Shown here in pieces: positions 1-64,000 of a stretch of DNA of 64,000 nucleotides. The stretch lies in assembly GCA_018402085.1 (NCBI GenBank), contig JAGYJM010000002.1:2681501-2745500 (forward strand). Direction: 5' to 3'. The notes under the pieces were generated by a model. That model was given only the letters and a program-made list of their open reading frames with translations, had not been told where the DNA came from and did not search any database. The position numbers and the translations under genes were made by a program. Numbering within the stretch: position 1 is the first letter of the stretch; the number at the start of each line of letters is the position of its first letter. The stretch is from Flavobacteriales bacterium. GTDB lineage: Bacteria; Bacteroidota; Bacteroidia; Flavobacteriales_D; Sanyastnellaceae.

Positions 1-921
1 ACCGATGTTGGCAACAATTGCCTTGTCTTTCATTGATTCGAAGTGACGTCCGGTAAGGATATCTTTATTACCTGTGGCGGTGACTATGATGTCACCTTCT
101 TTCACGGCATCATCCATCTTCTTTACCTCAAAGCCTTCCATTGCAGCCTGCAGCGCGCAGATAGGGTCAATTTCAGTCACGATCACGCGGCAACCTGCGT
201 TGCGCAGTGAGTCTGCAGAACCCTTACCAACGTCTCCGTAACCTGCAACGACCGCCACTTTACCAGCCATCATCACGTCAGTGGCACGACGGATCGCATC
301 CACACAAGATTCGCGGCATCCGTACTTATTGTCGAATTTTGACTTGGTAACGGAGTCATTCACATTGATCGCCGGCATCGGGAGAGTACCCGCTTTTACG
401 CGATCGTAGAGGCGCAGCACACCCGTGGTGGTTTCTTCAGAAATCCCCTTTACACCCTTAGCAATCTCCGGATAGTTATCAAGCACGATGTTGGTGAGGT
501 CACCTCCGTCATCGAGAATCATATTCAACGGCGCTTTGTCTTCGCCAAAGAACAGCGTCTGCTCGATACACCAATCGTATTCTTCTTCTGTCAGCCCTTT
601 CCATGCAAAGACCGGAATACCGGCTGCGGCAATTGCGGCAGCGGCGTGATCCTGTGTTGAAAAAATGTTGCATGAAGCCCAGCGCACATCAGCACCCAGG
701 TCTACAAGCGTCTCAATCAGCACAGCGGTCTGAATGGTCATGTGGAGGCACCCTGAAATACGCGCACCGGCGAGTGGCTTAGCAGCGCCAAACTCTTCTC
801 GCAGCGCCATCAATCCTGGCATCTCTGCTTCAGCGAGTTCAATTTCTTTACGGCCCCAATCTGCAAGGGTAATGTCTTTTACCTTGTAGGGCAGTACTTC
901 GGTTTGTGTTGATACACTCAT
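1..921 (-). CDS. ahcY: Adenosylhomocysteinase, 3-prime part beyond window
   Basis: Hydrolyses S-adenosylhomocysteine to adenosine and homocysteine, clearing the by-product of methylation reactions in the cytoplasm. Reading the minus strand from the ATG at 921 gives [20 protein letters not shown], then the conserved stretches [12 protein letters not shown] and [16 protein letters not shown], and the NAD-binding [10 protein letters not shown] near residue 227. About 307 residues are present; the family is about 430, so the C-terminus lies left of the window. A canonical -7 box lies just upstream on the minus strand at 955-962. The divergent neighbour is the phosphopantetheinyl transferase. The identification is secure. 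Confidence 0.97.
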
Positions 922-954
922 TGGAAAACGTTGATTTACATTGTAATCTAGGTG

Positions 955-962
955 CAAAGGTA
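955..962 (-). promoter_or_regulatory. Bacteroidota-type -7 box for ahcY
   Basis: The minus strand reads TACCTTTG followed by CACC, matching TAnnTTTG. It lies 34 bases before the ahcY ATG. I see no well-spaced -33 TTTG, so only the -7 element is supported. Confidence 0.55.
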
Positions 963-1049
963 TGCAATTCGCACAACCTTTTCTTTGCACAATTGCCTTC
1001 ATTACACCTGAAGTTTCCTTTTGTTCGCGGGAGAAGATATCTTAGCAAC

Positions 1050-1676
1050 GTGTCGCTGATAGCAAGAATAGAGTGGCCTGAAGGGCATCGAATGGCCTTT
1101 TGGAAATTAGACGAGCCGGTCAATGACCTTTTGGTGCGTCTGCCCCTGAATCCGGCCGATGAGGCCGAAAAAGAAAAGATCAATCACCCGAAGCGACTGA
1201 AAGAATGGTGTGTGTCGCGCGCAGCCCTGCGGCTCGGACTATCGTCTGACCTACCCGTTCGGTACCACGCCAATGGCAAGCCTTATCTTGATGGCGCTGA
1301 ACTGACCCTCTCTCACTGTCTGCCAATTGCCGGGGCGTTGATTCATCCCCAGTTTGCCGGCATGGACATTCAGGTGCCTGATGAAAAACTTGAGCGGATT
1401 CAAGAGAAGTTCGCACATCCTGAAGAGCTTGATTTCGCGCTGAAAAGCGCGGATGCGTTAGACGCTCTGACCATTCTGTGGAGTGCCAAAGAGGCCTTAT
1501 TTAAGGTATACGGACAAGAAAAGGCCTTCGCCGATCAGCTGCGTATTGATCCTTTTACACCGGGACAGACACACCTTTCGGCATCCGTGGAAGTCAGGCC
1601 AGGTGAGTGGGTTCCTCACGGCATCCGATGCTTTCGCATCGAAGATCACTGGGTGGTCATCGTCACCAGTATTTAA
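1050..1676 (+). CDS. 4-prime-phosphopantetheinyl transferase superfamily protein
   Basis: Transfers the phosphopantetheine arm of coenzyme A to carrier proteins. The family signature WSAKEALFK is present near residue 143, and the metal-binding G-x-D (GMDIQ) near residue 105. The frame is open from 906, but that start would overlap ahcY. The GTG at 1050 gives MSLIARIEWPEGHRMAFWKL, matching the usual N-terminus of Bacteroidota homologues; an ATG at 1092 is the alternative. The length of 208 residues is normal. Two copies of the dispersed hairpin motif (1434-1459 and 1620-1643) lie inside the coding region. It is a single gene ending at a bidirectional terminator shared with rpmH. Whether it serves fatty-acid ACP or a secondary pathway cannot be told from the sequence. 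Confidence 0.88.
   Translation: MSLIARIEWPEGHRMAFWKLDEPVNDLLVRLPLNPADEAEKEKINHPKRLKEWCVSRAALRLGLSSDLPVRYHANGKPYLDGAELTLSHCLPIAGALIHPQFAGMDIQVPDEKLERIQEKFAHPEELDFALKSADALDALTILWSAKEALFKVYGQEKAFADQLRIDPFTPGQTHLSASVEVRPGEWVPHGIRCFRIEDHWVVIVTSI
1434..1459 (+). repeat. Dispersed hairpin-GAT element 1
   Basis: The arms are CGCGCT and AGCGCG, the loop is GAAA and the tail is GATGCG. It lies in-frame inside the phosphopantetheinyl transferase, encoding ALKSADAL. The stem is a perfect 6 bp. Confidence 0.7.
1620..1643 (-). repeat. Dispersed hairpin-GAT element 2
   Basis: Read on the minus strand the arms are CGATGC and GCATCG, the loop is GAAA and the tail is GATGCC. It lies near the 3-prime end of the phosphopantetheinyl transferase gene, antisense to it. 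The stem is a perfect 6 bp with a sequence unlike element 1. Confidence 0.65.
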
Positions 1677-1685
1677 ACCCTCAAC

Positions 1686-1716
1686 AAAAAAGCCCTCCAA
1701 TTGGAGGGCTTTCTGT
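1686..1716. terminator. Bidirectional intrinsic terminator
   Basis: A perfect palindrome at 1691-1710 (arms AGCCCTCCAA and TTGGAGGGCT) is flanked by an A-run on the left and T-rich sequence on the right. It lies between the convergent phosphopantetheinyl transferase and rpmH genes and can serve both. Confidence 0.85.
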
Positions 1717-1733
1717 ATTTCTTGGTCAGTGGC

Positions 1734-1901
1734 TTAGCGCTCAATGCCTTTGTGGCGACGCTCGTCACTAACAGTGAGTTTCTTGCGACCTTTCTTGCGA
1801 CGTGATGCCAAGACACGACGACCATTGGCCGTGGCCATGCGGCTGCGGAATCCGTGCTTATTGCGACGCTTGCGCTTGGATGGTTGGAATGTTCTTTTCA
1901 T
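1734..1901 (-). CDS. rpmH: 50S ribosomal protein L34
   Basis: A small basic protein of the large ribosomal subunit. The minus strand encodes 55 residues beginning [20 protein letters not shown], the near-invariant L34 start, followed by [20 protein letters not shown]. Length and sequence are typical. It is transcribed alone from a well-formed promoter at 1938-1968 and ends at the terminator at 1691-1710. The C-terminal tail [12 protein letters not shown] is slightly longer than in many L34 proteins but ordinary for Bacteroidota. Confidence 0.97.
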
Positions 1902-1937
1902 CGTTTCCTGGTTTTTCGCCTTTTCTCAAAGGGAGTG

Positions 1938-1968
1938 CAAAGATAAGCTTTCGTGCTAAAACCACAAA
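1938..1968 (-). promoter_or_regulatory. Promoter of rpmH
   Basis: The minus strand has TTTG (1965-1968), a 19-base spacer and TATCTTTG (1938-1945), which is the Bacteroidota consensus for the primary sigma factor. The rpmH ATG lies 36 bases downstream of the -7 box. Confidence 0.8.
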
Positions 1969-1982
1969 CATCTGTTCGCTTT

Positions 1983-4900
1983 TCAGCGCTTTACTGTGAC
2001 ATATCCACGCATCCTACCTCCCTGCTGCCCTGCACCAATCCAGTAGTAGGTTCCGTCACTCACCCGATCTCCTTGATTATCAACACCATTCCAGAGTAAA
2101 ACATCACCCGAAAGCTCCCGCATGAGGTGCCCCCAACGGTTATAAATACGCACCCAGATGAGATTGCCCGGGTAAATTCCGAAGTCAATCACGTCGTTTA
2201 CGCCGTCGCCATTCGGTGTGAAGATATTGATGAAACCACCGTCGCAGTCAATATCTTCCAGGTCATAATCGAGAAAAACAGCACACCCCGGTGCATTCCA
2301 TGCTTCGAGCGTCAGCAATCCGGGCGTATCAAGCACGAGTGAAGGCAAGGTATCCCCGGTATTCCATAAGTAGTTTTCGGCTTCTCCCTGCGGATCTAAG
2401 ACTGCAAAGGCTCCTACACATTTTACCTGATCATCTCCGAGCAAAAGCTCGGGATAGGCACCGACGTATAACGAATGGGTATTCATACTGAACGCACAGG
2501 CAGCGCCCTGAACCTCCAAACCGTATTCGCCGGAATCTTCAACAACAACTGAGGGAATGCTCAACACCGGACTTCCGGTTTCTACGATGCCTGACGGCGT
2601 ATTCCAGAAGTAATCTTGAGCCTCGAGGTCAATGGTGAGCTGGAAACTCTCCCCTTCACACAGTGAGTCTGCGCTGACGGTCAGCGCCTGCACCGGCGCA
2701 GTGAACACCTCGAGGAATACGCTGTCAGGTTCGCTGCTGCACAGTGAGTCAAATGCTTCAACGTAATACCAGCCTTGATGATCGACCGTAACCTCATCAA
2801 GCCAAAGCGAACCATCATCACCGGCAACAATAAGAGAGTCATTCTGATCATACCACTGCAGCAAAGCCTCTCCTTCTGCTTCAGCAGTCAGCAGGGTACT
2901 GCCGCCTACGCAGATCGAATCTAACAATGCAGCCTCAGGGGTGACCGAACCCGATGAGAAAGAGATTTCAACCGGCAGCAGCGCGCTGACGCAGGGTTGC
3001 TGGACACTCTGGACATAGAGCGTTTGCTCTTCGGTCACCGGTGCAATCGTGTAGGAGTTCCCGACCTGCAACAAGCTGTCTGCATCGGCAGTAGCCCACC
3101 ACGAGACATTAGCATCCGCCGCTTCTGCGGCGAGGTTTAAAGTGTCATTGGGACACACCACATAATCCTGACTTATGGGAAGTTCAAGAGACAACACATC
3201 TACGTAAACAGTATCGCTCGTACTGCAGGCAAGGGTATCTGTAGCTACTACGACGTAACTTCCTTCTTCGGTAACATCTAAGGTCGCACCATTGACATTT
3301 CCGGGCAGCCAGGCATAGGCCACGGCATTGCCGCTGACAGAAAGCGTAGCTGTGTCACCAAGGCAAATGGTTTGGTCACCTCCCGTTATCGCTACTTCGA
3401 TTTCACTGTAGATGATCTCCACCTCCATAGCGGAAGTGATGCCGCATGCAGAACTGACTGCTCCATAAATGCCCGGTTCATCGATTACTACTAGGAGGCT
3501 GTTACCACTCAGTGGAGGAAGCCACGTAAAACCTTCCGGATAATTCGTGACAACCTCAACCGCCACGGGTTCATCCGCGCAAACAGTCGTTCCGGGGTTC
3601 GCTAAAAGAAAAGGCGTCATATACTGTCGTAATTCCAACATGTTGGAGGTCTGTTCACACCCGTTCTCCGAAACCACTGAACAACTGTAAAAGCCGGGCA
3701 CGTCGGCATAAAGCACTTGTTCGTCTGACACTTCAAACCCGAGCGGACCTGACCAGCTGTACTCAACGCCCGGGGTGACATCGAGCATAACCGAATCACC
3801 GGGGCAGATCACACCGTCTTCAGGAATCATCACAGCGACCGGTGCGGGTTCAACTTCAACATTCAGGTTGGCAAAATCGATGCTTGAGCAGCCCTCTTCA
3901 GAAACTGCAGATGCTTCAATACTGATCGTGCCGTCAGACTCTAAAAGGAATATGGTATCGGTTGGATGCGACACAATACCCTGACCGCTGTATGTATAAC
4001 TCGCACCTTCTGTGAGACTCATAACCACAGTTGCCGTATCACCCGGGCATACCGGCAGTGGCTCCTGTGTGAGACTAACGCTCGTATTCGGCCCCTGGTT
4101 TACGATGATATAGAATTCGGCCAACAAGGGAGGGAGTTCTTCGTATTCCTCCTGACAGACGGAAGAAATACCATCAATCGGAGCCACTTCATAGGTGTAT
4201 AAACCAGTGTTCTGAGGGGAGATCGCAATCTCCCAGTCTTCAACGTCGGTAGTAGACTGGAACTCGTCATTGAAGTAGAAATCCCACAGTGACGATATAT
4301 CGCCATACAAATACTCGGGCACGGGAGAAAGCATAAAAGTAACCAGTTCACTCTGGCAAATTGTGAGGGTATCGCCCGTACCATAGGTCTGGCCCTGATG
4401 GAAGGCAAGAAGTTCCTGGGGGTCGCCCAGAAGCTCCTCTTCATCAACCAGTGTCACCCGGATTGAAGTATATTCCTGACAGCCTGAAGGCCCTACCGAA
4501 ACGGCCAGGTACAAACCGCTGCTTACTACCATAAGCGAATCGTTCTGATTGCCCTGGTACAACCAGTACACCTCACACTCGTCGCAGCCTTCTGCCCAAA
4601 GCAGCACACTGTCGGCGCATATCGTGATGTCTTCAGGGTCAGCTGATTGCACGTTGATGCCCAATTCGTCGCTCACCAGAGGATCTTCCGGTAGGTCAAG
4701 CAGCTCAAAGTAGACCGAATCGGTTGTACTATAACACCCATCAACCCGCGATGCAACCATGTAATTCCAGCCGGTGCCGTCTGTATTACCTTGCAGCTCG
4801 GTGTATTGATGGGTCCACTCCACCTCGATCAGCGGACCAATAACTCCTTGTGTGCCTGCGTAATCTTGCACAGAGAGTATTGCATCTTCACACGCAACTA

Positions 4901-6521
4901 TGCTGTCAGTGCAACTCTGAGTTACATCGTTCCATGCACACCACGGTAGCAGGGGTAGCTCGCATCCTTCTCCTTCACGATCGTGGTAATCAAGTAGCGG
5001 CATACTCTCATGAAAGGCCCTGGCATAATATACTTCCCGGGTGTTCTCCGAATTACCGCTGACCCTCATCGATAATACATCGCCATACCCCGGATCATTG
5101 CAGTAACCTGCATTATTCGCAAACAAAAAGTCAAAATCGTCGAGGTCATTCTCGGGGTACTCGGTGTACTCCTGCCCACGACTCATGTGAAAAAACCGCT
5201 GAAAGGCTCCTGCGATATAAACCTCATCTTCTTCTCCAACACACAAACCGAAACAAGAATCATCTCCCGGACCTGCATAATGGTGGTTCCACTCTTTTTC
5301 GCCACCCGCACTGACCCGTGCCGTAAAGACATCCCGGAAGCCCATGCTATAAAACGCCGCTTCGCCGATCGCATCTGCACGGCCAGTGAAGCTGCAGCGG
5401 AAGGTTCCGGAAAGGTAAAGCTCGCCTGTTGGCCCCGTATCCATATCGTGAGACTGCAACGCGTTGAGGCTATGGTAAGCGGTGTGCCAGATGCGCTGAC
5501 CTTGCTCAGGGTCAACTTTCAAGGCAAATACATTTTGACCGGGCAGAAAAGGCTCCGGCGAGGAAGCGTCATCGAATAAGGTGAATAAACCACTGCTCAT
5601 TCCACTCACGGCAACGGCATTGTCAACCGTGTATGCGACCTGGTTAGGGGTTACCTGAGCAGCACCCATTTTTCTGAACCACAATTCTTCGCCTGCTGCG
5701 CTCAACTTGACCAACATACCGGCATTGAGCTCGTCACTTTCGTGTAACACGTCAACTGTGAGGTCTTCACTGAACTCGCCTACCGCATAAACCGCACCCT
5801 GAGGGCCGGTATCTACATCCAGAAAACGATTATCGCCTACCCCCGAAGCCGTCTGAACCCACTGCCAGTTGCCGTTCGCATCCAGCTTAGCCACGAAACC
5901 GTCATAGCTGTATTCAGTACTGCCCTCGTACAGGTCACTTTCAACCTCAATTCCTCCGAAACCACAAACACCGCGAAATTGCCCGGAGATTAAAATATTC
6001 CCATCTCCATCCGCATTGATTCCATGTACGAGATCATTGCCTTCTCCACCAGCAGACGCTACCCAGAGGATCTCGCCACCCGCTGAGACCTTCATCACGA
6101 AGACGTCAAGCGAGTCGCCAACAGCTGTAAGGTTCGTGTTTCCGAAAGATGCAGTTTGAGAGTAGGTTCCGGCCACGAGTATAGCACCGGAAGGTTCATG
6201 TGTGATGGCTGTGCCGCGATCCGGACCCTGCCCGCCACAACTCAACGACCACAGCGGCACACCGTCTATAGTGTTGGCCTGAACAAAAATATCATCGGCA
6301 CCTTGAGAACTAAGCGGAGAATCACCATATACGCCGCTCTGCGTGAAATATCCCGTGAGTGCAATCTTATCTGCACTGTATTTCGTGATGCCAAGTGCTT
6401 CCTCGTTGGCATTACCACCACTGCTCCTGAACCAGACACTCTGTGCCTTCAGGGATCCTTCTCCTGCACCGAACTGCAATGCCACCGAAACAAGCATGAC
6501 AGAGAGAGGTTTCCAAGTCAT
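1983..6521 (-). CDS. Giant secreted protein with T9SS gliding-motility-type C-terminal domain
   Basis: A 1512-residue exported protein. An N-terminal signal peptide (hydrophobic to about residue 26, ending LKAQS) is followed by a beta-propeller-like region to about residue 450 (repeats of the SBBP kind: DIFVQANTIDGVPLWS, DVFVMKVSAGGEILWV). A long series of Ig- or PKD-like beta domains follows, with recurring VCPGDT, ICLGDT and ICVGGS motifs at the domain starts. The last 90 residues (IFTPNGDGVNDVIDF, then YNRWG, then DGTYYW) are the type B CHU_C gliding-motility-associated C-terminal domain, which directs export by the type IX system. It is probably a surface adhesin or matrix protein; no enzyme motif is visible. 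It stands alone between rpmH and a divergent ABC exporter. It holds one hairpin element at 3112-3133. Confidence 0.9.
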   Translation of the reverse strand: MTWKPLSVMLVSVALQFGAGEGSLKAQSVWFRSSGGNANEEALGITKYSADKIALTGYFTQSGVYGDSPLSSQGADDIFVQANTIDGVPLWSLSCGGQGPDRGTAITHEPSGAILVAGTYSQTASFGNTNLTAVGDSLDVFVMKVSAGGEILWVASAGGEGNDLVHGINADGDGNILISGQFRGVCGFGGIEVESDLYEGSTEYSYDGFVAKLDANGNWQWVQTASGVGDNRFLDVDTGPQGAVYAVGEFSEDLTVDVLHESDELNAGMLVKLSAAGEELWFRKMGAAQVTPNQVAYTVDNAVAVSGMSSGLFTLFDDASSPEPFLPGQNVFALKVDPEQGQRIWHTAYHSLNALQSHDMDTGPTGELYLSGTFRCSFTGRADAIGEAAFYSMGFRDVFTARVSAGGEKEWNHHYAGPGDDSCFGLCVGEEDEVYIAGAFQRFFHMSRGQEYTEYPENDLDDFDFLFANNAGYCNDPGYGDVLSMRVSGNSENTREVYYARAFHESMPLLDYHDREGEGCELPLLPWCAWNDVTQSCTDSIVACEDAILSVQDYAGTQGVIGPLIEVEWTHQYTELQGNTDGTGWNYMVASRVDGCYSTTDSVYFELLDLPEDPLVSDELGINVQSADPEDITICADSVLLWAEGCDECEVYWLYQGNQNDSLMVVSSGLYLAVSVGPSGCQEYTSIRVTLVDEEELLGDPQELLAFHQGQTYGTGDTLTICQSELVTFMLSPVPEYLYGDISSLWDFYFNDEFQSTTDVEDWEIAISPQNTGLYTYEVAPIDGISSVCQEEYEELPPLLAEFYIIVNQGPNTSVSLTQEPLPVCPGDTATVVMSLTEGASYTYSGQGIVSHPTDTIFLLESDGTISIEASAVSEEGCSSIDFANLNVEVEPAPVAVMIPEDGVICPGDSVMLDVTPGVEYSWSGPLGFEVSDEQVLYADVPGFYSCSVVSENGCEQTSNMLELRQYMTPFLLANPGTTVCADEPVAVEVVTNYPEGFTWLPPLSGNSLLVVIDEPGIYGAVSSACGITSAMEVEIIYSEIEVAITGGDQTICLGDTATLSVSGNAVAYAWLPGNVNGATLDVTEEGSYVVVATDTLACSTSDTVYVDVLSLELPISQDYVVCPNDTLNLAAEAADANVSWWATADADSLLQVGNSYTIAPVTEEQTLYVQSVQQPCVSALLPVEISFSSGSVTPEAALLDSICVGGSTLLTAEAEGEALLQWYDQNDSLIVAGDDGSLWLDEVTVDHQGWYYVEAFDSLCSSEPDSVFLEVFTAPVQALTVSADSLCEGESFQLTIDLEAQDYFWNTPSGIVETGSPVLSIPSVVVEDSGEYGLEVQGAACAFSMNTHSLYVGAYPELLLGDDQVKCVGAFAVLDPQGEAENYLWNTGDTLPSLVLDTPGLLTLEAWNAPGCAVFLDYDLEDIDCDGGFINIFTPNGDGVNDVIDFGIYPGNLIWVRIYNRWGHLMRELSGDVLLWNGVDNQGDRVSDGTYYWIGAGQQGGRMRGYVTVKR
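3112..3133 (-). repeat. Dispersed hairpin-GAT element 3
   Basis: Read on the minus strand the arms are CGCCGC and GCGGCG, the loop is AGAA and the tail is GATGCT. It lies in the sense direction of the giant T9SS gene, encoding AAEAADAN. Confidence 0.6.
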
Positions 6522-6629
6522 GGTGGTGGTTTAATTGTAATACAATAGTTGGCTGCACTCACCCTACAAGTTAAGATAAATTGCGGCTGATCGCCCCTCC
6601 TTCTGCGCAATGCTTTCATTCGCTAATCA

Positions 6630-6637
6630 TACCTTTG
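6630..6637 (+). promoter_or_regulatory. -7 box for the ABC exporter gene
   Basis: TACCTTTG followed by CAC fits TAnnTTTG and lies 16 bases before the GTG start at 6654. No clear -33 box is visible. Confidence 0.5.
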
Positions 6638-6653
6638 CACTCAATTCACTATC

Positions 6654-8480
6654 GTGGCAGAAAAAGAAACCAAAAAAAAGCGGGTCTCGCGTGAAAGCCT
6701 CCGAAAAGCTGCACGCATTTTCCGTTACGTTAAGCCGTATGCCTGGCAGTTTACCATCGGTATTGTACTCATCTCTCTCAGCGGGGTTTTTACGCTTCTC
6801 GTGACACGTCTTTGGGGGCAGTTGGGCGGCGTGGGGGTGCAGCCCGGGGAAAGCCGCGATGAAGTGCGCTCGTTCTTCGATTTGGAGATCAATTTTTCTG
6901 ACCTCGGAAATATCGCCCTGATCATCTTCGGAGTCCTCGTTATTCAGGCAGCGATCAGCTTTAGCAGGGTAATGCTTTTTGCCCACATCACAGAAAACAT
7001 GATGCTGACCCTCCGGCGTGATTCCTACGAGCGGATTATCCGCATGCCACTGCAATACTTCAATGAGCAGCGGGTTGGAGACCTCAATTCCCGTATCTCT
7101 GCAGATATTACGAGTATTCAGGATGTCTTTACCACCACCCTCGCTGAATTGCTTCGCCAGCTCATCATCATCGTTGGAGGTATACTCGCACTTCTTTACT
7201 TTTCGCCCACCCTCACCTTTATCATGCTTGCCACGCTGCCGGTGATGATTATCATTGCCGTGATCTTCGGTCGGTTTATCCGCAAACTAAGCAAGCAGAC
7301 ACAAGATAAAGTGGCCGAATCAAATGTCATTGTTCAAGAGACCTTCACAGGCATCGTAAATGTGAAGAGCTTTGCTAATGAAACCCTCGAAGTTGCCCGA
7401 TATCTCTCCAGCATAGCTGACATCCGCCAATTTGCACTGCGGGGAGCCAAATGGCGCGGTGCTTTTGCCTCTTTCATTATCCTTTTCATCTTCGGAGCCA
7501 TCTCACTGGTCATTTTCAAGGGTGCCGAATTAATGAATGAAGGTGAACTGGCCAGCGAGCACTTTTTCACCTTCTTGCTGATGACCGGACTCGTAGCCGG
7601 AAGCATCGGTGGTCTCGCCAGTCAGTTCGGAGCGCTGCAGCGCGGTATCGGAGCGATTGAAAATGTCATGGACATTCTCGACCTTGAACCTGAACCTGTC
7701 TCCCTCAAAGTGAAGAAAGGTCATCGAACACCGCTCAAGGGCACTTTGCATTTTGAAAAGGTCTCTTTCGCCTACGCCTCGCGATCAGAAACCACCGTGA
7801 TCAACGATCTGTCTTTCTCAGTCAACGCCGGGCAGCAGGTCGCATTGGTTGGTCCTTCTGGTGCAGGCAAATCGACCGTGGTATCTCTGGTGCAGCGCTT
7901 TTATCTGCCCACTTCAGGGCGCATTCTTTTTGACGGGGTTCCGGCTTCCGAATTTGACCTTTCTGAGCTGCGCGATCAAATGGCGTACGTGCCGCAAGAG
8001 GTCATCCTGTTTGGAGGAACCATTCGCGAAAATATTGCTTACGGCAAACCCGATGCCTCTGATAGTGAAATCAGAGAAGCTGCCAGGCAGGCCAATGCCC
8101 TCGAGTTCATCGACGGTTTTCCTGACGGATTGGCTACCGTGGTCGGTGAACGAGGAATCCAGCTTTCCGGTGGTCAACGCCAACGAATCGCCATTGCTCG
8201 CGCTGTATTGAAAAACCCTACGCTTCTCATCCTTGACGAGGCCACCTCATCGCTCGATTCTGAATCGGAACGCCTGGTGCAGGATGCACTCGAAAAGCTT
8301 ATGAAAGATCGCACATCCATTGTCATTGCTCACAGATTGTCTACCATCCGCAATGCAGACAAGATTCTGGTGCTGGAAAATGGACGTGTTGTTGAAGAAG
8401 GCAGCCATGACGAACTAATGGCGCAAAATGCCGGGGCCTATCGCGGACTTGTTGAACTGCAGGGCGAAAAACAGTTGTAA
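6654..8480 (+). CDS. ABC exporter, MsbA-like (fused membrane and ATPase domains)
   Basis: A 608-residue half-transporter expected to act as a homodimer in the inner membrane, exporting lipid-linked or hydrophobic substrates. The N-terminal half has six hydrophobic segments in about residues 20-330. The C-terminal ATPase domain has Walker A GPSGAGKS near 400, signature LSGGQRQR near 503, Walker B LLILDEATSSLD near 523 and the H-loop AHR near 558. The start is a GTG at 6654 giving MAEKETKKKRVS; the Lys-rich cytoplasmic N-terminus is usual. It is followed by two glycosyl-metabolism genes with short gaps, so a role in lipid or glycan export is plausible but not shown. Confidence 0.92.
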   Translation: MAEKETKKKRVSRESLRKAARIFRYVKPYAWQFTIGIVLISLSGVFTLLVTRLWGQLGGVGVQPGESRDEVRSFFDLEINFSDLGNIALIIFGVLVIQAAISFSRVMLFAHITENMMLTLRRDSYERIIRMPLQYFNEQRVGDLNSRISADITSIQDVFTTTLAELLRQLIIIVGGILALLYFSPTLTFIMLATLPVMIIIAVIFGRFIRKLSKQTQDKVAESNVIVQETFTGIVNVKSFANETLEVARYLSSIADIRQFALRGAKWRGAFASFIILFIFGAISLVIFKGAELMNEGELASEHFFTFLLMTGLVAGSIGGLASQFGALQRGIGAIENVMDILDLEPEPVSLKVKKGHRTPLKGTLHFEKVSFAYASRSETTVINDLSFSVNAGQQVALVGPSGAGKSTVVSLVQRFYLPTSGRILFDGVPASEFDLSELRDQMAYVPQEVILFGGTIRENIAYGKPDASDSEIREAARQANALEFIDGFPDGLATVVGERGIQLSGGQRQRIAIARAVLKNPTLLILDEATSSLDSESERLVQDALEKLMKDRTSIVIAHRLSTIRNADKILVLENGRVVEEGSHDELMAQNAGAYRGLVELQGEKQL

Positions 8481-8489
8481 CTTCAACCC

Positions 8490-9128
8490 GTGAAGGTTTT
8501 CTTTTTGATCAGTGAATTGCGCGACCTGCTCACCTGGGCTCCCGTAGCAGCCATTATGCGACACTACCCGGCAGCTCAACCGATTTGGATGCTCTCCGCC
8601 CATGCCGAAGCCCTTTTGAGTGAGGGAAATCTAAAGCTGCCGGAAGAGCTTACTGACCATGTCGGGCTGCAGCATTTCACCTCAACTCCCCTATCAGTGA
8701 GCAGCAGTAGAGAGGCGGTTATGGTCGCCTGCAGCTCAGAGGTTTCAGCACCACTGGCAAACGCTTGTGTAGCATCTGGTCTGCCGTTGGTTGTGCTCGA
8801 CCCTACCGCTGATGGCTCAGATCCCGGCCATTTTATAGACAGCGCAAGCCTCTGTCTCGCTACCACCCATGCAGCCCTCCGAAATATCCGGCTGTCTGCA
8901 AGCGTACCCACCCATCTTACAGGCCACCCTCTTCATGATGTTACGGAAGATTGGCGTATCAGCAGTGCGCTATCGCATCCCGCGCTTCCCGATAAATCAG
9001 GACTGGTCTTGCGCGGTGAAAAAACCGAAGAAGCTTCTCAAACAGCAGCCTTGAGCGACGGACTAGCAGCAGTGCGTATCACAGAGATCATCATGCATAC
9101 TTTTGCACCTGAAAATGGCCTTGCATGA
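8490..9128 (+). CDS. Short UDP-GlcNAc 2-epimerase-like protein, divergent
   Basis: A 212-residue protein with no secure family match by eye. The order of elements resembles the N-terminal half of WecB or NeuC-type UDP-GlcNAc 2-epimerases: an opening strand (VFFLISELRDLLTWAPVAAI), a central strand and helix (VMVACSSEVSAPLANACVASGLPLVVLD), and a stretch like the family GN-P-D region (THLTGHPLHDV). It is about half the usual 370 residues and lacks the recognisable HVEAGLR motif, so catalytic activity is doubtful. The start is a GTG at 8490. Its stop overlaps the start of the double glycosyltransferase (ATGA at 9125-9128), indicating translational coupling and a linked function. Confidence 0.6.
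   Translation: MKVFFLISELRDLLTWAPVAAIMRHYPAAQPIWMLSAHAEALLSEGNLKLPEELTDHVGLQHFTSTPLSVSSSREAVMVACSSEVSAPLANACVASGLPLVVLDPTADGSDPGHFIDSASLCLATTHAALRNIRLSASVPTHLTGHPLHDVTEDWRISSALSHPALPDKSGLVLRGEKTEEASQTAALSDGLAAVRITEIIMHTFAPENGLA
9098..9105 (+). promoter_or_regulatory. Possible internal -7 box for the double glycosyltransferase
   Basis: TACTTTTG followed by CACC lies inside the end of the epimerase-like gene, 20 bases before the ATG at 9125. It fits TAnnTTTG, so the glycosyltransferase may have its own promoter as well as coupling. Confidence 0.4.
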
Positions 9129-11578
9129 ACATTCTCGTACTGACATACTGGAGTTTCAATGAGCCCCTCATTCATGCCTGGACTCTGCCGTACCTGAGAA
9201 TGATCCGTGAAGTGTCAGAAAAAGAGGTGCATATTCACCTGCTGACACTCGAAAAAGAAGGGCTGCGCATACCCGGAGACCAAATCAGTGAAGTAAAAGC
9301 CAGACTCGAAGATGAAGGCATCACCCTCATTGATCGTCGTTATCATAAATTCGGAATTGCTGCCATGCGCGCCTGGCTGGTCAATATTATTTTGCTGAGG
9401 CGTTATTGCAAGCGGCATGACATTCAGGTGCTACACGCCTTTGGGAGTCCGGCCGCCACGGCTGCCCTCACGCTGAGTAAATTGACCGCTATTCCTTATG
9501 TCATTGACAGCTATGAGCCCCACGTTGAATCGATGGTGGAGAACGGCTCCTGGAAGAGAGGCTCGCTGGCGCACCGCCTGCTGAGATTCTTTGAGCGGCG
9601 CCAGGCGAGAACGGCCAGCGCAGTGCTCGGCACCACCCGCGGAATGCGCGACTATGCCGCAAAAACCTACCACCACATACCGCGTTTTTTTCTTCACAAG
9701 CCCGCCTGTGTAGACCTGGCCTTTTTTAATCCTGAACGCTCTCACCCTGATATCACCCGTGAAAAACTGGGCATTCCGAATGACGCAGTGGTGTGCGTGT
9801 ATGCCGGTAAAATCGGCGGAATCTATCTCCGTGAAGAGGTCTTCGATTTCTATGCTGCTTGCATCCGGCATTGGGGTAAGCGCTTTCGGGCATTGATGCT
9901 GAGTGACCTCCCTGAAGCAGAAATGAAACTGCTTTGCTCACATGCAGGGATTCCGCAAGAGCTGATTCTATTGCGTTTCGTTCCTCACACCACGGTTCCT
10001 TTCTTCCTACGCTTAGCCGATTTCGCCATTAACCCGGTCAAACCAGTGCCTTCAAAACGCTATTGCACCTCGATCAAAGACGGTGAATACTGGGCAATGG
10101 GGCTCCCGGTAGTGATTCCCGATCATATTTCTGACGACTCTGATCTAGTAAGACAAAAAGATATTGGTGCTGTGCTGGAAGCTTTAAATGACGAGGCCTA
10201 CAATAATGCAGTGCTCAAAATTGAAAAACTGCTCGCCTTGCAAGACCCGCAGGCCCTGAAAGCGCGCATACGCAGTGTGGCAGGCGAGTACCGAAGTGTA
10301 AATATCGCCATTGACGCCTATCGACAGCTTTACGGGCCTGATGGCTACCTCTACCGCGAAGAAAAACGCTTCTTTGTAGTCATTTACAATAGTTTGCGTG
10401 ACCCACTATTTACCAACCTGGTGTACAGCTACATTCTGCGGCAAAGCACAGAACGACCCGAATACAGCTTCGACCTTGTGACTTTTGAACAGAAAAAATA
10501 CGCACTCACCCCTCAAGCTGCAGATGATGAACGCGTGAGGCTCACAGGGCAGCGTATCTTCTGGCATCCGCTTACTTATCACAGCGGCAACTTCATGTTC
10601 ATTAAAAAATCGATTGACTTTTTATCCGCGTTCGCTAAACTCATCCGGATCAGCTTGCGGGGAAGGCCTCGGCTGATCATCGCATTCGCAAATACCAGTG
10701 CCGCCATCAGCTACATGCTCGCACGATTCATTCGCACAAAATTGCTGGTCTATAGCTATGAGCCCCACAGTGAATTCCTTGTCGAATTCGGCGAGTGGCG
10801 CCGCAATGGATGGCGCTATCGTTTATTGAGCTCGCTTGAAGAGCGCGTTGGGCGCAATGCAGATTATATCCTTACCGGCACTTCTCACATGAAAGCGCAA
10901 TTGCTGCCAGTGGCTGCGGGTGAGGTACACAGGGCTCCTTCAAGTGTTGATGAGTCGGTGTTTTTTTTCCGCGCAAAAGCGCGGGATGCGAAAAGGGCAG
11001 CGCTTCAATTGAGCACTCAGCAAAAGGTACTGGTCTACGCCGGGAAATTCGGAGGTATCTACTATGAAGAGGAGATCGGTGCTTTCTGTCAGGCCATGCG
11101 TGAAAAAGATCCAAGCTGGTTCTTCCTCTTCCTGTCGCCAACGCCACCTGCAGAGGTTCATGCGGCTCTTCAAAAAGGTGGCTTGCCGACTTCTGCCTAC
11201 CACCTTGACGAAGCGCATGGTGCAGAGGCTGTTGCTGAATGGCTGTCTGCTGCAGACGCCGGACTCACCGCTATTCCGCCCTACCCCAACCAAAAGTTTC
11301 GCTCACCCGTTAAGGTGGGTGAGTACTTGATGTGCGGACTACCCTACATCACTTGCCGTGGGGTCTCAGAAGACGACACGTGGGCTGAGGAATATCATGT
11401 AGGTGTTGTGGTAGATCAGATTCACTCGCCATCGGGAACCCGGGTGGTTGAGCTACTCAATAAGCTGCTAAGCGAAGATCGAGACCTGCTGAGAGAACGC
11501 TGCCGAACCACCGGAATTGCCTATCGTGGTAGGCAACAAGTTGACACGCTGTTCGATAAAATCCTTCAGGAAGCTTGA
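9125..11578 (+). CDS. Tandem double glycosyltransferase (two GT4-like domains)
   Basis: An 817-residue protein made of two GT-B glycosyltransferase units in a row, about residues 1-410 and 420-817. The duplication is visible directly: the first unit has SYEPHVESMVENGSWKRGS then LLRFFERR, the second SYEPHSEFLVEFGEWRRNGW then LLSSLEER. Later VYAGKIGGIYLREEVFDF in the first matches VYAGKFGGIYYEEEIGAF in the second. Both halves keep the C-terminal donor-site region (KDGEYWAMGLPVV and VKVGEYLMCGLPYI). It probably builds a surface glycan, perhaps adding two sugars in sequence. Coupled to the epimerase-like gene. Contains the hairpin element at 10967-10992 in the second unit. Confidence 0.85.
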   Translation: MNILVLTYWSFNEPLIHAWTLPYLRMIREVSEKEVHIHLLTLEKEGLRIPGDQISEVKARLEDEGITLIDRRYHKFGIAAMRAWLVNIILLRRYCKRHDIQVLHAFGSPAATAALTLSKLTAIPYVIDSYEPHVESMVENGSWKRGSLAHRLLRFFERRQARTASAVLGTTRGMRDYAAKTYHHIPRFFLHKPACVDLAFFNPERSHPDITREKLGIPNDAVVCVYAGKIGGIYLREEVFDFYAACIRHWGKRFRALMLSDLPEAEMKLLCSHAGIPQELILLRFVPHTTVPFFLRLADFAINPVKPVPSKRYCTSIKDGEYWAMGLPVVIPDHISDDSDLVRQKDIGAVLEALNDEAYNNAVLKIEKLLALQDPQALKARIRSVAGEYRSVNIAIDAYRQLYGPDGYLYREEKRFFVVIYNSLRDPLFTNLVYSYILRQSTERPEYSFDLVTFEQKKYALTPQAADDERVRLTGQRIFWHPLTYHSGNFMFIKKSIDFLSAFAKLIRISLRGRPRLIIAFANTSAAISYMLARFIRTKLLVYSYEPHSEFLVEFGEWRRNGWRYRLLSSLEERVGRNADYILTGTSHMKAQLLPVAAGEVHRAPSSVDESVFFFRAKARDAKRAALQLSTQQKVLVYAGKFGGIYYEEEIGAFCQAMREKDPSWFFLFLSPTPPAEVHAALQKGGLPTSAYHLDEAHGAEAVAEWLSAADAGLTAIPPYPNQKFRSPVKVGEYLMCGLPYITCRGVSEDDTWAEEYHVGVVVDQIHSPSGTRVVELLNKLLSEDRDLLRERCRTTGIAYRGRQQVDTLFDKILQEA
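10967..10992 (+). repeat. Dispersed hairpin-GAT element 4
   Basis: The arms are CCGCGC and GCGCGG, the loop is AAAA and the tail is GATGCGAA. It lies in-frame inside the second unit of the double glycosyltransferase and encodes RAKARDAK. Confidence 0.75.
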
Positions 11579-11580
11579 AT

Positions 11581-12087
11581 TTACTTTCGGTTCATGTCTC
11601 GCAGGTCTACCGCCTCGGTAATATCCACCGGAACTTCACGCCCTATCATCAGCGCACGACCTTTTACGTAGCCCTTTGCCTGAAACGTCGCCTCAGGTGC
11701 AAAAAGTAACGTCAGAAGGTTCTCCAGAAAACTACTTTTCACATCCTCGAAGCCACCTTCAAGTGAAATGGTGTGAGATACACTTGTCTTTGCCGGAATC
11801 TTAATCTTTTCAGTCAGCGCTACCTTACCCATCGACTTCTCATTGACAAAGATGTCAATATCAGACTTGGTGAGGGTAACGGCATACCAGTTCGGGTTGT
11901 CAAGAATCATTGTAACATCCGCACGCATGCGGTCTTGATTGAACTCTTTAACGTCGATATTCTCTACGTCAGCCACCGTGACTTCTTTGTAGAACTGGCA
12001 ACTTGTCAAACCGCCAAAGAGCAAGGTGACAATCAGCAGACAGACAGGTGCAGATGCGTTCATGTACTTCATTTTCAAAAGAATCAT
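11581..12087 (-). CDS. LEA type 2-like lipoprotein
   Basis: A protein of about 168 residues with a hydrophobic lipoprotein signal ending in the lipobox LTSC, so it is probably anchored in the outer membrane or periplasmic leaflet. After the Cys, the pattern VTVADVENIDVKEFNQDRMR, then VTMILDNPNWYAVTLTKSDIDIFVN, matches the Water Stress and Hypersensitive response (LEA_2) beta-sandwich. Starts at 12072 and 12063 would also give a complete signal peptide; I chose the furthest upstream ATG at 12087. It follows the M20 dipeptidase gene by about 15 bases and is probably in its operon. The precise role is unknown. Confidence 0.7.
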   Translation of the reverse strand: MILLKMKYMNASAPVCLLIVTLLFGGLTSCQFYKEVTVADVENIDVKEFNQDRMRADVTMILDNPNWYAVTLTKSDIDIFVNEKSMGKVALTEKIKIPAKTSVSHTISLEGGFEDVKSSFLENLLTLLFAPEATFQAKGYVKGRALMIGREVPVDITEAVDLRDMNRK

Positions 12088-12102
12088 CAAATCTTATGCC
12101 AC

Positions 12103-13497
12103 TCAAGCCTTCTCCATTTCCGTAAAGTACTTGTAGAATAACGGTATGGTCTCGATACCCTTAAAATAGTTGAACAATCCATAATGCTCATTTGGTGAAT
12201 GGATCGCGTCTGAATCCAAACCAAACCCGAAAAGCACGGTCTTGAGTCCGAGTATCTTCTCAAATGAAGCGATGATCGGTATGGAGCCTCCACTGCGCAC
12301 GGGCACGGGTGTCTTTCCGAAGGTCTCCTCCATCGCCCGGGATGCCGCTTTGTAAGCGTTGCTATCGATAGGTGTCACAGCACATTCACCTCCATGGTGC
12401 GGACGAACATCTACATTCACGCTGTCAGGCGCGATGGATTCAAAGTATTCTTTAAACAAACGAGTGATCGTTTCTGAATCCTGATGAGGAACGAGACGCA
12501 TGCTGATTTTCGCGTGCGCTTTAGAAGGAATAACTGTTTTTGCTCCTTCACCGATATAACCTCCCCAGATGCCGTTGACATCGAGTGTCGGACGAATTGA
12601 CATGCGTTCGCGCACCGTGTAGCCCTCTTCGCCTTCTACATTTCCGATCCCGATGCTCTTCTTAAAGGCTTCCTGATCAAACGGAGCCCGTTCCATTGCA
12701 TCACGCTCATCTGCCGAAAGCTCAACCACATCATCATAAAAGCCTTTTACAGTTATGTGCTGGTTCTCATCTTTGAGCGAGGCAATCATCTCGCATAGAA
12801 CATTGATTGGGTTTGGCACCCCCCCTCCGTAAAGCCCGGAATGGAGATCGCGGTTTGGCCCGGTCACCGTAACTTCGAGGTAAGAAAGCCCTCGAAGCCC
12901 TGTGGTGATCGAAGGGGTTTCATTGCTGATGATACCGGTGTCTGACACGAGAATAACGTCGGCTGCCAGCAGTTCGCGATGGTCTTCAAGAAAGCCGTCG
13001 AGGTGTTCAGAACCCACTTCTTCTTCGCCTTCAATGATGAATTTAACATTGCACGGAAGCTCACCCGACGCTACCATCGCCTCAAAAGCCTTCACGTGCA
13101 TGTACATCTGGCCTTTATCATCACAGGCGCCCCTGGCAAAAATGGCACCGTCAGGATGAACAGCGGTCTTCTTAATGACCGGTTCAAAAGCCGGTGACTC
13201 CCAGAGCTCATCCGGATCAGAGGGCTGAACGTCGTAGTGTCCGTAAACCAACACCGTAGGTAAACTCGGGTCAATGATCTTCTCTCCATAAACAATCGGG
13301 TAACCCGGTGTTTCCATGACCTGTGCCTTGTCAGCTCCCGCTGCCAGAAGGCTATCTCTAATCATTGCTGCCATCTTCAACACATCGGCTTTGTACGCCG
13401 GGTCTGCGCTTACCGAAGGTACCCGAAGCAAGTCAATTAGCTCATCCAGAAAACGTTCACGGTGCTGTGCAATGTATGCCTTTACTGCCATATCCAT
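12103..13497 (-). CDS. M20 family dipeptidase (metallopeptidase)
   Basis: A cytosolic zinc peptidase of the carnosinase or PepV-like M20A group, 464 residues. Visible motifs are VYGHYDVQP (zinc-ligand His and Asp) near residue 85, then EGEEEVGSEHL around residue 148 with the catalytic Glu pair, and ARGACDDKGQ. The C-terminal GGSIPII region is also typical. The open frame extends to 13575, but that stretch is non-conserved; the ATG at 13497 (or 13491, MAVKAYIAQHRERF) fits the family N-terminus. It is divergent from ddl and followed by the LEA-like lipoprotein. Confidence 0.92.
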   Translation of the reverse strand: MDMAVKAYIAQHRERFLDELIDLLRVPSVSADPAYKADVLKMAAMIRDSLLAAGADKAQVMETPGYPIVYGEKIIDPSLPTVLVYGHYDVQPSDPDELWESPAFEPVIKKTAVHPDGAIFARGACDDKGQMYMHVKAFEAMVASGELPCNVKFIIEGEEEVGSEHLDGFLEDHRELLAADVILVSDTGIISNETPSITTGLRGLSYLEVTVTGPNRDLHSGLYGGGVPNPINVLCEMIASLKDENQHITVKGFYDDVVELSADERDAMERAPFDQEAFKKSIGIGNVEGEEGYTVRERMSIRPTLDVNGIWGGYIGEGAKTVIPSKAHAKISMRLVPHQDSETITRLFKEYFESIAPDSVNVDVRPHHGGECAVTPIDSNAYKAASRAMEETFGKTPVPVRSGGSIPIIASFEKILGLKTVLFGFGLDSDAIHSPNEHYGLFNYFKGIETIPLFYKYFTEMEKA

Positions 13498-13649
13498 AAG
13501 AATTACGCGCCGAAGATAATGAATGAAGCTTGCTTGCGGCCGAGCATTACCCGCCGGTGGATGCTCACAGCGCATTCGTGAATAAACTGCGTCCGCAGGG
13601 TGAAAGAATCAGTGCACTTGCGCTTACATTCGTGCTTACACAGTGCAGC

Positions 13650-14630
13650 ATGAAAAAGCGTATAGCAGTTGTTCAGGGAGGCTTCTCCGGAGAGGCCGTC
13701 ATCTCAGTAAAAAGTGCGGCGATGGTTCTGCGTCATTTAGACCCCAACCGGTACGAAGCGGTGCTGTACTCCATAACAAAAGACGGCTGGAGTGCCGCGT
13801 ACGGCGATAATCAGGCAGAGGTGCGCCGCGAAGACTTCGCAGCCATCGGGGCTCAGGATCATTTCATACCGGATGTAGCGCTGGTGATGATTCATGGCAC
13901 ACCCGGTGAGAATGGTGTATTGCAGGGCTATTTTGACCTCATTGGCCTTCCGTACACAACCGGAAATGTGCTCAACCTTGCGCTGACCTTCAATAAGGGG
14001 CTCACGACCATGGCGCTTCGCCATATGGGGCTACCCGTGGCGAAAGGGAAATTAATCAACCGTGAAGATCTTGTAGACCCGGTGCAGCTTGTGAGTGAAG
14101 TTGGCATGCCGTGCTTCGTAAAGCCCAATCAGGGCGGATCAAGCCTGGGCATGACAAAAGTGAAGGCGGCTGATCAATTGTTGCAGGCCATTGAAAAAGC
14201 ATTCGAAATTGATGACCAGGTATTGGTGGAGTCTTTTCTTCAAGGACGTGAGGTGACCTGTGGAGTCATCCCCTGGCATGGAGGTGTACGTGCTTTGCCA
14301 CCAACAGAAATCATCAGTGAAAACGAGTTTTTCGATTTCGCAGCAAAATACGAAGGTCAATCTCAAGAGGTTACTCCCGCCCCCATTTCAGAAGCCCAGA
14401 CCCAATCCATTCAATCGCTGGCAGAACGTATCTACATGAAATTGCGCTGTCGGGGTATGGTGCGGGTTGATTTCATGATTGTGAGTGGCTCACCCCATGT
14501 CATTGAGGTGAATACCGTTCCGGGCTTTTCTGAAGCCTCCATCTTACCTCAGCAAGCGGCTGCCGCTGACATTCCGATAGCTACCTTGCTTGATGAATTA
14601 ATCCGAAGCGCTACGCTTCAATCACGTTGA
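13650..14630 (+). CDS. ddl: D-alanine--D-alanine ligase
   Basis: Joins two D-alanines for the peptidoglycan stem peptide, using ATP, in the cytoplasm. The product has 326 residues. Family motifs seen: the N-terminal IAVVQGGFSGEAVIS, the ATP-grasp PNQGGSSLGMTKV, and the C-terminal EVNTVPGFSEASILPQ with metal ligands Glu and Asn. The open frame begins at 13530, but the ATG at 13650 (MKKRIAVVQGG) is the natural start. The stop overlaps the convergent murB stop by 20 bases (14611-14630). The pairing of ddl with murB places two cell-wall enzymes side by side. Confidence 0.95.
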   Translation: MKKRIAVVQGGFSGEAVISVKSAAMVLRHLDPNRYEAVLYSITKDGWSAAYGDNQAEVRREDFAAIGAQDHFIPDVALVMIHGTPGENGVLQGYFDLIGLPYTTGNVLNLALTFNKGLTTMALRHMGLPVAKGKLINREDLVDPVQLVSEVGMPCFVKPNQGGSSLGMTKVKAADQLLQAIEKAFEIDDQVLVESFLQGREVTCGVIPWHGGVRALPPTEIISENEFFDFAAKYEGQSQEVTPAPISEAQTQSIQSLAERIYMKLRCRGMVRVDFMIVSGSPHVIEVNTVPGFSEASILPQQAAAADIPIATLLDELIRSATLQSR

Positions 14631-15639
14631 CTTCGCGCTCGAGCTGCACACCAAACTTCGCTTCCACATCCTGCTGTATACGTTCGCTGAGCGAATACAC
14701 TTCGTTGCCATGTGCCTTTCCGTAGTTGACCAGTACCAGCGCCTGACGGTTATGCACGCCTGCGTCTCCTTCGCGAAAGCCCTTCCAGCCGGCCTGGTCA
14801 ATCAGCCATCCTGCGGCTAGTTTGACGTACCCTTCGCCCGCGGGGTAATGCGGTGCGAGTGGATGTTCGGCGTGAAAACGCCGGAAGGCATCTTCATCGA
14901 TCACCGGATTCTTAAAAAACGACCCGGCATTACCTATTTCCCGGGGATCCGGCAGTTTACTTCTCCGGATGTGAATCACTGCATCAGCAATCGCGCGGAT
15001 ACTTAGTTCACGAACTCCCATCATTTCGAGCTGATCTTCAATCGCCCCGTAACTTGTATTAAAATCAGGAACTTTCTTCAAGCGAAAATTGACCCGGGTA
15101 ATGAGATACCTGCCTTTGTGCGGCGGCTTCTTAAAAATGCTCTCCCGGTAACCAAAGCGACAGTCACTGCGGCTAAAACGATGCACCTCTCCGGTGGCCA
15201 GCTCTACCGCATCAAGCGATTCGAAAACAGACTTCAGCTCTACCCCGTAGGCACCTATATTCTGCATCGGACCCGCGCCCACATTGCCCGGTATCAAGGC
15301 CAGATTTTCTACACCGCACCAATCATGACCGATACAGTGCTCTACGAAACCATGCCAGTTTTCCCCTGCTCCGGCAGCTACTTCAACGGATGAAGCGTCT
15401 TCACTGACTACTTCGATGCCTTTGATCCTGTTCAAGAGGATCGGGGTATCTACGTTTTTTCGAAAGAGCACGTTACTGCCTCCACCCAGTACGAGCGATG
15501 AGGTGCCTCGTGCCCTGAGCCAATCCGCTGCTTCTGCAGCGTCATCCTGCGAATGAAGCTCTATCACCGTGCGCGCTCGCGCTGGGGTGCCAAAAGTGTG
15601 TAAACTACGGAGGTCAACGTCGTGTCTGAACTCAATCAT
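14611..15639 (-). CDS. murB: UDP-N-acetylenolpyruvoylglucosamine reductase
   Basis: An FAD enzyme reducing UDP-GlcNAc-enolpyruvate to UDP-MurNAc in peptidoglycan synthesis; 342 residues. Visible: the FAD-binding VLGGGSNVLF, GNVGAGPMQNIGAYG, the Ser region NAGSFFKNP near the active site, and the type I C-terminal domain. The start is the ATG at 15639 (MIEFRHDVDLRSLHTFG). The -7 box at 15644-15651 sits only four bases before this ATG, suggesting a leaderless transcript. Two hairpin elements lie inside it (14866-14890 and 15520-15543) and one in its upstream region. Confidence 0.95.
   Translation of the reverse strand: MIEFRHDVDLRSLHTFGTPARARTVIELHSQDDAAEAADWLRARGTSSLVLGGGSNVLFRKNVDTPILLNRIKGIEVVSEDASSVEVAAGAGENWHGFVEHCIGHDWCGVENLALIPGNVGAGPMQNIGAYGVELKSVFESLDAVELATGEVHRFSRSDCRFGYRESIFKKPPHKGRYLITRVNFRLKKVPDFNTSYGAIEDQLEMMGVRELSIRAIADAVIHIRRSKLPDPREIGNAGSFFKNPVIDEDAFRRFHAEHPLAPHYPAGEGYVKLAAGWLIDQAGWKGFREGDAGVHNRQALVLVNYGKAHGNEVYSLSERIQQDVEAKFGVQLEREVNVIEA
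14866..14890 (+). repeat. Dispersed hairpin element 5 (GAA tail variant)
   Basis: The arms are CGGCGT and ACGCCG, the loop is GAAA and the tail is GAAGGC rather than GAT. It is preceded by TT as in other copies and lies antisense within murB. Confidence 0.5.
15520..15543 (-). repeat. Dispersed hairpin-GAT element 6
   Basis: On the minus strand the arms are CGCTGC and GCAGCG, the loop is AGAA and the tail is GATTGG. It is sense within murB and encodes DAAEAADW. It is a weaker member because only GAT of the tail is conserved. Confidence 0.45.
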
Positions 15640-15643
15640 AAAC

Positions 15644-15651
15644 CAAAAGTA
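15644..15651 (-). promoter_or_regulatory. -7 box for murB, leaderless arrangement
   Basis: The minus strand reads TACTTTTG, then GTTT, then the murB ATG. The expected transcription start would fall at or very near the start codon. Confidence 0.5.
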
Positions 15652-15664
15652 CAGGCTGCCGTTA

Positions 15665-15689
15665 TCGCATCCCGCCGGTAGGCGGAAAA
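15665..15689 (-). repeat. Dispersed hairpin-GAT element 7 (intergenic)
   Basis: On the minus strand the arms are CCGCC and GGCGG, the loop is TACC and the tail is GATGCGAT. It lies between the small ORF at 15712 and murB, over the region where the -33 box of the murB promoter would sit. Confidence 0.65.
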
Positions 15690-15711
15690 GAAGAAACAAC
15701 CAAGTGTTAAA

Positions 15712-15897
15712 TCATGCAATACCCTTCAGCTCTGCTTCACACCATTCGGTAAATTCTGAATACTGCTCAGCGGTCACAAGAATCCAGCGTTGCCCTTCAT
15801 TCTGGATCAAATCGGCGATCAGCTGCATTTCAGGAAAGGTTGTTGCGTGAACCCGATGAACAGCATAACGTGAACCTATTCGCTGGTATTCTGTCAT
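15712..15897 (-). CDS. Hypothetical small protein, 61 residues
   Basis: Starting at the ATG at 15897 the frame encodes a compact 61-residue protein (start MTEYQRIGSRYAVHRVHATT, end EWCEAELKGIA) with no signal peptide or membrane segment. I do not recognise the family. It lies divergent to the TPR gene and upstream of murB on the same strand. The amphipathic, non-repetitive sequence reads like a real small protein, but support is limited to the open frame and context. Confidence 0.45.
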   Translation of the reverse strand: MTEYQRIGSRYAVHRVHATTFPEMQLIADLIQNEGQRWILVTAEQYSEFTEWCEAELKGIA

Positions 15898-15995
15898 TTG
15901 AGTAGCTGAGTGAATACAATACCATGAATTATAGTTGCTACTTGCTCGGTATTGTGGAAACGGTAAATCGGGCACAGCTCGTATTTTTGACAAAG

Positions 15996-16712
15996 ATGGA
16001 AAACAAACACTGGATCGCAGGAAGCCAACTTGCAAGAGAACGAAACTGGGAAGAAGCACTGCTCGCATTTGAGCGGGCCATGGATCAGGTCATTGACAAC
16101 CCTGATCTTATTCACGACCGGGCTGTAGCCATGTTCAATCTCGGCCAGAAAGAAGCCGCCCTGTCAGAACTTGACCGGGCACTTGAACTTCAACCCGATT
16201 ACAGCTACCGCTACTCCTCGCGCGCTTACATGCGCAACGCTCTGAAAGATATTCACGGGGCTATCGAAGACTATAAAAAAGCCATTGAACTTGATCCTGA
16301 AGATGCAATTGCGCACAACAACCTTGGAATGCTCGAAGAACAACTGGGTTACACTAAAGAGGCGCACGACCGCTACAAGGTGGCAGATGAACTGAAAGGA
16401 ATCCTGAGCGAAGCCCAAATTGATAGTAACAGCAGGCAAGAGAAGCACCCGCCTAAAGTTGAGCCTGTCAAAGATGAAGCCGCATACCTAGAAAAGCTCC
16501 GGCGGCATCAGGCGGCCATAGATCAAGAGCAAGCGCTGTCACCAAAGAAACCTGTCGTTATTGAACCTGCAGAGAAGTCATCGGGCTTTTTGAGCGAGGC
16601 CCTTTCGGTGTTCACCAGCAAGAAACGTCGCAAAGAGTTCTTTCGCTTCATCAGGAATGGTTTTAAATTAGAGCCATACAATTCTGATGATCATGAAGAC
16701 CTTTCTCAATGA
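15996..16712 (+). CDS. TPR repeat protein
   Basis: A 238-residue protein with about three tetratricopeptide repeats in residues 1-125 (WEEALLAFERAMD, KEAALSELDRALELQPDY, IHGAIEDYKKAIELDPEDA). A charged linker and a basic C-terminal segment (VFTSKKRRKEFFRFIRNGF) follow. There is no signal peptide, so it is probably a cytoplasmic adaptor. The open frame starts at 15924, but the ATG at 15996 (MENKHWIAGSQLARERNW) fits the repeat start; a TATTTTTG -7 box at 15982-15989 is only six bases upstream, pointing to a leaderless mRNA. Its 3-prime end overlaps the AddB-like gene by 26 bases, implying coupling. Confidence 0.82.
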   Translation: MENKHWIAGSQLARERNWEEALLAFERAMDQVIDNPDLIHDRAVAMFNLGQKEAALSELDRALELQPDYSYRYSSRAYMRNALKDIHGAIEDYKKAIELDPEDAIAHNNLGMLEEQLGYTKEAHDRYKVADELKGILSEAQIDSNSRQEKHPPKVEPVKDEAAYLEKLRRHQAAIDQEQALSPKKPVVIEPAEKSSGFLSEALSVFTSKKRRKEFFRFIRNGFKLEPYNSDDHEDLSQ

Positions 16713-19467
16713 ACTTGCTCAATTTCTTCTTGAAAACCATGGTGCACACCTTGAGCGCGTAACACTGGTGCTGCCCGGGAGAAGAACCGGGATATACCTT
16801 AAAAAAGAACTCAAGGCGGCAGGATATCGAAGTGGGTGGCTACCCGAAATGCGCACCCTTTCGGAGGTTTTGTCAGACATGAGCAAAACTGCTCGAGCTG
16901 ATAAACTCGACCTCCTATTCGAGCTCTATGAGCTTTGGAGGCAGCGCTTTGAACCTGAAGAAAGCTTTAGTCAGTTTCTCCAATGGGGACCAACCATTCT
17001 CTCTGATTTCAACGAAATTGATCATTACCTTCTCAACCCTCGCCAGGTCTTTCGAAACCTGAAGGCCTATAAAGACATAGAACAGTGGAGTTTCGGCGAA
17101 GATGAAGACCAATGGTCTGCCGTACAGCAAGATTTCGCACATTTCTGGGGGCGTCTTCTACCACTCTATGAAGCACTCCAGGATCGAATGTCAGAAACCG
17201 GGCAGTTTTACGGAGGGGCCATTGCCCGCAAAGCAGCCGCGAATCCGGCAGAAGCTTTTGATCGTTTGCATACCGACTACCTCATCGTAGCCGGACTCAG
17301 CGCGCTGACCCCGGCAGAACAGTTTGTGATTAAAAAACTCGAAGAAACCGGGAAGGCCACCATTCTCTGGGACGCTGATCGGTATTATGTAGATGATCGT
17401 CCGCTTGAAGCAGGCCACTTTATGCGGCAGATGCGACAGAATGGCATCCAGATGAAGGCTGGAGCGCACTTTTTGAATGGCAAAAAACACATCACACTTG
17501 CCGGCTGTAGTTCTACTATTACGCAAACCCAGTACGTAAACGAAGTGCTTCAAAAGACAGCGCCTGAGCAAGCGCTTCAAACTGCGGTGATTCTTCCTGA
17601 CAACAGTGTGCTGCCTTCTCTGCTGCCAGCCCTGCCAGAGAAGTTCAGCAGTATCAATGTCACCATGGGAAAACAGCTGAGCCACACTCCGGTCAAAAGC
17701 CTCTTCCATCATGCGTTCAGACTATTTGACATCAAAGGCAACCGACTGAGGCATACAGAAATAACCCAACTGTTGCGGCACCCGATGCTCAGCGGCGCCG
17801 ACGCACCAAATCGTGGTTTTTTCGTTTTCGCCCTACGAGCCATCATACGCAGAAATGAAGTCTTCATTTCAAGTGAGGTCATCGATCGTCTCGTTACTGA
17901 CTTTAAGGCTTCAGGCGAAACCATCTCATCAGAGGTCATTGCTTTCTTCAAACAATTATTTGAAACGCTTAAAAACAGGAGCATCGAAGGAATTCTTGAC
18001 ACCATCGATCGCCTCCTGAATCTTTGCCAACCGCCCACGTCATTAAAAGAACTTCACCAAGCCTGGATCTTGAGCACCGGCATGGTGCAACGACTTCAGC
18101 GAATGCACGATAGGTATCCGGCACTGCAAAGCGCCCGTGACATTGAACGCATCCTCCTATCGCTTCTTTCTCAGGCGCAAATCGATTTGATCGGCGAGCC
18201 CCTGGAAGGCTTGCAAGTTATGGGACTGCTCGAATCACGTGCGCTCGATTTCAAACGCGTGATTTTGCTGAATTGCAATGAAGGTGTGCTGCCTAAGTCA
18301 GGCTTTGGCGATTCCTTTCTGCCTGCAGTGATCCGCAAAGGCTTTCGCTTGCCCACTCCGTTTGATCGGGATGCCATTTTTGCCTACTACACCTACCGCC
18401 TTTTGCAACGAGCCGAAGAAGTGCACCTGGTATATACGGCCGGAGAAAGCTCTTTCAAGAGCGGCGAAAAAAGCCGTTACCTGCAACAGATAGAGAGCTG
18501 TCCGCTTCTCAGGTCGAGCGAGATTACAATCTCACAGCGAAATCTTCTAAGCGAAGCCCCGGTCTCTCAGCCCGATATTCCGCCCATCACGATAGGTAAC
18601 TGGTCAGTAAAACGGTTTGAAGAACTCAAACAAACTGGCCTTTCACCTTCCGGACTGAATAAATGGATCGATTGCCCTAACAATTTCTACCACCGCCATG
18701 TACTCGGCTTCAGGGAGCAAGACGATGTTGAAGAAGAGATCGAACACTCAACTCTCGGAAATATCGTTCACAAGGCCGCAGAGAACGGCTACAAGCGATA
18801 TATGCAACGCCGCCTTCAAGTGAACGATCTCAAAGACCTTAAAAACGACGTCAAAAGGCTCGTTGACGAGGCCCTGGAAGACACTTACCGCAAAGATCTC
18901 ACTTACAGCGGAGTAAACTACCTGAGCAAAGCTGTTGCGAGAAAGTTCGTTGAAAAAATCTTTACCCTCGACGAATATCTCTTGCGCAACGGCGCGAACA
19001 TCAGCATAGAGAATATTGAAGCTAAAATGCACCGCAAAGCAGATAATAAGGGCGCCCTCTTCGGCTTTGCTGACAGAATTGACCGGGTAAACGGCGCGCT
19101 GCGCATTGTAGATTTTAAAACAGGCAAGGTGACCGCAAGCGATTTGAAACTCAAGCCCGATAGCTGGCAGCAAGAGCTCACTGCCGGTAAAAAAGGCAAG
19201 GTTCTGCAAACCCTTATTTACGCATGGCTTTGCAGACAAATATACCATGAACCTGTTACGAGCGGCATTATTTCTACTCGCTCTCACCGGTCAGGCTTTC
19301 TACCTGTAAGCTTTGACAAAACACCACTCATTTTCGATGATGTATTCGAAAAAGAATTCGAAGCATGGCTGCTGGAAATTTTCGCTCAAATAGGCCACCC
19401 GGAGCAAACAGTCATACACACCGAAGGTGCTGAATATTGCGAGTATTGCGTTACTTTGAAGACTTAA
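16687..19467 (+). CDS. AddB-like PD-(D/E)XK nuclease family protein
   Basis: A 926-residue protein resembling the AddB subunit of the AddAB helicase-nuclease used in double-strand break repair. The N-terminal two thirds has the UvrD-like fold, but the Walker A position reads LPGRRTGIYL and lacks GKT, so it is not an active helicase. The C-terminal third is a RecB-type nuclease: LGNIVHKAAENGY (motif His), GFADRID (motif Asp) and VDFKTGK (D-x-K). Cysteines at IDCPNNFYH and in YCEYC near the C-terminus fit the AddB iron-sulfur cluster. The start ATG is 16687 or 16693. The partner helicase AddA is not in the window. Confidence 0.85.
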   Translation: MIMKTFLNELAQFLLENHGAHLERVTLVLPGRRTGIYLKKELKAAGYRSGWLPEMRTLSEVLSDMSKTARADKLDLLFELYELWRQRFEPEESFSQFLQWGPTILSDFNEIDHYLLNPRQVFRNLKAYKDIEQWSFGEDEDQWSAVQQDFAHFWGRLLPLYEALQDRMSETGQFYGGAIARKAAANPAEAFDRLHTDYLIVAGLSALTPAEQFVIKKLEETGKATILWDADRYYVDDRPLEAGHFMRQMRQNGIQMKAGAHFLNGKKHITLAGCSSTITQTQYVNEVLQKTAPEQALQTAVILPDNSVLPSLLPALPEKFSSINVTMGKQLSHTPVKSLFHHAFRLFDIKGNRLRHTEITQLLRHPMLSGADAPNRGFFVFALRAIIRRNEVFISSEVIDRLVTDFKASGETISSEVIAFFKQLFETLKNRSIEGILDTIDRLLNLCQPPTSLKELHQAWILSTGMVQRLQRMHDRYPALQSARDIERILLSLLSQAQIDLIGEPLEGLQVMGLLESRALDFKRVILLNCNEGVLPKSGFGDSFLPAVIRKGFRLPTPFDRDAIFAYYTYRLLQRAEEVHLVYTAGESSFKSGEKSRYLQQIESCPLLRSSEITISQRNLLSEAPVSQPDIPPITIGNWSVKRFEELKQTGLSPSGLNKWIDCPNNFYHRHVLGFREQDDVEEEIEHSTLGNIVHKAAENGYKRYMQRRLQVNDLKDLKNDVKRLVDEALEDTYRKDLTYSGVNYLSKAVARKFVEKIFTLDEYLLRNGANISIENIEAKMHRKADNKGALFGFADRIDRVNGALRIVDFKTGKVTASDLKLKPDSWQQELTAGKKGKVLQTLIYAWLCRQIYHEPVTSGIISTRSHRSGFLPVSFDKTPLIFDDVFEKEFEAWLLEIFAQIGHPEQTVIHTEGAEYCEYCVTLKT

Positions 19468-19477
19468 TTCAAGCTTC

Positions 19478-20770
19478 TTGAAGCGCGTACTCATTCTCAC
19501 GTATTATTGGCCCCCAAGTGGCGGATCTGGCGTTCAACGGTGGTTGAAGTTTGCCAAATACCTGCCAGACTACGGCTGGCAACCGGTGGTGTACACCCCT
19601 GAGAATCCGGAGTACCCCAACCTGGATCACTCATTGCAAAATGACGTGCCGAAATCAGCCGAAATCATCAAAAGGCCCATTATTGAACCGTATAGCATAT
19701 ACAAGAGGTTGGTCGGCATGAAAAAAGATGACCGTATCCACACCGGATTCCTCAGTGATAAAGCAAAACCGGGAACGCTCGAGCAGTTATCGCGGTGGAT
19801 TCGGGGCAACTTCTTCATTCCCGATGCCCGTCGTTTCTGGATTCGTCCGTCAGTGCGTTACCTCAACGCTTACCTGAAATCAAACCCGGTAGACCTCATT
19901 GTGAGCACCGGCCCGCCTCATAGCCTGCACCTTATCGCGAAGGCACTGAAAAAGCGTACAGGTCTGCCCTGGGTTGCTGATTTTCGCGATCCATGGACGA
20001 ATATTGACTTCTACGAAGAATTGATGCTCACCAAACCCGCTGACCGAAAGCACCATCAACTGGAGGCTGCGGTATTGCGTGAGAGCGATAAGGTATTAGT
20101 GGTTGGTCGTGAAATGAAGCGTGAGTTTTCAGCCCTTACATCAGCCGAGAAGATCCACATCATTCCGAACGGTTATGACGCACACGACATCGTCAATGAT
20201 CGCGTTCCTGACCCTGATCCGTTTTTTAGCCTTGCCCACATAGGTAGTTTTTCGCCTGCCCGAAATGTACCGGTACTTTGGTCTGCTCTGGCGCAAAAGC
20301 GCAAGGATGATACCTCCTTTGCTGAACACTTCAGATTAAAAGTAGTAGGCTCGATAGACCATACGGTACGCAAGGGCATTGAAGACGCAGGATTAACCGA
20401 CGCCCTGGTGAACATCCCTTATCTGCCTCACGAAAAGGTCATTGATGAGCAGCGCAAAAGTAGCATGCTACTTCTGGTGGTAAACCAGACAAAAAATGCC
20501 CGGGGTATCGTCACCGGTAAAGTATTCGAATACCTCGCTTCAGGTCGCCCGATTCTCGCGATCGGGCCTCCTGATGGTGACCTGGCGGCCATTCTCGAGG
20601 AATGCAAGGCCGGAAGAGTCATTGATTACGACGACAAAGAAGGTATGTTGAACGCCCTCGAAAATCCGGTCATAGCAGACCCGGTAATGGTAGCTCAGTT
20701 TCGTCGGGAGGCCCTCACAGAAGAACTGAGCTCATCAGTCTTCCAACCGTTAACTTCTTCAGGCTTCTGA
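19478..20770 (+). CDS. Glycosyltransferase family 4 protein
   Basis: A 430-residue GT-B enzyme probably transferring a sugar from a nucleotide donor to a lipid-linked or surface glycan. The N-terminus LILTYYWPPSGGSGVQRWLKF with a glycine-rich loop, WVADFRDPWT near residue 170, and the donor domain ending VFEYLASGRPILAIGP fit the Bacteroidota GT4 group. The start is a TTG at 19478. Gaps of 11 bases from the nuclease gene and 31 to the next glycosyltransferase suggest one transcription unit. A degenerate hairpin element (20286-20312) lies inside. Confidence 0.88.
   Translation: MKRVLILTYYWPPSGGSGVQRWLKFAKYLPDYGWQPVVYTPENPEYPNLDHSLQNDVPKSAEIIKRPIIEPYSIYKRLVGMKKDDRIHTGFLSDKAKPGTLEQLSRWIRGNFFIPDARRFWIRPSVRYLNAYLKSNPVDLIVSTGPPHSLHLIAKALKKRTGLPWVADFRDPWTNIDFYEELMLTKPADRKHHQLEAAVLRESDKVLVVGREMKREFSALTSAEKIHIIPNGYDAHDIVNDRVPDPDPFFSLAHIGSFSPARNVPVLWSALAQKRKDDTSFAEHFRLKVVGSIDHTVRKGIEDAGLTDALVNIPYLPHEKVIDEQRKSSMLLLVVNQTKNARGIVTGKVFEYLASGRPILAIGPPDGDLAAILEECKAGRVIDYDDKEGMLNALENPVIADPVMVAQFRREALTEELSSSVFQPLTSSGF
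20286..20312 (+). repeat. Dispersed hairpin element 8 (degenerate)
   Basis: A GCGC-AAAA-GCGC core extends outward by two further pairs after one mismatch and is followed by GATGAT. It lies in-frame in the glycosyltransferase gene. It is a weak member. Confidence 0.35.
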
Positions 20771-20801
20771 CTTTATTCGCATCTTTGGGAGCACAGAACC
20801 T

Positions 20802-21986
20802 GTGCGCATGAAAAGGCCCTTGATCCTCCACCTACTCGACAAATTTTATCCACCCGACCCGAGGGTTGACGGCGAGATGAAAGCGCTGAATGAGGCCGGC
20901 TTTCAGACTAAGTTGGCGGTTTTTCAAAAAGAACCTTTTTTAAGGGAGGATGTCATCAATCTACCGATGGCAAAAAACATGTTTCGCTTCTCTGCTTTGG
21001 CTTATACTATACCTGTTTACCAGTGGTACATTAAATACTATCTGAGAAAAGTTATCCGTCGCGAGCAGCCAGACTTTTTGCATGTCCATGACATTACCAT
21101 GGCCGAAGCCGTGCGGCAATTGAGTGAAGAATTCAAGATTCCCTACATCTTGGATCTGCACGAGAACCGCCCGGAGATTATGCAGTATTACCCGTTTATG
21201 AAACGGCCGCTTAGCCGGTTACTGATCAATCTCGATCATTGGAGAATCGCTGAAAAGCGCCTCATGAATGCGGCGCAACACTGTATTGTAGTTACAGAAG
21301 AGGCTCGCGCTTGGTATGTTGAGCACTTCAAAATCACAGCCGAGAAGATCACTGTCACTCCAAACGCTGTAGACGAAACGTTCATCCGTATTGCGGAAAA
21401 TAGGGATCGTCAAAATCTTCCGGGCGAATTAAGAATGATTTATATTGGAGAAACAAGTGCACGCCGTGGCATTGAATCAGTAATCAAGGCTGTAGCAATA
21501 CTCCGTGATAAGCGTATCAACGTGCACTGCACGATACTCGGACGAGGTCGCGATGACAATCACTGGAAGACAATGCTCAACCGTCTTAGTCTGAATGAAC
21601 ACATCATTTTTGGTGGCTGGGTAGGTTACGAGGAAATTCATGCGGCTCTTCAGTCTTGCAATATCGGACTCTGCCCAATTCTCAAAAACATACACCACGA
21701 CACAACTTATGCAAATAAGATATTCCAATACATGGCTTATGGCCTGGTCAATGTAGTAAGCGACTGTGACGCCCAGGCTAACCTGGTTCAGCAATACAAT
21801 TGCGGATTGATTCATAAAGGAGGCGATGAAAACGATCTGGCTAAAAAACTGCTCTGGCTTGTTAACCACCCCGATACCATCAACGCTATGGGCGAAAATG
21901 GACGAACAGCTCTGAAAAACGGTTTTACCCCCACAAAAGTACATGCCGCACTTGTCGCCTACTACCGCGAAGCAGCAACCGCATAG
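20802..21986 (+). CDS. Glycosyltransferase family 4 protein
   Basis: A 394-residue GT-B enzyme. The N-terminal acceptor domain includes LLDKFYPPDPRVDGEMKALN and HVHDITMAEAV; the donor domain includes LRMIYIGETSARRGIES and KIFQYMAYGLVNVVSDC. No signal peptide; probably peripheral to the inner membrane. The start may be GTG 20802 or ATG 20808. The end overlaps the convergent methyltransferase by 25 bases. It belongs with the preceding glycosyltransferase and the following flippase in a surface-glycan region. Confidence 0.87.
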   Translation: MRMKRPLILHLLDKFYPPDPRVDGEMKALNEAGFQTKLAVFQKEPFLREDVINLPMAKNMFRFSALAYTIPVYQWYIKYYLRKVIRREQPDFLHVHDITMAEAVRQLSEEFKIPYILDLHENRPEIMQYYPFMKRPLSRLLINLDHWRIAEKRLMNAAQHCIVVTEEARAWYVEHFKITAEKITVTPNAVDETFIRIAENRDRQNLPGELRMIYIGETSARRGIESVIKAVAILRDKRINVHCTILGRGRDDNHWKTMLNRLSLNEHIIFGGWVGYEEIHAALQSCNIGLCPILKNIHHDTTYANKIFQYMAYGLVNVVSDCDAQANLVQQYNCGLIHKGGDENDLAKKLLWLVNHPDTINAMGENGRTALKNGFTPTKVHAALVAYYREAATA

Positions 21987-22480
21987 TACCGCGGAGTATA
22001 CTGCCTCAAAAACGGACGAATGCCAAATGGATGTGGAGACGGACTGGTCCATTTGTGGGTCGAAGCAATTTTCCACCCCGCCTTTTCTACCAACCAATCG
22101 AACTGCCAGTCTTCAAACTCATGGTAGTGGCGATCGCGCTCATCCGTTTGACTCCGGTAAGCCGGAGAAAACCAAAGACGCAAAGGTACCGTCGCAATCA
22201 ATTTTGGCGCCTGCACTGCCTGAAGCAAAGGCATTGGGTTCACAAGGTGTTCCAGTATCTCGAACGCTGTTACCGCATTTACATCGTCTCGCTGCACCTC
22301 CCTTGTATCAAGATCAAGGTCACGCCCTTCGGTGTTAATAACCTCATAACCCGCTTCTTCCATCCATTCTGAAAAGGGATTACGCACCCCAAGATCAAGC
22401 ACCTTCGCAGGAGCCGGCAGGTGCGCTTGCAAAAACTCAAGGGTGTGGCGGTAACGCCGTATGGGCATCTTTTTATACAT
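21962..22480 (-). CDS. Class I SAM-dependent methyltransferase-like protein
   Basis: A 172-residue protein with a Rossmann-type methyltransferase core: the SAM loop region VLDLGVRNPFSEWMEEAGY, the acidic strand end VINTEGRDLDLD and motif AFEILEHLVNP. It is shorter than many homologues and the glycine loop is degenerate (DLGVRNPF rather than a GxGxG pattern). It resembles methyltransferases found in glycan clusters that modify sugars or lipids; the target is unknown. It is convergent with the upstream glycosyltransferase and divergent from the flippase. Confidence 0.75.
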   Translation of the reverse strand: MYKKMPIRRYRHTLEFLQAHLPAPAKVLDLGVRNPFSEWMEEAGYEVINTEGRDLDLDTREVQRDDVNAVTAFEILEHLVNPMPLLQAVQAPKLIATVPLRLWFSPAYRSQTDERDRHYHEFEDWQFDWLVEKAGWKIASTHKWTSPSPHPFGIRPFLRQYTPRYYAVAASR

Positions 22481-22552
22481 CGTCTGTTGCGTTTCGTCTG
22501 ACTCCGGCTTCGGAATTCATAACTTCGGTGCGAATCTCGCAAAAATCTGCAC

Positions 22553-24010
22553 GTGGGGATCGTTGCCCGTCAAGCTTCTCGAAATGCTGCCTCCATTCTC
22601 ATCGGCACCTTAGCCGGTGCTGTGAACACCATTGTGGTACTGCCGCAGGCTTTCGCAACATTTGAGGAAGGATGGGGCCTGATCAAAGTACTCACTGCTT
22701 ATGCCCTCATTTTCGCTCAGTTCTTTCACGGAGGTGTGCCTAATGCCATGGTGCGTTTCTTTCCGCGCTTGCAAGAGAATGAACGCGCTCGCTTTCTACT
22801 CTTTGCCTTCGCGATTCCCCTCTTCGGCAGTGCCCTCCTGTCTGCCTTCCTCCTTCTTGGAGGCCACTCTGCCATTGACCTCGTCAACGAAGAAAACAGC
22901 GCTTTACTCAGAGAACGCATTCCTGAACTTGCCTTTCTTTCAGTCATCCTGATCTTTTTCTTCTCCATCAACGGATACCTTAGCGCCCGACTGAAAACCA
23001 CCTTCTTTCAGTTCATCAATGAGACCTTCCTGAAGAGCTGGTACCTGCTCATTGCAACCACCTACCTCTTCGAACTCATTCACTTTGATCAGCTCATCGC
23101 CGCCTATCTCGGAGGCTACACACTCGCCACTTTAGCTTTGTTGATTTACAGCCTGAAGCTTGGACTGCGTTTTCAGACGGGTACCTTCGGAATTTCAAAA
23201 CGCGAATTCGCCTCCTACAGCCTCTACTCCATACTTGATCGCGGTGCGGCTATCATCGTCAATAACCTTGACAGCATCATGATCGGACTGATCATCGGGC
23301 TTCAGGATGTCGCGTACTATACCCTCGCCTTCTACATCGGTGCCGTAGCCATGATTCCGCAAAAATCAATTATGGCCATCGCTAACCCGATTACCTCTAA
23401 AGCTCTTGGTGAGCAAGACCCGAACGAGCTGCTCAGGGTTTACCGGCAGAGCAGCCTCTTACAACTTTTCTTTGGTGGACTCATTTTCTGCGGGGTCTGG
23501 GTTTCGATTGACGAGGTTATGCACTTGTTGCCACCTCAATTCAACGGCGGCAAATGGGTGGTGTTCTGGATCGGCATCTCTCGCCTGTTCGGAATGATGA
23601 CCGGTGTCTCCGGAGGCATCCTTGTCTATTCTGAGCACTATCGGCTTAATTTCCGACTCAATTTGTGGCTCATCGCGCTGACAGCCCTGACCAATTACTT
23701 TTTTATGCACCCCGATTTCTTCAATATGGGGATCGAAGGAGCGGCCATCGCGACGGCAATCACCTTTCTCACCTACAACGGAATGAAGGTAGTGTACGTG
23801 AATATGCACTTCAGAATCACCCCTTTCTCAGGAGCATATGCCTTTGTCTGTGTGCTGACAGCCTCTTTGAGCCTTATGACCCTTTGGTCTCCCCTAGAAG
23901 CACAACCATTTGTGGCCATATTGATTAAAAGTACAGTGGTGACCGCAGCTTTTGCACTTCTTGCCTGGCGAACAAGGCTCATCCCGCTGGACCTGCTCAG
24001 AAAAAAATGA
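22553..24010 (+). CDS. Polysaccharide flippase (oligosaccharide transporter family)
   Basis: A 485-residue integral membrane protein with about 12-14 hydrophobic segments spread evenly along its length, typical of Wzx-type flippases of the MATE/MOP superfamily that move lipid-linked oligosaccharide across the inner membrane. The N-terminus ARQASRNAASILIGTLAGAVNT matches the usual first helix. The start is a GTG at 22553. It ends one base before the convergent DUF2147 stop. With the glycosyltransferases around it, it suggests a polysaccharide or O-antigen-like export route. Confidence 0.88.
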   Translation: MGIVARQASRNAASILIGTLAGAVNTIVVLPQAFATFEEGWGLIKVLTAYALIFAQFFHGGVPNAMVRFFPRLQENERARFLLFAFAIPLFGSALLSAFLLLGGHSAIDLVNEENSALLRERIPELAFLSVILIFFFSINGYLSARLKTTFFQFINETFLKSWYLLIATTYLFELIHFDQLIAAYLGGYTLATLALLIYSLKLGLRFQTGTFGISKREFASYSLYSILDRGAAIIVNNLDSIMIGLIIGLQDVAYYTLAFYIGAVAMIPQKSIMAIANPITSKALGEQDPNELLRVYRQSSLLQLFFGGLIFCGVWVSIDEVMHLLPPQFNGGKWVVFWIGISRLFGMMTGVSGGILVYSEHYRLNFRLNLWLIALTALTNYFFMHPDFFNMGIEGAAIATAITFLTYNGMKVVYVNMHFRITPFSGAYAFVCVLTASLSLMTLWSPLEAQPFVAILIKSTVVTAAFALLAWRTRLIPLDLLRKK

Positions 24011-24439
24011 TCATTTCACTCGCTGCCACGTTTGCGTGCGGTAGAACATGTACAAATACCCCCTTACTTTCAACAAGTCAGGGTCGTCTTCATCAAGCCA
24101 GATTTTACAGTCGTAGGTTTCCCCCTTTTCAGGGTCAAGGATCGTGCCGTCTTCCCAGGTGTCACCGTCTTTCTCCATGCTGCGTATGATCTCCATTCCC
24201 AGAATCGGCTCTCCTGTTCGGTCATCTTCACACAGCTCGCAAGTCGCCTCCATCGTTTCGCCCGGACGCAAGAACATGTCTACGATTCTGCCGTACAGCT
24301 TGCCGTTTTTCGTGTAAATTTCTACGATTGACCGGGCTTCTTCTGTCTGATCGTCAATACTTTTCCATTTTCCGGTTACGCTTTGCGCCGCAAAAGCGGC
24401 GGATGCGAACACGAGAGCTAAGGTCAGGAGGTATTTCAT
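24011..24439 (-). CDS. DUF2147 family secreted protein
   Basis: A 142-residue protein with a clear signal peptide (MKYLLTLALVFASAAFAAQS). The mature part has the DUF2147 pattern GKWKSIDDQTEEARSIVEIY, GKLYGRIVD, GEPILGMEIIRSM and DGTILDPEKGETYDCKIWL. The function of the family is unknown; it is thought to be periplasmic. Its start overlaps the yihY-like gene stop (ATGA), so the two are translationally coupled at the end of the DUF4783-nadC-yihY unit. The hairpin element at 24384-24409 encodes, in antisense, the signal cleavage region. Confidence 0.88.
   Translation of the reverse strand: MKYLLTLALVFASAAFAAQSVTGKWKSIDDQTEEARSIVEIYTKNGKLYGRIVDMFLRPGETMEATCELCEDDRTGEPILGMEIIRSMEKDGDTWEDGTILDPEKGETYDCKIWLDEDDPDLLKVRGYLYMFYRTQTWQRVK
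24384..24409 (+). repeat. Dispersed hairpin-GAT element 9
   Basis: The arms are CGCCGC and GCGGCG, the loop is AAAA and the tail is GATGCGAA. It is antisense to the DUF2147 gene; the reverse complement encodes FASAAFAA of the signal peptide. Confidence 0.7.
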
Positions 24440-25374
24440 TCTGTATCAAGTTTGAGGAGGTCGCTCTTGGCGCGGTAAATGCTGGCATTCAGCTCAAACC
24501 CCACCAAAAGAATCAAACTGTTAAGGTTAATCCAGATCAAGAGCAATAAAAACGTACCCAGTGAGCCATACAACCTGTTAAAGGAACTGAAGTTATTTAC
24601 GAACCAGGCGAAGCCCAGCGAGGTCAGAATGAACAGGAGCGTGGTGACTGTTGCCCCCGCTGAAAATGTCTTCCACCGATGCCGGCGCAGATCACCAATA
24701 TTGTACAAGATGGTGATACTGCCATAGATCAATAAAATGGTGATGAGCCACTTCGCCACATTCAACAAGAATACATTGTCTTGCTGTAACCAGCCCAATT
24801 CAATAAACTCCCTGAAGGCTGCTCCGCTAAAAATGATCAACACCACGGCCACCATGATGAAAAGGCTCAGTATAATCAACAAACCGATGCTTACCAGGCG
24901 AATCAGAAGCGGATTACCTTTCGACTCTAAGTTCACCGAGCCGTTGAACCCGGTTAATATGGCATTGACGCTGTTGCTTGCGTAATAGAGAGAGAGAATA
25001 AACCCAAGAGAAAAAACAGTGTTGTGACTTTTATTAAGGAGGTCAGCTACGGTTTCTTCGACCAGCGAAAAAGTATCCCCCGGAAAAAAAGCACGTACGC
25101 TGTCAAAGAGATACTGCTGAAAATTATCGATCGGAATAAACGGAATCAGTGACAACAGCAGAATAATAACCGGAAATACCGCCAGAAAAAAACGGAAGGA
25201 TATAGCAGCTGCGCGTGTTGTTAGTGCCCCTTTCTGCATTCCTTCTACGAAAAAACGGGCAACGGCATAGAGGCTTAATCCTTCAAAACCCCACGGACGC
25301 ACTTTTCTGGCAAAACGAATGATCGTTTTGACCGGTGCAGACTCGAGCAAACGGTTCAGCCATTTGCGGATCAT
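24436..25374 (-). CDS. YihY/BrkB family inner-membrane protein
   Basis: A 312-residue membrane protein with six hydrophobic segments. Family features include AAAISFRFFLAVFPVIILLLS near residue 65, SVNAILTGFNGSVN near 150 and LLILLIWINLNSLILLVGFELNA near the end. The family, once called RNase BN in error, is of unknown function. It lies between nadC (six-base gap) and DUF2147 (overlap), a gene order common in Flavobacteriales. Confidence 0.9.
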   Translation of the reverse strand: MIRKWLNRLLESAPVKTIIRFARKVRPWGFEGLSLYAVARFFVEGMQKGALTTRAAAISFRFFLAVFPVIILLLSLIPFIPIDNFQQYLFDSVRAFFPGDTFSLVEETVADLLNKSHNTVFSLGFILSLYYASNSVNAILTGFNGSVNLESKGNPLLIRLVSIGLLIILSLFIMVAVVLIIFSGAAFREFIELGWLQQDNVFLLNVAKWLITILLIYGSITILYNIGDLRRHRWKTFSAGATVTTLLFILTSLGFAWFVNNFSSFNRLYGSLGTFLLLLIWINLNSLILLVGFELNASIYRAKSDLLKLDTE

Positions 25375-25380
25375 TGGTGT

Positions 25381-26232
25381 TTAATCTATTGCTTTGAGGC
25401 TAAGATCGAGATTTCGGACACTATGTGTGAGTGCTCCCATCGAAACATAATCCACACCGGCCTCTGCATAAGGACGAACATTCTCCGGAGTGATCCCGCC
25501 TGAAGCCTCCGTTTCCAGCCTTCCATCGATCAGGTCAACAGCTTCTTTGACCTGTTCAGGGGTGAAATTATCAAGCATGACCCGATGCACTCCGCTTTCA
25601 CGAAGTACTTCCTCCACCTCATCCATATTGCGGGTTTCTACCTCAACCGGAAGGTCAAGTTGATTCTCTTTGAGGTAGTGACGTACCCTATCCATCGCTT
25701 TTGCGATGCCCCCGGCATAATCGATGTGATTGTCTTTCAGCATGATCATATCGAATAAACCGAAGCGGTGATTCACCCCCCCTCCGATTCGTACCGCAAG
25801 CTTCTCAAAATAACGCAGGCCAGGTGTAGTTTTACGGGTATCGAGCACTTTTGCAGCAGTTCCTTCGAGCATCTTTGTAACATAACGGGTGCGGGTTGCA
25901 ATGCCGCTCATGCGTTGCATCAGGTTCAATGCCAGTCGCTCTGCTGTAAGAATTGACCGGGCCCTTCCGCTCACGATAAATGCGACGTCTCCCTTACAAA
26001 GCTCGTCTCCGTCTTTACGCAAGAAATGAAGCTGAAGCTCGGGGTCTACCTCGCTAAAGACGATTGCCGCAATTTCAAGACCTGCTATAACACCATCTTC
26101 TTTTACGAGGAGGTGTGCCTTGCTCAGCGCGTCGTGCGGAATACAGGCCATACTCGAATGGTCACCAACTCCTACATCTTCCTGCAGTGCCCGTTGAATC
26201 ATTAGGCGTATGCCCTGGATGTCTTCTTGCAT
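25381..26232 (-). CDS. nadC: Nicotinate-nucleotide pyrophosphorylase (carboxylating)
   Basis: Converts quinolinate and PRPP to nicotinate mononucleotide in de novo NAD synthesis. The product has about 283 residues from the ATG at 26232 (MQEDIQGIRLMIQRALQEDV); the frame extends to a TTG at 26253 that would overlap DUF4783. Visible motifs are LNLMQRMSGIATRTR, LDTRKTTPGLR, MLKDNHI and the C-terminal ASGGITPENV. It is in an operon-like run DUF4783-nadC-yihY-DUF2147. One hairpin element (25687-25710) lies within. Confidence 0.95.
   Translation of the reverse strand: MQEDIQGIRLMIQRALQEDVGVGDHSSMACIPHDALSKAHLLVKEDGVIAGLEIAAIVFSEVDPELQLHFLRKDGDELCKGDVAFIVSGRARSILTAERLALNLMQRMSGIATRTRYVTKMLEGTAAKVLDTRKTTPGLRYFEKLAVRIGGGVNHRFGLFDMIMLKDNHIDYAGGIAKAMDRVRHYLKENQLDLPVEVETRNMDEVEEVLRESGVHRVMLDNFTPEQVKEAVDLIDGRLETEASGGITPENVRPYAEAGVDYVSMGALTHSVRNLDLSLKAID
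25687..25710 (-). repeat. Dispersed hairpin-GAT element 10
   Basis: On the minus strand the arms are CATCGC and GCGATG, the loop is AAAA and the tail is GATAGG. It is sense in nadC and encodes IAKAMDR, which looks like normal family sequence. Confidence 0.45.
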
Positions 26233-26239
26233 AGGGCTA

Positions 26240-26623
26240 CTAATAGCTTTCAATACGCAATTGCTTGACCTTCATTTTACCATCTTCTGCCTTCATGAAA
26301 AAGGTAACCCTGAAGGTTCCGTTGGATGTCTGAAGGTCACCTATACGGTAATGGTCATCCAGTTTGCTTTTACCCGTATGTTTCACTTCAAAGCCCTTTG
26401 GCACATTGCTTTTGAAAAAAGCCTGCAACTTTCGAACGACCTGGTCTTTCGGGTAAACATTCTCATCATCGAGAATGGTCAGATCTACTGATCGCACGAG
26501 GTGCACCCCGATGGTCTGTGCATCTCCTTTCCCCAGTGCTCCTGCGATGAGGTTCGCTTCTTTGTCTTGTGCAAACGCACTGATAAAGAACAAGGCCAGA
26601 CCAAATGTCAAGAAAGTCTTCAT
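26240..26623 (-). CDS. DUF4783 family secreted protein
   Basis: A 127-residue protein with a signal peptide (MKTFLTFGLALFFISAFAQD). The mature domain (LGKGDAQTIGVHLVRSVDLTI, then VVRKLQAFFKSNVPKGFEVKH, then DLQTSNGTFRVTFFMK) matches DUF4783, a small NTF2-like fold found beside nadC in Bacteroidota. The function is unknown. I chose the ATG at 26623 because it gives a clean signal peptide; the frame is open to 26653. It is first in the minus-strand unit and divergent from rlmH. Confidence 0.85.
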   Translation of the reverse strand: MKTFLTFGLALFFISAFAQDKEANLIAGALGKGDAQTIGVHLVRSVDLTILDDENVYPKDQVVRKLQAFFKSNVPKGFEVKHTGKSKLDDHYRIGDLQTSNGTFRVTFFMKAEDGKMKVKQLRIESY

Positions 26624-26647
26624 AGCTGATTCCAATTTAACTTTAAG

Positions 26648-26674
26648 CAGCAATAATCACGCCAAATATTGCTG
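26648..26674. other. Inverted repeat in the DUF4783-rlmH divergent region
   Basis: CAGCAATA at 26648-26655 pairs with TATTGCTG at 26667-26674 across an 11-base loop. It could be an operator or a stem-loop in a leader; nothing more can be said. Confidence 0.35.
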
Positions 26675-26760
26675 TTTGACCACCAAGGTACTATTTTCAT
26701 CACACCAGGGGCAACCCCATGTGGCAATAAAACGAAAGCCTGTATCATGCAGATCACCGA

Positions 26761-26785
26761 CGCATCCAATGCTTTTGCATTGAAA
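26761..26785 (-). repeat. Dispersed hairpin-GAT element 11 (intergenic)
   Basis: On the minus strand the arms are CAATGC and GCATTG, the loop is AAAA and the tail is GATGCG. It is intergenic, upstream of rlmH. It is the clearest proof that the stem sequence can change fully while loop and tail are kept. Confidence 0.75.
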
Positions 26786-26847
26786 GTTGAGAATCAAAAT
26801 TTGTGCCAGTTTTTTCAACGATCTTGCAAGCGAAGAGCAGGAGTGCC

Positions 26848-27327
26848 ATGAAGACCACCATTATTGCAGCAGGACCCACCAAAGACCTCTTATATATCGA
26901 AGGCGTACAGCAGTACCTTGGCCGGCTGAAGCATTATGCACCGGTTGATTTCATAGAAACGCCGGCTGCCCGAATGAAAGGAAGCAAACCGCAGCCTGAA
27001 CTGGTTTCACAAGCAGATTATGAGCAATTCAAAAAGCATCTGGATCAGGCAGACTTCATCGTTTTACTTGATGAGAAGGGGCGTGAATTCAGTTCTCTAG
27101 GCTTTGCTTCATGGCTACAGAAGCGTCAAAACAGTGGTCTTCGACACCTGGCATTGGTAATTGGCGGGCCGTATGGCTTTGCGCCTGAGCTGCGAGCAAG
27201 GGCGAACGCCTCGATATCTCTGTCGCAGATGACGCTTACCCATCAGATGGTCAGGTTACTGGCGGTAGAACAACTCTACCGGGCACATACCATTCTCAGA
27301 GGCGAATCTTACCACCACGATCAATGA
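26848..27327 (+). CDS. rlmH: 23S rRNA (pseudouridine-1915-N3)-methyltransferase
   Basis: Methylates pseudouridine 1915 of 23S rRNA in the assembled ribosome using SAM. The 159-residue SPOUT-class protein shows LLDEKGREFSS, the SAM-knot region LVIGGPYGF and the C-terminal family signature LTHQMVRLLAVEQLYRAHTI followed by GESYHH. The ATG at 26848 (MKTTIIAAGPTKD) is chosen over the longer open frame from 26803. Its stop overlaps the start of the next gene (ATGA at 27324-27327). Confidence 0.95.
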   Translation: MKTTIIAAGPTKDLLYIEGVQQYLGRLKHYAPVDFIETPAARMKGSKPQPELVSQADYEQFKKHLDQADFIVLLDEKGREFSSLGFASWLQKRQNSGLRHLALVIGGPYGFAPELRARANASISLSQMTLTHQMVRLLAVEQLYRAHTILRGESYHHDQ

Positions 27328-28712
27328 CCGTACCCACCTTTACATTCGGTCGCATTCCCGTGCAGCTGTGGGAGTACCCGGCAGTGTTCTTGGTGGTTAT
27401 TGCCGCCACAGCCTACGGTATTCACAAAGTGAGAAAGAATGGGCGGCACGATTCTAGCTGGCGGTTTTTTCTGCCTGCGATGTGGTTCAAAGTTGCAGGC
27501 GGACTGGTTTTTGCGCTGATCTACCTGCTTTACTACCGGGGCGGAGATACTACCAGTTATTACGAATGCGCATTGACCTTTGTGAACCTGTTCTTTGAAA
27601 GTCCGATCCGCTTTACAGAGGCAATGACGAGTGGAGGCCAGCCGGAAGTGCGATCGCTTTTCTCAAGCGACACGGGGGTGCCGATGGGCTATATGTTCTT
27701 CAATGACCACACGAGAACGGTCATCAAGCTGGTGGTTCCATTTGTGCTGCTTGCAGGCAAAAGCTACCTGATTGCAACGGTCTTCATTGCGCTTGCCACC
27801 TATGGTGGGCTGTGGCGGCTCTACCGGATGTTTGTGAGCTATTTTCCGCAATTCAGTCGCAACTTAGCGGTTGCCATTCTGTTTATGCCTTCCGTGATTT
27901 TCTGGGGTTCAGGTATTCTAAAAGACAGCTTTACCCTGGCCGCGACCTGCTACTTTATTGTGGCCACAAATGGATTGATCTCCGGAACGGGCAGTCGATT
28001 CTGGCACATTCTTTCTATTTTCATCAGTGGTGCGGTGATTGTTGCCGTGAAACCATACATCCTTATTATTCTGCTTCCGGGCACCTTCGTGTGGTACTTC
28101 TATGAACGTATCAAAAACATCCGAAACGTCTACTTTAGATACATCATGGTGCCCTTTATCTATCTCACGGTGTTCGGAATGAGTTTTGGAGTATTGACAG
28201 TGCTTGGTGACTCACTGGGTAGGTTTAGTCCGCAGCGTGCACTGCAAACTGCCGTGGTCATCCAGCATGACCTCAAGCAAGAGTATTATGACGGTGCCAG
28301 TTTTGATATCGGCCAATTGGAGGCGACTCCGTTAAGTTTGATTTCGAAGTTTCCTTTAGCCGTAAATGCCGGGCTTTTCAGGCCCTTCATTTGGGAAAGT
28401 GAGAATTTGGTGATGATGTTGAGCGGACTTGAAAACCTTTTTATTTTGGGGCTCACCCTATTGGTCTTGCTATCGCTCAAACCTTCTGTAATCAAACGCT
28501 TAATTAGCGACCACCCGCTCATTCTTTACAGCTTTGCTTTTGCGGTGCTTTTTGCTTTTATGATAGGTGTCACCACTTCAAACTTCGGCGCGTTGGTGCG
28601 GTTCAAGATCCCGTTGGTTCCTTTATACATGGGTGCAATCATGGTCATGTACAGTCACTTGCAGACGTTTAAGGTGCGCAGTGAAAGCCGTCGACTTCGA
28701 TTTTTTCGTTAA
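27324..28712 (+). CDS. Polytopic membrane protein of unknown function
   Basis: A 462-residue protein with around ten hydrophobic segments and no recognisable catalytic motif. Features seen: an N-terminal amphipathic part then YPAVFLVVIAATAYGIHKV, a motif RGGDTTSYYE, ILFMPSVIFWGSGILKDSF near residue 195, and a last helix FALLFAFMIGV-like segment. The FMPSVIFWGSGILKD stretch recalls membrane proteins of glycan loci in Bacteroidota, so a polymerase-like or glycosyltransferase-C-like role is possible but unproven. Translationally coupled to rlmH. Confidence 0.75.
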   Translation: MTVPTFTFGRIPVQLWEYPAVFLVVIAATAYGIHKVRKNGRHDSSWRFFLPAMWFKVAGGLVFALIYLLYYRGGDTTSYYECALTFVNLFFESPIRFTEAMTSGGQPEVRSLFSSDTGVPMGYMFFNDHTRTVIKLVVPFVLLAGKSYLIATVFIALATYGGLWRLYRMFVSYFPQFSRNLAVAILFMPSVIFWGSGILKDSFTLAATCYFIVATNGLISGTGSRFWHILSIFISGAVIVAVKPYILIILLPGTFVWYFYERIKNIRNVYFRYIMVPFIYLTVFGMSFGVLTVLGDSLGRFSPQRALQTAVVIQHDLKQEYYDGASFDIGQLEATPLSLISKFPLAVNAGLFRPFIWESENLVMMLSGLENLFILGLTLLVLLSLKPSVIKRLISDHPLILYSFAFAVLFAFMIGVTTSNFGALVRFKIPLVPLYMGAIMVMYSHLQTFKVRSESRRLRFFR

Positions 28713-28716
28713 CAAA

Positions 28717-28740
28717 AAGGCCCCGCTTCAGCGAGGCCTT
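28717..28740. terminator. Intrinsic terminator between the membrane protein and atpC
   Basis: The arms AAGGCCCCGC and GCGAGGCCTT pair with one mismatch around a TTCA loop. On the minus strand the hairpin is followed by TTTTTG, so it best ends the atpD-atpC transcript; it may also act on the plus strand. Confidence 0.75.
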
Positions 28741-28763
28741 GAGGTATATTCTACCTGACAGGG

Positions 28764-28997
28764 TTATTCTGCCAGAATAATCACTTTGTTCTTGAGCACT
28801 TCAACAGTACCACCTTTTACCTCGAAGGTCTTTTCTTCTTTCTCATTGCGCACTAACACCTTGCCCTTCCGCAGGGTCGTAATCATGGGTGCGTGATTGT
28901 TCAGAATACCGAGGCTGCCATCAGCACCGGGAAGTGAAACATAGGTCGCTTCACCTTCGAAAATACTTGCTTCCGGAGATAGAATTTCTACAATCAT
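28764..28997 (-). CDS. atpC: ATP synthase F1 epsilon subunit (short form)
   Basis: Central-stalk subunit of the F1 motor. The 77-residue product covers only the N-terminal beta-barrel (MIVEILSPEASIFEGEATYV, GSLGILNNHAPMITTL); the C-terminal helical hairpin that inhibits ATP hydrolysis in other bacteria is absent, as is common in Bacteroidota. It lies two bases downstream of atpD, and the pair stands apart from the rest of the ATP synthase operon, a usual arrangement in this phylum. Confidence 0.96.
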   Translation of the reverse strand: MIVEILSPEASIFEGEATYVSLPGADGSLGILNNHAPMITTLRKGKVLVRNEKEEKTFEVKGGTVEVLKNKVIILAE

Positions 28998-28999
28998 GC

Positions 29000-30628
<1,629 letters not shown>

Positions 30629-30638
30629 TCAAATCAGC

Positions 30639-30646
30639 TATCTTTG
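30639..30646 (+). promoter_or_regulatory. -7 box for ribF
   Basis: TATCTTTG fits TAnnTTTG and lies 21 bases before the TTG start at 30668. It supports that start over the ATG at 30581, which would lie upstream of the box. Confidence 0.55.
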
Positions 30647-30667
30647 AAAGCCAAGTCAAACGAGAAT

Positions 30668-31597
30668 TTGAAGGTCTATCATCACGTAAAAGATTTCGGC
30701 GGGGTAGTTCATCCGGTGATGACCACCGGAACCTTTGACGGCGTGCATACCGGTCACCGTTTCATCCTCGACCGACTGAAAGAGGTCGCGCGCAATAACG
30801 GAGGTGAAAGTGTACTTTTCACTTTTGATCCACATCCAAGAACCGTCTTGTTCCCAGACGATGACCGGCTGCGATTGCTCAATACACAAGCGGAAAAAAT
30901 AGAGCGGGTGCGAGCGGCCGGAATTGACCACCTGATCATACACCCATTTACAGAAGCCTTCGCCAAACTCACGCCATTCGACTATGTGCGTGACTTGCTG
31001 GTCAATGCAATGGATGTGAAAACCGTTGTCATAGGATACGATCATCGTTTTGGCAAAAACAGAGAGGGTGATTTTGACAGCCTGCTTGAATTTGGGGAGA
31101 TGTTCAACTTTGCAGTGGAGGAGATTCCGCCACAGATGATTGACGAGGTCAATGTGAGCAGCACTAAAATAAGACGCGCACTGCTTGAAGGAGATGTAGA
31201 AACCGCCAATAAATACCTCTCATACAACTATCCGTTGACGGGTCGCGTTATAACAGGTGACGGCATCGGAAGAGAACTGGAGTTTCCGACGGCCAACCTC
31301 GACATCATGAATCGCCTGAAGCTTATTCCGGCAGACGGTGTGTACGCTGTAGAAGCTATGGTGGGAGGCAAAGCCCTGCCGGCAATGATGAATATCGGAC
31401 ACCGGCCTACGCTAGGAGAACAAGGCAAGAAGCGTATTGAAGTTCACCTGATCAATGAGAAGGTTGATTTGTACGGCACACAACTCACAGTGAATTTAAT
31501 CGGGAGAATCCGAAGTGAAATCCGCTTTGACTCGCTCGAAATGCTGCGTGAACAGCTCCATCAGGATCGCCGAAAGGCACTCGAAATGTTGGTATGA
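30668..31597 (+). CDS. ribF: Bifunctional riboflavin kinase / FAD synthetase
   Basis: Phosphorylates riboflavin to FMN and adenylates FMN to FAD. The 309-residue product has the N-terminal adenylyltransferase domain (TTGTFDGVHTGHRFIL with the H-x-G-H-like motif, FDPHPRTVLFP, VSSTKIRRAL) and the C-terminal kinase domain (GDGIGRELEFPTANLD, GVYAVEAMV, EVHLINEKVDLYG). The TTG start at 30668 (MKVYHHVKDFGG) gives the usual length; an ATG at 30581 is possible but lies before the -7 box. Its stop overlaps the LRR gene start (ATGA). Confidence 0.95.
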   Translation: MKVYHHVKDFGGVVHPVMTTGTFDGVHTGHRFILDRLKEVARNNGGESVLFTFDPHPRTVLFPDDDRLRLLNTQAEKIERVRAAGIDHLIIHPFTEAFAKLTPFDYVRDLLVNAMDVKTVVIGYDHRFGKNREGDFDSLLEFGEMFNFAVEEIPPQMIDEVNVSSTKIRRALLEGDVETANKYLSYNYPLTGRVITGDGIGRELEFPTANLDIMNRLKLIPADGVYAVEAMVGGKALPAMMNIGHRPTLGEQGKKRIEVHLINEKVDLYGTQLTVNLIGRIRSEIRFDSLEMLREQLHQDRRKALEMLV

Positions 31598-32214
31598 GAC
31601 TATTGCTTTTAACGTGTGTATCCGGATTGATTCACCTGGGGCTTTCCGGGCAGGTTCAGGTGAATTATGAAGCCCTCGACACCTGTAAGGTTTTCACCTC
31701 CCTTGAGAAAGCCATCGAAGCAGACGAGCCTGTCTACCGCCTTGACCTTACAAGAAAGAGACTCCGAAAACTGCCGCCTGAATTATTCACGCTAACAAGC
31801 TTGCAAGAACTGATTCTCAACCGCAATAAACTGAAAACGGTACCTCCCGAAATTATTGAACTTAAAAACCTGCAACACCTTTCTGTTTCGCGCAACAAGC
31901 TTTCGGCTTTTCCAAAAGTCATTTGCAACCTCCGCTCTTTGCGCAAGCTGGATCTCAGCAGCAATGAAATCCAAAAGATACCCGATGAAATCCACCGTTT
32001 GCAGCAGCTCGAAGAACTCATTCTCTGGAGCAACCTGATTGGTTATTACCCAACAACCCTCATGCGACTTGACAGCCTCAGGCTTCTAGACTTACTGCAC
32101 AATGAAATGAATGACGCCGAACAAGAGCGCGTAAAGCAACTCCTTCAGCAAACAACCATCAAATTCTCGCCGCCCTGTGATTGTACGTTCCAGGATCCTG
32201 ACGAAGAAGAATAG
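31594..32214 (+). CDS. Leucine-rich repeat protein, probably secreted
   Basis: A 206-residue protein with a short hydrophobic N-terminus (MRLLLLTCVSGLIHLGLSG) that can serve as a signal peptide. About five leucine-rich repeats of the LxxLxLxxNxLxxLPxxI type follow (LTSLQELILNRNKLKTVPPEI, LKNLQHLSVSRNKLSAFPKV, LRSLRKLDLSSNEIQKIPDEI). The C-terminus is acidic. Likely a protein-binding scaffold; the partner is unknown. Coupled to ribF by a four-base overlap, with no clear functional link to it. Confidence 0.82.
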   Translation: MRLLLLTCVSGLIHLGLSGQVQVNYEALDTCKVFTSLEKAIEADEPVYRLDLTRKRLRKLPPELFTLTSLQELILNRNKLKTVPPEIIELKNLQHLSVSRNKLSAFPKVICNLRSLRKLDLSSNEIQKIPDEIHRLQQLEELILWSNLIGYYPTTLMRLDSLRLLDLLHNEMNDAEQERVKQLLQQTTIKFSPPCDCTFQDPDEEE

Positions 32215-32222
32215 CCCGCTAT

Positions 32223-32483
32223 ATGATTACTGTCGAACTCAGTTTCTATCCTCTTACAGAAGCGTATGAACAGCGCGTCATTGCCTTTATCCGTAACCTC
32301 CGAAAGGAAGAAGAGCTCGTCATCCGCACCGGAGGAATGAGTACGCTCATACACGGAGGTCATGACCTCGTGTTTGAGGCGCTTCGCCGTTGCACCAAAA
32401 CCTTTATGGAAGGCGATGAGACCGTTATCTTCGTGGCCAAATTTCTGAATAAAGACGCCTTTGAAGATCCGCATATCGACTGA
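32223..32483 (+). CDS. YkoF-like / MTH1187-type thiamine-binding family protein
   Basis: An 86-residue protein with the pattern VELSFYPLTEAYEQRVIAFI, then IRTGGMSTLIHGGHDLVFEAL. This resembles the small ferredoxin-like YkoF or MTH1187 (DUF77) domain in which a conserved M-x-T and a following glycine lie at the ligand pocket; some members bind thiamine. Recognition is by eye only. It overlaps the PnuC-like gene by 23 bases, so a role in vitamin or nucleoside uptake is likely. Confidence 0.65.
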   Translation: MITVELSFYPLTEAYEQRVIAFIRNLRKEEELVIRTGGMSTLIHGGHDLVFEALRRCTKTFMEGDETVIFVAKFLNKDAFEDPHID

Positions 32484-33024
32484 CAGGTTTCTAGAATTCT
32501 TTGCTGTTGTACTGAGTCTGCTGTACACCCTCCTCTACCTCAGAGGAGTGATCCCTTCGTGTTACTATGCGGCTTTTTTCGGGTCAGCCCTTTTCACATG
32601 GCTTTGCTGGAGGCGTAAAATCTACGCCGAAAGCTTCTTGCAGCTCTTTTATGTAGGCTTGGCGGTTTATGGCTACACCCACACTGATGACAACTGGGTT
32701 ATCAAAGAAACCACATTATCTGCTCACCTTCCTTACCTCCTCGCAGGAGGTGTGCTTACTGTTTTCACCGGTGCCGGATTACGCAGGTTCACCGATGCGA
32801 GAACCCCTTTTATTGATGCCTTCACCACCGTGTTCAGCCTGATTGCCACCTGGTTTATGATCAACTACATTGTCGAAAACTGGCTATACTGGATCGTCAT
32901 TGATGCCGTTTCAATCTTTCTGTACGCTTTTCGCAGGCTCTGGATGAGCGCAGTGCTTTTCTTTATTTATTTACTCATGGCTATTGACGGATACGTTGAT
33001 ACCATTCAGTGGTTCACCCCATGA
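32461..33024 (+). CDS. PnuC-family vitamin/nucleoside transporter
   Basis: A 187-residue membrane protein with about seven hydrophobic segments. The C-terminal stretch (FMINYIVENWLYWIVIDAVSIFLYAFR) carries the PnuC signature in which the tryptophans line the substrate site; TWLCWRR-like sequence occurs near residue 48. PnuC proteins take up nicotinamide riboside; the related PnuT takes up thiamine. The start is a TTG at 32461. The stop overlaps the NadR-like kinase start. The upstream YkoF-like gene favours thiamine, the downstream NadR-like gene favours nicotinamide riboside, so the substrate is unresolved. Confidence 0.82.
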   Translation: MKIRISTDRFLEFFAVVLSLLYTLLYLRGVIPSCYYAAFFGSALFTWLCWRRKIYAESFLQLFYVGLAVYGYTHTDDNWVIKETTLSAHLPYLLAGGVLTVFTGAGLRRFTDARTPFIDAFTTVFSLIATWFMINYIVENWLYWIVIDAVSIFLYAFRRLWMSAVLFFIYLLMAIDGYVDTIQWFTP

Positions 33025-33563
33025 AAATTGCCATCACTGGTCCGGAAAGTTCAGGCAAAACTGCACTCGCTATACAGCTGGCTGCGCATTATGGCACTGT
33101 TTACACACCAGAGTTTGCACGTTTCTGGCTGCAGGAACACGGGCCATCGTATGAGCTTAAGGATATGGACACGATGATTCTTGGGCAGCGTAGCTGGGAG
33201 AGCAGTTCGGCGTTTTTTTCTGTTTCGCCGCAAAGCGGCGGATGCGAACACGATCTGTTTTTCACTGATTCAGACCCAACCGTTTTTGAGGTCTGGATGA
33301 ACGTCAGATTCGGACGTATTTCACCGCGGATTGACGAGTGGCTTATCGAAAAACCGGCAGACCTCACCCTCCTGTGCCACCCTGACCTCGACTGGTCGTT
33401 TGACCCATTGCGTGAAAACCGATCAGATCGTCATGATCTTTTTCATCAGTACAAGGCCTCACTTGAGAAGAGGGGGGGCCTTTATACCGAGATTCAGGGA
33501 CACGGCAGGGAGCGCCTCATGTGTGCCATCGACGCTGTGGATGAGCACAGAAAAGGCCGCTGA
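33021..33563 (+). CDS. NadR-like ATPase/kinase (AAA_28 type)
   Basis: A 180-residue P-loop protein with Walker A GPESSGKTAL at the N-terminus and the family motifs YTPEFARFWL and FTDSDPTVFEVW, as in the ribosylnicotinamide kinase domain of NadR. It would phosphorylate and so trap the substrate carried by the PnuC-like transporter. I use the ATG at 33021, which overlaps the transporter stop. A hairpin element (33224-33248) lies in-frame and encodes VSPQSGGCE just before the DSD motif, where it looks like an insertion. The stop codon sits inside the downstream terminator hairpin. Confidence 0.8.
   Translation: MKIAITGPESSGKTALAIQLAAHYGTVYTPEFARFWLQEHGPSYELKDMDTMILGQRSWESSSAFFSVSPQSGGCEHDLFFTDSDPTVFEVWMNVRFGRISPRIDEWLIEKPADLTLLCHPDLDWSFDPLRENRSDRHDLFHQYKASLEKRGGLYTEIQGHGRERLMCAIDAVDEHRKGR
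33224..33248 (+). repeat. Dispersed hairpin-GAT element 12
   Basis: The arms are CGCCGC and GCGGCG, the loop is AAA and the tail is GATGCGAA. It lies in-frame inside the NadR-like gene, encoding SPQSGGCE, where an insertion relative to the family seems likely. Confidence 0.75.
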
Positions 33564-33573
33564 TGCGGCCTTT
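33552..33573. terminator. Bidirectional terminator between NadR-like gene and tonB
   Basis: A hairpin with arms AAAGGCCGC and GCGGCCTTT around TGAT, flanked by A and T runs. The stop codon of the NadR-like gene is in the loop region. It separates convergent genes. Confidence 0.75.
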
Positions 33574-33618
33574 AATTATTCTTTCAATGATTACTCACCG
33601 GTCTGGAGATCTACTCCA

Positions 33619-34326
33619 TTACCGGATAATAAATTTCACAGGGATTGTGTACTGAACACTCACCGATTTACCACGTTGCTTACCCGGTTCGAATTTCGGC
33701 AGGGTATTAATCACGCGCAAAGCCTCGCTGTCAAGGCGTTCATCAACGGGGCGCAGCACTTTAGAGTCAGTGACATTGCCATTTTTATCGACGACAAAGT
33801 AAACGTAAACGGTTCCTTGAATACCGGCATCTTTTGCGATGGGCGGGTACTTTGTATTCTTTGATACGTACTTGATAATCTCAAGTTGTGTGCACTGATT
33901 GCGTTCATCACCGCTGAGTTTTTTGCACGGACCAAATGCCGGCATGTCTTCAACGATCATAAAGATTTCTTCTTCTTCCGGTTCTTCTTCGTAAACGTCT
34001 TCGATGATTTCAATTTCTGTGTCTTCATCGAGCTCCAGGTCATCGATTTCGAGCTCTTCTTCGATCTCTTCTTCGTCGTCTACGATTTCAATAACGGTAG
34101 TTTGTTGCGGGGGTGGAGGGGGTGGAGGGGGTTGCACGATGTTCACCGGTATCTCTTCGTCTTCAAGAAGATCAGCCTCAAAGTCAATCGCCTGAATTTC
34201 CCTGACCTCGTAGGAGGTCCAGGCGGTTGCGCAGATAATAATGGAGAGCGTGGCAACAAAGCCGAGAGCGATCCATGTGAACCGGCGGCGTTCAATATCT
34301 GCTTCTTTTGTCTTTCTGGATTCCAT
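33619..34326 (-). CDS. TonB family energy transducer
   Basis: Links the proton-motive force of ExbBD to outer-membrane TonB-dependent transporters. The 235-residue protein has one N-terminal membrane segment (FTWIALGFVATLSIIICATAW), a proline run (eight Pro in QPPPPPPPPQQ) near residue 68, then a strongly acidic stretch of about 50 residues (EEEIEEELEIDDLELDEDTE and further), and a C-terminal TonB domain (YPPIAKDAGIQGTVYVYFVV, LPKFEPGKQRGKSVSVQYTI). The acidic linker replaces the usual Pro-Lys/Pro-Glu rod. Downstream of vanZ on the same strand. Confidence 0.9.
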   Translation of the reverse strand: MESRKTKEADIERRRFTWIALGFVATLSIIICATAWTSYEVREIQAIDFEADLLEDEEIPVNIVQPPPPPPPPQQTTVIEIVDDEEEIEEELEIDDLELDEDTEIEIIEDVYEEEPEEEEIFMIVEDMPAFGPCKKLSGDERNQCTQLEIIKYVSKNTKYPPIAKDAGIQGTVYVYFVVDKNGNVTDSKVLRPVDERLDSEALRVINTLPKFEPGKQRGKSVSVQYTIPVKFIIR

Positions 34327-34378
34327 AAATGATTCCTTTCGGGGGCACTAAGATAACAATTCGACTAAAGTGTTCATT

Positions 34379-34756
34379 TCAGCTACGGCCATAAATCAGT
34401 CTGAAAATCACAATCCCTAAGAAGCATCCCGCCGCATTTGCGGCGAAATCCAACACATCCGAGGTGCGATCAGGACTTACTGTTCCCTGAACCAGTTCAA
34501 GCACCCCTCCATAGGGTAACGCGATCAACATCGTAAAACGTGTGCTGCGTTGACGCACATTACTGAAGGCCGTTTGCCGCTTCAGCCCGGTTTTGAGGAA
34601 CAATGTGAAGAAGGCGAAGAAAGACAGATGCCCGAATTTATCAAACGCCAGTGCATCCCATAGCGATACGTCGGGCATATCTTTACCGGGAATGAAGTAC
34701 AGAAAAGCGATGATAAGTGCCCAGATAAAGCTCCAAATCATGTGCCTCAGGAACAT
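34379..34756 (-). CDS. VanZ family membrane protein
   Basis: A 125-residue protein with four hydrophobic segments. FDKFGHLSFFAFFTLFL, a polar Glu in the third helix (GVLELVQGTVSPDRTSDVLD) and the following AANAAGCFLG match the VanZ-like family. The function of the chromosomal group is unknown, though VanZ itself gives low teicoplanin resistance. It follows gcvH by two bases. A hairpin element (34424-34448) overlaps the last helix. Confidence 0.88.
   Translation of the reverse strand: MFLRHMIWSFIWALIIAFLYFIPGKDMPDVSLWDALAFDKFGHLSFFAFFTLFLKTGLKRQTAFSNVRQRSTRFTMLIALPYGGVLELVQGTVSPDRTSDVLDFAANAAGCFLGIVIFRLIYGRS
34424..34448 (-). repeat. Dispersed hairpin-GAT element 13
   Basis: On the minus strand the arms are CGCCGC and GCGGCG, the loop is AAAT and the tail is GGATGC with one extra G. 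It is sense in vanZ and encodes FAANAAGC in a place where no insertion is evident. Confidence 0.5.
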
Positions 34757-34758
34757 CC

Positions 34759-35136
34759 TCAGGCAATCAGGTCTTTGTACGCTTCATCGGTCAGGAGTGA
34801 ATCAAGCACTGAAGCATCTTCCAGCTTCACTTTGATCATCCATCCTTTGCCATAGGGATCTTCATTGACCAGTTGCGGGTCATCTTCAAGCGCCTCATTG
34901 ACTTCCACGACCTCACCTCTCAGTGGCATAAAAAGGTCTGATACTGTTTTGACCGCCTCAACGGTTCCGAAGACTTCTTCAGCGTCAAGGTTGTCACCTT
35001 CAGTCTCGATTTCAACGAAAACGATATCACCAAGTTCGCCCTGAGCGTAGTCAGTAATACCGATGACGGCTACATCACCCTCTAAACGTACCCATTCGTG
35101 ATCTTTGGTGTAGCGCAGTTCCTTTGGAATATTCAT
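34759..35136 (-). CDS. gcvH: Glycine cleavage system H protein
   Basis: Lipoyl-carrying shuttle protein of the glycine cleavage complex. The 125-residue product shows [12 protein letters not shown], then [13 protein letters not shown], and [20 protein letters not shown] with the lipoylated Lys at about residue 63. It has a -7 box (35154-35161) downstream of sprA, so it can be transcribed separately from that gene. The order ruvA-sprA-gcvH-vanZ is common in Flavobacteriales. Confidence 0.97.
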
Positions 35137-35153
35137 TGCACATGTATTTGCGT

Positions 35154-35161
35154 CAAAAATA
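35154..35161 (-). promoter_or_regulatory. -7 box for gcvH-vanZ
   Basis: The minus strand reads TATTTTTG, fitting TAnnTTTG, 17 bases before the gcvH ATG and downstream of the sprA stop at 35184. Confidence 0.5.
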
Positions 35162-35183
35162 GCTTTTTTCCTCAGGCTGAAAG

Positions 35184-38030
35184 CTACTGAGTCAATTGGA
35201 AACGCAGGGTGATCCCTGAGTTGATGTTCGAGGTCGGGAAGGCCGTTGAAATTTTAGGCCTGGTAAGCTGGTGATCATAGAAGAAACGCAGGGTCAATTT
35301 GCTTGATACTTCGAGGTCAGCGGTAGTTTTCAGCGACAAGATACGCTGGCCTGCGGTAGGTTGGTTCTGACGTTCTACCATTTTCCGAATGACCGTAACG
35401 TTGTCACGGATGGTAAGATCTGCGCGCAATGCTACCTGGGTATCTTTGAGCATTTTCACCGGTAGTTTTCCGCGTGATCTGAAGAAAGGATTCGGCACCT
35501 CCGTAAATCGATAACCCACTCCCAGCACGAGCGAGTTACTTCTCGTCTCAGTGATCTGGAAGTTACTCAAGGCGAAGCTCATGGTACGATCGCGTTGCAC
35601 TTCGAGGCGTACCTGCGGGTCATTGCGACCTTCGGTCTTGAGAGTCATATCCATTCCGATGAGCGGAGCGAATTGCTCACTGATGGTCACATTGGTGATT
35701 TGGCGTTGCGGGATGTAATTACCGAAGTCACTGGCATCAATGGCTACTGGAAGCCCGGTTTGAGGATCTTCTTCGTAATTCAGGTTGGTAACGTACGAAG
35801 TACTGATAGTTGATCGGTAGGTGTGGGAAAGGTTAAATTGTTTGAACCGTTTCCGCACTGCCGGCATTTTAGTTAAGCCATCGTAAGTGACCCTCCAGTT
35901 CGGGGCTACACGGGTTTTGAATGGGTCGAGTGCCGCCTGATTGGCATCTTCTCCGGTATAAGCTGAAATAAACGCTGCGATAGCGACGTCTTGCGACGTT
36001 GGTCCCCAACCTTCGTAGTACCCATTATCTTCCGGCTCGGGAACACCGTACGATTCATCGTTCAGGCGCTGAGAAATAATCAGTCTATTGAGGAGGAACT
36101 GATCAAAGACCGCATTGTTGAAGTTTTCGTCGTCGTTCTCAAAAGCCGTAGCGAAGGTGAGTATAGACGCTGTAAAGTTTCCCGTTTGCAGGGGCGACTG
36201 GAAGTCAAAGGCTCCCAATTCCGGGTCAAAGCGGAAGAAACTGTTCTGATTACTTGACTCCTGTCTGTTCGCGCTCAATTCAATCTTGAGGTGAGGAATC
36301 GGTTCAAGATTGGCTCTTAAGTTCCATGTTTCGCTGAATGTTTCAGCGTACTGTTGATTCAGGAAAGGAGAACCCACCATCCAGCCGTTTTCGGCTGCCT
36401 GAACAGCAAAATTACCGGAAGGATTACCCAAAAGGTCAGTATTCTGCCAACCCAGCACGAACGGAATCCCAGGAGCGTCAAACCCGGGATCAAGACCTGC
36501 CACCTGGGTTGTTCTGCCATAACCCGGCAAAAGGATACCTTCATTACGGGTATACGAACCTGACACGTTACGCACCATCATCAGGAATCGCAAGACCGCA
36601 TGTACCGGATTAACTTTCGCCCGGTCATCTTCTTCTTCGTCAGTTTCACCAAATCCGTCGCGGTCTTCGTTTCTGACATTTCGTTGTCTGTTGTTATTGT
36701 TACGCTTAGGCGAATTGATCTCTTTCAGGAGGTCCACCTTGTTGTACAGGTTTAAGAAGTTTGCCTGCACATTCAGGTTCAGGTTTCGCGAATTCTGTAT
36801 GGTATGACCGAGTGAATCTTGCGAGAATGGCGCGCGATCCCACCGATAGGTAGCCTGGTATCTGGCGTCAGAAGAGATGAAGTCAAGCATTGGGATCTTA
36901 TCGAACGGTAGCTTGTAGCTCAATGAAGCGTTATGATTGTAGTTGGTGGTCTCTCCGAAGTTCTGAATGTTGGTCCAGACGCTATCGCGATAGTTTTCGT
37001 ACCAATCGGCGTCATCTCTGTTGATTACCCCTGCAGGCTCTCCGATGAGTGCCTGATTATTGGCTGCAAACTGAAATTTGAGGGCTTTGGTGATGTCGTA
37101 ATTCAGGTTGTACTGACGCGTCCAGTTCCAGGTCTTCATGGCCTGTGTGTTAATCAACACATTGGTCTCAACCCCAAAGAGTTCAGCCGTGTTATTCCGA
37201 ACCCGTGATGTTTCGTAGGTTCGATCCATCTGGGTATTGAAGGTAAAAGACTTGATCCCGGTGTAGAAGTTAAACTCTTTGAGCCATCTAAAGAGCGGGC
37301 TACTTTTGATGAATCCTATTTTCTCGAATGGCCGGACTTCCGTGGGGCGGTTCTGGAAGGCGTAATTCAATCCGCCGGTATAATTCTTCTGCAACTGAAA
37401 CTCCAGGTTGAAGTCACGCCGGTAGGTTTCATTATATCCATACGAGACGCTGAAGTTGGAGATGTCATAAAAGCGCGGTTTATCTTGCCCTCCTGCACCT
37501 TGTTTCGGCTGCTTATTTTCATCTCCCTTACCCTTACCCTTGCCTTTGTCTTTATCTTTTTTCTGTTTATTGGGGTTTGGCTCAGGGTCAATGCGCACAT
37601 TGGTAAAGTTGATACTTCGCCTTCTGACAACTGTTTGTGCTTTCCGCCTTCGTTGGGGAGTGAGGTCGCGTTGATCAAGTTCAATATCGGGTGCCAGCGG
37701 ATCAAACTGAGGTGTGGTTACCTGTTCAGAATAGCCGAGATAAAGGGGCAACTGCACGCCGAGGTTATCCGGGAAGAACTTACCGAGCTGCAGTGTCGTA
37801 TTGGCATCCACGCCTCTGACGGTTTCTCGCTGCCTTTCAAGCACTGCCTGCTCTAGTCCACCCCAACCAGGGGTCGATATATTAGCCGCTACGGAAAGAT
37901 TACCGAAGTCTGCAAGAGTGGCATTCATTCTGGCCACTGCTGCCCATCCGCCTGGTTCGTCGAAATCTGTGAGGCGAAGTTCGTTCACCCACACATTGGT
38001 GCATTTTGAAAGTCCGTCGTCATTACTCAA
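35184..38030 (-). CDS. sprA: SprA, C-terminal portion (second frame)
   Basis: The C-terminal 948 residues of SprA, the very large outer-membrane beta-barrel that forms the type IX secretion translocon. It starts [30 protein letters not shown] if read from the TTG at 38030, which is internal SprA sequence and not an N-terminus; there is no signal peptide. The rest is rich in alternating beta-strand sequence ending in TLRFQLTQ. The frame is -1 relative to the upstream part; adding one T to the TTTT run at the junction would join the two into a protein of about 2465 residues, normal for SprA. Either a sequence error, a real split, or a mutation. Confidence 0.9.
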
Positions 38031-41000
38031 AAGGGATTGCCATCACGCTGCGGATTTCGCACCCCTATCATAACAACAATCACATTTGCGAGATTGGGGT
38101 TTCCTTTCACCTTCAGCATGGCCTCACCATCGGGTTGGGTAAACTCCTGAAAAGCCGGGTAACCTGCAGGTCTGGCAAGTTTCAGGTTTTGAAACTTGGA
38201 GAACTCAATTTCCATGTTGTTTGCCTCGGGCCATATCTGATCGGGGTCACCGGTGAAGAACGGAGTTATCTCAAGGGGCAATTCGTACTCATAGTAGTTC
38301 TCATTAAAGTCACTTCCCAGTCGGATAAAGCATGAAACTTCTTTATCATTCAGCGGCAAACCATCCGGACCGGCTTCAGCGTGAATGAACATTTTGAGCT
38401 TTTTGTAAAGCCTCATATCGAAGCTTACATTTCGATAGGCTGCGCGTGCGTCACCATCTTGCAGATTGCAGACTTCCAGGGAGAGGGATTGTTCATTGAG
38501 GCGTCGCTGGTTGGCCGTGCCTACGTCAATCTCCCGCAATATCCCCGGTGGTATTACATAAGGAACGGGTTCGCGGTTGCCATTTTCTTCTATATTGACC
38601 GCACCAATGGTGAACGTCGTAGGATCGGGGTCATCTGCCTCCACCTCTTGAGGTCCTTCCAGATTTCCAAGGTACTCCCACCACTCACCTCGAACGAGTT
38701 CAAGGCGTGCAAAGCGAAGGGTCACCTCTTCTGACCACCCCTTCATGAACATCCGCATAAAGCGCACCGATCGGAAGTCAGTGATCCCCCCTACCCTCTT
38801 GGTATATCCACGAATTGGAATCTTGAACTGATACCAGCGAATGGTTCGTTGCTCACCGTTGGCGGTTTCAACCGTCTGTTCAAAGCTGTCAGTGATATAG
38901 TTATTACCGATGTTCTCTTCTCCGAGGTCTTGCGGACGCAGTGAGACTTTGTATTGGTAATAAGCCTCAATGGTGCTCAGGGTAATATCCTGGTTGATAT
39001 CTTCGGTATTCGGAATGGTGGTGGCAGCAATCGGATAACCGTCAGGGGTTGCGGTATTGGAGTTATTCTCGTACCCATTAAAATCTTTGTATCGGCGCAG
39101 AATACTCCATTCTTCGTCTTGTGCTTCCGGGTTTCTGAAATATTTAAAATCATCCGCAGACGGGTCAGCCTGGAAACGCTGGAATGCTTCGGGAGTCAGG
39201 AAGCCCTGCACCTGACTCAGCCATTGATCAAAGAAGCCAACCTCTTCCTGGCTGTTTAGTCCGTCGAGACCAATATCCTGCTGAGAGTAATTATTTGTGG
39301 AGTTGTCAAACGCGTTCACCACGTTGAATGTCGCAGGATCCGGGTAAACACCCCAGATTGACTCGAGTACAGGAAGTTCCTGGTTCGGACTAGGAAGTCC
39401 GTTCTCATAACTCAATTGCGAATCATTGAGCACATCTTCAGAAACGTTTCCCAGGTTGATATACAGGTCACCGCCGTTAACATTTTCGCTGTCCTGGTTG
39501 AATGGATCCATGAGCCAGAACTGAACAAACTGAATGTTTGAGGCTTCAAAGTCAGTGGTAATGAGTGGGCGTTGGATCCCCGCCCATCTGGATTCAGGTT
39601 CAACGAGTGTTCCATCAGGGGTCAAACCGGCAGAAACGCCTGGGGCCCCGTTTGGCAATTCATAGTTGTATGGTCCGCGTTCATTGGGGTAATAAGTCAT
39701 GTCAAGGGTAGGGATCAGCGGCGGGGTTCCTGCCGGAAGCTCTCTGTTCGGGAACACCTCCCCTTCGAGTACTTCTCTCATCCGGTGGTCGCTTTTCACA
39801 TCTGCTGAGACCTGTCCGTCAGGCAGTCCGTTCCCTCTGAAAAACTGCGGATCAATGGTATACCATGATAACTTTGCGCGGTTGTAATTATAGATCAGTG
39901 AATCTTCAAGGTCACCTTCCGGGAAAATATCTGCTTGTAATTTAGGTGTACTGGCAATGAACCACTGGTTGATCGAGCGGATATCGATCACTGACTGGCT
40001 TCCTTCAAAGTCATCGATATAGGCATTTCCGTCTTGTCCGATCGCCCTTGAGTAGCCGGGTATGAGGTAAGCCGCTTCCGCAGCAACATCTACCGATGAT
40101 TTGGCTTTCGTGTCAATCAGCGGAATCTTATCGACCATGCGGGTAATGAAGTCAGATTCAGTGCGATAAGCCAGATCGGCACCAACAATGGTGTTATTCA
40201 CCGGTTCATCTCCGATATTCACCTTCTGTGTGAGTGGTCTTTCTCTTAAATTCAATATAGTCGCCCCTACATTGAGTTCGTCGCTAACTTCGTAATCGAA
40301 TCGGCTACCAATCATGGTTCTCATCTGTATGTTGAACAGCGAGTTACTTTCAAGCGAAATATTGATTGGCGTGCCCGATTCAAGGAGCCCCTCGTTAAGT
40401 ATTCTCACACGACCGAGGTTGTAATCGACGGTATAATCTTGGTTTTCAACAAGCCGCACTCCACCGGCAGTTACCGTAACTGACCCCTGCGGCACATTTA
40501 GTGCATTCAATGAGATTTCAGAACCTGATTGCGACTGGAACTGTCCGCGAATACTGAATCGGTTCAGGGATGGTATTTGCTGTGCTGCCGTTTTGGTAGA
40601 GTCATAGAGAGGCTGGTAGACAATGGTATTGACCAGGGCTTGTTCCTGGTCTGGATCTGCTACCTGTTCTCTGATTTCCCTTTCGAGATGCGATCCGAAG
40701 GGCTCCACAACGGGGAAGAATATTCGTCCGGTCTGAGACTGTATGGTACCTCCCTGTGTAGCGGCATTGTCAATAAAGTCGAAGAAACCATCCCGATTCG
40801 GTATGTTGTTGACGTCAAGGCGATCGAGGTTCAGCAGTTGGAGTAACAGATCATCGTCAAAAGGTTCACGTGGGATATAATTCAGATCAACGCCTGTAGA
40901 GGGGTCATTGTACCATACATCTACGCGAAAATTCTCGCGGCTAATCCCGAAGGCTCCCATGCTGTAGACGTTTTTCATCATGAGATCCCACATGGGAGCA

Positions 41001-42580
41001 GGATCACCATTGTCAAGCACAACCTGAGTCACAGAAGACTTCAGCATTTTCAAGATCAGAGAACTCGGCGCCGTGTAACCATCCTGTGAAAGCGTACCCA
41101 CCTGATAGGTCTGTCCGTTCAAGGTGTATTCGTAAGATACGGCAAGCACTTCCGCATTATTGAGGGCCTGGCGCAATGAGATGAAACCCAGGCGGGCGTT
41201 GTAGGTGTATTCAGAGGGGCTCAGCATCCGGGCGTTACCCACGCGCTCATAGTGGATCCCTTGCTGATAGCCCATCTGCATTTGCGAGATCGCTGCATTT
41301 GCCCCTGTGTACCCCATGACCTGCTCATTCTCAGTCATATCAAGGAATACATCATTGTTGAGGTTGTTGGGTTGGCCATTCGGATTGATCGCCAGATCAG
41401 GGCGATCAGTCAACTGATCAATGGGCAGGTTTGATGACATGTAGTCTGGGTGTTCACCCAGGTCAGCGAAGGCAATGACATTTCGAACATTTTGAGTATT
41501 GGCCTGCATGTTTACTGCCCACACTTCAATACGCGTAATGTTCACACCCGAATTCACAACAGGGAGGCTCGCACAGGCTTCATCATACTGATCGCGGAAC
41601 CAATTAGAAAGAAAGTAGTGTCTGTTGGCCTCGTAATTATCGGCACGAATATCAAATATCTGGGTTTGGGCACCTCCTTCCACGGTGATTTCACTGCGCT
41701 CACCCTGCTGCTGCGAGAATACCGTAGTGTTGCGCAATCGCCCGAACTGGGTTTCCATTTTAACCCCAAACAGGCTCTGGCTTCCTGAAATCAGGGTTCC
41801 TTGCAGGGGCATACTCACGTTACCGGCCTCAATCTTCTTAATGATCTCATCTTCGTCTCCTGTGTACTCCAGCTTCATCTGGTTTTCGAAGTCGAAGGTG
41901 GCCTCGGTATTATACTGCGTGGTCAGCTGCATCTTCGTGCCGATGTTTCCGACTACATTGAGCTGAATGCGCTGGTTAAAATCGAATGTAGTGATTCGGC
42001 GCTGTCGCTCCGGAATCCGGGGGTTCTCGGTATTTGACATATTGAAGCCGAAGGTAAGCTCGGCTGAGCCCTGCGGACGAATTTCAATTTCGTTGCTACC
42101 GAAAATGTTCTTGAATCCTTCACCGCCGATGTTCAGCTTTGGCGCCCATGCCCGGTTGGCCTCATCTTCTTCTTCCTGGCGCTCAGCCCAATATTCTGAG
42201 ATGTTGTTTTGAATGTCGTATTCCAGAAACTCGTCAAGCGTGTAGGAAGACGGACTCCTGAAAACGAGTGAGTCTCCGAGGGTCTGAACGACCTCATATT
42301 CACCTGTTTCAGGGTTGTACTGCACATCGTAGTTGATGTTATCTGGCCAGTCAAGGGAGATCCCCCCGGTGTTTTCAACCGGGTTAAACGGGTCTTCACC
42401 GTGAGGGAGGGGCAAGTCAAGGTCACCTGTGTCTTGCTCAAGCACAATTGGCTTGAACACCGGTGGTGCCGGACGCCAAACATCCGGAGCTTCACCGGCT
42501 TTGCTGACCCAGAATATACCGGTCAGCAACAACAGCGCAATTCCGCTGATCAGGTATTTACCCCTCAATCGCTTCATCAC
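38027..42580 (-). CDS. sprA: SprA, N-terminal portion (first frame)
   Basis: The N-terminal 1517 residues of SprA. A membrane or signal segment (YLISGIALLLLTGIFWVSKAG) leads into the mature region with family stretches such as GGEGFKNIFGSNEIEIRPQG and FDFENQMKLEYTGDEDEIIKKIEAGNVSMPL. Also seen: PGYSRAIGQDGNAYIDDFEGSQSVIDIRS and the C-terminal [16 protein letters not shown] followed by a stop. The stop falls in TTTTGA, where the C-terminal portion opens in the -1 frame. The ATG overlaps the ruvA stop (42577-42580), so maeB-ruvA-sprA form one unit. SprA should be needed to secrete the T9SS cargo encoded elsewhere in the window. Confidence 0.93.
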   Translation of the reverse strand: MMKRLRGKYLISGIALLLLTGIFWVSKAGEAPDVWRPAPPVFKPIVLEQDTGDLDLPLPHGEDPFNPVENTGGISLDWPDNINYDVQYNPETGEYEVVQTLGDSLVFRSPSSYTLDEFLEYDIQNNISEYWAERQEEEDEANRAWAPKLNIGGEGFKNIFGSNEIEIRPQGSAELTFGFNMSNTENPRIPERQRRITTFDFNQRIQLNVVGNIGTKMQLTTQYNTEATFDFENQMKLEYTGDEDEIIKKIEAGNVSMPLQGTLISGSQSLFGVKMETQFGRLRNTTVFSQQQGERSEITVEGGAQTQIFDIRADNYEANRHYFLSNWFRDQYDEACASLPVVNSGVNITRIEVWAVNMQANTQNVRNVIAFADLGEHPDYMSSNLPIDQLTDRPDLAINPNGQPNNLNNDVFLDMTENEQVMGYTGANAAISQMQMGYQQGIHYERVGNARMLSPSEYTYNARLGFISLRQALNNAEVLAVSYEYTLNGQTYQVGTLSQDGYTAPSSLILKMLKSSVTQVVLDNGDPAPMWDLMMKNVYSMGAFGISRENFRVDVWYNDPSTGVDLNYIPREPFDDDLLLQLLNLDRLDVNNIPNRDGFFDFIDNAATQGGTIQSQTGRIFFPVVEPFGSHLEREIREQVADPDQEQALVNTIVYQPLYDSTKTAAQQIPSLNRFSIRGQFQSQSGSEISLNALNVPQGSVTVTAGGVRLVENQDYTVDYNLGRVRILNEGLLESGTPINISLESNSLFNIQMRTMIGSRFDYEVSDELNVGATILNLRERPLTQKVNIGDEPVNNTIVGADLAYRTESDFITRMVDKIPLIDTKAKSSVDVAAEAAYLIPGYSRAIGQDGNAYIDDFEGSQSVIDIRSINQWFIASTPKLQADIFPEGDLEDSLIYNYNRAKLSWYTIDPQFFRGNGLPDGQVSADVKSDHRMREVLEGEVFPNRELPAGTPPLIPTLDMTYYPNERGPYNYELPNGAPGVSAGLTPDGTLVEPESRWAGIQRPLITTDFEASNIQFVQFWLMDPFNQDSENVNGGDLYINLGNVSEDVLNDSQLSYENGLPSPNQELPVLESIWGVYPDPATFNVVNAFDNSTNNYSQQDIGLDGLNSQEEVGFFDQWLSQVQGFLTPEAFQRFQADPSADDFKYFRNPEAQDEEWSILRRYKDFNGYENNSNTATPDGYPIAATTIPNTEDINQDITLSTIEAYYQYKVSLRPQDLGEENIGNNYITDSFEQTVETANGEQRTIRWYQFKIPIRGYTKRVGGITDFRSVRFMRMFMKGWSEEVTLRFARLELVRGEWWEYLGNLEGPQEVEADDPDPTTFTIGAVNIEENGNREPVPYVIPPGILREIDVGTANQRRLNEQSLSLEVCNLQDGDARAAYRNVSFDMRLYKKLKMFIHAEAGPDGLPLNDKEVSCFIRLGSDFNENYYEYELPLEITPFFTGDPDQIWPEANNMEIEFSKFQNLKLARPAGYPAFQEFTQPDGEAMLKVKGNPNLANVIVVMIGVRNPQRDGNPF

Positions 42581-43161
42581 AATTGCTTAAGAGCCAACTT
42601 AATCAGCTCTTCCACGGAAATCGTTGGTCCCTCCGTTTTCAAGATATTGTCGAGAGTTTTAGATGCTTTGGTTTTGTCGAAGCCAAGCGACGACAATGCC
42701 AATAACGCTTCTGAACGTATGGTATTGCCCGACGTAGAAACTTTTTCAGCACCAACTTCGAAGGCTGGAAATTTATCGTGCAAATCAACGATTATTCGCT
42801 GTGCTGTTTTTGCGCCAATGCCTTTAATACGCTTGAAGGCTTCTACATCTCTGCCCATAATGACCTCTGTCAAGTCTGAGGGCTTCATTGAGCTCAGCAC
42901 CATTCTTGCGGTGTTGGCACCAACGCCTGAAACAGAGGTAAGCTGCCGAAACGACTCTCGCTCGTGCTGATCTGCAAACCCGAACAATTCATGGGCGTCT
43001 TCCCGGATCACCTCCTGTACGAGGAGGGTGACCTGTTCGCCGGTTTTCAATTGTTCTGCTGTATTCAGGCTTACATGCAGGTAATAACCGATACCGCCAC
43101 ATTCAATCACCGCGTGCGTGGGCGAGTTCTCCGTCAGGATTCCTTTCAGATGGTGAATCAT
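42577..43161 (-). CDS. ruvA: Holliday junction branch migration protein RuvA
   Basis: DNA-binding subunit of the RuvAB branch-migration motor. The 194-residue product has the N-terminal OB fold (MIHHLKGILTENSPTHAVIE, GGIGYYLHVS), two helix-hairpin-helix motifs (LTSVSGVGANTARMVLS, FKRIKGIGAKTAQRIIVDL) and a C-terminal RuvB-binding domain (EALLALSSLGFDKTKASKTL). I use the ATG at 43161, just past the maeB stop. The stop overlaps the sprA start by four bases. Confidence 0.96.
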   Translation of the reverse strand: MIHHLKGILTENSPTHAVIECGGIGYYLHVSLNTAEQLKTGEQVTLLVQEVIREDAHELFGFADQHERESFRQLTSVSGVGANTARMVLSSMKPSDLTEVIMGRDVEAFKRIKGIGAKTAQRIIVDLHDKFPAFEVGAEKVSTSGNTIRSEALLALSSLGFDKTKASKTLDNILKTEGPTISVEELIKLALKQL

Positions 43162-43162
43162 A

Positions 43163-45427
43163 TTATTTGTTTTGCGCATCTACCACGGCGATGCGCACCA
43201 TATTAATGATCTCGCGAACAGACGAACCCATCTGCAGGATGTGAACCGACTTGCGCATTCCTAGCAGAATGGGGCCGATTACCTCCTTATCTCCCATTTC
43301 CTGTATCAGCTTATAGGCAATGTTGCCGGCTGAAAGATTTGGGAATATCAATGTATTGGTCTTTCGGGCGCGCAAGGTAGAAAAAGGAAAGTTCTCTGCG
43401 ATCAACTCATTATTGAGCGCAAAGTTGGCCTGTATTTCACCGTCAACAATTACTTGCGGATGCTCACGATGCAGGATTTCAACGGCCTTCCTCATTTTCT
43501 CTGCATCTCTACCGCTGGCAGAACCGAAATTGGAGTAACTGAGCATTGCGATTCTTGGCGTAATGCGCATACGGCGCACTGCCTCAGAAACCAGAAGGGT
43601 GATGTCAACCAGCTCTTCTGCACTTGGGTCAACATTGACGGTGGTATCTGCAAAAAACATCGGCCCGCTGGTGCTTTGCACCACATACATGCCCGCCACT
43701 TTACTTACGCCATCTTCCATTCCGATGATCTGAAGCGCCGGACGAATCACTCTGCGGTAGTTACGGGTAAGGCCTGAGATGAGTGCATCAGCCTCACCGG
43801 TCTCTACGAGCATGGCACCGAAGTAGTTTCGGTCGCGAAGTGCCTTGCGTGCATCAAACAAAGTCATTCCCTTGCGCTGGCGCTTCGCAAAAAGCATTTC
43901 GGCAAACTCGTCACGGCGATCTTCTTCTTCAGTCGAGCGCGGGTCAATGATGACCGGATTCTTGAGGTCGATATTGTTTTCTTCAATCAGGCGCTCGATG
44001 CGATCCCGTTTTCCGAGCAGTATAGGCTCTGCGATACCCTCGTCAACCGCCTGCTCGGCGGCCTTCAGGATCTTGTAGTTGTCAGCTTCAGCGAAGACCA
44101 CGCGCTTCGGACTTTTTCGTGCCCGTTCAGAAATGCTGCGAATTAGTTTATTGTCGCGACCGAGGCGACGGCTCAACTCTTGTTCATAGGCCGCCCAGTC
44201 ATCGATCTTTGTGCGCGCCACTCCTGATTCAATGGCAGCCTTGGCGACGGCGGTCGATACAGACGTAATCAATCTGGGATCGAGCGGTTTAGGGATGATA
44301 AGGTCTCGTCCGAAACTGATGTTTCGCATATCATAGGCTTCATTCACTTCATCAGGAACACTTTCTTTTGCCAACTCCGCAATGGCGTAAACCGCGGCGA
44401 GTTTCATTTCATTGTTGATGCTACGTGCGCGCACATCAAGGGCACCTCTGAAGATGTAGGGGAACCCAAGCACATTGTTAACCTGGTTCGGATTATCAGA
44501 GCGGCCGGTGGCCATAATGACATCGGGGCGGGATTCCATTGCGAGGTCATACCCGATTTCCGGATCCGGGTTTGCAAGGGCGAAGACAATCGGATTATCT
44601 GCCATCGATTGCACCATTTCAGGCGTCACAATCCCTCCGGTGCTCAGGCCCAGAAACACATCCGCGCTTTTCAGCGCGTCAGCCAGGTCGTCAAAATACA
44701 AGTCAGTAGCCAGCAACTGTTTGCGCTCATCGAGGTTCTCTCTCGAACTATGTATCAGGCCTTTTGAATCGAAGACCACGATATTTTCTCTCTTTGCCCC
44801 AAGTTGGCGATAAAGATCAAGGCAAGACACAGCTGCAGCACCTGCGCCACTGACCACGATTCTTACGTTTTCAATTTTCTTCTCTGCAAGCTCAAGCGCA
44901 TTGAGCAGGGCGGCGCTCGATATGATTGCAGTACCGTGCTGATCATCATGCATCACCGGAATATCGAGCTCTTCAACCAGTCTGCGCTCAATTTCAAAAG
45001 CCTCTGGCGCCTTGATGTCTTCCAGGTTAATGCCCCCAAAGGTTGGGGCGATGGCCTTTACGGTATCTACGAAACGATCTACATCGCTGGCGTCTACTTC
45101 TATGTCGAAGACATCAATATCTGCGAAGATCTTAAAGAGCACGCCTTTGCCTTCCATTACGGGTTTGCTGGCTTCGGGCCCGATGTTTCCGAGACCGAGC
45201 ACCGCTGTACCATTGCTGATCACCGCTACGAGATTGCCTTTGGTTGTGTACTGGTACACGTCTTCAGGGTTCTCAGCAATCGCAAGACATGGTTCGGCTA
45301 CGCCCGGAGAATAGGCGAGCGAGAGGTCTCGTTGTGAACTGTACGGCTTGGAAGGGATGACTTCCAGCTTTCCTTTGCGCCCTGAAGAGTGATACTCCAG
45401 TGCCTCCTGCTTTCTGATTTTGCTCAT
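43163..45427 (-). CDS. maeB: NADP-dependent malic enzyme with phosphotransacetylase-like domain
   Basis: Decarboxylates malate to pyruvate with NADP reduction. The 754-residue protein has the malic domain ([14 protein letters not shown], then [10 protein letters not shown] near residue 160), the Rossmann domain ([15 protein letters not shown] near 195), and from about residue 430 a phosphate acetyltransferase-like domain that regulates rather than catalyses in MaeB. A -7 box lies at 45436-45443. A hairpin element (44657-44680) is inside. It opens the unit maeB-ruvA-sprA. Confidence 0.95.
44657..44680 (-). repeat. Dispersed hairpin-GAT element 14
   Basis: On the minus strand the arms are CGCGCT and AGCGCG, the loop is GAAA and the tail is GATGTG. 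It is sense in maeB and encodes ALKSADV, which also fits the ordinary family sequence. Confidence 0.5.
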
Positions 45428-45435
45428 AAGAGCGG

Positions 45436-45443
45436 CAAATTTA
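45436..45443 (-). promoter_or_regulatory. -7 box for maeB-ruvA-sprA
   Basis: The minus strand reads TAAATTTG followed by CCGC, eight bases before the maeB ATG at 45427. A very short leader is implied. Confidence 0.45.
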
Positions 45444-45479
45444 GGGTGTTTTCGGCTGAAGTGGCGGTTGTCATTCTGT

Positions 45480-45503
45480 TACGCGCTGAAAAGCGCGGAT
45501 GGC
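45480..45503 (+). repeat. Dispersed hairpin-GAT element 15 (intergenic)
   Basis: The arms are CGCGCT and AGCGCG, the loop is GAAA and the tail is GATGGC. It is intergenic, upstream of maeB and beside the terminator at 45509-45539. Confidence 0.65.
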
Positions 45504-45508
45504 CGACA

Positions 45509-45539
45509 AAAAAAAAGCGCTCCCGGCAGGAACGCTTTT
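45509..45539 (-). terminator. Intrinsic terminator of the T9SS cargo gene at 45561
   Basis: AAAAGCG and CGCTTTT arms, extended by TCC/GGA across single mismatches, form a hairpin. On the minus strand it is followed by a run of about ten T. It lies 22 bases after the stop codon at 45561. Confidence 0.85.
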
Positions 45540-45560
45540 GAAGGTATCGCGAGCGGATAC

Positions 45561-46328
45561 TTATTTCGAAACAACAAATTTTTTCGTCTGAAGCACAGCG
45601 CCATTTTCTACGAGGGCGTAAAAATACACCCCTGCACTGAAGGTATCGCTATTGAACAACACCACTCCATTCGGTTGGTTCAAAAGCGATTCATTCACGA
45701 TGTTGCCTACCATGTTGTAAATGACAAACTTTCGTTCGCTACCGGCGCGATTCCCGAAGTTGTACGCTACAGAAGCCAAACCGCCATTCACGGGGTTAGG
45801 TGCGACGTTTCCGAGTTCTGCAGCGACTTCTAGCTCCCCAACACTCTGGGTTTGCTCTACGTTGAATACAATATCCTGACAGATTTCAGTGTCTGGGTTG
45901 AAATGGTCAAAGAAACAGTATCGAATTTCAGTAATACCAGGCACGCCACGGTGCTCGTAATAGCCGTAAAACGAATCATCTGAACCACCCGGTTCGATGG
46001 TCACCATAAGCGCTTCGTTAGGTGATGTTTGCGGCTGGCCATAATCGTAACACAGCGGCCCCCAGCAAAAGCGTTCACGCGCGCCGGGTTCTCCTTCTGT
46101 AAAAGGACTATTCCACGGCTCTACATGTGAGAGCAATTGACGATATACCCTGAGGGTGAGCGGTTCGTCACTGGTGTTCACGACCGTTACATGCCCTTCA
46201 ATCTCATCATCTTCAGGAACATCGATGTAGCCTGTGATGTTGGCATCGATGTTTGTCAGCTCTAACTGCGCAAAAGCGCAGGATGCGATGGTGAATATAG
46301 CTGTTAGGAGGAGTATTATTTTCTTCAT
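45561..46328 (-). CDS. Secreted protein with type A T9SS sorting domain
   Basis: A 255-residue exported protein. The signal peptide (MKKIILLLTAIFTIASCAFAQ) defines the ATG at 46328; the frame is open to 46601 but the extension looks non-coding. The middle part (IEGHVTVVNTSDEPLTLRVY, then CWGPLCYDYG) resembles small Ig-like domains found in T9SS cargo. The C-terminal 75 residues (GNVAPNPVNGGLASVAYNFG, YNMVGNIV, FSAGVYFYALV, KKFVVSK) are a type A sorting domain. The function is unknown. A hairpin element lies antisense over the signal cleavage site. Confidence 0.87.
   Translation of the reverse strand: MKKIILLLTAIFTIASCAFAQLELTNIDANITGYIDVPEDDEIEGHVTVVNTSDEPLTLRVYRQLLSHVEPWNSPFTEGEPGARERFCWGPLCYDYGQPQTSPNEALMVTIEPGGSDDSFYGYYEHRGVPGITEIRYCFFDHFNPDTEICQDIVFNVEQTQSVGELEVAAELGNVAPNPVNGGLASVAYNFGNRAGSERKFVIYNMVGNIVNESLLNQPNGVVLFNSDTFSAGVYFYALVENGAVLQTKKFVVSK
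46264..46289 (+). repeat. Dispersed hairpin-GAT element 16
   Basis: The arms are CTGCGC and GCGCAG, the loop is AAAA and the tail is GATGCGAT. It is antisense to the T9SS cargo gene; its reverse complement encodes IASCAFAQ at the signal cleavage site. Confidence 0.7.
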
Positions 46329-46960
46329 AAGCGCATTACTTCTTCCAAATATACTGACAAAATCATCATTACCCGAAGCAGCAGCACAGCCTTTCACATG
46401 AATTGGATTTTTGGGAATCCAACTCTCCTGCATCTTGCGGCCGCAGAGTAAAGAACGATAGCGTCCGGAAAACCCCGCAATCATCCATTGGGAATGGTGT
46501 CTACTTTCATAGTTGACCTTTGCATTACGATGTGGATCTGTTTTTCGCTTGTTGAGCCACTCCGGAAAGCTTTCACTTTCCACAACCCAATTCACCGACA
46601 TAGCAATCAGCCTGTTAGCCCTTCAGAATGAATACTTTTTATTGTCATCCGGACAGCAACGACTGGCAGGGTCTTGTGCTCACTCATCGCCGTCTACCCT
46701 ACCCGGAACACCAATCGTGCGAAGCCCTTTAAAGGTGTCAGCCATCCGACTTTGGGCACTTCCCTTCATCGCAGGTGCTAACCGTCGCATCCCGCCTTTT
46801 CAGGCGGAAAAGTGCAGAGAGCCCGCAATCAAAATGGTATGCACGCCTCACAAAGTGACGAATTGGATTACGATAATTTGAAGAAAGAACAGAGATTTAA
46901 CGTGTGAATAACCCTACATTTACGAGACCAAATTTTGAGAATCAACACAATCCTTTCATT
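46329..46960. other. 632-base region without a supported gene
   Basis: Divergent spacer between two T9SS cargo genes. Open frames exist on both strands (for example 46513-46881 plus), but their translations look like non-coding sequence. The region holds one clear hairpin element at 46785-46811 and a possible promoter for the plus-strand gene around TACATTTA near 46914. Otherwise I see nothing in it; it could be a decayed gene. Confidence 0.5.
46785..46811 (-). repeat. Dispersed hairpin-GAT element 17 (intergenic)
   Basis: On the minus strand the arms are CCGCCT and AGGCGG, the loop is GAAA, the tail is GATGCGA, and TTTT precedes the stem. It is intergenic in the 632-base spacer. Confidence 0.75.
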
Positions 46961-48436
46961 ATGAAGCAATTTTTACGCTCTATCACACTTATGGCCGCTT
47001 TGATGATGGCCTTCACCGCTCAGGCGCAATTGCCAAACGGCAGCATCTGCCCTGATTTCACAGGTACCGACATTGACGGAAACACCTGGAACCTTTATGA
47101 CCTTCTTGATGAAGGCAAGGCGGTAATCATTGAAATTTCAGCTACCTGGTGCGGCCCTTGCTGGGGATACCACACGTCAAATGAGTTGAAAGACTTCTAC
47201 AACGCTTACGGTCCTGACGGCACCAATGAGGCGATGGTTTTGTTCATCGAAGGTGATGGCCAAACGGGTATGGAAGACCTGATGGGAAACACCGGATCTA
47301 CTCAAGGTGACTGGATCACCGGCACACCGTTTCCGATCATTGACGATGCGAGTATCTCGAACCTTCTTTCTGTTGGTTACTTCCCAACCATCTACACGGT
47401 TTGCCCGAGCCGCGTAATCACTGAGACCGGTCAAGGCTCAATGGAAGATCACTATGCTTTCATTCAGGAAAATGCTTGTCAGCCGGCATCCCTCAGCAAC
47501 GACCCGTCATTGATTGCATACAACGGTGCAACCGAAGTATGTGGCGAAGCAGGTGTTCCTGTTACCTTGATGAATTTCGGACTTCAGCCTTTGACCGCTG
47601 CAACAATTGAAGTAAGCAGCAACGGCCAGGTTCTCGCAACAGAAGAATGGACAGGCAACCTCAACACCTATGAAACAGAAATCGTAAACGTAGGTACCGT
47701 TTCGGTTGACGGTTCACTTGACATTGATGTCGACATCACAAGCACTGACGACAACATGCAAAACAACTCGCTGAGTGCATCACTCGTTCAGGGTGAAGCC
47801 GAGGTAGCCACTACCCACATCTACATTGAAGTTCTTACTGACGAGTGGGCGGGTGAAACCGGTCTTGAACTGACCAACACAACCACCGGAGAAGTTGTTT
47901 TCTCTATTGCTGCAGGTGAACTTGGAAACGTAACCCCTTATCAGTGGGATGTGTTTGTACCATCAGCCGGCTGCTACGCATTCCGTATTACCGACACCTA
48001 TGGCGACGGTATGAACGGAACCCAGTGGGGTGGCAGCGCAGGTTACTGTGGTGTGTTTGCTTACCAGGATGGTGAGTGGTTCAACGAGATCTACTCTTAC
48101 GATGGGTCTTACGATTTCGTAACCGAGTCAGCACTTGCTGACGTGCAAACCGTTGTTTCTGTTGAAGAAAACGAAGCGGTGGCTGATCTCAACGTATATC
48201 CGAACCCAACCAATGGCATCCTCAACCTGAACTTCAATACGCTTGACGCTTCTGAAGTGACTGTGGAGCTGGTTAACCTCCTCGGAGCGGTTGTGATCCG
48301 TGAAGATTTGGGCACCCTGCAGGCAGGTGCACAGCGTCTTCAGTACGATTTGACAAATCTTGAAGCAGGAATGTACCTGATGAACGTGACTGTTGACGGT
48401 GAAATGACTACCGTTCGCGTGAACCTCACCAAGTAA
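46961..48436 (+). CDS. Secreted thioredoxin-fold protein with type A T9SS sorting domain
   Basis: A 491-residue exported protein. Signal peptide MKQFLRSITLMAALMMAFTA, ending AQAQ, sets the ATG at 46961. Residues about 25-180 form a TlpA/redoxin-like domain with the redox motif CGPC in SATWCGPCWGYH. A CARDB- or Ig-like region follows, then SAGCYAFRITDTYGDGMNG, and the last 75 residues (VYPNPTNGILNLNF, LLGAVVIRED, LEAGMYLMNVTVDG) are a type A sorting domain. It is probably a surface thiol-disulfide oxidoreductase or Omp28-like protein. It is followed by a very strong terminator and another thioredoxin gene. Confidence 0.9.
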   Translation: MKQFLRSITLMAALMMAFTAQAQLPNGSICPDFTGTDIDGNTWNLYDLLDEGKAVIIEISATWCGPCWGYHTSNELKDFYNAYGPDGTNEAMVLFIEGDGQTGMEDLMGNTGSTQGDWITGTPFPIIDDASISNLLSVGYFPTIYTVCPSRVITETGQGSMEDHYAFIQENACQPASLSNDPSLIAYNGATEVCGEAGVPVTLMNFGLQPLTAATIEVSSNGQVLATEEWTGNLNTYETEIVNVGTVSVDGSLDIDVDITSTDDNMQNNSLSASLVQGEAEVATTHIYIEVLTDEWAGETGLELTNTTTGEVVFSIAAGELGNVTPYQWDVFVPSAGCYAFRITDTYGDGMNGTQWGGSAGYCGVFAYQDGEWFNEIYSYDGSYDFVTESALADVQTVVSVEENEAVADLNVYPNPTNGILNLNFNTLDASEVTVELVNLLGAVVIREDLGTLQAGAQRLQYDLTNLEAGMYLMNVTVDGEMTTVRVNLTK

Positions 48437-48455
48437 TTCACGATCTGAACATATT

Positions 48456-48508
48456 GGGATCAACAGTTTGGTATGGCTTTTGCGTACCAACTGTTGATCC
48501 CTTTTGTT
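48456..48508 (+). terminator. Strong intrinsic terminator
   Basis: Arms GGGATCAACAGTTTGGTA and TACCAACTGTTGATCCC pair over about 17 bp with one bulged T around an 11-base loop, followed by TTTTGTTT. It lies 19 bases after the T9SS cargo stop and just before the TlpA-like gene. Confidence 0.9.
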
Positions 48509-48526
48509 TCACATCAATTTGATACC

Positions 48527-49003
48527 ATGAAAAATTTCATTTTCACCGCTCTTCTTCTTTTGACCGTTGGCTCTCTTGCGGCACAGATGCCCAATGTTTC
48601 GCTGAAAGACCTGTATGGCAAGACCGTGAATACGGGCGAACTCCTTGAAGAAGGAAAACCCATGATCATTTCTTTCTGGGCTACATGGTGCAGTCCGTGC
48701 AAGCGAGAGTTGAACAACTATGCAGAGTATTATGAAGACTGGCAAGATGAGTACGGAGTTGAACTGATTGCCGTGAGCATCGATGACCAGCGGACGGCCA
48801 ATCGGGTTGCGCCTTACATAAACAGCGTAGAATGGCCTTACAGTGTACTGCTTGATCCTAACCGCTCGTTCGCTCGCGCGATGCAAGTCAATAATGTGCC
48901 TCACACCTTCATCTTTGACGGCAGCGGCAAACTTATCTGGCAGAATAATAATTACTCTGACGGGGATGAAGAAGAAGTAGAAGAAATTCTCCGAAACCTC
49001 TGA
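48527..49003 (+). CDS. TlpA-like thioredoxin family protein, exported
   Basis: A 158-residue periplasmic thiol-disulfide oxidoreductase. Signal peptide MKNFIFTALLLLTVGSLAAQ sets the ATG at 48527. The redox site is CSPC in WATWCSPCKREL near residue 55; the cis-Pro loop NNVPHTFIFD is present near 130. It opens a run with DUF6029, Omp28 and a beta-barrel protein, all plus strand with short gaps, so it may reduce or fold these envelope proteins. Confidence 0.93.
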   Translation: MKNFIFTALLLLTVGSLAAQMPNVSLKDLYGKTVNTGELLEEGKPMIISFWATWCSPCKRELNNYAEYYEDWQDEYGVELIAVSIDDQRTANRVAPYINSVEWPYSVLLDPNRSFARAMQVNNVPHTFIFDGSGKLIWQNNNYSDGDEEEVEEILRNL

Positions 49004-49039
49004 CGATTCACACCATACGATCTGAAACCTGTTTGAACT

Positions 49040-50776
49040 TTGAAGCGAATTCTCTTATCGAGTCTACTGGCTCTGTGTTTACCGGCGGCTGTATTTGCGC
49101 AGCTTTTTGGCGGAAACAATGACAACGACCCCGGTAAGGTAACCGGAAATGTGTCACTCATCTGGCAGAGTTATGCCGAAGACAGCTTGATAGGCGCGCA
49201 GGTACCGCCTGAAAAGTCGGCGTTGAATGCCTGGGCGAATTTGATCTATACCCGAGGAAATTTTTCTGCCGGTCTGAGGTATGAATCATACCAGAATGCA
49301 CTGCTGGGGTATCCCGGTCGATTTAAGGGCAACGGCATCGGGTATCGTTTTGCCCGCTACCGCACCGATAAGTACGATGTGACGATCGGTAACTTTTACG
49401 ATCAATTTGGCAGTGGCATTCCCTTTCGTTCTTATGAAGAGCGATATCTCGGGGTAGATAATGCGATGGACGGAATTCGCGTGGTCTTTCGTCCGATCAA
49501 CGGTGTCCAACTCAAAGGTATTTACGGCAGTCAGCGGCTTGACTTTGACAGCCGGTTGATCAATGGTCCGGGAATTGTGCGTGCCGCCGACGCAGAGATC
49601 AACCTCAACCAGGTGTTTGAAGATCTGGCTGAGAAAAAACTGCAGGTAACGTTTGGCGGATCCTTTATCAGCCGTTTTCAAGAAGGGAGCACCATCGAGA
49701 AAGACACCCTCATACTTGAAGTTCCGGAGAATGTTGGCACGTATTCCGGACGTATTAACGTGTTTTACGGCAGCTTAAACTTCTTCGGTGAGTATACGCG
49801 CAAGCTGAACGACCCGAATGCCGACAATGATTACATCTACCATCCCGGAGAGGGCATTTTTGCGAACCTTTCATGGAGTAAGCCCGGGTTTGGATTCAAC
49901 CTAAACGGTAAGATGGTTGACAATATGAGTTTCCGTTCAGACCGGGATTTGCTGCTTCTGGACGTTCCCATTAACTTCATTCCGGCTGTAACCAAGGTGC
50001 ATACATACAACCTTGCGGCAACCCTTTACCCTTATGCAACGGTACTTGATGGAGAATCAGGCTTTAGTGCAGAGGTCTTTAAAAAATTGAAGCAGGTAGA
50101 AGTTGACGACCAGGCAAGGGGACTGGGTACTTTCTTCAAGCGCGCCTACAATGCTTTAGTGGGTAAATACGGAACCAATCTTACGGTAAACTTTGCCGCA
50201 GCGAACAATATTGATACAACCGGCTTCACCGGCATTGAAGGACAAGTTATGGGCTACCGCCGCAACAGCTTAGGTTTTGGTGATGAGAAGTTCGTAAGGG
50301 ACCTGAACGTAGAGGTGAGCCGTAAATTTTCTAAAAACTTCAAGGCAAAGTATACCTATTACTACCTCGAATTTAACACGAACGTGACGCCGGTGACCAT
50401 TGACTTTAAAGGGCTTCTCTATGGCGACATTCATGTGCTTGAGTTGCAAAACAGGCTGTCAAAACACCATTCACTTCGCACAGAAGTACAGGCGCTGTTT
50501 ACGGATCAAGACAACGGCGACTGGGGTACCCTTTTGTTCGAATATTCATTTTCACCCCACTGGTTTTTCAGTGTGATGGATCAATGGAACTTTGGCAATC
50601 CCAATCCAAATGAACGCGTTCATTATCTTTATGGAACGGTAGGTTACATTGACGGACCTCATCGCCTGGCTCTTGGCTACGGTAAACGACGAGAAGGAAT
50701 TTTCTGCGTCGGTGGTGTTTGTCGTGCAGTACCTGCCTCGAATGGTTTTGAAATAACATTTACAAGCAGTTTCTGA
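49040..50776 (+). CDS. DUF6029 family outer-membrane protein
   Basis: A 578-residue exported protein with signal peptide (MKRILLSSLLALCLPAAVFA, from the TTG at 49040) followed by beta-strand-rich sequence. The stretch GKVTGNVSLIWQSYAEDSLI, NLIYTRGNFSAGLRYESYQN and NFYDQFGSGIPFRSYEERYLGVDNA is typical of DUF6029, expected to be an outer-membrane barrel. The C-terminus ends in FEITFTSSF with a terminal Phe as in many outer-membrane proteins. It overlaps the Omp28 start by one base. Confidence 0.88.
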   Translation: MKRILLSSLLALCLPAAVFAQLFGGNNDNDPGKVTGNVSLIWQSYAEDSLIGAQVPPEKSALNAWANLIYTRGNFSAGLRYESYQNALLGYPGRFKGNGIGYRFARYRTDKYDVTIGNFYDQFGSGIPFRSYEERYLGVDNAMDGIRVVFRPINGVQLKGIYGSQRLDFDSRLINGPGIVRAADAEINLNQVFEDLAEKKLQVTFGGSFISRFQEGSTIEKDTLILEVPENVGTYSGRINVFYGSLNFFGEYTRKLNDPNADNDYIYHPGEGIFANLSWSKPGFGFNLNGKMVDNMSFRSDRDLLLLDVPINFIPAVTKVHTYNLAATLYPYATVLDGESGFSAEVFKKLKQVEVDDQARGLGTFFKRAYNALVGKYGTNLTVNFAAANNIDTTGFTGIEGQVMGYRRNSLGFGDEKFVRDLNVEVSRKFSKNFKAKYTYYYLEFNTNVTPVTIDFKGLLYGDIHVLELQNRLSKHHSLRTEVQALFTDQDNGDWGTLLFEYSFSPHWFFSVMDQWNFGNPNPNERVHYLYGTVGYIDGPHRLALGYGKRREGIFCVGGVCRAVPASNGFEITFTSSF

Positions 50777-51630
50777 TGAAGACAAGGGTATATTTCATTG
50801 CGCTGGCTAGTGCGCTGCTTTTCACAGCGTGCGATGTCATTGATGACCCGGTAATTCCGGTCACCACAGGATACCAGAGTGATCTTTATGGTCCACCTCC
50901 GAGCTTTGACATTCCTTCTGAGAGTGTTCAGGGTGTACTCATTGAAGATTTTACTGCTCATCAATGCGGAAATTGTCCTGACGCGGGCGTCATCGCAGAG
51001 GGTATTATTGCTGACTACCCCGAAGCCATTCTTGTAGCGATTCACGCAGGCAATCTTGCCGCCACGAGTGACGCCCCGCCCTTCGATACAGATTGGGTCA
51101 CAGAAGAAGGACGGGTATTCTGGGATCAACTTGATTTTCAGGCGAACCCGCTCGGACGCATCAATCGGGAAGGCGGTACCGGTAATTTCTTTGCCCCCTC
51201 TCAGTGGGAAGCAAAAACCGTTGAATGGCTGGCAAACGATCCGGCTCTTGACCTTCAGGTTCAAACGGAGTATGTAGGTGAGAATAACCACTTGAATATA
51301 CATGTGAACGGGTATTACAATGAGGCATACCCGAACAGTACACACCTTGTCATTCTGATTACTGAATCTGAGCTTTACGACTATCAGTTGTGGTATGGCA
51401 ACGATCCTGAGGTTGTACCTGACTATCATTTCAAACACACCCTTCGCGGCTCGGTTACCGGTGCGAACGGGCTTTCTTTCAGAGGCCCCGCAGAAGCGGG
51501 GGATTCGGCTCAGAAAGACTACACCTATGACTGGAATAGCGAGTGGGTAGTAGAGAACAGCTACGTGGTTGCCTTTGTCTATGACGATGAAACCGGATTG
51601 GTTTTAAATGCAGTGGAGGTTGAATTATGA
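50776..51630 (+). CDS. Omp28-related outer-membrane lipoprotein
   Basis: A 284-residue lipoprotein with lipobox FTAC at residue 19. The Omp28 domain is shown by VLIEDFTAHQCGNCPDAGVI near residue 55, where the CGNC pair sits at the thioredoxin-like redox position, and by LVILITESELYDYQ and HTLRGSVTGANG. It lies between DUF6029 and a beta-barrel gene in one coupled unit. A hairpin element (51484-51507) lies within. Confidence 0.9.
   Translation: MKTRVYFIALASALLFTACDVIDDPVIPVTTGYQSDLYGPPPSFDIPSESVQGVLIEDFTAHQCGNCPDAGVIAEGIIADYPEAILVAIHAGNLAATSDAPPFDTDWVTEEGRVFWDQLDFQANPLGRINREGGTGNFFAPSQWEAKTVEWLANDPALDLQVQTEYVGENNHLNIHVNGYYNEAYPNSTHLVILITESELYDYQLWYGNDPEVVPDYHFKHTLRGSVTGANGLSFRGPAEAGDSAQKDYTYDWNSEWVVENSYVVAFVYDDETGLVLNAVEVEL
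51484..51507 (+). repeat. Dispersed hairpin-GAT element 18
   Basis: The arms are CCCCGC and GCGGGG, the loop is AGAA and the tail is GATTCGG. It is in-frame in the Omp28 gene and encodes PAEAGDS. Confidence 0.55.
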
Positions 51631-52247
51631 TTCGCAGCTCGCTCATTGTCTTTTTTCTTTTTGTGTACGGCCTATCCGGAGCGCTTGCTCAGTCAGACTT
51701 TTCAGCCGGACTGCTTGCGGGCTTCGCTGCTACGCAGGTAAATGGTGACGCTATCAGTGGTTTTCACAAAATAGGCCTGAATGGTGGTGCCTATGTACAA
51801 TTCGGTTTAGGTGAAAAACTGGATGGCCGAATTGAAATCGCTTATATAGGTAAAGGTAGCCGGAGGCTTGTGAACCAAGACAGCGCAGACCGCAGACGAT
51901 GGGGGTATACGCTCGACTATCTGGAGGTACCCCTTCTGATCAATTATAGCCTGCATAAAGTCTGTTTGCAAGGCGGTTTGTATGGTTCGGTATTATTAAG
52001 TGGCTCTTACTTTGAAGACGGAGCTGATTTCCCCATACCCAACCCTCAAATGCGCCCGTTCGATATCGGTCTGGTGGCAGGAGCTTCTTATGATCTGACC
52101 GAGCGCTTTTTTCTATCCGGTCGACTCACCACATCCGCCATCTCTATTCGCCCTCCCCCAGACCCGGGCAATCAGACCTACGCTTTCGATGGCGGCATGA
52201 GCAATATTGTGATCCAGTTTATGCTGGGTCTGCGGATCACTTCTTAA
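51627..52247 (+). CDS. PorT-like outer-membrane beta-barrel protein
   Basis: A 206-residue protein with signal peptide (MIRSSLIVFFLFVYGLSGAL, ending AQSD). It continues with alternating strands typical of the small eight-stranded barrels of the PorT/OMP_b-brl group (AGLLAGFAATQVNGDAISGF, GLNGGAYVQFGL, GYTLDYLEVPLLINYSL, FDIGLVAGASYDL). The start overlaps the Omp28 stop (ATGA). The stop overlaps the convergent sortilin-like gene by four bases. The role is unknown, perhaps structural. Confidence 0.8.
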   Translation: MIRSSLIVFFLFVYGLSGALAQSDFSAGLLAGFAATQVNGDAISGFHKIGLNGGAYVQFGLGEKLDGRIEIAYIGKGSRRLVNQDSADRRRWGYTLDYLEVPLLINYSLHKVCLQGGLYGSVLLSGSYFEDGADFPIPNPQMRPFDIGLVAGASYDLTERFFLSGRLTTSAISIRPPPDPGNQTYAFDGGMSNIVIQFMLGLRITS

Positions 52248-55200
52248 TCTTGTGGCTTCAGCTTTCGAAATGGGGAGAGTTCTACTTTCTCTATCTCTTC
52301 TTGCCAGGGAGACCAGCGTTCATCAAAGAAGGCCCGGATGGTTGCGAGTACTTCATCTGTCTGCTCCTGGGCTTTGTCAGCAGCGCGCCGGGCGTTTTGT
52401 CCGGGAGCACGATCGAATGGTCCCACGAATGACATCGCTCTGTAGAGGTAGTCGTTGAGGCGCATCGTAACGTGATCGTAGCCCTCAAAGTCTTCAGCCG
52501 TCATAAAGAGCGTCTCCAATTTTTTGAGTTCGCTCATCAGTGAATCTGCTCTCACCATCAACTCTTGAAGCGTGGTATCTTCTTGCAGAGCGATTTGCTG
52601 CTTGACCATTCCGATAACCTCTTGTGCGTCTCTGATGCGGTCGAAAGCTTTGCGGGCTTTCGAAACTGTCTCCATGAGCTCGCGGTGATGATCCGCCGCT
52701 TTTGCGGCGTTATCTGCCTCATAAGCCATACGAGGGTCAGGCAGCACGGTAATCATGGCTGAGTCTTTCATTTCTTTATAGGTCAAAACGGCCTTGTATA
52801 CACCTGGCAAAACGGGTGGCCCGCCACCCGGCTCGTCTTCGGGCTCTTCACTGCGACGTGCAGGATAAAGCACACCTTTTTCTCGCAGTCCCCATGCACT
52901 GCGCGTCACCCCTGAGTCAGGCGTAAGACGAAGGGTTCGAAGAGTATCACCTGCTTCGGCAATGATGTGCAGCGTGGCTTTGGTTTCTTTCTCTTTGGTA
53001 TCAAGGCTGTCAGGGTGTACAAACCAGCTAAGTGCGGCACCAGATCGCTTGTTCTCACCGCTCCAATGGTGATCAGCGATGAAACGCGCACCTTGTGCAC
53101 GTTTCCAGGGGTGTAAATAAGCATGTACGGGTTCAAAGAGCTGAAGAGGCTTGCCCAACCCACCTGCAGCAGCTTCTCGCAGCGGACGAATATCATCGAG
53201 GATGTAGCACCCTCGACCAAAAGTACCGATGATCAGGTCGTGTTCACGCGGGTGGATCTTCAGGTCACGTGTTGACACTGATGGATAATTGTGCTCCCAC
53301 TTATTCCATTTTGCGCCTTTGTCAAATGAGACATAGAGCCCTCGGTCAGTGCCAAGGAAGAGCAGATTCGGTTCTTCAGGATCCTGCACCACCGCGAGGC
53401 AGTGTCCGTGCACCTTGTTATTATCCGCCAATCGTTTCCAGGTCACTCCGAAATCACTTGTGTGGTACAAGTATGGCTGCCAGTCATTTCGACGGTAATT
53501 GTTGGCTACAACAAAGAGCTCTCCACGGTTGTGGGTTGAGGCTACTAATTGTGGGATCCAGCTTCCTTCGGGCAGATCTGGCAATCTGGCGGCGAGATCT
53601 TGCCAGACCTTTCCTCCATTTCTGGTGAGCTGTAACTTACCGTCATCTGTACCTACCCAGATCACATCATCATCAAAAGGGCTTGGTTCGATGCAGAGAA
53701 TCGTTGTGAAATTTTCGGCTTGGGTAGCGTCAATGGTGAGGCCTCCTGATTCGGCTTGTTTCTGTTTGGTTGTATCATTTGTTGTAAGGTCTGGGCTGAG
53801 AACCATCCAAGACTGGCCTTGATTAAAGCTATAGTGCACCCGCTGGCTTCCGAAGTAAATACCTTTATTGTTACGTGGGTCTGCCGCGATGGCTGCGTTC
53901 CAGTTGAATCGCAGATTAACTGAATCAGAGCTTACCGGCTTCACGTATGCCATCTCACCGGTTTGGTGGTTTACCCTGTAAACATTTCCTCCCTGGTACA
54001 TGGCGTATGCAAAGCGGTTGTCAGATCGATCAGGAACGACGTCAAAGCCATCGCCGAAACTGATCTCTTGCCAATCTTCATTGCGAATACCACCATAGTG
54101 CCAAACGTAGCCAGGCCCTTTCCAGGATCCATTGTCTTGCATACCGCCATAGACATTGTAAGGCACTTCCATATCATAGTTGATGTGGTAGAACTGCCCG
54201 AGGGGGAGATTCATAATGAACTCCCAGTTTTCGCCACCGTCGCGGCTGATATTGAGGCCTCCATCGTTACCATTGATCATGAAATTATGGTCATCCGGGT
54301 GAATGTAGAAAGCATGATGGTCTGGGTGCACTCCACTGTAGGGTAGAATCACGTCAAAGGTCTTTCCTCCGTCAATGCTTTTACTGACCAGTGAATAGAG
54401 GTTGAAGAGTGTATTCTCATCGCCGGGATGTGCATAAATTTCAGCGTAGTAAAAGGGTCGGTTACCAATATTTTTGGTGCTGACCAGGTTGAAAGTCCGG
54501 CCTCCGTCGGTGCTCTTGTAGAGGCCTGTTTTCTTGGCTTCTACGAGCGCATAGACGACGTTGGCATTAGCTGCAGAGATGGCGAGACCGATACGTCCGA
54601 GTTCGCCATCCGGTAGTCCGTTCTTATCTGTGCGCTCCGTCCAGGTAGCGCCGGCGTCATGAGATACATAGAGTCCTGATCCATCACCGCCCGAATTGAA
54701 TGTCCAGGGTTTTCTGCTGTGTTGCCACATTGCCGCAAAGATTTTATCAGGATTTACCGGATCAACAATGAGGTCTGCGCAGCCGGTTTCGTCATTGATA
54801 AAGAGTACTTTTTCCCAGTTTTTTCCTCCGTCGGTCGTTCGATACACTCCGCGGTCTTCACTTTCGCCCCATGCTGAACCTGTAGCGCCTACGATCACGG
54901 TATTCGGGTCATCTCGGTGCACCACGATGCGGTGAATATTGCGTGTGTTCTGAAGCCCCATCAACTGCCAGGTTGCACCACCGTCGCTGCTCTTAAAAAC
55001 ACCTTCTCCACTGTTGTGTGAATTGCGTGGGTTACCCTCACCTGTGCCTGCCCAAATGACATCAGGGTTTGAAGGGGCGATGGCTACCGCGCCGATTGAC
55101 TGCACTGGCTGGTCATCAAACACGGGCTCCCAGGTGATCCCACCGGAGGTGCTTTTCCACAGCCCGCCTGAGGCGGTACCAACATAAATGACATTGGGTT

Positions 55201-55372
55201 GATCTCTCACCACATCGATGGCAGTTACCCTGCCGCTCATTGTGCCGGGTCCGACGTGGCGCATATCCATGTGCTTAAACCATTCTAGCGGTGCATCCTG
55301 AGCTGACATGATCAGCGTTGTGAACAGTGCTGCCAGAAATGGCAGGATATGGGAGGTACTTATTGGTTTCAT
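52244..55372 (-). CDS. Sortilin/VPS10-like beta-propeller protein, secreted
   Basis: A 1042-residue exported protein. The signal peptide (MKPISTSHILPFLAALFTTL, ending IMSAQ) sets the ATG at 55372. Many Asp-box repeats (S-x-DGG-x-TW: KSTSGGITWEP, SSDGGATWQ, TTDGGKNWE, SHDAGATWTE, SRDGGENWE) form a large propeller in residues 30-700. A helical C-terminal region from about 850 follows. It resembles Bacteroidota proteins named VPS10 or glycosyl hydrolase, but no catalytic residues can be assigned. No T9SS sorting domain is seen. Two inverted repeats lie inside, of which 52690-52710 is a hairpin element. Confidence 0.85.
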   Translation of the reverse strand: MKPISTSHILPFLAALFTTLIMSAQDAPLEWFKHMDMRHVGPGTMSGRVTAIDVVRDQPNVIYVGTASGGLWKSTSGGITWEPVFDDQPVQSIGAVAIAPSNPDVIWAGTGEGNPRNSHNSGEGVFKSSDGGATWQLMGLQNTRNIHRIVVHRDDPNTVIVGATGSAWGESEDRGVYRTTDGGKNWEKVLFINDETGCADLIVDPVNPDKIFAAMWQHSRKPWTFNSGGDGSGLYVSHDAGATWTERTDKNGLPDGELGRIGLAISAANANVVYALVEAKKTGLYKSTDGGRTFNLVSTKNIGNRPFYYAEIYAHPGDENTLFNLYSLVSKSIDGGKTFDVILPYSGVHPDHHAFYIHPDDHNFMINGNDGGLNISRDGGENWEFIMNLPLGQFYHINYDMEVPYNVYGGMQDNGSWKGPGYVWHYGGIRNEDWQEISFGDGFDVVPDRSDNRFAYAMYQGGNVYRVNHQTGEMAYVKPVSSDSVNLRFNWNAAIAADPRNNKGIYFGSQRVHYSFNQGQSWMVLSPDLTTNDTTKQKQAESGGLTIDATQAENFTTILCIEPSPFDDDVIWVGTDDGKLQLTRNGGKVWQDLAARLPDLPEGSWIPQLVASTHNRGELFVVANNYRRNDWQPYLYHTSDFGVTWKRLADNNKVHGHCLAVVQDPEEPNLLFLGTDRGLYVSFDKGAKWNKWEHNYPSVSTRDLKIHPREHDLIIGTFGRGCYILDDIRPLREAAAGGLGKPLQLFEPVHAYLHPWKRAQGARFIADHHWSGENKRSGAALSWFVHPDSLDTKEKETKATLHIIAEAGDTLRTLRLTPDSGVTRSAWGLREKGVLYPARRSEEPEDEPGGGPPVLPGVYKAVLTYKEMKDSAMITVLPDPRMAYEADNAAKAADHHRELMETVSKARKAFDRIRDAQEVIGMVKQQIALQEDTTLQELMVRADSLMSELKKLETLFMTAEDFEGYDHVTMRLNDYLYRAMSFVGPFDRAPGQNARRAADKAQEQTDEVLATIRAFFDERWSPWQEEIEKVELSPFRKLKPQD
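52690..52710 (-). repeat. Dispersed hairpin-GAT element 19
   Basis: On the minus strand the arms are CGCCGC and GCGGCG, the loop is AAAA and the tail is GATCAT. It is sense in the sortilin-like gene and encodes AAKAADHH. Confidence 0.6.
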
Positions 55373-55501
55373 AGGTATTCGATTCTCAAGGAGCAAGGTA
55401 CAAAGCTGAACCATATGAATTCACCGTGTGCACTGAGCGGGTGTTGAGCGGGCATAAACGGCCGTTTTGTTATATATTCACGTACTTGAACTAAAACTTG
55501 T

Positions 55502-58500
55502 GTGATGTTGTTCCGTAGCGCTACTCGTTTTTATCTTTTCACTACTTGTTTCTTTTTGCTCACGTTTACAGGCCTTGTCGCTCAACCTGATTTTGATTGG
55601 GTCAATACCTTTTCATCCGGACAAGGAACCATTACAGAACCCCTTTCTTCTGCGGTTGACGGCAACGGGAACATTGTAGTGGTTGGTCAGATTCGCGGAG
55701 CCATTGACTTTGATCCGGGCGCCTCATATGCAGTTGAAACCTCCGGCACCAGCTCTCGTGAGATTCCGTACATAGCAAAATACGCCGTGAACGGTGACCT
55801 CCTCTGGGTGAAGAGTTTCCCGGCCAGCGGAAATTCAAGGTTTAAAGATGTCACCCTGGATGGTACCGGGAATATTTACGTCTCGGGTACCTTTCTGAGG
55901 ACCTTGAAGCCAGACCCCAATGATCCTGCCATCGAGATTGTTTCAACGGAAGAGAACGAGAGTGACGCGCTGGTGGCATCCTATTCGCCCGGTGGTGATT
56001 TCCGCTGGGGGTTCGGACTTGAGGGGCCGGGGTCTGAAGATGGTTCCAGCATCGTTTACAACAACGGACAGGTCGTCGTCAGTGGCGCATTCAGCCAAAC
56101 ACTTGATCTTGACCCTACGGAGAGTGTAACTCAAGTGTCAACACCCGGTGGTCAGGCCGGCGGTCAGCAGATGTTTGTCGCCGCGTACAATTCGGCTGAC
56201 GGAGGATTGAACTACGGCTTTTCTATTGAAGGAACGCTGAATTTCGATCTACCTTTTGACATCACCACAGACGACGCTGATAATTACTATATCACCGGTC
56301 GCTTTCGCGGCACCAAAGATTTTGACCCCGGTGCCGGTCTTTCTTCGCTTTCTTCGAACGGTAACGATGACGTCTTTGTTTCATCGTACACTTCTTCGGG
56401 TGATTTCCGTTGGGTATTCAACGTGGGTGTTTCGGGAGCTGATGAAGGCCGAAACATTGTGTGGCGAAATGGCACCTTATACCTGCTCGGACTTTTCACG
56501 TTTAACCCGGACTTTGACCCGGGTGCCGGATCTACCGTGGCTTTTTCGAACGGATTCAAAGACATCTTCTTCGCCCGTTATGACGATGACGGCAACTTTA
56601 TCAACGTACTGACTTACGGTACCAGCGGGAATGATGATTGCGGCGGGATTGCTGCTGATGCGAATGACAACCTGTTCATAGGCGGACGTATTGCAGGTAC
56701 GATCGACCTGAACCCGAACGGCACACAAACAGACTTTGTATCTCAGTCAACAGACTCGTTCGTTGCATCCTACAACGGTGCCATGGAGCTTAACTGGTAT
56801 CATCAGGTCAGCACGGACAGCTTTTCAGAGCCCATCAGTGTGCAACTGAACCCTGCCGGAAATATCGTTGGAGTGGGCGCTGCGCAAGGCCTCGTAGATC
56901 TTGACGCGAATGGCAGTGGCCTGATCATTGATCAGTCAAATCCGCTCACCAAGCAGCAGTACATCTACGGTTGTGATGCCACAGGTGCTTTTTTATCAGG
57001 CAACATGACCTTCCCCCTTGAAGGTGGTGACGATACGGTTCGGCATATTGTCGGACAAGCTGACGGCAGCAGCTTTGTGGGTGGTGCATACGAAGGCGGA
57101 CAACTCTTCCTGGAGACCGGAGTGCAATACGAAGCCACCTCGGGTCCCGGAGCCTTTATCGCCAAACAGAATGCCCAGGGTTCAACCGGAGCGTTTGTGA
57201 ATTTTCACGGCACAGTTGCTGCCGATGTGCGGGCACTGGAGGCTGATGAAAATGGAAACATCTACGGCGCAGTCTTTTACCGCGGCGAGCTAACCATGGA
57301 AACAGGCGGCGCTCCCACTCTGTTTTCAGCCAATATCAATGATTTGCCGGCGATGTTGCTAGTGAAGTTCGACAATGAGCTCAACCTCGTTTGGAGCAAA
57401 ACCTTTCTCGATCAGACTGCCATTCAGGTGGTGAGCGATCTCGACGTACGAAACGGAAGCATGGTGGTCACAGGGCATTTCACCGGTGACCTGCAACTGG
57501 CCCCCGGCACTGTGCTCACCGATAACGGAAACGACGAGGTCTTCCTTGCGAAGTTCGATCTTGACGGCAATCTTGTGTGGGGCAACAGCTTCGGTTCAAC
57601 GTCTAATGATTCGGGGGAGGACGTCCACATCGGTCAGGATGGTAAGATTTACCTCGTTGCGAAGAAACGTTTTGACGTAAACTTTGATCCGTCAGGAACT
57701 GCGCCTGATCTCGCGGGCGACGGTGGCTTCGACCTTGTATTTGCCGCCTACAATGCTGACGGCAGTTTCATCTGGGCGCAGCAGGGTGAAGGCAGCAACG
57801 TGCAGGTTGGCGGCGTATCAAGCACCGAAAATGGCAGCATGCTGGTGTATGCTGAGTATAACGGCACGGCTACTTATGGTGATGGTGTGAATGAGGTAAC
57901 ATTAACTGCTGACGGCTTTAAAGACCTTTTTCTGCTGAAATTTCTTTCAGACGGCACCCTTGACTTCGGCTTTACAGCTGTAACCGGCACATCCGGTGAG
58001 ACAGCAGGAGACGTAGTTCTTTCAGGAGACAGCCTCATCGTAACGGGTGAACTTCTGCAAAGCGGAAGCATCAACTCTTCTGACGCCAGCGCTACCCCAT
58101 TCGATCTCCCTTCTGCACATGCATTCTACGCCTCTTATGACACTTCGGGTGTGCTGCTGAACTCGTTTATTTTCAACACGACTGAAGGTCAAAGCGAAGC
58201 TTTTGACGTGGATGTTGCCGGAGACGGGTTGTTCATCAGCGGTAGTTTTGCTCAGCTTTTTGCCGTCACCGATCCGGTAACGCCTGAACAAGAACGACTT
58301 GCCCTTTCTGACTTTGACGGATTCGCTGTGCGTTTCGGACCAACTCTCTCACCGGCACCCTGCGAAGGCGACTTCAATGGCGACCAGACCATAAATGCTG
58401 CTGACCTTCTTTCACTGTTATCTCAGATTGGCTGCACGGCAAATTGCACCACTGATATTTCAGGAGACGGAGAAGTATCCACCAGCGATGTACTGGTATT

Positions 58501-58531
58501 TTTGGCATTGTTTGGCACTTCCTGCAACTGA
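55502..58531 (+). CDS. SBBP beta-propeller protein with dockerin-like C-terminus
   Basis: A 1009-residue exported protein. Signal peptide about residues 1-27 (FYLFTTCFFLLTFTGLVAQP). Residues 30-940 consist of repeated units of an SBBP type: DFDPGAG, then GDFRWVF, GNIYVSGTF and similar. The final 60 residues (CEGDFNGDQTINAADLLSLL, then TDISGDGEVSTSDVLVFLAL, then FGTSCN) form two EF-hand-like, dockerin-like motifs with paired cysteines, and no type A or B T9SS domain is present. The N-terminal propeller is of the same class as that in the giant protein at 1983-6521. Function unknown; calcium binding is likely. Confidence 0.85.
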   Translation: MMLFRSATRFYLFTTCFFLLTFTGLVAQPDFDWVNTFSSGQGTITEPLSSAVDGNGNIVVVGQIRGAIDFDPGASYAVETSGTSSREIPYIAKYAVNGDLLWVKSFPASGNSRFKDVTLDGTGNIYVSGTFLRTLKPDPNDPAIEIVSTEENESDALVASYSPGGDFRWGFGLEGPGSEDGSSIVYNNGQVVVSGAFSQTLDLDPTESVTQVSTPGGQAGGQQMFVAAYNSADGGLNYGFSIEGTLNFDLPFDITTDDADNYYITGRFRGTKDFDPGAGLSSLSSNGNDDVFVSSYTSSGDFRWVFNVGVSGADEGRNIVWRNGTLYLLGLFTFNPDFDPGAGSTVAFSNGFKDIFFARYDDDGNFINVLTYGTSGNDDCGGIAADANDNLFIGGRIAGTIDLNPNGTQTDFVSQSTDSFVASYNGAMELNWYHQVSTDSFSEPISVQLNPAGNIVGVGAAQGLVDLDANGSGLIIDQSNPLTKQQYIYGCDATGAFLSGNMTFPLEGGDDTVRHIVGQADGSSFVGGAYEGGQLFLETGVQYEATSGPGAFIAKQNAQGSTGAFVNFHGTVAADVRALEADENGNIYGAVFYRGELTMETGGAPTLFSANINDLPAMLLVKFDNELNLVWSKTFLDQTAIQVVSDLDVRNGSMVVTGHFTGDLQLAPGTVLTDNGNDEVFLAKFDLDGNLVWGNSFGSTSNDSGEDVHIGQDGKIYLVAKKRFDVNFDPSGTAPDLAGDGGFDLVFAAYNADGSFIWAQQGEGSNVQVGGVSSTENGSMLVYAEYNGTATYGDGVNEVTLTADGFKDLFLLKFLSDGTLDFGFTAVTGTSGETAGDVVLSGDSLIVTGELLQSGSINSSDASATPFDLPSAHAFYASYDTSGVLLNSFIFNTTEGQSEAFDVDVAGDGLFISGSFAQLFAVTDPVTPEQERLALSDFDGFAVRFGPTLSPAPCEGDFNGDQTINAADLLSLLSQIGCTANCTTDISGDGEVSTSDVLVFLALFGTSCN

Positions 58532-58564
58532 TCCACGGTCTGACGAGCAATGATGTGCTATCAG

Positions 58565-58595
58565 GCTACTTTGTAGTAGCTTCGGCGAAACGAAG
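58565..58595 (+). other. Two adjacent small stem-loops before a glycosyltransferase gene
   Basis: GCTACT pairs with AGTAGC around TTGT (58565-58580), and TTCG pairs with CGAA around GCGAAA (58581-58594). They lie directly before the TTG start at 58598 and could influence initiation or be a weak terminator of the previous gene. Confidence 0.35.
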
Positions 58596-58597
58596 AT

Positions 58598-59740
58598 TTG
58601 CAACCGTTACGAGTACTGCATATTACTTCATGGTACCCTAACCCTTATCAACCCGGTGAGGCGTTGTGGATTCAGCGACACATTGCATCGCTGGAGCAGC
58701 ACTGTGAGCAAGAAGTCTGGCATGTCAGAACCTATGAAGGCAGTGGTTTTCGCTTTCAGTTTCATACCGGAAGCAAGCACTTGCGTTGGCTGCTTCGTAT
58801 GAATCTGCGCCGGTGGCGTTTCATTGAGTGGCTTACCTTTCTGCAAGTACTCTGGCTGGGAATGACGCGGCGAAATACGATTCAAGCAGCTGATATCATT
58901 CAAATACATATTGCTTATCCTCTTCTCAGACATTGGTCAAAGCTTCAATGGCTGTACCGAAAACCGCTCGTCGTTACCGAACACTGGTCAGCTTATCATT
59001 ACCGGTTTCACATTGAAGATGAGCACAAGTTGCAACCTATGCGGGCATTGTTTAGGCATGCTGACCTCCTGATTTGCGTTTCAGAAGCTTTGAAAGACGA
59101 TATCAGCAAATTCAGCAGCGGTTCTCTTCCTAAAACAGCTATAGTACCCAATGTTGTTGACACAGAAGTATTTCGATTTCGTGAGCAACCCATTGAGCCG
59201 CTCCATTTCTTTATGCTGAGCCAATGGAAGGATCCCAAAGACCCCTTTACGGTCATCCGAATCTTTCAGCAACTGTTGAGCACTCACCCGGATGCAACGC
59301 TGATTATTGGCGGCTATGGACCACAAGAAGTAGCCATTCGCGACCTGATTGCTGAACTTCATTTGCAGCAAACAGTGCAAATGGCAGGCAGGATGGAACC
59401 TGAGCAAATCGCAGATGAAATGAATAAGGCCACGGCTTTCATTCATCTTTCTGAGTATGAAACTTTCTCGGTGGTCTGCGCTGAAGCCTTGTGCAGCGGT
59501 TGTCCGGTAATTGCTTCGGGCGTCGGCGGTATCACAAGCTACTTGCGCGATGGTGTTGACGGACTTTTACTCAACAGCGGGGATTCTGCCGAACTTGAAG
59601 CCGCAATGCAAAAATTCACCACCCGGCAGCTTTCACTGAACCGTCAGGCCATCAGCGAACATGCACAGCAGCAATTCAGCGCAGAGACCGTTGGACGGCA
59701 TTACAGCGAACTGCTGCACCATATTGCGCAGCAGTCTTAA
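58598..59740 (+). CDS. Glycosyltransferase family 4 protein
   Basis: A 380-residue GT-B enzyme. VLHITSWYPNPYQPGEALWI at the N-terminus, VTEHWSAYHYRFHI and the donor-site region HLSEYETFSVVCAEALCSGCPVIASGVGG with the E-x7-E motif are typical of GT4. The start is a TTG at 58598; no better ATG lies nearby. First of four plus-strand glycan genes ending in gmd. Confidence 0.9.
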   Translation: MQPLRVLHITSWYPNPYQPGEALWIQRHIASLEQHCEQEVWHVRTYEGSGFRFQFHTGSKHLRWLLRMNLRRWRFIEWLTFLQVLWLGMTRRNTIQAADIIQIHIAYPLLRHWSKLQWLYRKPLVVTEHWSAYHYRFHIEDEHKLQPMRALFRHADLLICVSEALKDDISKFSSGSLPKTAIVPNVVDTEVFRFREQPIEPLHFFMLSQWKDPKDPFTVIRIFQQLLSTHPDATLIIGGYGPQEVAIRDLIAELHLQQTVQMAGRMEPEQIADEMNKATAFIHLSEYETFSVVCAEALCSGCPVIASGVGGITSYLRDGVDGLLLNSGDSAELEAAMQKFTTRQLSLNRQAISEHAQQQFSAETVGRHYSELLHHIAQQS

Positions 59741-59755
59741 ATACCACCCCTGATA

Positions 59756-60880
59756 ATGACCGAAAACGCGCTGCCGGCACTCAGCGGATTGAATATCCTA
59801 ATGATTTCACCTGAAAACTGGAACCACATTCACGTTTCGAAGCATCATTATGCGCGGGTGCTTGCAGAGCGTGGAAACCGGGTGTTTTTTCTTGGTCCGC
59901 CCGCCGGTGCTTTTGGGAGGCGCAAAACAGAAGTCATGAACCTTCAAATTCTCGACTATCCGGGGTTTGTGCGTGGGCTGCGTTTCTATCCGGCGTTTTT
60001 ACGCCGAAAGCAAACACGAAAAGTGTATGAAACACTCGAGGCCACAGCCGGGGTCACTTTTGATGTCATCTGGTCATTTGACAATTCTGTTTTTTATGAC
60101 CTTGACGCACTTCCCGATAAAACACTGAAGATCAGTCATATTGTTGACCTAAACATGGATCATCAGACCGCTCGGGCAGCAACCACAGCCGATTTGTGCC
60201 TGTGCACCACTGCGCTCATCCGGGAGCGTCTTCAGGTGTACAACGCACGCAGCTATGCGCTCATGCACGGTGTACAAACATGGCCGGTAAATGCCCATAA
60301 ATGCGCGAAACAGTTGCCCGGCAGTCAGCGTCTGAAAGCCGTATATGTGGGTAATCTCGCCATGAAGTACCTCGACTGGGAGGTATTGCGCAAAGCTGCC
60401 GAAACTCACCGGGAGATTGATTTTGTGCTGTACGGTCCAAATGCTGACGACCTGAACATTGGGCGCAATCGCACCCACGCAGATAAGGCAGCCATGCTCA
60501 AATTGCAGAACTGTTTTTTCCCGGGTCGCATCGCCCCCAACGAGATACCGTATGTGCTAGCCGGAGCAGACCTGCTATTGCTTGCATACCAAAAGGCACA
60601 CCTGCGCGACCAGGCGAATCCACACAAGGTCATGGAATACCTGCAATCCGGAAAACCCATTGCCGCAAACTACACTGCCGAGTTTAGCGACCTGAACCTC
60701 TTCGTGATGAGCGGCGAAGACCACGACTGGAACGGTATGTTCACGCGTCTTTTGGGGCAACTCGAAGCGGAGCGCGCACCAGAGAAAGTGCAGGCGCGAC
60801 AGGGCTTTGCCCAACAGCATACTTATTTACGCCAGATTGAACGCATCGAGGCCTTGCTGCAAAAACATGAACTACTGTAA
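59756..60880 (+). CDS. Glycosyltransferase (GT-B fold)
   Basis: A 374-residue protein of the GT-B type with N-terminal NILMISPENWNHIHVSKHHYARVLAERG and a C-terminal donor domain (AGADLLLLAYQ, then NPHKVMEYLQSGKPIAAN). Such enzymes add sugars to surface glycans. It follows the previous glycosyltransferase by 15 bases and precedes a GT2 gene by 18. A hairpin element (59986-60009) lies antisense inside. Confidence 0.85.
   Translation: MTENALPALSGLNILMISPENWNHIHVSKHHYARVLAERGNRVFFLGPPAGAFGRRKTEVMNLQILDYPGFVRGLRFYPAFLRRKQTRKVYETLEATAGVTFDVIWSFDNSVFYDLDALPDKTLKISHIVDLNMDHQTARAATTADLCLCTTALIRERLQVYNARSYALMHGVQTWPVNAHKCAKQLPGSQRLKAVYVGNLAMKYLDWEVLRKAAETHREIDFVLYGPNADDLNIGRNRTHADKAAMLKLQNCFFPGRIAPNEIPYVLAGADLLLLAYQKAHLRDQANPHKVMEYLQSGKPIAANYTAEFSDLNLFVMSGEDHDWNGMFTRLLGQLEAERAPEKVQARQGFAQQHTYLRQIERIEALLQKHELL
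59986..60009 (-). repeat. Dispersed hairpin-GAT element 20
   Basis: On the minus strand the arms are CGGCGT and ACGCCG, the loop is AAAA and the tail is GATAGA. It lies antisense in a glycosyltransferase gene. Confidence 0.5.
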
Positions 60881-60898
60881 CTTGCGCACCAACGCACC

Positions 60899-61729
60899 AT
60901 GCAAGATTCGCCACTTGTTTCTATCATCACCCCCTTCCGCGATGCAGCGGACTATCTGCCCGAGGCCATTCAAAGTGTTCTCGATCAGGAATATCGGAAT
61001 TGGGAGTTGCTTGCAATTGACAATGGCAGCATTGATGAGGGAGCTCAGATCGTACGTTCTTTCAATGATGCACGCATTCACCTGCTGCAGGCTCCAAAGG
61101 CAGGCGTGAGTTATGCCCGAAATGCAGGATTAGAAGCCTCAAGAGGTGCATACATTTGTTTTCTGGACGCTGACGACCGTTTAACGAAAAGCAGTCTTAA
61201 GATACGAGTAGCCGCATTGCAGCGGTTTTCCAACGCAGATTTCTGCGATGGCACCGTTCGTTTTTTTGAGCGACGTTTTGAGCGTCAGTTGCGTGTGTGG
61301 CAGCCATCTTTCAGCGGAAAACCGCTGGATGAGCTTGTGGGGCTCACGGGAAGTTGTTTCATGGGCATCAGCTGGATGTGTCGGAGCACAAGCATTGGGA
61401 AGATTCGGTTTCCGGAAGGCCAGACCCATAGTGAAGACCTCAGTTTTTACCTTCAGCTCGCCTCCACCGGGGGTGACTACATCTTTGTGGAGGCCTCCAT
61501 TTACGATGTGCGCGTGCGGACTGACTCTGCTATGTCAGCCCTTTCCGGGCTCGAGTCAGGCTACGCAAGTATAGCTCGGCAGTTACCGCTGCTTCATGTG
61601 AATGCGGCGTTGCAACAGACCTTTCGGAGACGTGTCAGGCGGATCCTTTTCCGCTCGTATCTGAAAAGACTTCAGCCCGTCAGAGCACTCAAAGCTTACC
61701 GACGCTGGTCTTCAACGCAAAACCTGTAG
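60899..61729 (+). CDS. Glycosyltransferase family 2 protein
   Basis: A 276-residue GT-A enzyme. The N-terminus VSIITPFRDAADYLPEAIQSVLDQEY, then WELLAIDNGSIDEG and FLDADDRL with the metal-binding D-x-D-D, are diagnostic of GT2. It probably acts on the same glycan as the flanking glycosyltransferases and gmd. A hairpin element at 61312-61333 is in-frame. Confidence 0.92.
   Translation: MQDSPLVSIITPFRDAADYLPEAIQSVLDQEYRNWELLAIDNGSIDEGAQIVRSFNDARIHLLQAPKAGVSYARNAGLEASRGAYICFLDADDRLTKSSLKIRVAALQRFSNADFCDGTVRFFERRFERQLRVWQPSFSGKPLDELVGLTGSCFMGISWMCRSTSIGKIRFPEGQTHSEDLSFYLQLASTGGDYIFVEASIYDVRVRTDSAMSALSGLESGYASIARQLPLLHVNAALQQTFRRRVRRILFRSYLKRLQPVRALKAYRRWSSTQNL
61312..61333 (+). repeat. Dispersed hairpin-GAT element 21
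   Basis: The arms are CAGCGG and CCGCTG, the loop is AAAA and the tail is GATGAG. It is in-frame in the GT2 gene and encodes SGKPLDE. Confidence 0.5.
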
Positions 61730-61750
61730 CTTCCTCTGCAAGGAGTTGTG

Positions 61751-61758
61751 TATTTTTG
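61751..61758 (+). promoter_or_regulatory. -7 box for gmd
   Basis: TATTTTTG followed by CC fits TAnnTTTG, 15 bases before the gmd ATG at 61774. gmd may therefore be transcribed on its own. Confidence 0.5.
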
Positions 61759-61773
61759 CCTTAACACCATGTT

Positions 61774-62862
61774 ATGGCAAAGACTGCACTGATAACCGGT
61801 ATAACCGGACAAGACGGGGCCTACCTCGCAGAACTCCTCCTTGAAAAAGGTTATATCGTACACGGATTGAAGCGCCGCAGCTCGCTCTTCAATACCGACC
61901 GCGTAGACCACCTTTACAAAGACCAGCACGAAAAAGACGTGCGCTTTTTTCTGCATTATGGTGATCTGACAGACAGCACCAATCTCATCCGGATTGTGCA
62001 GGAGACCGAGCCCGATGAGATCTACAACCTCGCTGCTCAAAGCCATGTGAAGGTCTCATTTGAAACTCCTGAATACACCGCCAACGCGGATGCTGTGGGT
62101 ACTTTGCGTCTTCTCGAAGCCGTTCGTATTCTGGGTTTGACTGAAAAAACACGTTTTTACCAGGCATCCACCTCTGAGTTGTACGGCAAAGTGCAGGAGG
62201 TACCTCAGACCGAAGACACCCCATTCTACCCGCGCAGTCCGTATGGAGTTGCCAAGCTCTACGCCTTCTGGATCACGCGAAACTATCGTGAAGCGTATAA
62301 CATGTATGCCTGCAATGGCATCCTCTTCAATCATGAAAGTCCGCGGCGTGGTGAGACCTTTGTAACGCGCAAAATCACCCGTGCAGCAGCGCGCATTCAT
62401 TTAGGGCTTCAGGATAAGATTTACCTGGGCAACCTCGACGCCAAGCGCGACTGGGGTCATGCGCGTGACTATGTGAAGGGCATGTGGCTGATGTTGCAAC
62501 AAGACAAGCCCGAAGACTACGTGCTCGCTACCGGTGAAACCTACAGCATTCGCGAGTTTGCGGAAATGACCTTCAACGAGCTGGGTATCGGCTTGCGTTG
62601 GGAAGGGGAAGGTGTCAACGAGAAGGGTGTTGATATCAAGACGGGTCGCATCCTGATTGAGGTTGATCCGCGTTACTTCCGTCCTACTGAAGTCGACCTG
62701 CTCGTAGGGGATGCCTCAAAGGCAAAGAAAGAGCTTGGTTGGGAGTACGAGGTGACCCTTCCGGATCTGATCAAAGAAATGGTGCACGCAGACCTGGCAC
62801 TCTTCAAGCGCGACAAGCATTTGCTTGACGGCGGCTACGACGTACTGAATTACAACGAATAG
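61774..62862 (+). CDS. gmd: GDP-mannose 4,6-dehydratase
   Basis: Converts GDP-mannose to GDP-4-keto-6-deoxymannose, the precursor of GDP-fucose, GDP-rhamnose and GDP-perosamine. The 362-residue SDR protein has the NADP loop [15 protein letters not shown], the RRSS motif ([16 protein letters not shown]), catalytic Ser-Thr and YxxxK ([27 protein letters not shown]), and [16 protein letters not shown]. It is the only sugar-nucleotide enzyme in the window; partners such as fcl are not seen. Its stop abuts the convergent T9SS gene with no gap. Confidence 0.97.
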
Positions 62863-64000
62863 TTACCTTACCTGCAAAGCGGAGGCGGCGGCCCGTTCTC
62901 CGTTTGTGAACAAGATCACGCGGTAATGCCCCGGTCTTAACCTGTCGGTAGCGAGACGCACGGTTTGAAAACCCGCTTCCCGGAGTTGAGGTTCTGTTTC
63001 GATCGCTATGCGACCTGCGCCATCAATGATCTGCAAGTGCACATCTTCGCGGGTTTGCAAATTGAATCTCAACTGCACTTCCTGGCCTTGCACCACGGGG
63101 TTCGGGAAAGGTGGCGCGAAGAAATTCAGCGCGTCCATTTCGGCGCATGTGCGATTATCTTGCGGCGTTATTTCTGAGGTGACCGAAGTGACGGCGGCTA
63201 CTTCAGCGCACACCCAGGGGTATTCTTCCGGGCGCGGTTCCAGTCTGACTTCCCAGGTAAAGGTGCGCACCTGCCCTGGCTGCCAGGCTTGTTCTGACCG
63301 TTCTGCGAAGCTTGATCCGTTTCCTATCTGCAGCTTAAAATCGACTGTCTGGAGGGTAAAATTGCTTTGATTCACTGCTTGCAAGGTAAATGCGAGCCTC
63401 CCATCCTCTTCTGAAACGAATAATTGCTGAGCGATTACATCGAGCACCGGTTCGGTCACCTCGATGGTTCTGACGGCGGTATCAGGGCATCCGTATACAT
63501 TTTCAATGGCTAGGCTGATGAGGTAAGATCCTTCTTCTTCGTAGGTGTGATTCGGCGCAAAAGCGCCGGATGCGAACCCATCACCAAAATCCCAGGTAGT
63601 GATTGCTGCATCTTGAGACTCGTTTATAAACGCCACCTCGAGCGGAGGGGATCCGATTTCAGGCGTAAAACTGAATGCCGCCACCGGAGGTGCGAAGACA
63701 GGAAGTTGTCCTGATGTCTCTGCTATGCAGCCGTTTTCAGTCAGTACGGTCAGTTCCCACGCCTGAAAGCCGGTTTCTGAGAAGGTGACCTCAACCGTTT
63801 CGCCATTGAACTCGCTTCCTCCTTCGGCCCCTTCGACGGTCCAGAGGTATTCAACTGCAGGATCCGTGCTTGTGACGACTGATTGCAAGACAAACGGCAA
63901 ACCTGCGCAGGCATTACTAAGCAAGACTTCGGCCATAGGTTCATCAATGACAATTGCCTGACCGGTAAACCACCCGGTACAACCATTCATGCCTGTTGCT
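62863..64000 (-). CDS. T9SS cargo protein with PKD domain, 5-prime part beyond window
   Basis: The C-terminal part (at least 378 residues) of a larger secreted protein; the frame is open through 64000. Ig/PKD-like domains are visible: EYLWTVEGAEGGSEFNGETV, then the PKD motif TTWDFGDG followed by HTYEEEGSYLISLAI, then a CARDB-like domain (LQAVNQSNFTLQTVDFKLQI). The end (FAPPFPNPVVQGQEVQLRFN, IIDGAGRIAIE, RPGHYRVILFTNGE) is a type A sorting domain. A hairpin element (63551-63576) lies in the PKD domain. Confidence 0.85.
   Translation of the reverse strand, partial: ATGMNGCTGWFTGQAIVIDEPMAEVLLSNACAGLPFVLQSVVTSTDPAVEYLWTVEGAEGGSEFNGETVEVTFSETGFQAWELTVLTENGCIAETSGQLPVFAPPVAAFSFTPEIGSPPLEVAFINESQDAAITTWDFGDGFASGAFAPNHTYEEEGSYLISLAIENVYGCPDTAVRTIEVTEPVLDVIAQQLFVSEEDGRLAFTLQAVNQSNFTLQTVDFKLQIGNGSSFAERSEQAWQPGQVRTFTWEVRLEPRPEEYPWVCAEVAAVTSVTSEITPQDNRTCAEMDALNFFAPPFPNPVVQGQEVQLRFNLQTREDVHLQIIDGAGRIAIETEPQLREAGFQTVRLATDRLRPGHYRVILFTNGERAAASALQVR
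63551..63576 (+). repeat. Dispersed hairpin-GAT element 22
   Basis: The arms are CGGCGC and GCGCCG, the loop is AAAA and the tail is GATGCGAA. It is antisense in the T9SS cargo gene; its reverse complement encodes FASGAFAP in a PKD loop right after WDFGDG. Confidence 0.75.

Follow-up and report, generated by a model that had tools for sequence, protein, structure and literature searches.

The sprA locus and its two reading frames

The window analysed here, a stretch of 64,000 nucleotides from a Flavobacteriales bacterium, carries on its minus strand an sprA gene that is read in two frames. The N-terminal frame (38027..42580, minus strand) encodes 1517 aa and ends in DGNPF followed by a TGA stop; its listed start is GTG with an ATG directly after it, and it opens with a signal-peptide-like N-terminus (MKRLRGKYLISGIALLLLTGIFWVSKA). 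The C-terminal frame (35184..38030, minus strand) comprises 948 codons and a stop, lies in the -1 frame relative to the N-terminal frame, and is open from merely 13 bases above the N-frame stop codon. The two frames share the four bases TTGA (38027..38030, minus strand), where one base has apparently been lost: the minus strand reads GGC AAT CCC TTT TGA GTA ATG in the N frame and TTG AGT AAT GAC GAC GGA in the C frame. A reading of this DNA from sequence alone (the sequence-only reading) had described sprA as split in two frames, with the first ending in NPF-stop, and both points were confirmed on the sequence; the joined length of about 2465 residues that it proposed also holds (1517 + 948 = 2465), the same-genus length being 2468.

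The split gene is flanked upstream by ruvA (42577..43179, minus strand; Pfam RuvA_N and RuvA_C) and downstream by gcvH (34759..35136, minus strand; Pfam GCV_H), the next gene downstream being VanZ-like (34379..34756, minus strand; Pfam VanZ). Two genes upstream of sprA, a malic enzyme fused to a phosphate acetyl/butyryl transferase domain occupies one open frame (43163-45427). No Rfam element was found in the window at the gathering score.

Both products belong to one family. The first product matches positions 3-1415 of the NCBIfam model TIGR04189 (Sov/SprA) with 1722.7 bits and the second matches positions 1415-2318 of 2319 with 714.3 bits, the curated cut-off being 200 bits; the halves jointly span the model, which bears out the earlier claim of a one-base loss in an otherwise whole gene. 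Likewise, both frames match a single solved chain (PDB 6h3i, 6h3j), residues 34-1492 being covered by the first frame and residues 1502-1649 plus 1649-2400 by the second. The Pfam domain SprA_N is itself interrupted by the break, and in the two-contig genome of 3.78 Mb a second sprA copy was not found, the two halves being the sole SprA_N matches. Where a single continuous frame of about 2400 codons is expected of SprA/Sov, 1517 and 948 codons are present instead; since the relatives are continuous, we file the gene as a broken member of the family. Further lesions were not found in the C-terminal half. A coding-potential Viterbi scan did not flag sprA as frameshifted, because it reads the junction as an ordinary gene boundary.

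SprA forms a barrel of 36 strands that opens laterally, and cargo bound to PorV presumably exits by this opening (PMC10994853). The first product has a hydrophobic stretch after KRLRGK, its best 15-residue hydropathy stretch within the first 70 residues scoring 2.29. In the second product hydropathy revealed no hydrophobic export signal (its first 70 residues reach at most 0.93), so that it should not reach the periplasm by Sec. As written, the two pieces should therefore not form a working channel without special help.

A type 9 secretion system (T9SS) cargo protein with a C-terminal sorting domain lies at 46904..48436 on the plus strand (Pfam Por_Secre_tail, 49.5 bits), in keeping with the earlier report of T9SS cargo genes in the window, and genome-wide there are at least 136 matches to the same cargo tail, 128 of them above the cut-off, among the 150 of 175 candidates that were scored. 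Short cargo-tail frames are in no clear excess over the same-genus genome G002: an open frame of fewer than 200 codons accompanies 5 of those 136 matches in the source genome and, with 150 of 209 candidates scored in G002, 3 of 150 there. Other T9SS genes that were tested are kept, GldM in one open frame; the source genome also holds two proteins of the Peptidase_C25 family, which we take to be linked to PorU.

Continuity of sprA among relatives

To place the split, the N-terminal product was searched over 60 genomes, that is, the source genome and 59 relatives. Each of the 60 gave an SprA match without an internal stop, some of the matches ending at contig edges. In the two other genomes of the genus sprA occupies one frame of 2468 codons each, and a single uninterrupted alignment runs over the junction in 103 of 109 relative loci, while in five of the remaining six the alignment ends at a contig or locus edge near the junction. 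Six refetched genes brought the set to 115 loci; sorting these by the 200-base stretches that they share gives 101 groups (about 101 distinct genes). At least 2250 codons stand in one frame in 70 of these 115, and the other 45 are in one frame as far as the locus reaches, with four exceptions: L059 has a small inverted piece at the contig end, L026 and L028 have a stop opposite residue 9, where the alignment has only just begun, and L078 is the case described below. No frameshift in sprA was seen in the covered parts of the 115 loci, although one close to the end of a gene could have escaped notice. The claim that relatives have no such split is upheld across this set (115 loci, about 101 distinct, 45 of them short); wherever the junction is readable the relatives cross it in one frame, in contrast to the two frames here. 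To date, then, the split has been seen in this assembly alone, and it is not a conserved feature.

In L078, from a Bacteroidales metagenome-assembled genome, sprA stays in frame but is interrupted by a stop codon that aligns with residue 1407 of the G002 protein, some 113 residues upstream of the junction. The closest named records by SprA are metagenome-assembled genomes labelled Flavobacteriales, at no more than 75% identity in the best segment.

The junction sits between the conserved motifs GVRNP and WVNEL, in a loop whose length varies among relatives. Synonymous differences are near saturation, so that only a comparison among relatives is meaningful for dating the lesion. Amino acid identities of the downstream half to four relatives were set against those of G002: 0.784 in the window and 0.769 in G002 to G016, 0.716 and 0.737 to G007, 0.695 and 0.713 to G034, and 0.605 and 0.607 to G020. 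The gaps are at most about two points, the window being higher once and lower three times, which suggests no clear acceleration. An old pseudogene is rejected, as the downstream half bears no further lesion and its identities stay within about two points of those of G002; the lesion is thus either an artefact or very recent.

The missing base and single-base indels in the assembly

At the junction both same-genus genomes read AAC CCA TTT GTG AGC and G016 reads AAC CCC TTT GTG GCT. Given TTT GTG in near relatives, loss of one non-T base yields the window sequence directly, and on parsimony, which falls short of proof, there is no need to assume that one T out of five was lost. G003, with AAC CCG TTC CAA GCT, leaves the ancestral codon uncertain. 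A run of four T is ordinary in this genome, where 544 kb hold 3145 A/T runs of that length. A signature of truncated homopolymers was sought and not seen, A/T runs of 6 to 9 being no rarer than in the control genome; runs of 10 numbered 0 in the source genome and 2 in the control. The sequence-only reading had proposed an error in a T homopolymer: error stands as the leading cause, but the homopolymer part is poorly supported, given the ordinary four-T run and TTT GTG in the relatives. Loss of a base outside a homopolymer is less typical of long-read errors.

Three genes of the same assembly contain between them five single-base indels, each confined to a lone copy of a near-identical repeat; these could be real pseudogenes. 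In a gene for a glycine-rich repeat protein (L118:14266-19736) one of four near-identical copies loses the frame at a G-run, which reads GGGG in that copy, GGGGG in two others and GGTGG in the last. At L140:3777-9257 lie three tandem, closely related T9SS cargo paralogues, and two single-base indels disrupt the one in the middle: compared with a nearly identical paralogue, CCCC is reduced to CCC and one extra base is present, both changes being frame-breaking. Two more relatives of these paralogues lie at about 2.14 and 2.16 Mb on the same contig. The third gene lies within 20 kb of the right-hand edge of the window, in a very large, repeat-rich, minus-strand coding region that occupies several frames (L183:6007-15030) and perhaps continues in an ORF at 15263-19999. 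One of about six copies of its 1167-base unit reads AA in place of AAA and has gained a G, a pair that breaks and then restores the frame; the sixth copy is divergent at the second place. In another array, L118:7988-14033, one-base gaps were not found among five near-identical copies.

In unique sequence such breaks are scarce. Across the fetched stretches of the source genome, 196 kb of coding sequence could be aligned to proteins of the same genus (G002, G001), and sprA alone is broken there, so that the error rate there must be low; a few errors per million bases would nevertheless occasionally suffice to strike a 7.4 kb gene. The reverse control, with 190 kb of G002 matched, gave three flags, none of which was judged a real break: the coordinates of two show antisense or upstream extensions of the query ORF, and the third was dismissed on reading the sequence. 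Closely packed gene pairs that change frame and have no ATG close by were found 3 times in 544 kb of the source genome and twice in 540 kb of the control.

The Viterbi scan served merely to list candidates, and ten of the listed places were compared with Pfam. At L118 and at L140 the ORFs resembled fragments of a single gene. The two sides belonged to different families at L119, L128, L129, L133 and L138, and at L130 each ORF has its own glycosyltransferase domain; L127 showed a family on one side only, and at L144 the second ORF alone was scanned. Near position 1612 of L125, a cargo gene may contain another frame break; its C-terminal part shares 89% identity with a cargo gene in L139. Repeat pairs with small gaps were also seen at L130, L135 and L139.

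Origin and meaning of the split

Explanations in which both frames are put to use, by a working two-piece SprA or by a programmed frameshift, are improbable even when counted jointly. In a true two-gene sprA, translation would restart from the TTG within the overlap, and both chains would form the barrel with the junction in its variable loop. The overlap does resemble a translationally coupled stop/start, both halves are intact and not clearly accelerated, and the break falls where length varies in relatives; against this stand the absence of an export signal from the second product by hydropathy (0.93 versus 2.29), a junction start codon that is only TTG and the single frame of the same-genus relatives, and we hold the arrangement to be very unlikely. 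Scarcely credible is programmed -1 ribosomal frameshifting that would join the two frames. The frames overlap and the C frame is -1 to the N frame, as this would need, but the slippery heptamer X XXY YYZ is absent and T CCC TTT would re-pair poorly; as the sequence-only reading had noted, no slip is workable here, a +1 slip giving GAG TAA and a -1 slip leaving the TTT tRNA on CTT. Nor does the RNA downstream of the junction form a stable structure, with z = +1.22 over 126 nt in a model without pseudoknots and 177 of 200 shuffles folding at least as well, and the two-frame arrangement occurs in 0 of the 115 relative loci (about 101 distinct, some cut short). Lacking slippery site, structure and conservation, programmed frameshifting was rejected. 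No natural split of sprA is described in the excerpts of PMC9233685 and PMC5524665.

What has chiefly to be weighed is whether the base was lost by the cell or by the assembly. We favour a one-base consensus error, at a probability of roughly 60%: the organism would have an ordinary single-frame sprA, the outer-membrane translocon of the T9SS, and the assembled sequence would be short of one base in the variable loop, giving an apparent frame break, while the cell itself would still have the base that the consensus lacks. This reading draws on a single-copy gene with two complete halves and a family model continuous across the break, on relatives free of sprA frameshifts (115 loci, the same-genus pair at 2468 codons), on a downstream half not clearly accelerated beside retained GldM, Peptidase_C25 and cargo genes, on the five single-base indels in lone repeat copies, and on the want of a slippery site and of a stable fold downstream. 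As with the residual indels of long-read assemblies (PMC9262707, seen in excerpt), the frame is broken in an otherwise intact conserved gene; unlike them, breaks are few here in matched unique sequence and the run is at most five T. That sprA is the only break in 196 kb, that the array at L118:7988-14033 is free of one-base gaps, and that a parsimonious ancestral GTG beside just four T implies a loss outside a homopolymer all count against an error. The alternative, a serious rival though distinctly less probable, is a real and very recent loss-of-function deletion in a strain or population without T9SS secretion, as could arise where phages put pressure on cell-surface proteins, in which the first frame would give a truncated product and the second would not be exported. 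Precedent for it comes from part of PMC9233685, on Flavobacterium columnare exposed to phage V156: sprA stop codons arose in three isolates of one replicate (Table 2), one isolate had a mid-gene single-nucleotide sprA deletion and kept the Rhizoid morphotype, and another had lost one base from a poly-A run in sprA (8 to 7). In Cytophaga hutchinsonii, where secretion of most cargo needs SprA, sprA deletion mutants could be made and are secretion-defective (PMC7906972). Because of the single-base deletions in F. columnare, a real recent mutation deserves more weight than the sequence-only reading gave it; the lesion is likewise a single-base deletion in mid-sprA, but those isolates came from an evolution experiment, whereas here the base may be absent only from the assembly. 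The lone break in 196 kb of matched sequence and the in-frame stop inside sprA of one relative, L078, also suit a real loss. A downstream half without clear decay, the retention of cargo and other tested T9SS genes, and the lack of a frameshifted sprA among the 115 relative loci (about 101 distinct) speak against it.

The sprA split is thus most likely an assembly error or, failing that, a very recent gene loss, rather than a novel type of gene, and it flags the assembly for a check against the reads. As it is so far private to one assembly and shows no sign of decay, it is to be taken neither for a secretion-deficient lineage nor for a new split-channel architecture; a broken sprA, if real, would stop export of the organism's many type 9 cargo proteins.
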